Source of the DNA: a virus
Direction: 5' to 3' (one strand)
Virus record (IMG/VR): IMGVR_UViG_3300023284_000200
Span: 1-36,080 of that record
DNA length: 36,080 bases
The translations under genes and the position numbers were made by a program. Positions within the stretch are counted from its first letter, which is position 1. Each line of letters opens with the position of its first letter. The notes beneath the pieces were generated by a model that saw only the letters and a list, made by a program, of their open reading frames with translations, was not told the origin of the DNA and did no database searches. Of the stretch, positions 1 through 36,080 are shown in pieces.

Positions 1-144
1 CAGTTCTTGTCAATCTTTGAATGGCAGGATTGAAGCCACCAGCATGGCCATGTGCAATGATCAGCCGCTGGCTGACAGGATCCCAATGCTGACCAGGTGA
101 AGTCTGCGAAGTGAATGGACCACTGAATCCCTGGAAGATTGAAA
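1..144. repeat. Terminal direct repeat, left copy (circular genome junction)
   Basis: The first 144 bases are identical to the last 144 (35937-36080). The repeat lies inside one continuous reading frame, not at a gene boundary. An overlap of this size inside a gene is what an assembler leaves when it opens a circular or circularly permuted molecule. A true short terminal repeat is less likely, because it would normally sit outside an open frame. The unit length is 35,936 bp. Confidence 0.95.
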
Positions 145-3097
145 CGGTACTGGCCACGTTTGACCTGAACCACTCATCTTCTGGCGCACCAAAGCTGATC
201 TTCACTGTATAGATTTCCTTCCTTGCGCGATCAGCGCCCATACAATGATTGATCGAAAAGTTTGCTGATCCAAAGTTTGCTGGCGTTCCACCAAGAAGTG
301 GAATGTATTTGGTATTCCCGGCAGCATCAGTGTACACGATAATGTCAAGGTCTTCAAAGTCTGGTGCCGTCCAGGGTGGAACGCCCGATGCCACGGCGTC
401 TGGATCTGGACAGAATATGCACAGCCCGTCCCTGGCACCCTGGCTGACGCCTGCAAAGTCCACCGTGCACCGTGGTTGCTCGCTCGCTGAAGTCACCTTC
501 ACTTCAAGCGTCCACAAATTATCATCCATTGTCAGGATCAGATCATCACCAAATGCCTTGGTGCTGGTCAAGATGTTCGATCCATCAAATGCTTCCTGCC
601 TGACAGTTCCCTGCCAAAGGCCACTGAAGCGCAGTGTGGCGCTGCCTACTGGGAAGGTGAACCGTAAGGTGGCCAAGGTGCCGATGTACGTACCTCCGGC
701 TGATACGGTATCACCAAGGGCCACTTCCCACTGTGGTCCTTCAAAGGTGTCATCTTTACGCGTGGCCAGGAAGTATTCATTGATGACGCCACTGCCACTT
801 CCTGGAACGCCACCAGAACCACTGCCCAGGCCAACACGCTTTTCCAGTACAGCTGTGGTGTTGTTCCATGGAGCACATTCCAGCAAGTTGGTGACCTGGC
901 AGATGCCAGCAACCTTGCGCCTGGTTGCCAGCTGCACGATGGCACCAGCAAAACTTCCACCACTATTCCTGGCATCCTGAACCTGCAGCTGCGAATTGAC
1001 CATCCACATCTGGTGCCGGACAAATCCGAAGCCCACCATCAAAGCATCACAGCCGATGTTCCGCATGACGTTCAGGTGCCGCACTAAGTCACTCTTGATC
1101 ACCTGGCCGCTGAATTGGCGCACGCCATCGGTGCGCACGCTCGCGCTGCCTTTGAAGTATCCAGCATCATCCAATGGCGTGACGTTCGCCATCATCTCTG
1201 ATCCCATGATGTCAACAACTGCACCGCTGCGTGGCTGCCACATCACAATGCGATTGTAAGCAGTGTCACGCGCTATGGTGTCGTAACATTCAGCAACATC
1301 AATGAACCCGCTGCCAGCTGCACCGCTTCCAAGTGCACCAGATCCACTTCCCAATCCAGGACATACACCAGCAGTGATGGTGTAAAAACTGGCAGGCACA
1401 TCTTCATTGGTGCGCAGTGCCAGGATTTCACTTGCTGTGAGCGTTGTCCAGTACAACCAAGTATTTGCAGCCCGTCCTTCCCAATACGCCACGTGCGCAC
1501 TTGCAAACCAACTCGCACCGACCAGGCCAACGCCACCAACAGATTTTCTGGTTCCACTAAGCGCTGCAGTAGCAACCAGAATACCATCTTCATACAGAAA
1601 TGTGTCTGTGGCTTCCGATGTGTCGTAAACTCCCACGTGGTCATACCACCTATCGTTCACAATCGTGGCAGAGTTTATGGCGTCAGCTGTAGCATCAGCA
1701 GTGTTGCATGGCAAGAATCCGAATTGATCAGTGGACCTTGCCCCCAAATAAAACACACCTAAATTGTTTGTGGTGGCCCTCCAGCCCATGCAATCCCTTC
1801 CTGTACCGTCCAGTCCATCCACCCATTGCTTTAAACGCACAGCAAAGTCACCACTGCCTGTGGGGAACGCTGCCTGTGGTATGGACACATACCTTTGATC
1901 AGCCAGAAGGAATTCATACGCATCCTGGATTGGACCTGTGACCTGGTCGCCTGCAACCCATGCTGCGTTGTCGGTCGCAACGGTGCCATCATTGTTGTAC
2001 TGGGTGCGGTCGTTGACAGTGCCACCAGTGGGGTCTTCCAGGTAATCAAGCACCACGTGCAGCGTAGTCCTGTAGGTATTGTACTGGCCGAATTCTTCAT
2101 CCACACCAGGAATGGTGGCAGTGGCATCGCCAGCATAGATGACAACGTGAGTGGTGATGCCTGCCATCAGGTCAACTTCACCAGTGTACTTAAAGCGCAT
2201 ATATCCATCCACGCTTCCGCTTCCAACGGTGATGGACAGGATGTCCAGTGGAAGACGCGTGGTACCATCTGACTTGGTCATCACCAGGTCAGCGCCACCC
2301 GCTTGAACGACAGCTTCAAGGCCAGTCACGTCAAGGAAGTGAATCGTGCCTGTATATTCATGTATGTCATCACCAGGATCACCGCTTCCTGGTACAAAGG
2401 CAGTTCCATCAATAGCACAGCACCACTGGGTGCTTCTGGTCGATGGATCAAAACCTGTGAATGCAATGGGTGCATTTGGCACATCACCAGATCCATCATC
2501 ACTGTCAAGGCTGAAGTATTTGAAGTCAACGGTGCCTGTGCCGTTAAACCTTCCAAAGCCCACGCGTCCAGTCGAGTGATCCACATCTGTTTCTTCAACA
2601 TCCCAGGTACCTGGTTCTGCTACGCCAACAGCCCACACCTTCATTTTAAGCGCTGTGCCTATGAACTGCAGGCGCACAAAATACCAGGTGTTTGCCGATG
2701 TCGATACAGCCGCAGCTGATCCTACAAAGCTGAACACGTTGGCCGTGTACTTGAACAGTCCAACGTTCCCGGCACCCATGTCAATGTATGCGGCATATCC
2801 ATTCTTGCTACCTGACGCGCCGCTGCTTCTGCACCACAACCTGAAAATTCCATCAATGGCTGATGACTGCCTGAAGACGCATAACACCTGGCCATCAGCA
2901 ATATCACCTGGCGTATCCCACTGGGCAAGGTTTGAACCATTTGTCCCTGATGGGTAGCGAACCAACGTCCCTGCAAAGTCTGCTGCATCAACTGTCTCCT
3001 CTGGCGCAGGCGTCATGGTGGTATCCCACTTGTCAGTCCAGTCAAGCATGAACTGATCATGGTTGTACCCATGGAACGCTGTTTCAAATGTCGGCAT
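1..3097 (-). CDS. Large tail/appendage protein with DUF2341-like and LamG-like lectin domains (N-terminal part; runs off the left edge)
   Basis: Reading the minus strand from the ATG at 3097, I found no stop down to base 1. Through the terminal repeat the frame continues at 35936 and stops at 35407, giving 1208 aa. An in-frame stop at 3107-3109 limits the start. Residues about 255-340 resemble DUF2341 modules (ends VVIYAGDATATIPG), and about 350-540 resemble a LamG/concanavalin-A jelly roll (DPTGGTVNDRTQYNNDGT, then YVSIPQAAFPTGSGDFAV). Residues about 605-895 are paralogous to the whole upstream 306-aa protein. Gly-Ser linkers (GLGSGSG, PGSGSG) separate modules. Its place after the hub genes and before the lysis genes suggests a receptor-binding or glycan-binding tip protein; that role is inferred. 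Confidence 0.85.
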   Translation of the reverse strand, partial: MPTFETAFHGYNHDQFMLDWTDKWDTTMTPAPEETVDAADFAGTLVRYPSGTNGSNLAQWDTPGDIADGQVLCVFRQSSAIDGIFRLWCRSSGASGSKNGYAAYIDMGAGNVGLFKYTANVFSFVGSAAAVSTSANTWYFVRLQFIGTALKMKVWAVGVAEPGTWDVEETDVDHSTGRVGFGRFNGTGTVDFKYFSLDSDDGSGDVPNAPIAFTGFDPSTRSTQWCCAIDGTAFVPGSGDPGDDIHEYTGTIHFLDVTGLEAVVQAGGADLVMTKSDGTTRLPLDILSITVGSGSVDGYMRFKYTGEVDLMAGITTHVVIYAGDATATIPGVDEEFGQYNTYRTTLHVVLDYLEDPTGGTVNDRTQYNNDGTVATDNAAWVAGDQVTGPIQDAYEFLLADQRYVSIPQAAFPTGSGDFAVRLKQWVDGLDGTGRDCMGWRATTNNLGVFYLGARSTDQFGFLPCNTADATADAINSATIVNDRWYDHVGVYDTSEATDTFLYEDGILVATAALSGTRKSVGGVGLVGASWFASAHVAYWEGRAANTWLYWTTLTASEILALRTNEDVPASFYTITAGVCPGLGSGSGALGSGAAGSGFIDVAECYDTIARDTAYNRIVMWQPRSGAVVDIMGSEMMANVTPLDDAGYFKGSASVRTDGVRQFSGQVIKSDLVRHLNVMRNIGCDALMVGFGFVRHQMWMVNSQLQVQDARNSGGSFAGAIVQLATRRKVAGICQVTNLLECAPWNNTTAVLEKRVGLGSGSGGVPGSGSGVINEYFLATRKDDTFEGPQWEVALGDTVSAGGTYIGTLATLRFTFPVGSATLRFSGLWQGTVRQEAFDGSNILTSTKAFGDDLILTMDDNLWTLEVKVTSASEQPRCTVDFAGVSQGARDGLCIFCPDPDAVASGVPPWTAPDFEDLDIIVYTDAAGNTKYIPLLGGTPANFGSANFSINHCMGADRARKEIYTVKISFGAPEDEWFRSNVASTVSIFQGFSGPFTSQTSPGQHWDPVSQRLIIAHGHAGGFNPAIQRLTRT

Positions 3098-3098
3098 A

Positions 3099-3197
3099 TC
3101 AGAACTTCAGTTTTTTAGGCGCTGGACATGTAAAGTATATGTGGCCGGCCGTCCTCGAGCAGCACCTGGTCAAAACGTGCAAAGGCAAAACGCGCAT
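3099..3197 (-). CDS. Putative 32-aa micro-ORF ending in a PAPKKLK peptide
   Basis: ATG at 3197 opens a 32-aa frame whose TGA (3099-3101) falls one base before the ATG of the large tail gene, as in coupled genes. Its C-terminus (CPAPKKLKF) matches the frames encoded by the two 80-bp repeats at 10632 and 23841 (LPATKKLR, LPAPKKLR). Third-position differences (cca/ccg, gcg/gca, ctg/cta) look like selection on the peptide. No family is recognised and the N-terminus is uncertain, so it could instead be part of a non-coding element. Confidence 0.35.
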   Translation of the reverse strand: MRVLPLHVLTRCCSRTAGHIYFTCPAPKKLKF

Positions 3198-3216
3198 CTT
3201 GCCTTCATTTCTTAGG
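3108..3216. repeat. Diverged copy of the intergenic structured element
   Basis: The stretch begins with GTTTTTTAGG, ends with CCTTCATTTCTTAGG and contains CACCTGGTCA. These are the same boundary and core words, in the same order, as the 80-bp repeats at 10632-10711 and 23841-23920. It is longer (about 109 bp) and less conserved. Like the others it fills the gap between two minus-strand structural genes, overlapping the stop codon of the upstream gene. Confidence 0.5.
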
Positions 3217-4132
3217 TTGTCCATTCTGGAATTCCCACCTGCAACTTATCATCACCAACAGTGATTCCTGTGCGTGGGTCCAACGCCACGCCTGTGAAAG
3301 TCACCAACATGCGTGGTTGCACGTTCGCTTCATCCACGCTTGCTTCGATGGTCCAGGTTCCAGTTGGAACAGTGCCTGTGGCATCGTCTGCTGATGCTGT
3401 CTTGATAAGAGCACCTAGCAGGTTTCCTGTCCAGTCAAAGTAAAAGATTGACAGCGCCACCTGGTCACCTTCTAACTTGATCCGTGCACCTTCTATGGGA
3501 AGGATCCAGGTCAGCGTTGGATCGTTGTTTCCACTTTTGACCAGGGTGCCTGAAAAGTCAACGCTCGCACCACGTCCGAAAGGATCCCAAAAGGGTCCAC
3601 GCCATCCGGTCTGGTTCTGCCTGAATAGTCCAAATTCCTGATTGGATCCAGAGCCGCTGCCAAACGCTCCAGAGCCGCTGCCAAAGTCTTCAGCAAATTG
3701 AAGTACCTCAGTGCATGTCCATGGGTAGCCTTCAAGCAGATTGTCTGACTGGAAGATGGCGCCTTGAAAGATGTTTGACTGCAGGCGAACCAATCCACCA
3801 GCCATGGTGCCTGGTCCACTGCGTTCATCCAGCACATCAAGCATTTCAGCAACTGCCCACACCTGGTGCCTTTTCCATCCGAGCAAATAAGCTGTCACAG
3901 GCCACTGCTGTTGGCACATCCTGCGCAGCGCTGTGATGTGACATTCATTGATGATTGGAAGATTCAGCACATGACGCCTGGCCACCACCCTGCGCACGCC
4001 ATCAATATCAATGGTTCGTTCAGACACCGTTGGCGTAGCTGCACCAAGGATCATGCTGCCAGGCACATCAACGCAGTGCCCTGTCATCTCTTGAACAAAG
4101 ATTGCTCTGGTATATCCGTCGCGTGCTGGCAT
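3212..4132 (-). CDS. Tail-tip protein paralogous to the central part of the large tail protein
   Basis: The 306-aa product has no domain I can name, but aligns along its length with residues about 605-895 of the downstream 1208-aa protein. Shared marks include RD-x-Y-x-R near the N-terminus, 'GW-KRHQ-VWAV' versus 'GF-VRHQ-MWMV', an N-LLE-x-x-PW motif, and paired Gly-Ser linkers (FGSGSGAFGSGSG) followed by GP-FW or GP-QW. DNA at about 3640-3680 has a direct repeat encoding the linker. The gene overlaps the end of the 624-aa hub-like gene and is followed by the diverged repeat element. It is likely a baseplate or tail-tip component. Confidence 0.75.
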   Translation of the reverse strand: MPARDGYTRAIFVQEMTGHCVDVPGSMILGAATPTVSERTIDIDGVRRVVARRHVLNLPIINECHITALRRMCQQQWPVTAYLLGWKRHQVWAVAEMLDVLDERSGPGTMAGGLVRLQSNIFQGAIFQSDNLLEGYPWTCTEVLQFAEDFGSGSGAFGSGSGSNQEFGLFRQNQTGWRGPFWDPFGRGASVDFSGTLVKSGNNDPTLTWILPIEGARIKLEGDQVALSIFYFDWTGNLLGALIKTASADDATGTVPTGTWTIEASVDEANVQPRMLVTFTGVALDPRTGITVGDDKLQVGIPEWTT

Positions 4133-6006
4133 TATCTGAGGCTGATCAGGTTTTCATATACCAAAAACTGCGTGGTTTCTGTGTGGAGGTCAACGTTCAA
4201 ATATATGGGAAGGAATCGTGCTTGGCGTCCATAGACCGTGTTGAACAGAGCGTGTCCTGGCGTCAGGATTCCAAGGAAGGTGCCACGCAGCAGACGACCG
4301 CCAGCGCCACTTCTGGCCAGGCGCATTCTGGCCGTATATTCTGACATGTCGCTGAAGGGACCTTCACCCGGCACTGTTGGATCTGTCCATCTGTTGGTTT
4401 CTTCCCACAAGCCCAGGCCATTCACGTCTACCTCCATTTGAATGAAGTCAGTGGTGCGTTCCTGGATGTAAGCATGCCATGGCCTTTCGTACTTGATGAC
4501 ATCGCCTTCAGTGATCGTGCCACCAATTTCAGAATACACGATGCGGCCAGGGTGTGGTGGGATCAGCTTATTTGTGGATTCCTGCCTGAACAAGCAATCA
4601 AAGTTGCGCAGGTGCAGGAAGAAATCAGTACCAGTGTCACCCAATATGCGCAGCCGCAAATAACCATCAAACGGCATGGGATCCTTCACGATTTTCAAAA
4701 GGCTATACCAGGTCAGACTTGCTGGAAGGGTCCCGTTGGCGTCTGGCGTTCTGATTGAATCACCCAGTGTTGTTGGCGTTTCAGTCCACAGGCTGGGTGA
4801 CGCGCCATCGGCATACTGCACAGCTTTGCTGGTGTCGATAGGCACAGCCTGGTACTGCCATTCAATTTCGTGTGTGCCAACACCTGCCAGGGTGTACTCC
4901 ATGGCATATTCAAACTGTGGTATGGGTTGGATTGGCGTGCCTTCCTGCACCAGCAGCTGGTCCTGGTGGATCTCGTTGCCACCATCTTCAATGAATCCAC
5001 CTTCAGTTGTTTCAATGAAGGTACCCGCAGCTGTTTCAATCCAGAAGATATTGTTGCCAGCGGCAACCCACCCTTCAGATAACTTGCCTTTGTCAATCTT
5101 CGTGTCAGTGAAAGCGTCTGTTTTCTTGCCCACATTGATGATCACAGAGTGCACGCCATCGAATCTTCCCTTCAGCGTGTCGTCAGTCACAATCAGGGTT
5201 TCAAGTTGCGCATCAAAAGCCACTTCAGTGACCGTACCAGCGCCATGGTCATAGAGTGCAGCCAGGCGCGATGCAATCGAAATATCCAGACCATTTAACC
5301 ACTGCTGCGCTACACGCCAACGCTTGCCAAAAAACAGATCATTGAACACAATCACCTGGAACGCTTCAGCGTAGTCAGTCAGCTGATCACCAGCTGGTTC
5401 AATTTCTTCTGCGTCCTGATCTGTGCCCTTGTATGCGAAAGCCAGATCAGGCCAGCGAAGCTGCGTTATAAGGCTGCCATTAATCCCTGTACGTTCGTTC
5501 TGCGTTCCGTAGGTATAAAGGATGTCCTGCTCACGTAGCTGCGTCACGAGCAATTCCTTGAACACCTCATGCAGTGTCAGGGTGGCTGCACCACTGAAGG
5601 CATTGATGTTGGGAAGGCGTGTAAGTCCACAGTATCCAATCAGGCGCGTTTCAGGCGTGGCCAGGTCAGTCTTCAGTGGGCTGAATGATTCAGCCAGCTT
5701 CACAAACATTTCCATCTCATAGGTCAGCGTTTCATCGAAGATGCGCAATGTGAATCTGAACTGGCTGCTGGTATCCAGATCATTGTATATGACGCCACCA
5801 GGATCTGTGATCGTGAAGTTGATCGTGGATGGCATGATCAAACGATCAAAAAATCTATTGGGTGAATCCTGCCCCCACTGAATGGATGATGTCAAACTGA
5901 TGTCATGATCATCAGTAACCAGGATGGCATTCTCGTGGCGCAGCTGAAACGTCCAGCGCCTGTTGCGTCCATGAAGCAGGCCTTGGTATTTGGTGAGATC
6001 CGGCAT
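4132..6006 (-). CDS. Putative tail hub / baseplate protein (624 aa)
   Basis: The ATG overlaps the tape measure stop codon (TAATG at 6004-6008), as is usual for the first distal-tail gene after the tape measure. The sequence is rich in beta-strand-forming residues, with jelly-roll-like stretches at about 300-480, and lacks signal or membrane segments. No family motif is certain. By position it should be the distal tail (Dit-like) or tail-associated (Tal-like) protein joining the tube to the tip fibres. It ends at the start of the 306-aa protein. Confidence 0.7.
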   Translation of the reverse strand: MPDLTKYQGLLHGRNRRWTFQLRHENAILVTDDHDISLTSSIQWGQDSPNRFFDRLIMPSTINFTITDPGGVIYNDLDTSSQFRFTLRIFDETLTYEMEMFVKLAESFSPLKTDLATPETRLIGYCGLTRLPNINAFSGAATLTLHEVFKELLVTQLREQDILYTYGTQNERTGINGSLITQLRWPDLAFAYKGTDQDAEEIEPAGDQLTDYAEAFQVIVFNDLFFGKRWRVAQQWLNGLDISIASRLAALYDHGAGTVTEVAFDAQLETLIVTDDTLKGRFDGVHSVIINVGKKTDAFTDTKIDKGKLSEGWVAAGNNIFWIETAAGTFIETTEGGFIEDGGNEIHQDQLLVQEGTPIQPIPQFEYAMEYTLAGVGTHEIEWQYQAVPIDTSKAVQYADGASPSLWTETPTTLGDSIRTPDANGTLPASLTWYSLLKIVKDPMPFDGYLRLRILGDTGTDFFLHLRNFDCLFRQESTNKLIPPHPGRIVYSEIGGTITEGDVIKYERPWHAYIQERTTDFIQMEVDVNGLGLWEETNRWTDPTVPGEGPFSDMSEYTARMRLARSGAGGRLLRGTFLGILTPGHALFNTVYGRQARFLPIYLNVDLHTETTQFLVYENLISLR

Positions 6007-8087
6007 TAACTGGTGGCCTCTCTGGTCCGTATTTGTCCACGCGTGGAAGTGATGCTTGCCTTGGTTTCATCCAAACGTGCAGAAATCTGTTCTGTCGTTG
6101 CCGACAGCTGGCCGTTGATCGTCAGAGCAAGTTCCAGTGGACCCATGCCAGCGCTAAGTGGCACACCAGAATTGATGCGCTTTAGAAGTGGTCTGTTCTC
6201 AGATGCAGCCCTGGCATTGATGACTTCTTCGCCAGGCGTCAGGCGCGTCAAGACATTGTCCTGGCCTGGTGGACCAACGATAGTACCACCAGTAGCAAAG
6301 CCCGGCACAAGTGCGCTGAATAGCGCCTTCATTGCGCCAGCCACAAGTGGTCCAACTATCAGTGCAGCTGGACCGAGTGATCCGAGCGACTTGGCAATAG
6401 CTTGGGCAAGTTCAGCCACAATGATACCTTTGATCTGATTTTTTATCGCATCGGCTGCAGACTGGCCTTGAAGCACTGCCCTGATGCTGCCTTCAATCGC
6501 TTGCTGTTGGTTCTTCTTCTGCTCTGCTGCCAACTGCGCCTTGATGGCTGCTTCTTCTCTGGCTGCATCAATCCGAAGCTGTGCAGCTTCGAGTTCCACA
6601 AAGGTGCGCTGCATCGCTGATGTCATTAGCTCCTGATTTGTTGCCAACTCCAGCGCTGCTGCTTCAGCTATCTGTGGTGCCACTGCACCCTTCAGCAGTT
6701 GGCGTTCCAGTTCCAGCGCCAGGATTTCTTGATTCAGCCTGATCAGTTCCTTAGTCAACGCGCCTTCCTTAACCAGAGCATCACGCTGCGCTTTGAGCAA
6801 CGCCAACCTGTCTTCTGGTGGTTCTGGAGGACCTGCACCTGGACCAGGACTTGGTGTACCTGATGGAAATGTGCCACCTGTTCCAGCACCTGCACCACCA
6901 CCACCAAAACCTGCATCAGCTTCATCCTGCGCCTTCCCCCGATCGAGCAGCGCCTGTGCCAATTCGAATTCGCTTTTTGCCACAGCCTGCAACACAAGAC
7001 TCCTGATCTGCAGTTCACGATTGAATTCCTGCAGGCGCACCACTTCTTCTTCATTGCCAAAGAACTTCGCCACCTTCTGGCCTGCCTCATTGATTGCAAT
7101 CAGAATATCTGTGTACACCTTTTCGACGGTACGCGCAACGCCAATGATTCTGCGCCACACAGAAATCAACGTATTGCTCATTCCCTGGAATTTGCTGATC
7201 AAAACACTGGCACCTTTCACGGTGCTGATGAAGGCCTGGCCAACAGATTTGACAAAGGCCAACGTTTCAGGATCTTCAACAAAAGCCTTCAAGTCATCTG
7301 CCAGCGCAGTCAGTTCTGGCCTCAGTTCAGAACCTATCGCTTCCTTTAGATCACCAACGCTGTTGCCCAGCTGCACAAACGGATCAACTGTGGCAGCTGC
7401 CAATCCTTCAAAGTTGTTCTTCAGGACTGCTGATAGAGCGTTGACCTTCTCCATGCCTGATAACGCATCCAGCTGCGCAGCTTCAGCATCTGTCAGTGCT
7501 ATACCATAACGCTTAAGCGCACCGCTGCCATCACTGAACACTTTGCCAATGGCTTGTGCCACCGAATTCAGGTCAACAGTTGCGCCTGTGGCCTTGGCCA
7601 CGCCAGCAGCCATGTCCACCATGTCTTGAGTCAGCACAGCAGCGCCTTCTGCACCAACTTCTTTGAAGCTTAAAAGCATAGCTTGCGCAGTGATGATGGA
7701 TTCATCACCGAAGTTGGAAACAGCCTGAACTGCGCTGGCCATTTTGGTCAGCTTCTTGAAACTGGTTTCCGACACGTCACCAAGGTTCTTCAATGCCTGT
7801 TGCAGCTTGCGTTCTGCAATCTGTTGGATGCCTGCCAGCCTCACCGAGTCGTTCAAAACCCTGAAGCCCTTGCGTGCCAGGTTGCTGATGCCACGCAGCG
7901 CACCCTGGATGCCAGCAGCTGCGAGCGTTCCAAAGGCCACGCTGGTCACCGCACCAAAACGCTTGGATGTTTTCGTGGTCTTGTCAATGGCTTTGTCAAG
8001 GTCCACAACTGCCTTGCGGTCAACCTGAACCCTTTTGGCCATCCCCTTATCATCAAGCTCCAGAACTATTTGAACCTTACGTGCCAT
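6006..8087 (-). CDS. Tape measure protein
   Basis: The 693-aa protein starts one base after the tail chaperone stop. It has long helical segments, a hydrophobic helical patch (about 575-610, rich in Ala, Gly, Leu), a Gly/Pro hinge (about 400-425, GFGGGGAGAGTGG and a PSPGPG run), and Gln/Glu/Ala coiled coil at about 430-560. A C-terminal block with PGFATGGTIVGPPGQDNV resembles the conserved tail of many phage tape measure proteins. At about 1.5 angstrom per residue, the length predicts a tail near 100 nm (inference). Confidence 0.9.
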   Translation of the reverse strand: MARKVQIVLELDDKGMAKRVQVDRKAVVDLDKAIDKTTKTSKRFGAVTSVAFGTLAAAGIQGALRGISNLARKGFRVLNDSVRLAGIQQIAERKLQQALKNLGDVSETSFKKLTKMASAVQAVSNFGDESIITAQAMLLSFKEVGAEGAAVLTQDMVDMAAGVAKATGATVDLNSVAQAIGKVFSDGSGALKRYGIALTDAEAAQLDALSGMEKVNALSAVLKNNFEGLAAATVDPFVQLGNSVGDLKEAIGSELRPELTALADDLKAFVEDPETLAFVKSVGQAFISTVKGASVLISKFQGMSNTLISVWRRIIGVARTVEKVYTDILIAINEAGQKVAKFFGNEEEVVRLQEFNRELQIRSLVLQAVAKSEFELAQALLDRGKAQDEADAGFGGGGAGAGTGGTFPSGTPSPGPGAGPPEPPEDRLALLKAQRDALVKEGALTKELIRLNQEILALELERQLLKGAVAPQIAEAAALELATNQELMTSAMQRTFVELEAAQLRIDAAREEAAIKAQLAAEQKKNQQQAIEGSIRAVLQGQSAADAIKNQIKGIIVAELAQAIAKSLGSLGPAALIVGPLVAGAMKALFSALVPGFATGGTIVGPPGQDNVLTRLTPGEEVINARAASENRPLLKRINSGVPLSAGMGPLELALTINGQLSATTEQISARLDETKASITSTRGQIRTREATS

Positions 8088-8088
8088 G

Positions 8089-8358
8089 TTAAATGCTCTT
8101 TGAGTGTTGCAGCTGCGTCTTGGACATCATGCGCCTGTGGTCGTCTTCAGCCTGGTCAATGTTTTGCAGCTTGATCCATACCAGCGCCTGGTGTAATTCC
8201 CACTGGTTCCACACCATATCAAAGTCAACTGGGTCAAGCCTTCCGAGTGCAAAGGAAAAAGACTTGGCAGGCGTTCCACCACCAAGCTGTGCTGACATAC
8301 CTTGACGCTCAGTCAGGCTGCTTCTGATCAGGTACGCTTTTGTCAGCTGATGGCGCAC
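8089..8358 (-). CDS. Tail assembly chaperone, downstream frame (T part of a G-T frameshift pair)
   Basis: This frame lies between the G-like gene and the tape measure, where lambda-type phages encode the second chaperone domain. Its only independent start is a GTG at 8358, with no clear ribosome site. It is in the -1 frame relative to the upstream gene, and a slippery heptamer lies at 8367-8373. The likely product is therefore a 193-aa fusion: 101 residues of the upstream protein plus 92 residues from this frame. It would coat the tape measure during tail assembly. It ends one base before the tape measure ATG. Confidence 0.7.
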   Translation of the reverse strand: MRHQLTKAYLIRSSLTERQGMSAQLGGGTPAKSFSFALGRLDPVDFDMVWNQWELHQALVWIKLQNIDQAEDDHRRMMSKTQLQHSKSI

Positions 8359-8669
8359 CTGAAGATAAAATTTGCAATGACTGCTGACATAAAGCCTTCA
8401 TACATCACAGGCGTCCAGGCATTGACGTTGTACTTGTTGCCGTTCTCGAGAATAGCATCGAGCAACAACGGTGCTCTGGCCAGCTTGGGGAGACTCATCT
8501 CGACCAGTTCAAGTTCACCTGAAATCAGCAGATCAACTTCCACATCAAGGATGGCACACACGTGTTCGCATTGGCCAACGGTCACGGGTTTGAAGCGTGG
8601 CGCTGGTTTCATCTTCACGCGTGTACCATCCCGCCTGAAGCCATTGAAAACAAACGATAATAAACTCAT
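8343..8669 (-). CDS. Tail assembly chaperone, upstream frame (G-like)
   Basis: The 108-aa protein follows the putative tail tube gene by 12 bases and overlaps the T-like frame by 16 bases. Family similarity is weak by eye (an all-alpha protein with LISGELELVEMSL in the middle). Order, size, overlap and slippery site together match the G/GT arrangement of long-tailed phages, where most ribosomes make the short chaperone and a few make the frameshifted longer one. Confidence 0.7.
   Translation of the reverse strand: MSLLSFVFNGFRRDGTRVKMKPAPRFKPVTVGQCEHVCAILDVEVDLLISGELELVEMSLPKLARAPLLLDAILENGNKYNVNAWTPVMYEGFMSAVIANFIFRCAIS
8367..8373 (-). promoter_or_regulatory. Programmed -1 ribosomal frameshift site (A AAT TTT)
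   Basis: On the minus strand the codons read gcA AAT TTT atc in the frame of the 108-aa chaperone, fitting the X XXY YYZ slippery rule. After a -1 slip the frame stays open for 92 codons to 8092. It lies seven codons before the upstream stop, as in known G-GT pairs. No strong downstream pseudoknot was identified by eye. Confidence 0.65.
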
Positions 8670-8681
8670 ATCAAACGGGAT

Positions 8682-9164
8682 TTAGGAACCTGAACCTGGC
8701 AAATGATCCTGGATGCCCTGGCCACTTTCGTTGGCCGGTGCTGTCACCGTGATGGTGGCAGAAGTCAAGCTGCCTGGGTTGGGCACTGCCTGGCGTTCGT
8801 AAACCACAATGCAGCCAAACTGGCCACCAATGATCTTGAACGTGTTCTTCCCAAGTTCCTTGATTCTGAACCAAACAGCAGTCAGGTCAGTTGTGGCAGA
8901 CACCAGGCCTACCTGCCAGATGTCGTTGGCCTTCAGCGCCACAGGAAGCACACCACGCATGATGATCTGCGCCATCAGATCCTGCAGGTTCATGCCCTGA
9001 ACCGTTTCTGCAGATTCACCGAAAGCTTCATAACCATCATTGAGGATCTGCGTCCTGGGTATGGTGGTCCATGTGCCGCTACTCACCAGGTCAGGATCGT
9101 AATCAATCGCAAATTCGACTGACTCGACCACTGGCCGGTGAATAGAACTGTCTTGATGTGCCAT
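8682..9164 (-). CDS. Putative major tail (tube) protein
   Basis: The 160-aa protein lies between the tail-terminator-like gene and the tail chaperones, the standard location of the tube subunit. It is predicted mainly beta, with a short C-terminal Gly/Ser tail. No motif proves the assignment. The start has GGAGAAAC a few bases upstream, a weak Shine-Dalgarno. An alternative is a minor tail protein, but no other nearby gene fits the tube better. Confidence 0.55.
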   Translation of the reverse strand: MAHQDSSIHRPVVESVEFAIDYDPDLVSSGTWTTIPRTQILNDGYEAFGESAETVQGMNLQDLMAQIIMRGVLPVALKANDIWQVGLVSATTDLTAVWFRIKELGKNTFKIIGGQFGCIVVYERQAVPNPGSLTSATITVTAPANESGQGIQDHLPGSGS

Positions 9165-9181
9165 AGAAGTTTCTCCATGGT

Positions 9182-9733
9182 TTAAGTGATCGTGATTCTG
9201 AAATCACAGTGGTGCACAAGGGTGTCTTCTTCAACACCGTAGATCGCAACAGGAAACTCTGGCATGGCAATTTCATCTGGTGATTCAATCTGCACGATCT
9301 GGCCACCTGTTGCTTCAACCACGTCTGCACCCAGCGTGGTCAAATTGAAAAGGATGCCTTCTGGCGATTCGCTCCAAAGGACATCATAAAAATTCGATGT
9401 GGTACTGCCAGCAAAAACGTCTGATTCGATGAAACCGAATTGCAGGATGACGCTGAACACGTGTGACACCAGTACCTGGCCACCATGAACATCGTCAGTG
9501 GTATCCACGTCCTGTGGAAGTTCTTCCTGATCCACCACTGCGCAGCGGCACCACCTGACCGGATCGCCATAGATGGCATTGAAGTCATACGCTGACTGCA
9601 TGCCGATCATGGCCTTTGTGGTGATCTTCTGCACGTTCCAGCTGCCATGTGGATGTGCATCCAGCAGCGCCAGAAGATGTGCACGCAGCCACTCAAGTTT
9701 GGTGGCCATTGGCAGTGTGTGTTGTTCGTTCAC
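9182..9733 (-). CDS. Putative tail terminator / tail completion protein
   Basis: Start choice: a GTG at 9733 has AGGAGG seven bases upstream and overlaps the stop of the preceding 48-aa gene (GTGA), giving 183 aa. A later ATG at 9709 (MATKLEW) is the alternative. No family is recognised with certainty. The N-terminal helix followed by beta segments and the position (after a virion-morphogenesis protein, before the tube) fit the tail terminator that caps the tube at the neck. Low-complexity or membrane segments are absent. Confidence 0.5.
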   Translation of the reverse strand: MNEQHTLPMATKLEWLRAHLLALLDAHPHGSWNVQKITTKAMIGMQSAYDFNAIYGDPVRWCRCAVVDQEELPQDVDTTDDVHGGQVLVSHVFSVILQFGFIESDVFAGSTTSNFYDVLWSESPEGILFNLTTLGADVVEATGGQIVQIESPDEIAMPEFPVAIYGVEEDTLVHHCDFRITIT

Positions 9734-9876
9734 TTGAAGATCCTCCTGCAAATACGCTTATACACTCGAAGCTTACGCTGGCCAACTACTTCATCCAGGT
9801 CAGCCCAGGTCAGCAATCGCCACAACCATTCAACTGGCGTGACTTTTTCCCTTTTCCATGTGATCCACTTCATCAT
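9730..9876 (-). CDS. Small basic, Trp-rich protein (48 aa)
   Basis: ATG at 9876 lies two bases after the previous stop, and the TGA at 9730 overlaps the next GTG. The peptide begins MMKWITWKREK, contains five Trp and ends with a basic run (KRICRRIFK). Tight packing on both sides argues that it is translated. No family is recognised. It may be a neck-region or morphogenesis accessory protein. It is too short for most automatic callers. Confidence 0.6.
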   Translation of the reverse strand: MMKWITWKREKVTPVEWLWRLLTWADLDEVVGQRKLRVYKRICRRIFK

Positions 9877-9878
9877 GA

Positions 9879-10091
9879 TCAGCTTAGACGTAATTTGACC
9901 GAAAAAACATCGTCAGAATTCTCAGATTGAACTTCTTCTGCATTGACCCAGGATTCATGTCGGGTTGAACCACTCCACCAGTAGATTTCATATGTGATAT
10001 TTTCACCTCTGATCAGCACAGCAGATATGAACGCAACCTGCGTCTTGTGCTCCCCGATCATAATTTTAGATGTTGGTTTCAGAAGATTCAT
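9879..10091 (-). CDS. Hypothetical protein, SH3/KOW-like small beta protein (70 aa)
   Basis: The start ATG overlaps the stop of the virion-morphogenesis gene (ATGA). The sequence MIGEHKTQVAFISA followed by YEIYWWSG and HESWVNAEEV resembles small phage proteins with an SH3-like fold, a type often seen between connector and tail genes. This resemblance is by eye only. Its placement suggests a neck or morphogenesis role. Confidence 0.6.
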   Translation of the reverse strand: MNLLKPTSKIMIGEHKTQVAFISAVLIRGENITYEIYWWSGSTRHESWVNAEEVQSENSDDVFSVKLRLS

Positions 10092-10627
10092 GACAACGCC
10101 TGGTCAATAAATTTGAACACGATGTCAGCTGCACGCTTCAAAACTTCAGGCGTTTCATCCTGCTGTGCTGGTTCCAGATACGCACGCTTTGGCATCGTGA
10201 TGATGAATTCACGCTTCTTGGACAGCGCCATGGCCTTCCACTTTTCATCACCAGTTTGGAAGAACATCGCCCAAAAGAAGGAACGCATCTGGCTGGTGAC
10301 CTTCAGTCTGATGGTGCCACCGAATTCATGGATGGCTGCGTATGGCACAAGGATCGTGAATACAAACTTGGTTACAGCGCCTTGAATCGAAAGCTTGGCC
10401 CGGCTACCCGGCCCACCCATCACAGCCCTGAACAGGGTCTGTCGCTGAATGATGAGTTTACCCGTTTCACCTGGCCGCCGTGTGCGTGGACCTTCCTGCA
10501 TGTAATGGCGCGTAGCGCGTGCCCCTATTCGCGCCACTGCCATGCGAGCAATACGAGCACGCAGATCCTTGCGATTCCTAAGAATGCGCCTGAACTGTGT
10601 TTCAAGTCTTGAAAGCTCAGTGGCCAT
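10088..10627 (-). CDS. Virion morphogenesis / minor tail completion protein (Mu gpG or HK97 gp10-like)
   Basis: The 179-aa protein has a basic helical N-terminus, then VPYAAIHEFGGTIR at about 94-107, the signature 'Y-A-x-x-HEFGG' of phage virion morphogenesis and gp10-like proteins, and later MPKRAYLEPA, another conserved element of that group. These proteins join tail to head. The gene comes after the head-tail connector, separated by the 80-bp repeat, and overlaps the 70-aa gene by an ATGA. Confidence 0.8.
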   Translation of the reverse strand: MATELSRLETQFRRILRNRKDLRARIARMAVARIGARATRHYMQEGPRTRRPGETGKLIIQRQTLFRAVMGGPGSRAKLSIQGAVTKFVFTILVPYAAIHEFGGTIRLKVTSQMRSFFWAMFFQTGDEKWKAMALSKKREFIITMPKRAYLEPAQQDETPEVLKRAADIVFKFIDQALS

Positions 10628-10631
10628 ATTG

Positions 10632-10711
10632 CCTTAGTTTTTTAGTGGCCGGCAGCTCGTAAATGGCCACCTGGTCACCGCAAAAAGCGGCCGTATCCTT
10701 ATTTAATAAGG
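10632..10711. repeat. 80-bp structured intergenic element, copy 2
   Basis: It is 80 bp long with 69/80 identity to 23841-23920. It starts with CCTTAGTTTTTTAG and ends with the palindrome CCTTATTTAATAAGG, so the ends are imperfect inverted repeats. On the minus strand an inner CCGC-TTTTT-GCGG hairpin and a GTGGCC/GGCCAC pair can form. One frame encodes GDQVAIYELPATKKLR and stops just inside the next gene. It overlaps the last codons of the connector gene. Confidence 0.8.
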
Positions 10712-11467
10712 TTGGGTCCTGTGGTGGTGTATGCTCTGCAGCTGCTGGAACTCGTAATTGCCCACTGCCTTCTTGGTTCTGAAGGTCAGCCGGTCAGCTG
10801 TCACTTCCTGTTCCTCTATTCCAATCAATGCCCTGAAGTGCCAGTTCAGATTGGCAATCACGATGCGTGCACATACGTCGCTGATGTCACCAGGCAGGAT
10901 GTCAACAACGGTGTCATCATCTAGCAGCGCAAGATCACTGGTTGACATTACGCTGTTCCACGTTTCACCACTTGCTGGCTGGTCCTGATCATACCTTCTG
11001 AAGCCAGCAAAATACCGGCTGTCCGTTGGAAACTCTGACAGGTCACCATCGAAGTTGATCACCGCATATTCTGACCGTTCATCCACGTGGAGTGGGATTT
11101 CATCGAACAGCAGCACGTCACCATCAACGTCCACAATCTGCACCACTGGATAGTACCTGAAATATGCACGGTGCCTGTTGGATTGATCACTTCGCGTATA
11201 TTCAGACGCAAACTTGAAATCATTCTGTGCAACCGTACAACGCCAGCGTTGAGTGTGCAGCCGCACAATCAGCTTGCGATTCAGAAACGCTTCAATCTTT
11301 TGCGTGGCGCTGTCGATGAAGCGCAGGCCTGCCTGGCGTATCTCATCGCCCTCACCGCTGCCATCAGTTGCACGCAATGCAGTTTCAATCACCGTGCCCA
11401 ACTTGTTCATGGACTGATCAGCAACCTGGGAAGGCGTGACCAGGTCAGTGTATTTTGCTATGATCAT
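10703..11467 (-). CDS. Head-tail connector protein (gp6-like adaptor)
   Basis: The 254-aa protein begins MIIAKYTDLVTPSQVAD, typical of phage head-tail adaptors that start with helices packing on the portal. It then has IEAFLNRKLI, a motif common in HK97 gp6-like connectors (residues about 58-67). It follows the capsid genes and precedes the tail completion genes. Its ATG overlaps the stop of the glycosyltransferase-fusion gene (ATGA). The last codons lie within the 80-bp repeat. Confidence 0.75.
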   Translation of the reverse strand: MIIAKYTDLVTPSQVADQSMNKLGTVIETALRATDGSGEGDEIRQAGLRFIDSATQKIEAFLNRKLIVRLHTQRWRCTVAQNDFKFASEYTRSDQSNRHRAYFRYYPVVQIVDVDGDVLLFDEIPLHVDERSEYAVINFDGDLSEFPTDSRYFAGFRRYDQDQPASGETWNSVMSTSDLALLDDDTVVDILPGDISDVCARIVIANLNWHFRALIGIEEQEVTADRLTFRTKKAVGNYEFQQLQSIHHHRTQPY

Positions 11468-13035
11468 TGCGCCGTTTTCCTCCTAACATCCAACGGATAA
11501 ATATCTTCTGTGTCCTCCTGTGGATTCCCAAGGTTTTCCGAACGCCAGGCGTCCTGCAGTTCCTTGACGCGCATTTCAGTCTTCAACTTTCCACGCTGCT
11601 GGTCAATGACCTGGCCATCTTCACTGATGTCATAGTATCCACCACCATTGTGGACCATGAGGAATTCAGGCATGGCAGATTCATCAAGCTTTTCAATCTG
11701 CACTGGCTGTTCAGCTGTGCCAGGAAACTTGACGTATTCATCACCAGTGGCAATGCGTGCCTTTTGCCCTTTGATCAGCTGATCAGAGTGCAATTCATCG
11801 GTCCAAAATAACCTGTTTGGCCTGGCGTCGATCCCCTTAGCTATCCTTCTTCCACGTGGCGAGAATCCACGATTGAAATTGCGCAGACGTACCAGCGCGA
11901 TCAATGGAATCTGTTCTTGTTGTGAGTGATCCATTTTTGTTTTCCTCTGCCTTCTGGCATAGTTTCTTCTTGTTAAACTAACTGGTGCGCGTGTCTTGAA
12001 CATCTCCGCAGCTTCCACAATGGCCTTGGCAGCACGCGCACTGCATTCACCATCAGTATACTTGAAAACCTGATGCACAGCGCCAATGCGTTGCACTTTC
12101 ATTTCATCATCTTCTGAAAAGGCCAGTTCCACCGCTTCTATCATGTGTTCCGGCTGATCGACATTACACCCCACGTTAGCAGCTGACCAGAACCGAAGCC
12201 CATGGTCAACCTTGCGCCTGTAAAGTGGCATGTTCATCACGATGACTGGCCTGCCCCAACCGCCCCTTCCCGCAGATGCGAATTCGTAGAGCGTGGACAT
12301 ATGATCCATGATGTACACGTCAGCCATTGCCATCACGTCTTCAAACTTGTCAATTACTTCAATGCCACGCTTTCTGTATTCATGCGTGATCTGACCCAGC
12401 ATCCGTGGATGGCCGTGGCCATACAGCTTGAAGTCTTTGCCATTGCGCCCGGCCAGTTCATCCAATGCTGGGATCATGTGCCAGAAAGCGCTGCGTGTTT
12501 CCGGCACCACCTTGCAATCCCAGTGGGTTGAAAATACAACAACAGGCACATCATTCTCTGGCTGTGGCAATGAGCCATCATGCCATGGGTCCAGCTTTGG
12601 ACACCCCACAACCCTGATCAGCTTATCATTCCCATAGGCCTGGCGATCACGCATGGCTGGATGGTCACCAGGGTGAAGAAACATGAAAACGTTTTTGTGG
12701 CCCGAGTATCCCGCATAAGATGAATGTATTGACCTGAAGGACTGACCACCACCGTGCTGCGTGAACACGCACTTCCTGCCAGCTTGGTGTGCTGCTTTTA
12801 AATCGCCAGAAGCAGCTGCCACAAGAAGGCTGGCTTGCCTTGTTCGAAGCTGCGGTATGATAGCACTCCTGTTGGGTCCGTAAGCCTGCGCAGGAATTCC
12901 ACGCATTGCGGCGTGTTTTATTAAGGGCTGCCGGACGTAAAAGATGCCCTGGTATGCTGGTGGCAATGCCAGGTACATTGGGGCAAGGTGATCAAAGAAG
13001 TGCCTTTCATGGGTCATGAAGTCAACTTGTGCCAT
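11464..13035 (-). CDS. TagB/TagF-like GT-B glycerophospho-/glycosyltransferase fused to an unknown C-terminal domain
   Basis: Residues about 1-350 resemble CDP-glycerol glycerophosphotransferases. FTQHGGGQSF (91-100), FKLYGHGHPRM (202-212), and VIDKFEDVMAMADVYI followed by DHMSTLYEFASAG and GRPVIVMN (228-268) correspond to the conserved C-terminal GT-B motifs of TagB/TagF enzymes. Residues 368-523 form an unrelated domain beginning MDHSQQEQ, preceded by the A-rich run AAAACAAAA. That ATG (11934) could therefore be an internal start giving a separate 156-aa protein. The gene sits between the major capsid and the head-tail connector. Its activity may modify virion proteins or host polymers (inference). 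Confidence 0.75.
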   Translation of the reverse strand: MAQVDFMTHERHFFDHLAPMYLALPPAYQGIFYVRQPLIKHAAMRGIPAQAYGPNRSAIIPQLRTRQASLLVAAASGDLKAAHQAGRKCVFTQHGGGQSFRSIHSSYAGYSGHKNVFMFLHPGDHPAMRDRQAYGNDKLIRVVGCPKLDPWHDGSLPQPENDVPVVVFSTHWDCKVVPETRSAFWHMIPALDELAGRNGKDFKLYGHGHPRMLGQITHEYRKRGIEVIDKFEDVMAMADVYIMDHMSTLYEFASAGRGGWGRPVIVMNMPLYRRKVDHGLRFWSAANVGCNVDQPEHMIEAVELAFSEDDEMKVQRIGAVHQVFKYTDGECSARAAKAIVEAAEMFKTRAPVSLTRRNYARRQRKTKMDHSQQEQIPLIALVRLRNFNRGFSPRGRRIAKGIDARPNRLFWTDELHSDQLIKGQKARIATGDEYVKFPGTAEQPVQIEKLDESAMPEFLMVHNGGGYYDISEDGQVIDQQRGKLKTEMRVKELQDAWRSENLGNPQEDTEDIYPLDVRRKTAQ

Positions 13036-13055
13036 AACAAACTTTGTAGACTAAC

Positions 13056-13093
13056 GGGCAAAGGCCAGGGACATCGTGCCCTGGCCTTTGCCC
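13056..13093. terminator. Terminator-like hairpin downstream of the major capsid gene
   Basis: A perfect 15-bp inverted repeat, GGGCAAAGGCCAGGG, with an 8-base loop lies 35 bp beyond the capsid stop and before the GT fusion gene. There is no U-run on either strand, so it may act as a partial terminator or as an mRNA-stabilising structure that keeps capsid mRNA abundant. Confidence 0.7.
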
Positions 13094-13128
13094 TTCATTT
13101 ATTCAGTAAAAAGCCAGTGGCTCAAAAA

Positions 13129-14445
13129 CTACGCACCAGAGCCAGTGGTAAACTCACCCGTTACAAACGCAAGTGGCCTGTAAACGGTGATACAAAGCCT
13201 TTCCTCAACACGTAGCGTGGCCAGATTCTGCCTGAAGTTGGTGCTGTCTTCAGTCGAGATTGCCACAGCTGCATCCATCCGATCCCAAACCTGCGCACCC
13301 AGTGCAAAGCTTCCAACCAGGAAGTCATGCTGCGGCTGCGACAAAGTCACGGCCACAGGGATTCCCCAAAGGCGTGGTGCCGTTTGGTTGGCAGGATTCA
13401 CGAAGATATACCGGCCTTGCGTGTCTTTGGTCAGTTCGATCCCGGCCCAGTTGAACGGGTTCATGACCACACCTGTGGGAGGAAACTCGCTTCCACTCGA
13501 CACTTGGTACATGGCAACACGCACTTTGTCAATGTCGGTAGGGCTTGCAATGGCCAGATCAGTTTCCAGTGTAGCGTTGTAGGCTGTGGCCTGGGTGTTT
13601 AGACCGTTCAGGTTGTTGCCAGTGCCATCACCGTTGAGCAGCTGATCTTCTTCCTCGAGCAGCAACAAGTACCGCATGCGGCTATCAATGTATGACTGCA
13701 GGCCAATGGCATCATCTAGCAGCTGCGTGGAGATGACCACGAAGTGCGCGATGGTTTCAATGGGGCACGTCAGCGCTTCGAAGTCGAAGTCTGATTCAGC
13801 TTTCGTGACGCCTTGGCCAGCCTGTGGCGCTGCGCTATCGGTGACCAACTCTTCACGTACATACCGAACGGTATCACTGGACGTGGTACCAACAGGCAAC
13901 AGATCACGGATGATCAGCGCACGCTCACCAGGTCCAACGATGCCAGGCACGCGCATGTAGTCGACCGTGTCACCAGCGCTGGCCTGTACGTTTGTGATTG
14001 CCTTGATCTGCTCTGGTGAAGGAATCACGATTGGAACGATGTCGCGCTGACCCTTGAACAATCCCCAGTGTGGGAACCGGATCACGATGCTGCTGCTGCC
14101 ACGTCGCACCTTTGCCAGGTATTCAGGATCTTCCTTCCTTTCCTCCAATAGGCGCAAGCCAGGCGTCTTGAAGGCTGCGCTGTTCTTGCCTTCTGCCAGG
14201 CGTTTGCTGACGCCTTCCCTGAAGGCAGCATCATCTTCAGCCGCCTTGGTCATTGCGTCCTTGACAGCCTTGATTTGATCGACAAAGGCAGCGTTGTCAA
14301 TGGACATCTTATCCACCAATTCCTTCACTTCGGCGCTGCCCTTGCCCAGTGCTTCCAGTTCCTGGATCCGTGGCTCCAGTTTGCCAGTAATTTCAGTAAG
14401 ATTCTTTGACAGCTTTTCCACTGTCTCTTTCAAAGGATCAGGCAT
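13129..14445 (-). CDS. Major capsid protein, HK97 fold
   Basis: The 438-aa protein has the standard layout: an N-terminal helical delta domain (about 1-95, coiled coil, KETVEKLSKNLTEITG) removed by the prohead protease, then the HK97-fold shell domain. Features include a Gly/Asp-rich E-loop region (DTVDYMRVPGIVG), the central helix block (FVVISTQLLDDAIGLQSYID), LLNGDGTGNNLNGL, a pattern found in many HK97-family capsids, and a conserved C-terminal segment. It overlaps the protease gene by 8 bases and is followed by a 15-bp-stem hairpin. Confidence 0.95.
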   Translation of the reverse strand: MPDPLKETVEKLSKNLTEITGKLEPRIQELEALGKGSAEVKELVDKMSIDNAAFVDQIKAVKDAMTKAAEDDAAFREGVSKRLAEGKNSAAFKTPGLRLLEERKEDPEYLAKVRRGSSSIVIRFPHWGLFKGQRDIVPIVIPSPEQIKAITNVQASAGDTVDYMRVPGIVGPGERALIIRDLLPVGTTSSDTVRYVREELVTDSAAPQAGQGVTKAESDFDFEALTCPIETIAHFVVISTQLLDDAIGLQSYIDSRMRYLLLLEEEDQLLNGDGTGNNLNGLNTQATAYNATLETDLAIASPTDIDKVRVAMYQVSSGSEFPPTGVVMNPFNWAGIELTKDTQGRYIFVNPANQTAPRLWGIPVAVTLSQPQHDFLVGSFALGAQVWDRMDAAVAISTEDSTNFRQNLATLRVEERLCITVYRPLAFVTGEFTTGSGA

Positions 14446-15139
14446 GATTTTGAATCTTTGAGTTCATGAGTGCCAGTTGAGATTGCACCAGAAGCTGTTC
14501 CAGCTGGCTGGCGTCATCATGCGGCACACCGTCGGTGGGTGCATGATCTTCAACCTTGTGCAGCCATGATTCAATCTGATGCCCTAGTGAGTCCGATATA
14601 TTCGAATGCAGCGCTTTGCGAGCATAAGCAACTTGGACTTCAAGTGACGTTGGAATGATTGCATGTTCATCCTGGCCACAAAGCTGCTTGACAGAAATCG
14701 TTGGTGTTTTTGGATTGGCACCCCACGTGACTGTGGAGTATTCCCATAGCCGCACTTCCTTAATGATGCGGTTGTCTTCATCATCACGGCGCAGGACATC
14801 AATGCCCACACTGTGCTCATTCAGAACGCCATCAGCGTACAGCATCAACGCGTCCCTGCCCAGCTGCGTGTTGCTGATCTTGCTGACCACACGCAGGCCG
14901 TCATTAGTCTCTTCCATCTCAAGTGGCTTCCCAAGGATTTCATCGAACCAGTGCATCCAAAGATGCTTGATGCGTCCACTGCCTTCTGGTCCGTGTTCCT
15001 GAATGGTCTTAGCAAACGCGCCTGGTGCTATGATGTCACCGTGCGCGTCCTGGTTGTTGAAGCTTGACGCCATCAGTTCCACAATGCCTTTCAGCTTGGA
15101 CACGTCCTTGAGTTTGCAGTCCTTGAATATCATGATCAA
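14438..15139 (-). CDS. Prohead protease (HK97 family, peptidase U35)
   Basis: The 233-aa protein carries the family pattern: MASSFNNQDAHGDIIAPGAF near residues 23-42, HLWMHWFDEILGKP with probable catalytic His63, and LNEHSVGI with probable nucleophile Ser110, followed by 'YSTVTWGANP'. It should cleave the delta domain of the capsid protein encoded next. A 225-bp upstream gap with palindromes, TTACGTCAC boxes and a candidate promoter suggests that the capsid genes have their own control. Confidence 0.93.
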   Translation of the reverse strand: MIMIFKDCKLKDVSKLKGIVELMASSFNNQDAHGDIIAPGAFAKTIQEHGPEGSGRIKHLWMHWFDEILGKPLEMEETNDGLRVVSKISNTQLGRDALMLYADGVLNEHSVGIDVLRRDDEDNRIIKEVRLWEYSTVTWGANPKTPTISVKQLCGQDEHAIIPTSLEVQVAYARKALHSNISDSLGHQIESWLHKVEDHAPTDGVPHDDASQLEQLLVQSQLALMNSKIQNHA

Positions 15140-15183
15140 CCTTGGAAGAAATGAAGAAGGCTGACCCGGTGGCCAGCCTCAAA

Positions 15184-15222
15184 ACCACCAACTTGGTGGT
15201 CAATATACCTTAAAAAGTTAGG
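15184..15222. promoter_or_regulatory. Palindrome and CCTTAAAAAGTTAGG box upstream of the protease-capsid genes
   Basis: 15184-15200 is the perfect palindrome ACCACCAA-C-TTGGTGGT. 15208-15222 is CCTTAAAAAGTTAGG, identical to the right end of the 80-bp repeat at 23906-23920. On the minus strand TATATTGACC lies between them, matching the decamer at 30236-30245 in another promoter candidate, with TTAAAC 19 bases upstream. I read this as a promoter/operator region for the capsid genes (inference). Confidence 0.5.
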
Positions 15223-15255
15223 GTTTGTTTAACGCGCAGACGCTGGAGCGAAGGG

Positions 15256-15276
15256 TTACGTCACGCATTACGTCAC
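15256..15276. promoter_or_regulatory. Two TTACGTCAC boxes (candidate operator)
   Basis: TTACGTCAC occurs at 15256-15264 and 15268-15276, spaced 12 bp start to start. The same nonamer is found reverse-complemented at 26459-26467 in the divergent control region and at 26962-26970. I found no copy inside a recognised gene. It is a candidate binding site for a phage regulator. Confidence 0.5.
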
Positions 15277-15286
15277 CACACAGTAA

Positions 15287-15316
15287 CGGCCAGGTGCATC
15301 GTCATGCACCTGGCCG
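15287..15316. terminator. Strong hairpin (13-bp stem, CGTC loop)
   Basis: CGGCCAGGTGCAT pairs perfectly with ATGCACCTGGCCG across a four-base loop. It lies just downstream of the 101-aa gene and upstream of the protease promoter region. It lacks a U-tract. It probably insulates the capsid operon from upstream transcription. Confidence 0.75.
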
Positions 15317-15364
15317 CTGGGTCGTCACCCATTCGTTCTTAAGGGGTTTATTTCGTGCAGAAAG

Positions 15365-15670
15365 TCAGTTGTTATTGTAAGGATGATCAGCCAAATTTGT
15401 CAACCACACGTGGCCTGGCGTCACGGTCGCATCCACCTGGACTGGATACCCATTGAATTTCAAACCCTGAACAAACGTCCACACTACGCGTGGTCCATCT
15501 TCAGGATTTTGGCACAACATTAGGCCATTCCATTCCTGCCACAGTTGTATGGCTGTAATAGGTGCCACACTGATCACGTCAAAGGTGATGCCACGCGAAC
15601 CAGCCAAATAGATCATACTCATGATCATATCACTGATCGGTGTGTATTTGGTATCAGTCTGTCGGTCCAT
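15365..15670 (-). CDS. Hypothetical protein (101 aa)
   Basis: The ATG at 15670 lies inside the end of the preceding 68-aa gene (17-base overlap), typical of the phage's packed operons. No family is recognised. The sequence has no signal peptide or clear TM segment and is mixed alpha/beta with several Trp. It is the last gene before the hairpin at 15287, so it ends this portal-to-MuF segment. Confidence 0.6.
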   Translation of the reverse strand: MDRQTDTKYTPISDMIMSMIYLAGSRGITFDVISVAPITAIQLWQEWNGLMLCQNPEDGPRVVWTFVQGLKFNGYPVQVDATVTPGHVWLTNLADHPYNNN

Positions 15671-15860
15671 CTTTTGGAATCCTCAAGCGAAGTGAAACAT
15701 CCACATAATAATAATTAGCGTCACGATCAGCCTTCAATATACGCTGAAACTTTGCGCCCTCGAGCAGCACCAGGTCATCTTCATCCAGCACCTGGTTGAT
15801 CAGCTGCTGCAGGCGCAGCCACTGTTGCTGTTGAAATCGCGTTGGTCCTTGGTCGTTCAT
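15654..15860 (-). CDS. Hypothetical small protein (68 aa)
   Basis: Its start overlaps the MuF-like stop (ATGA). The N-terminus is Gln-rich and helical (FQQQQWLRLQQLINQVL), followed by DDLVLLEGAKF and a beta segment (YYYVDVSLRLRIPK). No family is recognised. It could be an accessory to head assembly. Confidence 0.6.
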   Translation of the reverse strand: MNDQGPTRFQQQQWLRLQQLINQVLDEDDLVLLEGAKFQRILKADRDANYYYVDVSLRLRIPKDGPTD

Positions 15861-16690
15861 TCGAATTCACCAGGCATCTGTGTGCATCTACAGTTGATAA
15901 CATTGCCAGCGCTGCCGGACGGATCACCTGGCCATCGCAGTGATTCACCAGTCACCAGGAAGGTGTCACTCATGTCAACGAATTGGCCATCAGCTTCCAC
16001 GTGATCACCAGTCACTTCTTCCCGGACATCACCATCACGCCTGGACAGCCATCCCTTCTGCTTTATGCCAGCATCCTGGAAGGCAAGTTCCTGGCCGGAC
16101 TCGAATACTGGCGTGGCAGTTGTTTGCGCAATCGTCTTTACCCTGTTCTTGGCAATACCATATGTATTCCCCAGCCTTTCTTCAAGGCCAGACAATGGGT
16201 CACCACTTTCCTGCCATGCCAGCACGTCATCTGCGATCTTGCTCAACATCGTGTCATTGATGCCCCTGGCCTTCCCCAGGACTTCCAGAGCAACTGCCTT
16301 GGCACGTGTATCGCCTGGTGGAAAGGGAAGCTCAACACCAACTCTCTGTGCACCTGTGCGGTATCCCTGGACGATGCTCTGCGCTGTCAGTGGCCCATAC
16401 AGCTTGTCAGTCCTGTCGTACCAGGCGTTAAGATCGAACAATTTCTGCGCAATCTGGAAGGGTTCTGCCTTATCACTGAACAACTCACGCGCACGTTTTA
16501 GCACTTCTGCCTTCTGCTCTTTGAACAGCTTTAGTGTGACCAGCTGGTAAGACTTCTCACCAATGAGCTTGATGATGTTCGTAGCGACCCAGTGTGCTGC
16601 CAGAATGACTTCACTGTTGGCGTGCCCCTTGGCATAGTAGCAGGTTTCAATCAGGTGGTGGGCAAAACCCATGGCTTGCTTGTTGGTCAT
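15857..16690 (-). CDS. MuF-like head morphogenesis (minor head) protein
   Basis: The 277-aa protein is helical, ending in the family C-terminal signature: KGWLSRRDGDVREEVTGDH followed by ESLRWPGDP and INCRCTQMP. This is the hallmark of SPP1 gp7/Mu gpF-like minor head proteins, which bind portal and DNA. The ATG at 16690 overlaps the glycosyltransferase stop (ATGA); a longer frame from 16732 lies inside that gene. Normally this gene follows the portal directly; here about 3.5 kb of carbohydrate-modifying genes lies between them. Confidence 0.9.
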   Translation of the reverse strand: MTNKQAMGFAHHLIETCYYAKGHANSEVILAAHWVATNIIKLIGEKSYQLVTLKLFKEQKAEVLKRARELFSDKAEPFQIAQKLFDLNAWYDRTDKLYGPLTAQSIVQGYRTGAQRVGVELPFPPGDTRAKAVALEVLGKARGINDTMLSKIADDVLAWQESGDPLSGLEERLGNTYGIAKNRVKTIAQTTATPVFESGQELAFQDAGIKQKGWLSRRDGDVREEVTGDHVEADGQFVDMSDTFLVTGESLRWPGDPSGSAGNVINCRCTQMPGEFE

Positions 16691-17547
16691 GTCTGTCTTT
16701 TCCTCCAACGGTCCACGCGTGTGATTCCCCACATCGCCCGGTGCATTTGTTCATAATGGTAGTCACGCTTCCTGAAGGCTTTGTATGCGCCTGGCCTCTT
16801 TTTATTGTGCGTGATCCAGAAGGATGGCACAAACGCAACACGCATCTTCCCAGCATTCACAACTGAAATAAGCGGCGCATGCATGATAAGTTTGGATCGG
16901 CGCAGCCTGTGGCTTTCCTGGATCCGGTCGATCATGACCTGGTCACCGTTCGCAGCTTGAAGGCGCATAAAAAAATCAGCATGTTCACCACCAATCTTCA
17001 GGCGTTCATCCCACATCATAACATCAAACAACCTGCGCTTTGCCACCCAAAAGTTGCTGACCACGTCGCACAAGAACCACTGCAGGCCATCTTCTTCATG
17101 ATGCACCCTGATTGGCCGGTCAGCAATCACCTTGTGATCCTCCAGGCGCACATCTGCATAGTACTTGGTCCATCCAACATGGGTGCCACGTGGATGCCTA
17201 CACTTGCAACCTACCAGCACCAGGTCATCGTGGTCTTCAAGCAGCTGGACCATGCGCATGATGTCGGTATGTTCATCAAAGATGTAGTCATCATCAACCT
17301 GGACTATATAGGGTTCAGTGGTTTTGCGCACCAGGTGATTCCTTCCGGCACTACACCCCACGTCGAATGGCAGCCTGAAGCTTTTGCTCATGCCTCTAAG
17401 CTGCAGCGCCACTTGTGAATCATCAGCCACATAGATGTTGGCAGCAGCGCCATACATCTGCCTTATGCTTCTGATGGTCTGCTGCGCAATCTGCTCACGC
17501 ATGAAGACCTTGATGTTGAACGCAATTTGGCTTATGTCATCCACCAC
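16687..17547 (-). CDS. GT2-type glycosyltransferase (GT-A fold), paralogue 2
   Basis: About 286 aa. NIYVADDSQ (nucleotide-binding first Asp pair), then CSAGRNHLVRK, and IVQVDDDYIFD carrying the DXD metal-binding motif, are GT-A signatures. A later GEHADFFMRL motif resembles the acceptor-side EH-x-x-FF element seen in beta-1,4-GalNAc-transferase-like enzymes. It is paralogous end to end with the 298-aa enzyme at 18448. There is no ATG before residue 16: after an in-frame TGA at 17551-17553, starts are TTG 17550, GTG 17547 or GTG 17544. It overlaps the 37-aa membrane protein gene. Confidence 0.8.
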   Translation of the reverse strand: MVDDISQIAFNIKVFMREQIAQQTIRSIRQMYGAAANIYVADDSQVALQLRGMSKSFRLPFDVGCSAGRNHLVRKTTEPYIVQVDDDYIFDEHTDIMRMVQLLEDHDDLVLVGCKCRHPRGTHVGWTKYYADVRLEDHKVIADRPIRVHHEEDGLQWFLCDVVSNFWVAKRRLFDVMMWDERLKIGGEHADFFMRLQAANGDQVMIDRIQESHRLRRSKLIMHAPLISVVNAGKMRVAFVPSFWITHNKKRPGAYKAFRKRDYHYEQMHRAMWGITRVDRWRKRQT

Positions 17548-17645
17548 CAATCACCACGGACGTAAGTTTGTATGTAGTAAAGCATTGCGATACCACCAAG
17601 CAGAGCGCCAATAATTATGGCCGCCCACATCCAGAACATGTTCAT
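17532..17645 (-). CDS. Micro membrane protein (37 aa)
   Basis: Translating the minus strand from ATG at 17645 gives a 37-aa peptide with one TM helix (WAAIIIGALLGGIAMLYY) and a C-terminus ending in three Trp. It overlaps the glycosyltransferase gene. It starts just behind a duplicated block (17641-17674, nearly identical to 17831-17864). A 19-codon frame beginning GTG at 17701 encodes a copy of the sulfotransferase C-terminus (LKKNQRWKKK), and its TGA overlaps this ATG. It may anchor the modifying enzymes or act as a small membrane effector (inference). Confidence 0.6.
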   Translation of the reverse strand: MNMFWMWAAIIIGALLGGIAMLYYIQTYVRGDWWWMT

Positions 17646-17703
17646 TTTTTCTTCCAACGTTGGTTCTTTTTCAGCCGAACCTCCAGCACGAATATGCCCA
17701 CAA

Positions 17704-17835
17704 TTAATCAGTTTTAACTAGACGGATAGCTTCAAACACTAGAACAAAAACAGCTGTGCCCAGTGCGATCAATCCAAGCGCCAAAACAATTACGCCTGCT
17801 ATTATGGCAAGTTTTTCAATGTCCAATCGTTTCAT
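17704..17835 (-). CDS. Micro membrane protein (43 aa)
   Basis: ATG at 17835 overlaps the sulfotransferase stop (ATGA). The peptide MKRLDIEKLAIIAG continues into a single long hydrophobic helix (IVLALGLIALGTAVFVLVF) and a short charged tail. Size and overlap suggest a real coupled gene. There is no lipobox and no family is recognised. Possible roles are a membrane anchor for neighbouring transferases or a small holin-like protein. Confidence 0.65.
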   Translation of the reverse strand: MKRLDIEKLAIIAGVIVLALGLIALGTAVFVLVFEAIRLVKTD

Positions 17836-18458
17836 TTTTTATTCCTACGTTGGTTCTTTTTTAGCCCAACCTGCAAGCGTTGAACATCAGTAGGTATTTT
17901 GCAGAAGTCCAGAAGTCTGCGCTGGCCAGCAGCACTGTTGAATACTTCCATTTTGAACACAGCCACCTGGCCAGGATACGCACCAATAAGTGGTGGTATC
18001 AATTCGTCATAATAATAGTGCCAGTATTTGATCAGGGCCTGGTGCCTGTCTTTACATCCACGAAAGTTGGGAAAGGCTTGATACCAGTGTGAACGGCCAG
18101 GCGTGCCGCCATCCTTCTGGCGTTGCCAGTTGTTTCGGCTGCCAGCCTTCTGTTTCCAGCTGGCCAGATGTCCAGCCAGGTCACGCTTCAAGACCACCAC
18201 CTGCGCACCATAATCAAGCCAGGGTTCTGCCACAGATCCCCACTGAAGCGCCACGTCACCAAAGATGTGACCAGGATGTGCCTTTGAAAGGTGGATCATC
18301 TGTTCCATCCATCCATCCATTTTGCCCCAGTGCAGCTTGTGAGTAAACCGTTCATGGCTGATTCGTGCACCATGCTGGTGGTTCAGCAAGTGTGCCAACG
18401 TTGAAGTACCACACCTGCCAGTGCCACAACCCATGATCCACTGCATTTCAGCTGGCAT
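17832..18458 (-). CDS. PAPS-dependent sulfotransferase-like protein
   Basis: The 208-aa protein has a 5'-phosphosulfate-binding P-loop near the N-terminus (GCGTGRCGTSTLAHLL, about 10-25) and a probable 3'-phosphate-binding segment (VVVLKRDLAGHLASW, about 87-101, with Arg92 and Ser100). This layout is that of sulfotransferases moving sulfate from PAPS to sugars or small molecules. It lies in a run of glycosyltransferases, overlapping one by 11 bases, so a glycan is the likely acceptor. The C-terminus is very basic (LKKNQRRNKK). Confidence 0.8.
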   Translation of the reverse strand: MPAEMQWIMGCGTGRCGTSTLAHLLNHQHGARISHERFTHKLHWGKMDGWMEQMIHLSKAHPGHIFGDVALQWGSVAEPWLDYGAQVVVLKRDLAGHLASWKQKAGSRNNWQRQKDGGTPGRSHWYQAFPNFRGCKDRHQALIKYWHYYYDELIPPLIGAYPGQVAVFKMEVFNSAAGQRRLLDFCKIPTDVQRLQVGLKKNQRRNKK

Positions 18459-19344
18459 AGATAGCTTTATTCTTTACATTTGAATTCCAGTTTGCCACGT
18501 CTTTGAAGTGCCACATGGCCAGCATCTTGCGCCTGTACTTGCTGCCACGCTTGCGCTGCTTTTTGTACTGGACCGGCCTACTGGCTGTGTCGATGAAGTA
18601 GCACGCAGGCACGAATCCGACACCCGCCATGCCTTGAAACAAGGTCAGTGTGGTGGCCAGTGGTGACATCATTTCTGGCACCGAATCCTGCATCACGTTG
18701 CTGAATCTTCGCCTGATGCGCCTGTGACCATTGGCAAACGCCAGGCGCAGGAAGAAATCCATGTGTTCGCCACAGGTCTTGAAGCGATAATCAAACCCCA
18801 CGTTGCGAACAATTTCACGTCTGCCCAAGAACATCATGGGCACCATGTCCACCAACATCCACGTATGATCATCCACCATGCCAGCGTGACGCACTGGACG
18901 GTCCACATATAACACATCTTTTGTGATCCTGAAGTCACCTTCAGCATTGGACCACCTGTTCCGTCCCTGGTCCATCTTCCTACAGCCCACAACGGCCAGG
19001 CCAGGTTCTGCCTGCAACAGATTCAACATCAGGCGCAAGTCGAATGCTGACGTTACCTTGTTGTCATCATCCATCATGACAATGAAATCAGTCATCGCAT
19101 TTTGCGCCAGCCAGTTGCGCTTTGCAGCCACTCCAATGTCATGTTCCAGGTGGTAGACCTGGACCTGCACTGGGTCCTTACAATCTGTTGCCATTACAGT
19201 TTGCTGCTTCGAATCATCAGCCACCAGAATCTGTGCGCCTGGGTATTTATCATGGATCTTGTCCACTGTGTCAACGCATTCCTCTGGCCGTTCGTGTGTA
19301 CCGATGCAGAAGGTGATCAGGTATGAGAATTCCTTTTCCATCAT
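18448..19344 (-). CDS. GT2-type glycosyltransferase (GT-A fold), paralogue 1
   Basis: The 298-aa protein starts at ATG 19344, overlapping the preceding GT stop (ATGA); the longer frame to 19410 lies inside that gene. It begins with a beta strand (FSYLITFCIGTHERP), then ILVADDSKQ, GVAAKRNWLA and IVMMDDDNKV (DXD). A CGEHMDFFLRL element sits in the acceptor half. The paralogue at 16687 shares all these blocks in order, so the two arose by duplication. The likely substrate is an NDP-sugar; acceptor unknown. Confidence 0.85.
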   Translation of the reverse strand: MMEKEFSYLITFCIGTHERPEECVDTVDKIHDKYPGAQILVADDSKQQTVMATDCKDPVQVQVYHLEHDIGVAAKRNWLAQNAMTDFIVMMDDDNKVTSAFDLRLMLNLLQAEPGLAVVGCRKMDQGRNRWSNAEGDFRITKDVLYVDRPVRHAGMVDDHTWMLVDMVPMMFLGRREIVRNVGFDYRFKTCGEHMDFFLRLAFANGHRRIRRRFSNVMQDSVPEMMSPLATTLTLFQGMAGVGFVPACYFIDTASRPVQYKKQRKRGSKYRRKMLAMWHFKDVANWNSNVKNKAIYAS

Positions 19345-20132
19345 GATGTACCTCGCTGAATCACAGGCCCAAGGTGTGATGGCCAGTTTACATCTGTAAA
19401 CCAATAACACACCTGGTAGGCTTCCAGGTCAGTCCATTGGCTGTGCTTCAATCGCCCGTTTCGTGCTTTGTCGTAAGACCAGATGTTTTGCTTGGTCTTA
19501 ATATCCACCAGGCAGAGCATACACAATGGATCATAATTGGCTTCAAGCACCGTGACCCTTGGCCTGTACATCCTCAGTCTGTTGTCAATGGTGCGTTCCA
19601 TCCTTTGCTGCTGCTGCGGCCTGTATGGTGCCCAGTGCATGTAATCCAGTACGCTGCTCGAATACATGCGGCCTGGTCCGTACCCGAACGGCACGCCAGG
19701 TTTGACCTTCCCGCACCTTCCTGTGGCCAAGTCATAGAACACAGCTTCATTGATGCCAACTACTTCAGCCCCGGTCTTGATTAGTGCAACCGCTGACTCT
19801 AGATATTGCGAACTGATCAGGTTATCACTTCCAAGTTGCATGAAGCACACCTGGCCAGGATCAAGATGTGCGCAAGCCTTCTTTATGGCTTGCCACCCTG
19901 TATTCCACTTTATGCCCAGCCTGGCATTTGAACACGTCACAATTCCCGCCCCTTCCTTTGCTGCCTGTGTCCAATCATATGGCATCGGATCTTCTGGCGA
20001 GTGAATAAAGAAAGGCCAGAGTCTAATTCCCTGGCCTTCCAATTCCGTTGCCTGATGGCGCAAGTGCTGCACCATGATGTCAACCACACCTGGACGCTTC
20101 CAGGTTGGGATATGTATTGCTATTGTAAACAT
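19341..20132 (-). CDS. Glycosyltransferase family 2-like protein
   Basis: The 263-aa protein from ATG 20132 opens MFTIAIHIPTWKRPGVVD, the usual first strand and loop of GT2 enzymes. CFMQLGSDNLISSQYLE contains the metal-binding SD-N variant of DXD. The following VGINEAVFYD and a Tyr/Gly-rich loop (VPFGYGPGRMYSS) resemble acceptor-site elements. It lies 31 bp after the portal stop and is coupled to the next glycosyltransferase. An upstream in-frame ATG at 20186 would overlap the portal and is less likely. Confidence 0.75.
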   Translation of the reverse strand: MFTIAIHIPTWKRPGVVDIMVQHLRHQATELEGQGIRLWPFFIHSPEDPMPYDWTQAAKEGAGIVTCSNARLGIKWNTGWQAIKKACAHLDPGQVCFMQLGSDNLISSQYLESAVALIKTGAEVVGINEAVFYDLATGRCGKVKPGVPFGYGPGRMYSSSVLDYMHWAPYRPQQQQRMERTIDNRLRMYRPRVTVLEANYDPLCMLCLVDIKTKQNIWSYDKARNGRLKHSQWTDLEAYQVCYWFTDVNWPSHLGPVIQRGTS

Positions 20133-20163
20133 AACTAACTGGGTTTTAACTGTGATGCCAGCT

Positions 20164-21552
20164 TTAGGCTGGCGTGGTGTGGCCATTATTCCTGGCCGAT
20201 GATTTCAAAATGGCTTGGAAGTCCTCGAGCAGCGATGCAGCTGCAGCAGCATCTTCATCACTGTCAAGTGGTACGCTTAGGCCTGCCTGTTCAAGGGGAA
20301 CGGTGCCCACCTTGGCCAGCAGCTGCGCAGCAGTGCCACCAACTGGTTCAAGCTTCATTGATTCTCTGGCTTCATCTGGCGTCATAATTATACCAGCCAC
20401 AAGTGTGACCAGACGAGCAGCCTTTTTATCCAGGTCTTCACGCAGCAATTTGATGTCAGCTTCATCATAGACCAGTTTGGCATCAGGTGTGTCAAAGCGT
20501 TCCATGTACCAGGCGTTGATCTGGTCCAACATCCAATCCAGAAGTGGCAGTGTGGCCAGCTGGATTAGCGCACGGACAGCTTCACTAAAGTTTGAATACG
20601 TCTTATTCGCGTTGTCACCCAGCAGCGCAGGATCAACGCCGATGCCCACAGCTATCATGCGCATCAGCTGGATCATGGTTTCCTGCATGCCTGCGTCTGT
20701 TGGTGACATGCCTGATTCCTGGAACTTCAGGCCATCTTCCAAAAGCATCGGCATGCTGCTGGTACTGTCCCTGGAATAGGTGGCCTGAAGTTCTTCCTTC
20801 ATCCTGTTGTATGGACCATCATCCAGCTGGTGTGGCGAAACGAACCAACCCGGTATGCGTCCTTTGTGCTGGCTGACCGATCCCATCCAATCAAGCTGAT
20901 TGTCAAACAGATCAAGCGTCTGAAGCAGTGGAAGAAGAAGTGGCAGGCCACGGTCATCGTTAAGTGGATCATACTGCTTCAGGAAACATACTTCTTCAGC
21001 TGGCACCTGGATTGGCCTGTTGAATTTGTCAACTCCCTTATATGCGACCACTTCGCCAGTATCCCTGTTGTGGACCAGCTGAATGATCCTGTCTGGCCGG
21101 ATCAGCTGAATACTTGTTGGCCGGAAGGTCCCGAACAAGCCCAAGTTCCACATAATCATTTCACCACCACCAAACAGGTTCCAGACTGCTTGCTTGAAAA
21201 AGTCAGATGTGCCCTGCATAGAGTTGGGCTTTTTGATCAGTTTAAGCAGTGGGTGATCAGGAACATCCTCTGGTTTGCCATCGGCTCCTGGCTGCTGAAC
21301 CTTCAGATTAACAACGATTGCACCCATGGTATTAGCAATCAGGCTGATGGCTCTGAAGCTGTAAGGATTGCGCACAGCCTTGCGCATTAGTATTGAATAG
21401 GTGGGTTTTGACCAGTTGGCAGTAAGGCCCACAAAATACGTGGCCACTGCCTGGCCGCCTGTAAATATGATGCCTTTGACCAGGCTGGCCAGCGCCTGGC
21501 CGATTTTACGCGAATAAGCCACCACTGCCTTGGTGTATCTCGTTGCCTTCAT
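20164..21552 (-). CDS. Portal protein, HK97 type
   Basis: The 462-aa protein matches HK97-type portals: an N-terminal helix block, YSFRAISLIANTMGAIVV, HPLLKLIKKPNSMQ, GEMIMWN, a wing/stem region around ERFDTPDAK, and GIGVDPALLGDNANKTYSNFSEA-type sequence (split by position about 310-335) that is diagnostic of the family. It forms the dodecameric DNA channel at one capsid vertex. AAGGAAGGATCAAC precedes the ATG. The gene overlaps the methyltransferase by 47 bases. Confidence 0.93.
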   Translation of the reverse strand: MKATRYTKAVVAYSRKIGQALASLVKGIIFTGGQAVATYFVGLTANWSKPTYSILMRKAVRNPYSFRAISLIANTMGAIVVNLKVQQPGADGKPEDVPDHPLLKLIKKPNSMQGTSDFFKQAVWNLFGGGEMIMWNLGLFGTFRPTSIQLIRPDRIIQLVHNRDTGEVVAYKGVDKFNRPIQVPAEEVCFLKQYDPLNDDRGLPLLLPLLQTLDLFDNQLDWMGSVSQHKGRIPGWFVSPHQLDDGPYNRMKEELQATYSRDSTSSMPMLLEDGLKFQESGMSPTDAGMQETMIQLMRMIAVGIGVDPALLGDNANKTYSNFSEAVRALIQLATLPLLDWMLDQINAWYMERFDTPDAKLVYDEADIKLLREDLDKKAARLVTLVAGIIMTPDEARESMKLEPVGGTAAQLLAKVGTVPLEQAGLSVPLDSDEDAAAAASLLEDFQAILKSSARNNGHTTPA

Positions 21553-22132
21553 GTTGATCCTTCCTTGTTGCGCTGAATAGGTGCCACCTCCAGATTGGAC
21601 GCCATGTTGACCTGGTGAAGTCCACGTATGGCCCGTATTGGTGCATGACTGAATCCCTGGTGGTGAAGTGCCTCACATGCGCAGGATCATCAAATGTTGG
21701 AACGCTGAAGATTAGCTGCGCACCTTCTGGTATCAGCTGAAATATACGCAGATCATCCTGGATGTGCTCTAAGACCTCCAAACAAACGAAGATGGCGCCT
21801 GGTGGCGTGGTGTCACCGTTGACCACTTTGCGCAGGTCCCTTTGTTCAAATGTGTATAGGTGATGACCCAGCAGTTTTTTCTTTGCCATGTGGATGGCCA
21901 CTTCGCTGAAATCATAGCCCACATAAGCGGCTGGTGGGTTCTTCGTTGCTAGGCATTCAGCCAGGTGGCCAGCACCACAGCCCAGGTCAACAATCAACCC
22001 CGGATTATTCCCACACATCTTGGCCGTGGCCAGCCAAAGCCTCTTCCTGGGTCCAAATTGGTTCCAGCTTTTCTGGCCTTGCCCACCAGACCAGATCCTG
22101 TCATAGTATGCAGCGTCCTGTTCCTTCCCCAT
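21506..22132 (-). CDS. Class I SAM-dependent methyltransferase
   Basis: The 208-aa protein has motif I LIVDLGCGAGHLAECL (about 46-61), an acidic loop-2 residue in VGYDFSEVAIHMAKK (Asp74) and post-motif CLEVLEHIQDD. This is the small-molecule/sugar methyltransferase pattern (UbiE/Methyltransf_11-like), not that of a DNA methyltransferase (no DPPY or PC motif). It heads the cluster with portal, glycosyltransferases and sulfotransferase, so an O-methyl cap on a glycan is a reasonable inference. Its C-terminal 15 codons overlap the portal start. Confidence 0.85.
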   Translation of the reverse strand: MGKEQDAAYYDRIWSGGQGQKSWNQFGPRKRLWLATAKMCGNNPGLIVDLGCGAGHLAECLATKNPPAAYVGYDFSEVAIHMAKKKLLGHHLYTFEQRDLRKVVNGDTTPPGAIFVCLEVLEHIQDDLRIFQLIPEGAQLIFSVPTFDDPAHVRHFTTRDSVMHQYGPYVDFTRSTWRPIWRWHLFSATRKDQHEGNEIHQGSGGLFA

Positions 22133-22142
22133 GCTTTTGTCC

Positions 22143-22400
22143 TCACGATGTTTTCAGATTCGCATCAATTTGCTCTTTGATAGATCCCAGGAATTCCTGA
22201 TCATGCAGCTTCTGCACATCCTTAGCAATCAGGCCTGTGGCCAGGTTGGCCTGGTCCAGGTGTTTGGCCATCTCGCCTTCAATGTGCCGCTTGATCTGCT
22301 TGAAGAAGGGTGTGTTGTCGTCCACAATTTCACTGGTGACAGTGAAGGACTTTGCAACACGCTGGATCCCCATGGGTCGTTGGTCATCCGGTTCATCCAT
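22143..22400 (-). CDS. Hypothetical protein (85 aa)
   Basis: The start at 22400 is preceded by AAAGGAGATGAC, a good Shine-Dalgarno sequence. The protein is charged and helical (KQIKRHIEGEMAKHLDQANL), with no TM segment or known motif. It lies one base after the zinc-ribbon gene and ten before the methyltransferase. Its role is unknown. Confidence 0.65.
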   Translation of the reverse strand: MDEPDDQRPMGIQRVAKSFTVTSEIVDDNTPFFKQIKRHIEGEMAKHLDQANLATGLIAKDVQKLHDQEFLGSIKEQIDANLKTS

Positions 22401-22401
22401 G

Positions 22402-22722
22402 TCATCTCCTTTCTGAATGATAAACAGGTTCAGCTTGCGTTCTTGGGCGAAGTATCAATCCGCCAAGTTCTACATGATCTAAGGTCTGCGGGTCAAGTGT
22501 GGATGCTTCTTGCTCAGAAGGCTTGTACCACTCCCAAGATGGTTCTGGTATACGCACAGGCTTTGGTCCAGTTGGATAAAATGACGAATGGCCAAAGCCT
22601 TCACAGCCCTCAGTTGTTCGGCATTTAAGCATAAAAGGTGTCACACCATAATCGACATCCACCGTTACAGTATATGCGCCACACTTTTGGCAGGTGTAAA
22701 CATTGACTCTTGGTTCTTTCAT
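22402..22722 (-). CDS. Phage zinc-ribbon protein (106 aa)
   Basis: From ATG 22722 the protein starts MKEPRVNVYTCQKCGAYTV and continues VDVDYGVTPFMLKC and TTEGCEG. The CxxC plus later Cys pair with the 'D-x-GVTPFM' block is a recurring small phage protein of unknown function. The longer frame from 22833 lies inside the preceding 55-aa gene. The C-terminal half is Pro/Glu-rich and probably disordered. Confidence 0.75.
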   Translation of the reverse strand: MKEPRVNVYTCQKCGAYTVTVDVDYGVTPFMLKCRTTEGCEGFGHSSFYPTGPKPVRIPEPSWEWYKPSEQEASTLDPQTLDHVELGGLILRPRTQAEPVYHSERR

Positions 22723-22726
22723 GTCA

Positions 22727-22894
22727 TCACCATTTGATTGTAAATACAACATCGCGCAACTGACCACCAGCTTTGGCCTTTTTGAAGACACGCAGAATGT
22801 CCACCACAAAATGGATCTTACCTTTCGTGTCAATCACTGTGCCACATGCATAGCCAATCGCATTACGGTATTCAAAGTGTGCTTTCATTTTCAT
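22727..22894 (-). CDS. Hypothetical protein (55 aa)
   Basis: The ATG at 22894 overlaps the stop of the 64-aa zinc-finger gene (ATGA). The peptide MKMKAHFEYRNAIGY has beta-rich character and a basic middle (RVFKKAKAGG), ending VVFTIKW. No family is recognised. The longer frame to 23065 is mostly a shadow of the neighbouring gene and is rejected. Confidence 0.65.
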   Translation of the reverse strand: MKMKAHFEYRNAIGYACGTVIDTKGKIHFVVDILRVFKKAKAGGQLRDVVFTIKW

Positions 22895-23085
22895 TTCAAT
22901 ACGGTTGGTCCCACTTCTGCGGATTGATTGTTTTGCGCTGCACGATATACAGCCTGCCTGCAGGCGTGGCTGCACCACTTGCGTGGCCTGCGCCTTTTGA
23001 TGTAATAGAATGTTGCATTGCAATGCTGGCAATACCCAAGCCAGCGCTGCCTTGACTTGATCCACTTGTGTGGCTTAACAAGCAT
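22891..23085 (-). CDS. Small zinc-finger protein (64 aa)
   Basis: The sequence has GYCQHCNATFYYI and KWCSHACRQAVYR, a C-x2-C ... C-x3-C zinc-binding arrangement with many Arg/Lys around it. This suggests nucleic-acid binding. Its start lies within the end of the 31-aa membrane peptide gene and its stop overlaps the next ATG. The type is common in phages but the target is unknown. Confidence 0.7.
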   Translation of the reverse strand: MLVKPHKWIKSRQRWLGYCQHCNATFYYIKRRRPRKWCSHACRQAVYRAAQNNQSAEVGPTVLK

Positions 23086-23170
23086 AGATTAACCTCCAAA
23101 AGTTGATTCCGATTAGAAACATAGCGAGCAGCAAAAGGATCACTCCTATAATGGTCCAGGAATACTTCAT
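23075..23170 (-). CDS. Micro membrane protein (31 aa)
   Basis: ATG 23170 overlaps the preceding TGA (ATGA), and the TAA at 23075 overlaps the start of the zinc-finger gene. The peptide MKYSWTIIGVILLLLAMFLI is almost entirely one TM helix, followed by a short tail. Overlaps at both ends support translation. The role is unknown; it could be a membrane effector, anti-holin-like peptide or superinfection-exclusion factor. Confidence 0.65.
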   Translation of the reverse strand: MKYSWTIIGVILLLLAMFLIGINFWRLIYAC

Positions 23171-23289
23171 GGTGTTGAATGGTTTGTGCCAGGCCCTGGT
23201 GGACCTGGCGTTGTTTTTCGAGATGCGCCACTATGGACCAAGATCCAGGCAGCGAACATTCCCACAAGTGGTCCGATGATCCATATCAT
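23167..23289 (-). CDS. Micro membrane protein (40 aa)
   Basis: ATG 23289 overlaps the RHH gene stop. The N-terminal half is a TM helix (MIWIIGPLVGMFAAWILVHS), and the C-terminal half is Pro/Gly-rich (TTPGPPGPG). It is coupled to the next micro membrane gene. There is no Cys for a lipobox, so it is not an Rz1-like lipoprotein. Confidence 0.65.
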   Translation of the reverse strand: MIWIIGPLVGMFAAWILVHSGASRKTTPGPPGPGTNHSTP

Positions 23290-23489
23290 GGCTTTTCATC
23301 ACCGATGAGAAGTTGCTTGTTCATAGCAATGCCCATTTTGAGCAGATATAAAGCAGCCTTTGAAGCACCACGTGGACCATCCTTGATCTGATCGATATAG
23401 TCCAGTGTGGCTTCATCAAGGTATATGGTCATTGCCACGCTGTTGTGCGTGGGCTTCTTCTTGCGGCTGTACTTCTTCTTTTCTTCCAT
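23286..23489 (-). CDS. Ribbon-helix-helix DNA-binding protein
   Basis: From ATG 23489, 67 aa (a GTG at 23513, overlapping the preceding stop as GTGA, would add eight residues). After a Lys-rich N-terminus (EEKKKYSRKKK) comes VAMTIYLDEATLDYID, the RHH beta strand and first helix, then GASKAALYLLKMGI, the second helix. This fold binds operator DNA as a dimer. It is the only RHH regulator seen here and a candidate reader of the TTACGTCAC or palindrome sites (inference). Confidence 0.75.
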   Translation of the reverse strand: MEEKKKYSRKKKPTHNSVAMTIYLDEATLDYIDQIKDGPRGASKAALYLLKMGIAMNKQLLIGDEKP

Positions 23490-23509
23490 AACTAACTCGT
23501 TTGAATTGA

Positions 23510-23686
23510 TCACTTACCCCAGATCCACAACTTGATTGCATATGCAGCTGCAATGGCTGCCAGCGCTGGCCAGTACACATAACCGAGTCCAGAAAGCACT
23601 GCCATAATGAGCATCCAACGCAGCATGGTCATCAGATTCAGTTCTGGCCGGTCAGGATCTTTTGGTTCAGGAACTGGCATTCCCAT
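23510..23686 (-). CDS. Small membrane protein (58 aa)
   Basis: From ATG 23686 (MGMPVPEPKDPDRPEL) a charged Pro-rich head is followed by two hydrophobic stretches (MLIMAVLSGLGYVYW and ALAAIAAAYAIKLWIW), likely two TM helices forming a hairpin. The longer frame to 23770 overlaps the 45-aa gene and lacks sense. A two-TM 58-aa protein could be a small holin-like protein, but it lies near the terminase genes, not the lysis genes. Confidence 0.65.
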   Translation of the reverse strand: MGMPVPEPKDPDRPELNLMTMLRWMLIMAVLSGLGYVYWPALAAIAAAYAIKLWIWGK

Positions 23687-23697
23687 ATGATTCGCCT

Positions 23698-23835
23698 CTA
23701 TGATTTGAAGTAAACAACGATTGCTGTGACGATTGCCAACAGCGTGATTGGAACCAGGATGAATGCCCACATAAGGCGGTCATGATGCCTGGGCTTTAGG
23801 CTGTCGATCCATTTCTGAAATCGGTCCTTCTTCAT
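23698..23835 (-). CDS. Micro membrane protein (45 aa)
   Basis: ATG at 23835 opens MKKDRFQKWIDSLKPRHHDR, a basic head, followed by one TM helix (MWAFILVPITLLAIVTAIV). The TAG is at 23698. The ATG overlaps the TGA of the PAPKKL-type frame from the 80-bp repeat, another ATGA junction. Positive-inside topology would leave the C-terminus outside. Function unknown. Confidence 0.65.
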   Translation of the reverse strand: MKKDRFQKWIDSLKPRHHDRLMWAFILVPITLLAIVTAIVVYFKS

Positions 23836-23840
23836 TCTGG

Positions 23841-23920
23841 CCTTAGTTTTTTAGGTGCCGGCAGCTCGTAAAAGGCCACCTGGTCACCGCGAAAAGCGGC
23901 CGTGGCCTTAAAAAGTTAGG
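23841..23920. repeat. 80-bp structured intergenic element, copy 3
   Basis: It matches 10632-10711 at 69 of 80 positions. It starts CCTTAGTTTTTTAGG and ends CCTTAAAAAGTTAGG; the ends pair at 12 of 15 positions, enclosing a CCGC-TTTTC-GCGG hairpin. On the minus strand its frame continues the 190-aa gene after TAA for 27 codons (ending LPAPKKLRPE) and stops in an ATGA with the next gene. Confidence 0.8.
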
Positions 23921-24488
23921 CCGCGACTTCTTCAGGCACTTCAACGCCCATCAGTTCCAGCTGTGTGCTGTTCGTTCCTGACAGGTAACCAACCACCAGG
24001 TCAGCCAGGTGCGTCAGATCGCCGTATTCATGCAACTCAAGGCGCATGCCTTCTTCCTTGTGATCATGCCACACAAAGCCCGGACTATCCAGGTTGACAA
24101 TCTGGCCAGGTTTGTTCTTCAGCTTCCGATGCGCAAACACCTTGAAGCCGATGTTCTCGCCTTGCCTTTTGACTTGTATGCCAGTCACGATGATGGCCTC
24201 ATTCTTCCTGCTCGTCATCTCACGGTGCTTGACCACAAACGGGATCAGCGCATTCATTGCTTCACGGATCGTTGGAATAGGTGGCCTGGTGACCACGTCA
24301 GGGTTCGTACTCCACGGTTCAGGAACTTGCATCCCCACACGTGGCGCTTGGATCGTGGCACTGCACGTGTTGCCAGTCCACATCCACTTGGTAAGCAGCG
24401 CAACATCAAGGCGCACACCATAGTGCTCTGATGCTACTGCTGCTCGTTTGATGGTTTTGTCTTGTTGTTTACCATTCGATGTTGCCAT
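23916..24488 (-). CDS. Hypothetical protein next to terminase (190 aa)
   Basis: No family is recognised. The sequence is soluble, with a Pro-rich middle (PEPWSTNPDVVTRPPIP), a central Lys/Arg-rich region, and an acidic end (GVEVPEEVAA). The gene follows terL by 12 bases. After its TAA the same frame is open for 27 codons through the 80-bp repeat, so a stop-readthrough form is possible but unproven. It could be a head accessory or DNA-binding protein. Confidence 0.7.
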   Translation of the reverse strand: MATSNGKQQDKTIKRAAVASEHYGVRLDVALLTKWMWTGNTCSATIQAPRVGMQVPEPWSTNPDVVTRPPIPTIREAMNALIPFVVKHREMTSRKNEAIIVTGIQVKRQGENIGFKVFAHRKLKNKPGQIVNLDSPGFVWHDHKEEGMRLELHEYGDLTHLADLVVGYLSGTNSTQLELMGVEVPEEVAA

Positions 24489-24500
24489 GGTAGTTGGGGT

Positions 24501-25859
24501 TTAGTTATTAAATGAACGGATTCTGCCAGACGTGCCTGGGTTTTCACGCAAGCATAAGGCAGCCAGACCCAGCGCATCAACGCCATCATCATGCTGCCCC
24601 GCTGGCACTGTATAGATCACACCGTTTCGAGTGTGTTCATATTCCATGGATTTAAGTTCTGAAATCAACCGGCTGTCGAATATGCCGATACCACCGTTTT
24701 GGAAATCCCAGGCCAGGCCTTCCATCAGGCGCTGCTTCGATCCGTGGACGCCACCGGAGAAGACAAACGGTTCAGCCCTTCTGCACTTGGCCGCAATCAT
24801 TTCAAAGACAGCATCACCAACACCTGTGCTATCCACGCGCACTGGCTTGTTGCCAACAATGGCGTGGATCTTCTTCGTGATCTCCTTCCAGGACAAACCA
24901 TGTGGGAAGCGTTCACTGATGACCACCTGGCCGGATTCGTTCAAGCCTATGACCCAGGCATAGTCAGTACTCTTTGCCAGATCAGCACCAAAGGCCACCA
25001 CTGGACCTTTCGCCATCGCAGACATCTCGCTTGCTTCAATCCACTTAATGCCAAAAGGATTGCCACCATCTTCAGCTGGTTCTGCCAGGTAGAGCATCTT
25101 GAAGACAGTCTCATCAAGATCAGCCTTAGCTTCCAGGATCGTTGCACGTTCCACCACGCCACCCTTCACCGCATCCCAGGCGGTCAGCTTGTGATGTGAC
25201 CAGGTTGGCGTCTGCTGTGCTTCTGCACGCCTGGCCAGCTTGTATGCCCAGTTGTTCCGTCCCTTGACATTGCCAATCAGCTTTGCGCGTCCCTGGGTGG
25301 CTGTCAGCGTGCTATACAAGGCAGTCCAGGCTTCTTCCTTCCACCTGGTCACTTCATCACCAACGGCACCAAGCACATCTTCACCATACAGATTGTCGGG
25401 CCGGTCAGCTGACAGGAACCAGAAGGTGGCGCCACCCACCGTGATGGTGCGCTTTGAACTGCGTGCTACATATGGGATCGGATCGGAAACCTTGATGTAT
25501 TGGCCTTTGTGCATCAGGTATCCATCCAGCCTGCGCTTGGTGCGCGTGAAGGCCATCATGGCTGTCTTGTATACCGTGGCGATCCACCACCAATCACCAT
25601 ACCCTTTCTGGCAGCCAGAATGTATCAACCATTCCAGGTGTGACATGGTCTTGCCTGCCTTGGTAGTGGCTTCAGTGATGGTGAACCTGGCAGGATCATT
25701 GATGATGGCACCCTGCTTTGGATACAGTTTGGCCATCTCAAAAGGCATTGGCCGGACCAGACCAGTTTCTTCATCCGTGGAAACTGGCAGCCACCGATCA
25801 AGACGCCTGGTAATGGCGTCAACTGTTCCCAGTTCCGTGGAGAAGCTTAAACCGTTCAT
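24501..25859 (-). CDS. terL: Terminase large subunit
   Basis: The 452-aa protein has an ATPase domain with a variant Walker A (EATTKAGKT, residues 63-71) and Walker B VLGAVGDE (162-169, catalytic Glu169). The nuclease domain has acidic residues in GADLAKSTD (Asp293), RVDSTGVGD (Asp343) and HDDGVDALG (Asp424/425/428), in the usual RNase H-like order. It pumps DNA into the prohead. The ATG overlaps the small-subunit gene by 41 bases. Genome-end permutation in the assembly suits headful packaging but does not prove it. Confidence 0.93.
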   Translation of the reverse strand: MNGLSFSTELGTVDAITRRLDRWLPVSTDEETGLVRPMPFEMAKLYPKQGAIINDPARFTITEATTKAGKTMSHLEWLIHSGCQKGYGDWWWIATVYKTAMMAFTRTKRRLDGYLMHKGQYIKVSDPIPYVARSSKRTITVGGATFWFLSADRPDNLYGEDVLGAVGDEVTRWKEEAWTALYSTLTATQGRAKLIGNVKGRNNWAYKLARRAEAQQTPTWSHHKLTAWDAVKGGVVERATILEAKADLDETVFKMLYLAEPAEDGGNPFGIKWIEASEMSAMAKGPVVAFGADLAKSTDYAWVIGLNESGQVVISERFPHGLSWKEITKKIHAIVGNKPVRVDSTGVGDAVFEMIAAKCRRAEPFVFSGGVHGSKQRLMEGLAWDFQNGGIGIFDSRLISELKSMEYEHTRNGVIYTVPAGQHDDGVDALGLAALCLRENPGTSGRIRSFNN

Positions 25860-26229
25860 GCAGCATCTTGCGTGTTAGATCGTATCCTGCCACAGCCTTG
25901 AAGATTTCAGCAAAGGCCAGCATATCTTCAGATGACCAGGTCTTCCTGTTTGTCATGGCGCTGACAGCTTCCAGCATATCCTGGATAGAGCGTTCCAGTT
26001 GGTCTGGCACATCAGCGCCTTCCACCTGGTCAAGTCTATAGGCGACTAATTTCGCCAATTCAGGTTCTGATAGTGAACGCTTTCGCCAGCGTTGGATGGT
26101 TCGTTTGCCCACGCCAAACTTCGTGGCCGACGATTCATCACCATGAAAGGCAGCCCACAGAATGCAGTCTGCCATCATCTCGAGTTTTTTGCTGGCAACA
26201 ACAGCCTGCGCCTGGCCTGGTTTAGCCAT
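25819..26229 (-). CDS. terS: Terminase small subunit
   Basis: ATG 26229 (MAKPGQAQAVV) gives 136 aa; the longer frame to 26268 lies within the preceding membrane gene. A helix-turn-helix (residues about 30-52: FHGDESSATKFGVGKRTIQRW) is followed by helical oligomerisation sequence (DQLERSIQDMLEAVSAM). It should recognise packaging sites and load TerL. The assignment rests on HTH, size and position just before terL. Confidence 0.8.
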   Translation of the reverse strand: MAKPGQAQAVVASKKLEMMADCILWAAFHGDESSATKFGVGKRTIQRWRKRSLSEPELAKLVAYRLDQVEGADVPDQLERSIQDMLEAVSAMTNRKTWSSEDMLAFAEIFKAVAGYDLTRKMLHERFKLLHGTGNS

Positions 26230-26431
26230 GGAACAGGTATCCTGAAACGCTATCAACCAGAAATACAACCATCAGTGCCAGTGACGCCACCCAGGTGATG
26301 CGCATGATGATTGCTTCAACCACCAGGCCACGCTTTATCATGGCATGTGTGAATTCGTGGAAGGCATAAGTTTTCCAGAATGCGAAGCATAGAATGATGC
26401 CATTGGCTAAAGTAAGCAAGAAGTGAATCAT
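26222..26431 (-). CDS. Small membrane protein, first leftward gene (69 aa)
   Basis: The protein starts MIHFLLTLANGIILCFAFW, a TM helix or signal anchor, then a His-containing loop (YAFHEFTHAMIKRG) and a second TM helix (ITWVASLALMVVFLVDSV). The HEFTH string recalls the HEXXH zinc motif but has no second half, so I do not call a protease. It is the first gene behind the divergent control region and overlaps terS by 8 bases. Confidence 0.65.
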   Translation of the reverse strand: MIHFLLTLANGIILCFAFWKTYAFHEFTHAMIKRGLVVEAIIMRITWVASLALMVVFLVDSVSGYLFHG

Positions 26432-26447
26432 TGCAGTGTCCTCAATT

Positions 26448-26467
26448 CGTCACGCCTTGTGACGTAA
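26448..26467. promoter_or_regulatory. Inverted repeat CGTCAC-N5-GTGACG in the divergent control region
   Basis: CGTCAC (26448-26453) and GTGACG (26459-26464) form a 6-bp inverted repeat spaced by 5 bases, extending into GTGACGTAA. The same nonamer recurs at 15256, 15268 and 26962. Its position between the leftward late and rightward early units fits an operator. Confidence 0.55.
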
Positions 26468-26492
26468 TTAACAAATAAATGTTCAAAAAGAC

Positions 26493-26564
26493 TTGAAACT
26501 CTTTGGTTTATAGCCGATATAATAAAACACGTACTTTTTCAAACCATTCAACCAACCAACGACC
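26493..26564 (+). promoter_or_regulatory. Early rightward promoter candidate and CA-rich leader
   Basis: TTGAAACTCTTTGGTTT at 26493 is followed by a perfect TATAAT at 26518-26523 (19 bases after TTGAAA). A leader CAAACCATTCAACCAACCAA precedes the ATG at 26565. The block TTGAAACTnnTTGGTTT is found again at 30217 before another early gene. No Shine-Dalgarno is present. Confidence 0.6.
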
Positions 26565-26924
26565 ATGAACACATCAATCCTTTATTCCCCGATTGAAGCA
26601 GCTGCTAACTGGGCAGCTATGACCTTCGAATCAATCACGTCTGATCTGAAGCAGGCGCAGAATGATCTTGAAGTCATCCAGACGCCAAACTTGATCAGGC
26701 AGGAACGTGCGCTGATGTGCTTGCGCGAATGCAAACGCGTTGGCATGCGGCCAGACCTGAAACTCACAGTTCATCCAGAACTGCCAGACGTTCTTGTTGG
26801 CAGCTGCTTCCACAACTGCGTGCTCGAATTGCCATTGAAGTCTTCACAGCCGCTGACCACTGCGCTGACCTGGGCTGAAGCGTGGGGATTTAACGTGATC
26901 AAACTGCCTAAAGCTGAAGCTTAA
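26565..26924 (+). CDS. First rightward early gene, hypothetical (119 aa)
   Basis: The gene starts directly after the early promoter and CA-rich leader. The sequence is soluble with an N-terminal helix pair and two Cys near the middle (ALMCLRECKRVG), then a beta-rich end with CFHNCVLELPL. No family is recognised. First-expressed phage genes often inhibit host functions; that is only a possibility here. Confidence 0.7.
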   Translation: MNTSILYSPIEAAANWAAMTFESITSDLKQAQNDLEVIQTPNLIRQERALMCLRECKRVGMRPDLKLTVHPELPDVLVGSCFHNCVLELPLKSSQPLTTALTWAEAWGFNVIKLPKAEA

Positions 26925-26936
26925 ATTCTCCCGGTG

Positions 26937-26978
26937 GCTGGGGATGCGCCATCCTGTGCCGGTGACGTAATCCCCAGC
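26937..26978. terminator. Hairpin with embedded GTGACGTAA box
   Basis: GCTGGGGAT (26937-26945) pairs with ATCCCCAGC (26970-26978) around a 24-base loop that includes the third TTACGTCAC-type box (26962-26970, reverse). It follows the first early gene, so a regulated terminator or attenuator is plausible. Confidence 0.5.
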
Positions 26979-27045
26979 AGCAGCTTTGTATTTAAGCACC
27001 AAACGCACATCAAACCATCCAACCAGTATCACAAATGTATTAAGG

Positions 27046-27342
27046 ATGTCTTTATCAACCACAAAAAGCGAACCCCAGTCACCCGGTGCAAAGACCCAAG
27101 AAAGGACCTGCGAAGCGTGTGGGCGCAATTTTGAAGCAACGGTGGGTGTGCGTGGAAGGCCACAGGTTTACTGCACAAAGGGTGGTACATGCAAGCGTAT
27201 CATGCAGCTGCTCAGTTGGTTGCAGGATTCGATGGTGGCAGAAGATTTCAAGCCCACCAAGGAGCGTGCACGGATGATACGCGCACAGCTTTGGCAAATG
27301 GGCAATGCAATCCACACACATGAAACACCAAAGAAACGATGA
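27046..27342 (+). CDS. Early zinc-finger-like protein (98 aa)
   Basis: ATG 27046 lies behind a CAAACCATCCAACCAG leader. The protein has TCEACGRNF and later VYCTKGGTCKRI, a possible four-Cys zinc site (Cys-x2-Cys ... Cys-x5-Cys), then a helical basic half. An upstream non-ATG start (26986) is less likely. It overlaps the next gene by ATGA. Confidence 0.65.
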   Translation: MSLSTTKSEPQSPGAKTQERTCEACGRNFEATVGVRGRPQVYCTKGGTCKRIMQLLSWLQDSMVAEDFKPTKERARMIRAQLWQMGNAIHTHETPKKR

Positions 27343-27512
27343 CAAAAAACCTGACGCCAAGAAACAGGCTAGCTGAACAAGTCGAGGAACTGGCTGAACT
27401 ATTGAAACGCTGGGATGATGCCTATGGCAGTGTCAAGACAAGCCTGTACTACAGGCTTAGATCCATCCTGGACCATAAACGTGAACAACTTGAAGGTGAG
27501 AAAAATGACTGA
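27339..27512 (+). CDS. Hypothetical early protein (57 aa)
   Basis: ATG at 27339 overlaps the preceding TGA. The peptide MTKNLTPRNRLAEQVEELAE is followed by helical, charged sequence (LLKRWDDAYG, RSILDHKREQ), fitting a short coiled coil. The TGA (27510-27512) lies inside the next gene's start region. No family recognised. Confidence 0.65.
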   Translation: MTKNLTPRNRLAEQVEELAELLKRWDDAYGSVKTSLYYRLRSILDHKREQLEGEKND

Positions 27513-27813
27513 CAAACCAGATGACACCTGGGCGCTTGATGAATCAGATGACCAGGCAGATAAAAAGTCAGAGCATGAACCAGTGCGCCACTGCATCCTT
27601 GCAACTGATGTGCTGTGGCTGGAAGGTTTGGCGAAGCAGATTGCAGAACCTGTGGCAGCTTGGTCCATAGACCAGGCTGAATACTTTGGCAGGCTGATAG
27701 ATACAAGCGTTCTGAACGCTCTTGAAATCCTGCGCTTCATCCAATGGGTGAAGGCCGGACAACCATACACATACGACAAATTCAACCCTGAAGGTGAAGA
27801 AGATGGCGAATGA
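27505..27813 (+). CDS. Hypothetical acidic early protein (102 aa)
   Basis: ATG 27505 sits behind GAGAAAA, overlapping the 57-aa gene by 8 bases. The N-terminus is acidic (DDTWALDESDDQAD), the middle helical, and the end Glu/Asp-rich (NPEGEEDGE). Very acidic early phage proteins are sometimes DNA mimics, but no specific family supports this here. The longer frame (27415) is rejected because of the overlap. Confidence 0.6.
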   Translation: MTDKPDDTWALDESDDQADKKSEHEPVRHCILATDVLWLEGLAKQIAEPVAAWSIDQAEYFGRLIDTSVLNALEILRFIQWVKAGQPYTYDKFNPEGEEDGE

Positions 27814-28075
27814 TGACACAGAAGACCCACGTGACAAACTGTTGGCCACTGGACACACTCTGACCAACCACTGGTGTCCACACTGTGGCATCCAGAATGT
27901 GGTGCGCGTGCCAGATGAACTGATGCACCCAATACCGTGGTACACTCACCAGGATACGAGGACAAAGCGCGTTTTATCATCCACGCGCCTTTTCACTCAC
28001 AGATGTGTGGAGTGCAGCCACATCTTCTGGCTGGCAGTCACGCAGTATTCTGGATATGAAAGGTTGACCGTTTAG
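27803..28075 (+). CDS. Zinc-ribbon early protein (90 aa)
   Basis: From ATG 27803 (a GTG at 27794 is alternative) the product has NHWCPHCGIQN and THRCVECSHIFW, two CxxC knuckles about 40 residues apart, the classic zinc-ribbon layout. It may bind nucleic acid or a polymerase subunit. It overlaps the preceding gene by 11 bases. Confidence 0.7.
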   Translation: MANDDTEDPRDKLLATGHTLTNHWCPHCGIQNVVRVPDELMHPIPWYTHQDTRTKRVLSSTRLFTHRCVECSHIFWLAVTQYSGYERLTV

Positions 28076-28138
28076 GAATCCACCCATCACAGCCGATACA
28101 AGCCTATGAAATCAACCATTCACCAACAAGAAGAAAAC

Positions 28139-28705
28139 ATGCGTAAATCAATCCCGACACCAAACATGCAGAAGTGCCTTGATTACATGGGTGGTGGCAC
28201 CCTGGTCTGGTTGCCTGGTGGTATCTGGACCAAAAAGGGGAACGATAGCCCACGGCACCCTGACACGCATTTCATATCTCGCACGATTCAAAGCATGCTG
28301 AAGCGTGGCCTGCTGGACGTGGTACACAATGACACAGGCTTCAGGAATGAAGTAAGGGCAGCGAACTGGTCCAGCAGCGCGCAGAACCCTGCGCCAAAGA
28401 TCAACCATCCACTCACTTACACAATGCTGGCGTGCATGAATTACATGGGATCTAGCATCCTGGTGCGTTGGCATGGTGGCTTTTGGTCAAGGCGCGTGGA
28501 AAAGTCAAAGGTGGTATACGATCACCAAGGTAAGCCTGACTATAAAGTACCCGAGAAGTACTTCACCACAGGCACCATCCAGGCATTGATTGACAGAGAT
28601 GTGGTGCAGGTGGTGGACGCCAGGCGTGGATTCCCGGAAGCCATCAAGGCCAAGTCCTGGTGGATCGCAAAGTTTCGCATCAACAACGCGTCATGGAATC
28701 CTTGA
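28139..28705 (+). CDS. Early protein made of two tandem homologous domains (188 aa)
   Basis: ATG 28139 is chosen because the CAACCATTCACCAACAAG leader precedes it; ATG 28106 would put the leader inside the gene. Residues about 10-85 and about 95-175 are repeats: 'CLDYMGGGTLVWLPGGIWTK' matches 'CMNYMGSSILVRWHGGFWSR', 'ISRTIQSMLKRGLLDVV' matches 'TTGTIQALIDRDVVQVV', and 'GFRNEVRAANW' matches 'GFPEAIKAKSW'. Each unit resembles a winged-helix-like domain (helix, G-G-W wing, helix). DNA binding is an inference. Confidence 0.75.
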   Translation: MRKSIPTPNMQKCLDYMGGGTLVWLPGGIWTKKGNDSPRHPDTHFISRTIQSMLKRGLLDVVHNDTGFRNEVRAANWSSSAQNPAPKINHPLTYTMLACMNYMGSSILVRWHGGFWSRRVEKSKVVYDHQGKPDYKVPEKYFTTGTIQALIDRDVVQVVDARRGFPEAIKAKSWWIAKFRINNASWNP

Positions 28706-28729
28706 TCCAGGCGCACATCCAAGAAAATC

Positions 28730-29029
28730 ATGAGAGAACTTGACGACCAAAGCTTGATGGATGAATACCTGGAACTCAAAGGCCAGGTGGCAGAAGCGAG
28801 CGAACGTATGGACAAGATCAAGCCTGAACTCATCAGCGCCCTGTGGAGTGAGGAAAACCACTCCTATGACCACAAGGGATTCACGTTCGCCATCCAGGTG
28901 CGCAGGTCCTGGTTTTATTCAGCCAGCCTGATCAAGATGGACAATGAGTTGAAGGCGCTCCGCAAAGTCGAACAGGCCAATGGCACAGCTGAGATGGATG
29001 CTGCAAAATCCGTGTTGATCATCAAGTGA
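28730..29029 (+). CDS. Hypothetical early protein with coiled-coil N-terminus (99 aa)
   Basis: The start follows the previous gene by 24 bases. An N-terminal helix (SLMDEYLELKGQVAEASERM) precedes a beta segment (FTFAIQVRRSWFYS) and a helical end. Glu/Lys content is high. The pattern recalls small recombination accessories encoded near annealing proteins, but this is only a weak resemblance. Confidence 0.6.
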   Translation: MRELDDQSLMDEYLELKGQVAEASERMDKIKPELISALWSEENHSYDHKGFTFAIQVRRSWFYSASLIKMDNELKALRKVEQANGTAEMDAAKSVLIIK

Positions 29030-29040
29030 CTTGAACCAAT

Positions 29041-29080
29041 CAGGCAGCATCTGGCCTGTAGGATGACCAGATGCTGCCTG
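29041..29080. terminator. Perfect 14-bp-stem hairpin
   Basis: CAGGCAGCATCTGG pairs with CCAGATGCTGCCTG across a 12-base loop, 12 bases after the preceding stop and before a small HTH gene. There is no U-tract. It probably ends or slows early transcription. Confidence 0.75.
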
Positions 29081-29132
29081 TGGCATGAGGAGATTGCGAC
29101 ACAAAATACACAACTATCACAGAACAGTTTCA

Positions 29133-29360
29133 ATGAATGAATTTACACCAGTTGAACTGGTTCAAGAATGCAAGACCATTGCAGATGCATTTGGCCGCAG
29201 GTACGTGGCTAAGGCGCTGCACTGTACCGTGCAGGCTGTAGGCAAGGCACTTCAGGAAGATCCTGACAATCCGATGAAGTACTACGACCTTCGCGTGAAA
29301 ATCATGGCCCTGGGTGGCTATGAACAACCAATCATCAAATTCACATTCACATTCATATAA
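29133..29360 (+). CDS. Small helix-turn-helix protein (75 aa)
   Basis: ATG 29133 (MNEFTPVELVQ) is chosen; an ATG at 29085 overlaps the terminator hairpin region. The segment VAKALHCTVQAVGKALQED has the spacing of an HTH with recognition helix, as in Cro-like regulators. It is the only classical HTH in the early unit and could be an early-to-late switch protein. No repressor-type C-terminal domain is present. Confidence 0.65.
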   Translation: MNEFTPVELVQECKTIADAFGRRYVAKALHCTVQAVGKALQEDPDNPMKYYDLRVKIMALGGYEQPIIKFTFTFI

Positions 29361-29368
29361 TACCCGAA

Positions 29369-30220
29369 ATGAAAAAGACCATTCAAATCATCGTGGACAT
29401 TATTGTTGCCATCACTAATCCACGCCAGGCATTCATTGCTTGGATCATCAATCGCCTTGGCCTTCTGAAATTTGCAGAACGCCTGGGTGAAGTTGAAATT
29501 TCATTTGCCTTGCATACAGATTTAGTCATCGACTTTATGCGAGATCAAAAACAGAAACACCGTGCGATAGAATTTCATCTAAAGCATTTTGAAAATACAT
29601 TGAAACACCATTTGAGAAGGTCCGAATTGCTTTATCGACTTCTTGAAATCGAGTTCAATCCAGATGTTGGGTACGTATGGAACGCTGAAACTGATCACGT
29701 CCTGGCGCACAAGTCTCACTACTTCAAAAACCGTGGCATCCTTGATGTCCTGGGCAAAGTTGTTATTGATGTATTTTCGCTGGAAGCTGACCTGGCCGGT
29801 AGGGCCGAACGCGCAGCCGAATTCAAAGAAGATGTTGAAAAGCACTTGACCGGGATGAATAAATCACTGACCAACCAAGATGAACGCATCAATAACGCAT
29901 TCACTTCGACTGGAAGAAATGCCACTGCGTTAAAGCAACAGCGCGTGTTGATTGATGAGATACATCCCAAAGGTCAGCGCGTGCCGGATTGGATCGAGCA
30001 AGCCTGTCAGTTGGTCAGGGGCATGGAATACGCCATGCAGTGGCAGCTGCCAGAGCATGGCAAGCCACAACACGTGGACGCCTGGAACAGTTCAGTGCTG
30101 AACTGGATGAACGCTGACATGGCCAACCTGGTGGACGCTGTGCAGCAGCTGGCTGATGCTGCAGGAATTGCATATTGCCCAGTCGATCCACCAGAACGTG
30201 AAACAATGGATCAAGCTTGA
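29369..30220 (+). CDS. Hypothetical protein, AT-rich gene (283 aa)
   Basis: The protein starts with a hydrophobic segment (IQIIVDIIVAITNPRQAFIAW), possibly membrane-associated, followed by long helical charged regions (QKQKHRAIEFHLKHFENTL) and a soluble end (WQLPEHGKPQHVDAW). No family is recognised. The first 500 bases are visibly more AT-rich than the neighbours, suggesting a recent arrival. A promoter candidate follows its stop codon. Confidence 0.6.
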   Translation: MKKTIQIIVDIIVAITNPRQAFIAWIINRLGLLKFAERLGEVEISFALHTDLVIDFMRDQKQKHRAIEFHLKHFENTLKHHLRRSELLYRLLEIEFNPDVGYVWNAETDHVLAHKSHYFKNRGILDVLGKVVIDVFSLEADLAGRAERAAEFKEDVEKHLTGMNKSLTNQDERINNAFTSTGRNATALKQQRVLIDEIHPKGQRVPDWIEQACQLVRGMEYAMQWQLPEHGKPQHVDAWNSSVLNWMNADMANLVDAVQQLADAAGIAYCPVDPPERETMDQA

Positions 30221-30274
30221 AACTAATTGGTTTCATATATTGACCTGTTACCATTCATTCAACCAACCAAGATC
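30217..30274 (+). promoter_or_regulatory. Second rightward promoter candidate and CA-rich leader
   Basis: TTGAAACTAATTGGTTTC at 30217 matches the early promoter block at 26493 and contains the inverted repeat GAAAC-N6-GTTTC (30219-30234). TATATTGACC follows at 30236, a decamer also found (minus strand) before the protease-capsid genes. The leader CCATTCATTCAACCAACCAA ends four bases before the ATG at 30275. Confidence 0.6.
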
Positions 30275-31267
30275 ATGACCCGATCCATTGAAAAAGTCCT
30301 GCACGATTTCAGGCAACCCGTTCCGTATGATCTGTGCACCAATTCACCCAGGTTGATCAAGAAGAAATGGCAAGGCAAGTTCTGCACATTTTTGATCGGC
30401 ACCAGCTGGGATGCCCTGGTGGAACTGGCAGACCAGTACGCACCTGGCTGGCAATACAAAATCATCACATCGCCAACGCGTCTGGATGGTGTGGTGTACA
30501 CGGTCGCAAGTATCGAAGTGCCAGCGCTTGTGGATGATCAGCTTATATGGATCACGCGCCAGGCCACAGGCGCTGTGGAAGTTCTGACAGAAGACAAACC
30601 TGCCAAAGATGACAAACCCAAGCGTTTCGCTGGCCAGCTGCTGGAAGGCTTTGGCAACCCTGCAGCAAACAGCACCACAGGCGCACTCAAGAAGGCGTTC
30701 AAGCTGTTTGGCTTGGGCACCAGCTTCGCAGCGCCTGACATCTTCATGAAGGTGATCCTAAAGGGTGGTGGAATTGACTTCCCAAAGTACGACCCTGGCA
30801 AGGCATGCAGCCCGTGGCTGCCTGAAGGCAAGCAGGACCAGGTTCCAAAGTACGTGAAGGATGCCATGAGTGGCACCAGCTTTGATGCCAAGCCTGGCGT
30901 GGAACTGCCTGATGATGACCCTGGTGATCACGATACAGCGCCAGAAGAAACCACGGAAACCATCGAACCAGGCAACATGCGCGGCCTACTCATTGCGTGC
31001 GGCCTGGTCAATCCTGAACACGTCTCGCTAGTGTGGGATAGCCTTTCAGGTGAAGAAAGTCATGCCGCCTGGCTGCTGGCCATCCTTGATAAAGAATCTG
31101 CCAAGGTGTATGGTGTACTTGACGAACTCGTGCATGGTGCAATGGCCGATGGAACACCTGCCACGCGCCTGGCCTTCTTAAATGATGCACTGCATGAGAA
31201 CAACAAATGGTCACTGAAGACGCGCAAGGAAGTGCGTGAAGCTGTGGCCAAGTGGCGCGAATTCTAA
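30275..31267 (+). CDS. Rad52-like single-strand annealing protein
   Basis: From ATG 30275, 330 aa. Residues about 127-150 read GNPAANSTTGALKKAFKLFGL, the hallmark 'T/S-x-ALKRA-x-x-x-FGLG' motif of the Rad52/DdrA superfamily that positions the DNA-binding groove. The preceding beta sheet (VYTVASIEVPALVDDQLIWI) fits. The C-terminal third is acidic (PDDDPGDHD), as in other annealing proteins that bind SSB or exonuclease. It works with the RusA-like resolvase downstream. No partner exonuclease gene was recognised. Confidence 0.7.
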   Translation: MTRSIEKVLHDFRQPVPYDLCTNSPRLIKKKWQGKFCTFLIGTSWDALVELADQYAPGWQYKIITSPTRLDGVVYTVASIEVPALVDDQLIWITRQATGAVEVLTEDKPAKDDKPKRFAGQLLEGFGNPAANSTTGALKKAFKLFGLGTSFAAPDIFMKVILKGGGIDFPKYDPGKACSPWLPEGKQDQVPKYVKDAMSGTSFDAKPGVELPDDDPGDHDTAPEETTETIEPGNMRGLLIACGLVNPEHVSLVWDSLSGEESHAAWLLAILDKESAKVYGVLDELVHGAMADGTPATRLAFLNDALHENNKWSLKTRKEVREAVAKWREF

Positions 31268-31288
31268 ACACCAAACCATTCAACCAAC

Positions 31289-32134
31289 ATGTCAAACCTG
31301 CTCATTCCTGGCAGGCCGTGGCTTTTCCTTCCACGTCTTGCCAGGCTTGTTGGTGTCAGGGAAGCAATCATCCTGCAACAGCTGTATTGGATCATGCAGG
31401 ACGCTGGCATCACGTCCATCACACTTGGTCATGAAGACTGGTGTGACCTGTTCGACTTCTTCAAGCCCCGCACCATGAGACGCCTGGTCGATTCACTGGT
31501 GGAACGCCAGCTGCTGACCAGGAAGCCCAGGGATGGTGCACGCTCAGTTTACCAGATCAATGTCCACACGTTATCCACACTCGCAGCGAACCCTGGCCAA
31601 TCTGGACAACCACCCTGGCCAAATTGTCACACGAACCCTGGCCAATCTGGCCACTCTGACCTTCTTATTAAAGAGATATTAAAAAGAGATATATATCCTT
31701 TGTCTGGTGATGAATCGAAAAGTGAAGAAGTCCTGGAAGGCATGGGAGTTGAACAACTGCTGGTCACCTGGTGGAATGGCATCGCAAAGGATGCAGGCCT
31801 GATCATCGCACTTCCAGTCCATTCCTTGACCCCACATGTGAGCCGGGTGATTGAAGAAGGTATTCTTGACCGCCTGGCCGACTTGGCCAAAGCACTGCGC
31901 ACGAACCCGTACTACTCTGGCGCAAATGATCTAAAGTGGGTGGCCACGCTTCAGTGGCTGCTGCGCAATGGCAAGTGGCAGCAGGTGTGCCAGATTGGCC
32001 AGGGTGCATCCATGAAGCCAGTCACTTTCAAGAAGGCAGTGGAACATTGCGAACAGAAGGGACACAGCACAAACAAGCCTGGCTGCCTATTCGATCACAT
32101 CCCAGGGACGCAACTATGGCAGCTGAAACCATAG
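31289..32134 (+). CDS. Replication initiator (DnaD/O-like) with internal origin
   Basis: The 281-aa protein has an N-terminal winged helix (about 20-95: VREAIILQQLYWIMQDAG, then TMRRLVDSLVERQLLTRK), a type shared by phage replisome organisers that bind origin DNA. A low-complexity linker (NPGQSGQPPWPN ... NPGQSGH, about 100-125) is encoded by repeated DNA that looks like iterons. A C-terminal helical domain (LVTWWNGIAKDAG onward) likely contacts the host helicase or loader. The ATG follows CCAAACCATTCAACCAAC directly. As in lambda O, origin DNA seems to lie in the gene's middle. Confidence 0.75.
   Translation: MSNLLIPGRPWLFLPRLARLVGVREAIILQQLYWIMQDAGITSITLGHEDWCDLFDFFKPRTMRRLVDSLVERQLLTRKPRDGARSVYQINVHTLSTLAANPGQSGQPPWPNCHTNPGQSGHSDLLIKEILKRDIYPLSGDESKSEEVLEGMGVEQLLVTWWNGIAKDAGLIIALPVHSLTPHVSRVIEEGILDRLADLAKALRTNPYYSGANDLKWVATLQWLLRNGKWQQVCQIGQGASMKPVTFKKAVEHCEQKGHSTNKPGCLFDHIPGTQLWQLKP
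31571..31699. other. Putative replication origin: DnaA box, iterons and AT-rich unwinding stretch
   Basis: 31571-31579 is TTATCCACA, a perfect DnaA box. ACCCTGGCCAA occurs at 31590, 31612 and 31635 (spacing 22 and 23 bp, two helical turns); the first and third lie in the identical 19-mer CGAACCCTGGCCAATCTGG. Then 31661-31699 is AT-rich with a repeated AAAGAGATAT. This is the textbook order of a theta origin, inside the initiator gene. Confidence 0.7.
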
Positions 32135-32147
32135 ACCACCAACTACC

Positions 32148-32384
32148 ATGGCACAATTTAAATTGGAACCCAACGAATTTTTTGCTGGCACCAAGGATCC
32201 AAACCAACTTGACCGATTACTGAAGCGCTTTTTGAACGCTGAACTCCTACGTGATGCCAATGATGAGTTTGTCACTGTTGATGTCTTCTTCGTTGTGCAT
32301 TGCTTTGGATTTAAGCCAGTCACATTCTGGACCCTGTTTCAACAAAGTCATGCGTTCGTGCTTCTTCCAGAAAAGCCAAAATGA
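32148..32384 (+). CDS. Tandem paralogue A (78 aa)
   Basis: Starts ATG 32148, 13 bases after the initiator. The product is paralogous to the next one: 'NEFFAGTKDPNQLDRLL' matches 'NQFLIASPNPEALDKTL', and 'FVTVDVFFVVHCFGFKPV' matches 'YVTHGKWYVVHCLGDPDF'. The domain is alpha/beta without a known family. Tandem duplication near the replication genes suggests a nucleic-acid or inhibitor role, but nothing proves it. Confidence 0.65.
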   Translation: MAQFKLEPNEFFAGTKDPNQLDRLLKRFLNAELLRDANDEFVTVDVFFVVHCFGFKPVTFWTLFQQSHAFVLLPEKPK

Positions 32385-32390
32385 TCAACC

Positions 32391-32642
32391 ATGAAAAAGA
32401 AACCCCAACTCCAAAAAAATCAATTTCTGATTGCTTCACCAAACCCTGAAGCGCTAGATAAAACGCTCAATGGGCTTGGTGCAGCATTGCTTCAAGACGG
32501 AAACCAAAACTATGTGACGCATGGCAAATGGTATGTGGTGCACTGCCTGGGTGATCCAGACTTTGTGTACTGGGCTTGTGAAAAACAAGGCTATGGCAAC
32601 CTGCCACCTGAAGGTGATGAGTGCGCACCGTTGCGTACCTAA
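32391..32642 (+). CDS. Tandem paralogue B (83 aa)
   Basis: Starts ATG 32391 (MKKKPQLQKNQFL), six bases after paralogue A. It shares the ALLQDGN, YVVHCLG and LPPE blocks with its neighbour. The N-terminus is more basic. Family unknown. Confidence 0.65.
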   Translation: MKKKPQLQKNQFLIASPNPEALDKTLNGLGAALLQDGNQNYVTHGKWYVVHCLGDPDFVYWACEKQGYGNLPPEGDECAPLRT

Positions 32643-32667
32643 GTGTAAATCTGCTGGAATTGGCATT

Positions 32668-33177
32668 ATGAAAAGAAAAGACAGAACAAACTGGAAGATG
32701 TGGATTGCGCAAAATCCATCCAGGGTGTCACACTCGAGAAAGCAGGCGCAATCACTTGGGCAATGCACGTGCTGTGGTGGTCCATTTTCGGTGCCACTTC
32801 GTGTTCCAGGAAGGGTGGTGGCACATCTATCCATCGCAGGCGTTGGCCCGTCCTTGAATGCGTATTACGCTGGCTTACACTGGACACAGCGCCAAAAGGT
32901 GACTGACAGCTGGCATGATGCTGTGGCCACGTATGTCATGGATCATGAGTTGGATCCAATACTGATTCGCACCAGGTGCGTCTTCATCTTGGAGCATGGA
33001 CCAGGTCAAAAGCTTATGGACAGCATCAACCTGGCCGTGACGTGCAAAATGATGGAAGATGGCCTGGTTTCTGTGGGTATACTTCAGGCAGACACACCCA
33101 GCTGGGTACAAAGTCACCAGCTTGTGGGTATACGTGGAAACCGGACAGTTTCACACTTGATTTATGTGGCAGTATGA
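32668..33177 (+). CDS. RusA-like Holliday junction resolvase
   Basis: ATG 32668 gives 169 aa; the longer frame to 32521 overlaps paralogue B. After a Cys pair (CTCCGG, 33-38) comes SIAGVGPSLNAYYAGLHWTQR, similar to the RusA N-terminus. KLMDSINLAVTCKMMEDGLV (116-134) and ADTPSWVQ (141-148) contain Asp residues (118, 131, 142) in the D ... D ... D spacing of the RusA active site, with the family's K-x-x-x-DGL element. It would resolve recombination intermediates before packaging. Confidence 0.75.
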   Translation: MKRKDRTNWKMWIAQNPSRVSHSRKQAQSLGQCTCCGGPFSVPLRVPGRVVAHLSIAGVGPSLNAYYAGLHWTQRQKVTDSWHDAVATYVMDHELDPILIRTRCVFILEHGPGQKLMDSINLAVTCKMMEDGLVSVGILQADTPSWVQSHQLVGIRGNRTVSHLIYVAV

Positions 33178-33383
33178 AGATCCCGCAGTGCCTGACCATC
33201 TACGTCTTGTGTTCAATGATTTGTGCTTTGTGGTTGGCCAGGAATTTTAGAGTATTATTCGATGATTCCGATGTCACAATCAGAGAAGATCAGCAGCCTA
33301 CATTCCAGAATAGGCAAAGAAACCGCATGCAGGAAGTGTGGGGAAAGGATCGTGTTTGTCAGATTGAAAAAGAAGAATTCTGA
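33174..33383 (+). CDS. Small single-TM protein (69 aa), overlapping the next gene
   Basis: ATG 33174 overlaps the resolvase stop (ATGA). An N-terminal TM segment (LTIYVLCSMICALWLA) is followed by a charged cytoplasmic or periplasmic region (DDSDVTIREDQQPTFQ). The last 113 bases overlap the zinc-finger gene in another frame. The nested layout recalls Rz/Rz1 spanins, but the overlapping partner is a zinc finger, not a lipoprotein. Confidence 0.5.
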   Translation: MKIPQCLTIYVLCSMICALWLARNFRVLFDDSDVTIREDQQPTFQNRQRNRMQEVWGKDRVCQIEKEEF

Positions 33384-33558
33384 TGACCCTGATGAGAAGC
33401 AAAGTTTCATGCCCTGTAATGCTACCCTGTATCGTGGCGATGAAAAAGCCACCCTGGTAACTGGTCTGGGTGAAGTCAAGGTCAAAGCAAATTCATTGAC
33501 CTTTGGAAGGATACCACATTGGGCAACATGTAGCCGTGCCCAGGATTTCAGAACATAA
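33271..33558 (+). CDS. Phage zinc-finger protein, HFATC-type (95 aa)
   Basis: From ATG 33271 the protein has TACRKCGERIVFVR, then MPCNATLY and finally IPHWATCSRAQDFR. The C-x2-C ... H-x3-C pattern with 'HFATC-x-x-A-x-x-FR' ending recurs in phage proteins of unknown function near recombination genes. A non-ATG start at 33223 is possible but unneeded. It is the last rightward gene; the terminator overlaps its stop. Confidence 0.75.
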   Translation: MSQSEKISSLHSRIGKETACRKCGERIVFVRLKKKNSDDPDEKQSFMPCNATLYRGDEKATLVTGLGEVKVKANSLTFGRIPHWATCSRAQDFRT

Positions 33559-33603
33559 CAGAAACGCCAGGCATTAAGCAATTCCTTCTGCCTGGCGTTC
33601 TGT
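33558..33603. terminator. Bidirectional terminator between converging units
   Basis: ACAGAAACGCCAGGCA pairs with TGCCTGGCGTTCTGT (15 bp with one bulged A) across a 15-base loop. It begins at the stop of the last rightward gene and faces the leftward unit from the other side, so it probably works in both directions. Confidence 0.8.
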
Positions 33604-33646
33604 ACGCTTGCCACCCACTAAAGGCAGCCGGTCAGCAATATACAAT

Positions 33647-33760
33647 CTACCTGAAGAAACGCCTAAAGGTGCACCAGCTGGTGACCAAGGACACAGCCGC
33701 GAAGATGTAGAACAAGTTCTGCAGGTCTGGAATGAGTGTGGGGATGTGGTCTGGTGACAT
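33647..33760 (-). CDS. Possible micro membrane protein (37 aa)
   Basis: ATG 33760 opens MSPDHIPTLIPDLQN, then a TM helix (LFYIFAAVSLVTSW), then a basic end (CTFRRFFR). It lies in the gap after the phospholipase operon, just behind a hairpin. No overlap supports it, so it may be chance. If real, it would be the last leftward gene of the lysis region. Confidence 0.35.
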   Translation of the reverse strand: MSPDHIPTLIPDLQNLFYIFAAVSLVTSWCTFRRFFR

Positions 33761-33762
33761 GA

Positions 33763-33866
33763 CGCTGGCCGATTTAGATGTTTGATGTGCTCTATGTATC
33801 GGCCAGCGCCTGATGAACTTAAATAAGAAGGGCCAGACACCCGTGCCGAACACGGATCTGACCCTT
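33763..33866. terminator. Two further hairpins in the convergent gap
   Basis: CGCTGGCCGAT/ATCGGCCAGCG (33763-33773 with 33798-33808, 11 bp) and AAGGGCCAGA/TCTGACCCTT (33828-33837 with 33857-33866, one mismatch or G-U), the latter with an inner CCGTG/CACGG stem. They lie between converging units. The rest of 33604-33970 holds no other feature I can support beyond the 37-aa candidate and the orphan leader at 33868. Confidence 0.6.
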
Positions 33867-33867
33867 T

Positions 33868-33888
33868 AAACCATTCAATCCAACAACC
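33868..33888 (+). promoter_or_regulatory. Orphan CA-rich translation leader
   Basis: AAACCATTCAATCCAACAACC matches the leader before five early genes but is followed by ATG with only four codons (MNES, then stop). It is probably the remnant of a deleted early gene. Confidence 0.5.
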
Positions 33889-33970
33889 ATGAATGAATCA
33901 TGAGAAGTGGATAGCTGCCAGGCACCACCCGTAGCAGCTGACATAATTTACACATTGCTTATACAGAAGT

Positions 33971-34144
33971 TCAAGCTGTGATGTGTTCCAGTTCCTTGAT
34001 ACGGCCACGTAAAAGCCAGATTTGTTCCTTCTTGTCATTTTCATTCGTGGCCAGATCATCCTTTGCACCATCAACCCACAGCTGTAGGTCTTCTGACAGC
34101 AGCTTCAGGCGTTGGCGCAGTGTGCTCAGTTCCTTTTGATTCAT
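33971..34144 (-). CDS. Small coiled-coil protein after the phospholipase (57 aa)
   Basis: ATG 34144 lies one base past the phospholipase stop (34146). The peptide starts MNQKELSTLRQRLKLL and remains helical and charged (KKEQIWLLRGRIKELEHITA), with heptad-like Leu/Ile spacing. No TM. It may be a partner or regulator of the phospholipase or the holin-like protein. Confidence 0.65.
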   Translation of the reverse strand: MNQKELSTLRQRLKLLSEDLQLWVDGAKDDLATNENDKKEQIWLLRGRIKELEHITA

Positions 34145-34145
34145 A

Positions 34146-35033
34146 TCACTTGATGTTTTCTTCTACCCATTGACGTGCAAATGCAGCTGCGCCTGCCAGC
34201 CTGGACTGCTGCGTTTCTTTGCTCAGATCCAAACCGCTTCCAAGGTACCCAGGTGGCGAAAGCACATCAAGCTTGAATTCCTTGAAGAACTTGTTGCCAG
34301 GTTCTCTGGCCAGCTGGTTGCGCCGATCAAATGCCACCAGGTCATTTTGAAAGATTTCATCCAGCATCCAGGTGATGGTGGCTTCAGCAACATCAGCCAA
34401 GTCACGTGGCGATTTTTGCCGAAGCACATGCGTGGTGGGTTCAGTCGTTATGATCACGATGCGTTCCAGCGTTTCACGGTACTGCTTGATGCCCCAGCCC
34501 AGTGGGGTGATGTCACGAACACCACCGTCAACCCATAGGCCACCATCATATTCCAGTGGCTGGAAGATCATAGGCATAGCACTGCTGGCGTACATATCCC
34601 TCCACACATCCTTGCCTTGGTTTGTCTTATAGCTGACACCACCTGTGCGAAGATCCACCCGGCTGGTGTTTAAAGGCATCTTAAATTGCCAGTCACGATC
34701 TATAACAAAACCCTTGATCAACTTCTGCAGTGGCCTTGCATCATACGCTGAAAGGAATGCACGGCGCACACCAGCCTTGTGCAAAAGGAAGTTGAACCCC
34801 AGTCTGATTGGCTTGCGTTTCTTATAGACGTGTTTTTGTCTCATGCCAGTCCATAACTGGTCACCTTTTTCATGCTGGCCAGTTGCCACCAGGAATCCAT
34901 TCAACGCACCAACACTGGTGCCAACGACAGCATCAAACTGGATGTGCGGCTGCAATTCGCGGAACACACGCCATTGCCAGATGCCTTTGCTGCCGCCACC
35001 AGACAGGACCAGTAGCGTTTTCACGTCTGCCAT
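34146..35033 (-). CDS. Patatin-like phospholipase
   Basis: The 295-aa protein has all patatin elements: oxyanion loop SGGGSKGIWQ (11-20), nucleophile Ser40 in VVGTSVGALNG, YASSAMPMIFQP (148-159), and catalytic Asp169 in VDGGVRDITP. It should hydrolyse acyl esters of phospholipids. No signal peptide or TM is seen, so it acts from the cytoplasm or needs the holin for access. It sits between a holin-like gene and a small coiled-coil gene at the end of the late operon, where lysis enzymes usually are. Host defence patatins (CapV-like) share the fold, but no CD-NTase is present. Confidence 0.88.
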   Translation of the reverse strand: MADVKTLLVLSGGGSKGIWQWRVFRELQPHIQFDAVVGTSVGALNGFLVATGQHEKGDQLWTGMRQKHVYKKRKPIRLGFNFLLHKAGVRRAFLSAYDARPLQKLIKGFVIDRDWQFKMPLNTSRVDLRTGGVSYKTNQGKDVWRDMYASSAMPMIFQPLEYDGGLWVDGGVRDITPLGWGIKQYRETLERIVIITTEPTTHVLRQKSPRDLADVAEATITWMLDEIFQNDLVAFDRRNQLAREPGNKFFKEFKLDVLSPPGYLGSGLDLSKETQQSRLAGAAAFARQWVEENIK

Positions 35034-35036
35034 AGA

Positions 35037-35366
35037 TCAGCCCCCAAAGAGTTTCATGAACAGTGCGACCAAGCCACCAGCACCAATGCCAGCACTGCCA
35101 GCCATTGTGGCCACCCTCATATTCATTTTTTGCGTGACTGTTTCAACGTTGGCCATCCGTTGCTTGATGTCAGCGCCATCGAGTTCAGCCAACTTGATGG
35201 CAATTTCTTGCTGCCTTTCTTCAAGACCACTGATACGTTCATCAAAGTTTCTGGCGTTCATATGGATCAATTCTTGTTTGATTCCATCGACGTTCACAAC
35301 CAATGCCGCAAGCTGTTTGGCCTGCTGTTGCAGTTGGCCCAAAACAAGATCCAATTCTGTTGCCAT
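35037..35366 (-). CDS. Holin-like coiled-coil/TM protein (XhlA-type)
   Basis: From ATG 35366 (a GTG at 35387 would add seven residues), 109 aa. A long coiled coil (QLQQQAKQLAALVVNV, then RISGLEERQQEIAIKLAELD) ends with a C-terminal hydrophobic Gly/Ala segment (MAGSAGIGAGGLVALFMKLFGG split around 88-109). This resembles XhlA-like lysis proteins: coiled coil plus one C-terminal TM. It lies between the large tail gene and the phospholipase with 3- and 40-base gaps. Confidence 0.65.
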   Translation of the reverse strand: MATELDLVLGQLQQQAKQLAALVVNVDGIKQELIHMNARNFDERISGLEERQQEIAIKLAELDGADIKQRMANVETVTQKMNMRVATMAGSAGIGAGGLVALFMKLFGG

Positions 35367-35406
35367 AATACTTCCCTGGCTTGACACGTTACGGATTATT
35401 CACAAC

Positions 35407-36080
35407 CTAACTCAATGGCTGTGATAGAAGGTTGATGTTTCCAGAGCCACCCGCCACCCCCAAAAGCCTGGTGAAGTCACCAGATGCCAGTGGCAGCTGC
35501 GCATCTGTTTTGTCAGTGCTGAACCATCCAAGGCCACCCGAGTCTGCTGTATAGATCCTGCGCCTGTTGTCATGTATGATCATGTCATGATCTGTTAGTG
35601 ACAATGGAGCACTACCCAGGTCAATCACTGTGGTGACGCCTGAAAAATCCAATTCAGCACGCTTGATGACATTGCCATCATTAAAATACCACTTTGAATC
35701 CCACTGTGACCACTGAAGTGATCTGGTACCCAGCGCATCAACGGGAAGTCCTGTAGGAATGAAGGCTGGTTCAGACGCCGAAACATACAAGCATGAAGAC
35801 GTGTGAACGGGCTTTGTGCCCTCGCCACTGCTGATGTAAAGGCGCACCCTATCTGGACCGATTGCAAGACCACCAATGATCTTCAACATGATGTCGAATT
35901 CATTATTGCATGTGATCCAGTCCGTGTCAGGGCTTCCAGTTCTTGTCAATCTTTGAATGGCAGGATTGAAGCCACCAGCATGGCCATGTGCAATGATCAG
36001 CCGCTGGCTGACAGGATCCCAATGCTGACCAGGTGAAGTCTGCGAAGTGAATGGACCACTGAATCCCTGGAAGATTGAAA
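35407..36080 (-). CDS. C-terminal part of the large LamG-containing tail protein
   Basis: The frame stops at 35407-35409 (TAG) and is open to the right edge of the window. It is the same frame as the gene starting at 3097, joined through the terminal repeat. This segment encodes beta-rich sequence (VRLYISSGEG, DHDMIIHDNRRRIYTADSGG) that looks like a beta-propeller or beta-helix repeat. A TTG at 35949 should not be taken as a start. Confidence 0.85.
   Translation of the reverse strand, partial: SIFQGFSGPFTSQTSPGQHWDPVSQRLIIAHGHAGGFNPAIQRLTRTGSPDTDWITCNNEFDIMLKIIGGLAIGPDRVRLYISSGEGTKPVHTSSCLYVSASEPAFIPTGLPVDALGTRSLQWSQWDSKWYFNDGNVIKRAELDFSGVTTVIDLGSAPLSLTDHDMIIHDNRRRIYTADSGGLGWFSTDKTDAQLPLASGDFTRLLGVAGGSGNINLLSQPLS
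35937..36080. repeat. Terminal direct repeat, right copy
   Basis: Identical to bases 1-144. See the left copy; it marks the circular joint of the assembly. Confidence 0.95.

Follow-up and report, generated by a model that had tools for sequence, protein, structure and literature searches.

A late-operon patatin-like phospholipase in an uncultivated phage, a possible helper of lysis

Known lysis by double-stranded DNA phages relies on hole-forming proteins, wall-cutting proteins and proteins by which membranes are fused or broken. If a lipid-digesting enzyme truly belonged to a lysis cassette, it would represent a different way through the envelope. This question is raised by an uncultivated phage, of which the 36,080-nt record IMGVR_UViG_3300023284_000200 was analysed over its whole length (hereafter, the window). 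A preliminary description had placed a patatin-like phospholipase gene at the lysis position of this genome and considered the enzyme as a possible lysis effector. The closest published idea is the putative lytic cassette of the Wolbachia phage WO, itself a hypothesis, in which a patatin is accompanied by a holin-like protein (PMC9203015, PMC3173496). In the open-access literature, subscription papers lying outside the search, nothing beyond this proposal was found on a patatin with a spanin or in a lysis cassette, and the proposal is hard to test in an uncultivable endosymbiont.

The exact 144-bp terminal repeat of the record makes it most likely that the genome is circular and complete, at 35,936 bp (~35.9 kb). 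Late genes lie on the minus strand (TerS-like, TerL, portal, Mu F-like, S78 protease, HK97-type capsid, neck, tape measure and fibre), and early-type genes occupy the plus strand from ~26.5 to 33.6 kb, among them one for a DnaD-like helicase loader. The tail-fibre gene (minus strand) spans the ends of the record: its 5′ part, with a Laminin_G_3/concanavalin-like domain, is at 1..3097 and its 3′ part at 35407..36080, running on through the terminal repeat to 3097, so that the ORF read from 3097 over the junction to 35407 comprises 1208 codons without a stop. Long Gly-Ser-rich (GSGSGS) linkers are found in this fibre (3097-1 / 36080-35407) and in that of contig L089 (7352-11824), and the module repeated in the fibres also makes up a 306-aa protein at 3212-4132. 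The head genes are interspersed with a modification block on the minus strand (16687-17550, 17832-18458, 18448-19410, 19341-20186, 21506-22132 and 11464-13035) that contains two family-2 glycosyltransferases, more glycosyltransferase- and sulfotransferase-like ORFs, a methyltransferase and a CDP-glycerol glycerophosphotransferase-like protein. The synteny of the glycosyltransferase/sulfotransferase block is kept in three related phages, and a role in virion or host-surface modification is possible. Relatives of the major capsid protein in bacterial genomes are often alphaproteobacterial, at ~40-50% identity, which is too distant for naming the host.

The ORF at 34146..35033 on the minus strand encodes 295 aa and matches the Pfam family Patatin (PF01734) with an E value of 1.2e-27 and 97.8 bits (cut-off 27.7), over profile positions 1-187 of 191. 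As the preliminary description stated, all catalytic motifs are intact, namely the oxyanion motif GGGSKG (residues 12-17), GTSVG with Ser40, and DGG with Asp169; residues G12-G14, G17, G38, S40, G42 and D169 are invariant in an alignment of 55 sequences. The AlphaFold model has a pLDDT of 93.5 and resembles PlpD, CapE, CapV and potato patatin with Z scores of ~25-28 (~27 to PlpD and CapE). Profile match, catalytic motifs and alpha/beta fold thus all place the product among the patatin-like phospholipases. In base-shuffled sequences the longest stop-free run averaged 188 codons with a maximum of 310, and the length of the ORF alone could therefore arise by chance; what marks it as a real gene is its match to the family, together with motif conservation and the confident model. 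Its GC content and codon usage agree with those of the phage's own genes, no transmembrane (TM) segment is predicted, and single-sequence patterns found no close relatives in viral and bacterial contigs. The product is probably an active, soluble patatin-type phospholipase or acyl hydrolase with a Ser40-Asp169 dyad. It shares fold (Z 25.5-27.6 over 240-273 residues) and catalytic motifs with PlpD, CapE and CapV, but is only 15-24% identical to them, and has neither a secretion/autotransporter part nor a matched cyclase partner. Single-domain size, 23-31% identity and a C-terminal LG..DF motif connect it with other environmental and megaphage patatins (LR756508, Rhodothermus phage RM378), the genomic contexts of which vary; the patatin of the marine Mar_Mega_1 is grouped with them from its published description (PMC9723777).

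On the minus strand, the fibre gene (ending at 35407) is followed by a 116-aa ORF (35387-35037), the patatin gene (35033-34146), a 57-aa ORF (34144-33971) and a hairpin. The stop codon TGA of the 116-aa ORF is separated by three bases from the ATG of patatin (TGATCTATG). The 57-aa ORF, directly 3′ of patatin, encodes a coiled coil and has no family match in Pfam or PHROGs. The hairpin, with a T-rich tail (33827..33869, minus strand), was found by folding (-26.7 kcal/mol, z -4.8 for 33815-33880) and is absent from the list of a simple terminator scan; it is likely to be the 3′ end of the late transcript, and the whole run from the fibre gene onwards looks like the end of that transcript. The 116-aa product is composed of a coiled coil and one C-terminal hydrophobic segment and is encoded after the fibre gene, as in XhlA-type haemolysin and holin-associated proteins, but differs from these in giving no significant match to a holin or XhlA family in Pfam or PHROGs; weak matches to coiled-coil and hemolysin families were obtained (phrog_1193, E 0.058). 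The spacing and order thus bear out the earlier statement that patatin comes right after a holin-like gene at the end of the late operon, with "holin-like" being a call on architecture alone.

The earlier failure to recognise an endolysin was reproduced with Pfam (~50 window ORFs) and PHROGs (30 ORFs), which detected no peptidoglycan hydrolase, although very divergent types would escape them; a motif scan gave no convincing candidate either. That profiles find none is weak evidence, as is shown by phage Enc34, whose endolysin cannot be recognised by sequence as similar to other types (PMC8943055). A 190-aa late ORF (23916-24488) was weighed as a possible divergent endolysin, and its model is uninformative (pLDDT 41.7). 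An alternative holin candidate is a 69-aa ORF (26222..26431, minus strand) that lies upstream of the TerS-like gene and has two predicted TM segments, and an alternative small lysis protein could be encoded by a 45-aa late-strand ORF with a single TM segment (23698..23835, minus strand). These belong to a set of very small late-strand ORFs with one or two TM segments (17532-17657, 17704-17835, 23075-23170, 23167-23289, 23698-23835 and 26222-26431, all minus), each a candidate for a holin or a single-gene lysis protein.

Whether patatin stands in for the missing endolysin can be judged from related phages. Searches with the capsid and tail proteins retrieved only three syntenic phages, G001 (36.1 kb), G003 (35.9 kb) and the fragment G004. 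Patatin is absent from all three; since G004 breaks off inside the fibre gene, the evidence at this place comes from G001 and G003 only. In G001 the fibre gene is directly followed by a 117-aa coiled-coil homologue of the 116-aa ORF (29% identity, E 1e-8 and 4e-11), which is the last late gene, the early genes coming next on the other strand. In G003 the fibre gene is followed by an ORF with an N-terminal TM segment and a coiled coil and by a 69-aa two-TM ORF; at the place of window 26222-26431, G003 has an ORF of like type. No Pfam lysin was found among the unassigned ORFs of the relatives at E 0.01. Because these relatives retain the rest of the late operon and lack both patatin and a recognised endolysin, the missing endolysin appears to be a property of the phage group that is unrelated to patatin. 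Patatin itself is an accessory in this group, not essential to its lysis, because all three relatives do without it. Tallied together, the unassigned ORFs of the relatives also gave one match each to the DNA-modification families Mom (9.4e-47) and DpdA (6.1e-9), and the TerL of G004 (L093) shows a likeness of only 26%, along part of the protein.

Patatin genes of other phages were collected by a profile search, which yielded 80 loci, 79 with a callable patatin ORF and 56 non-redundant at 70%. Among the non-redundant loci, 24/52 have a fibre-like gene no more than three ORFs upstream of patatin, and 6/54 have one at such a distance downstream (Fisher P 8e-5, the loci not all being independent); in the window phage, too, patatin is the second gene after the fibre. 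Near phage patatins, small TM genes show no clear enrichment (15/97 near vs 11/82 and 6/91 further off). Hand-added examples aside, the ±2 neighbours of the 56 loci contain one match to a lysin family (M15, in contig L243).

Patatin overlaps or adjoins endolysin-type genes in several genomes. In LR756508 a GH108 ORF (3405-3986) and patatin (3986-4924) overlap by one base. In L243 the order is a coiled-coil and TM ORF, an M15 peptidase, patatin with a 4-bp overlap, and an ORF with an N-terminal TM segment and a coiled coil. In L225 two fibre genes precede patatin, which is overlapped by an Amidase_2-like ORF (a weak match, under the Pfam cut-off), and in L235 an Amidase_3 gene lies 395 bp downstream. 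The patatins of L243 and L225 are 35% identical, whereas the endolysins beside them are of different kinds. A relationship between the 116-aa ORF and a 137-aa ORF of L243 was considered and rejected, since no similarity is detectable and architecture alone is common to the two; an ORF of L216, three genes downstream of patatin and SleB-like by eye, was not counted, as Hydrolase_2 found nothing there. When eight hydrolase families were searched on 48 patatin contigs (the GH108 search missed its controls too and is uninformative), 3/16 peptidoglycan-hydrolase matches lay within 0.5 kb of patatin, compared with 0.18 expected under random placement (P ~0.0006), a cut-off picked after seeing the data and a proximity to which late-gene clustering could contribute. 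Wider cut-offs on the same contigs gave P 0.005 at 1 kb and P 0.03 at 2 kb.

The best-supported reading, which we hold tentatively and at somewhat less than an even chance, is that patatin is a late, membrane-attacking helper of lysis that works alongside a wall enzyme. We infer that it would be expressed late, from the final stretch of the late operon and along with the coiled-coil, membrane-anchored holin-like protein, and that it would attack host membrane phospholipids during lysis. It may help to collapse the inner membrane, or the outer membrane once the wall has failed, a spanin-like contribution, and would act beside a wall-degrading activity and not instead of it, no such enzyme having been recognised in the phage group. 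This role is plausible because of the late operon, the lysis position, and the patatins that overlap or flank endolysin-type genes elsewhere. These same points sustain the suggestion of a lysis effector in the preliminary description; the missing endolysin loses its value as a pointer, since the relatives lack both genes. Most phage patatin loci are without a recognised lysin alongside, which counts against a lysis role, and the comparative evidence still favours one.

A sole lysis effector, replacing the endolysin as proposed for phage WO and perhaps suited to a host with little or no peptidoglycan, would agree with the lack of a recognised endolysin in the scanned ORFs and with the WO precedent of a hypothetical patatin and holin-like cassette without endolysin (PMC9203015, PMC3173496). 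The syntenic relatives, however, keep the remaining late operon with neither gene, and in several other phages patatin accompanies an endolysin. Replacement of the endolysin is thus not supported, and this explanation is very unlikely; patatin is probably an added helper and not a substitute. A virion or adsorption enzyme, packaged with or near the tail tip or fibre and aiding passage of the genome across the host membrane, or a late fibre-linked accessory, is unlikely as well. The bias towards positions behind tail-fibre genes is also compatible with a function in the virion or some other late role, and in some large phages structural genes come after patatin. Lysis genes, too, often come after fibres, so this position cannot separate the two readings; moreover, the patatin loci are not all independent, a holin-like gene lies between fibre and patatin in the window phage, and patatin overlaps endolysin-type genes in three other genomes (LR756508, L243 and L225).

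An accessory enzyme unrelated to lysis, serving counter-defence, superinfection exclusion or host lipid remodelling, is quite unlikely. Its fold is common to the bacterial anti-phage effectors CapV and CapE, and its absence from all relatives is typical for accessory cargo. Most anti-defence genes are early, unlike the late-operon position of patatin. By curated cut-offs the protein is not a CBASS or DS2 effector, scoring far below the thresholds for the CBASS lipase equivalog (38.5 vs 200) and DS2 (21.4 vs 400), and the scanned ORFs gave no match to a nucleotide cyclase or to another partner from a defence system. Megaphage patatins, for example that of Mar_Mega_1, have been reported as auxiliary metabolic or virulence genes (PMC9723777), which speaks for such an accessory role; the patatin-endolysin overlaps call this habit of labelling into question.

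The likeness to the WO cassette, as published, is partial (PMC9203015, PMC3173496). In both phages patatin adjoins a small holin-like gene with one TM segment and a coiled coil beside tail genes. A canonical endolysin is recognised in neither, although in the window phage divergent types can escape Pfam and PHROGs, and the relatives without patatin give the same result. However, the TM segment of the holin-like protein is N-terminal in WO and C-terminal in the window phage, and an ankyrin-repeat protein is a further member of the WO cassette. The WO patatin is present wherever the tail genes are, whereas the window patatin is absent from all three relatives; the pairing of patatin with a TM/coiled-coil gene by the tail module is therefore found here, and conservation of patatin throughout the group is not. 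In a broader and somewhat doubtful view, patatin may be a recurrent, unrecognised part of phage lysis cassettes, a lipid-degrading enzyme whose endolysin partners, though unrelated (GH108, M15, amidase), are interchangeable and which achieves by enzymatic means what spanins or holins do mechanically. Genomes in which patatin overlaps an endolysin-type gene make a lysis role testable as a two-gene experiment.

In L178 (9174-10873) and L184 (8602-10828), contigs of 37 and 210 kb, patatin lies behind an ORF with a signal peptide, a coiled coil and a C-terminal TM segment and behind small TM ORFs; these neighbours gave no NCBIfam match. The clearest case of a patatin among lysis-type genes is at 8640-11510 of L243, a compact locus that would be a good experimental model.
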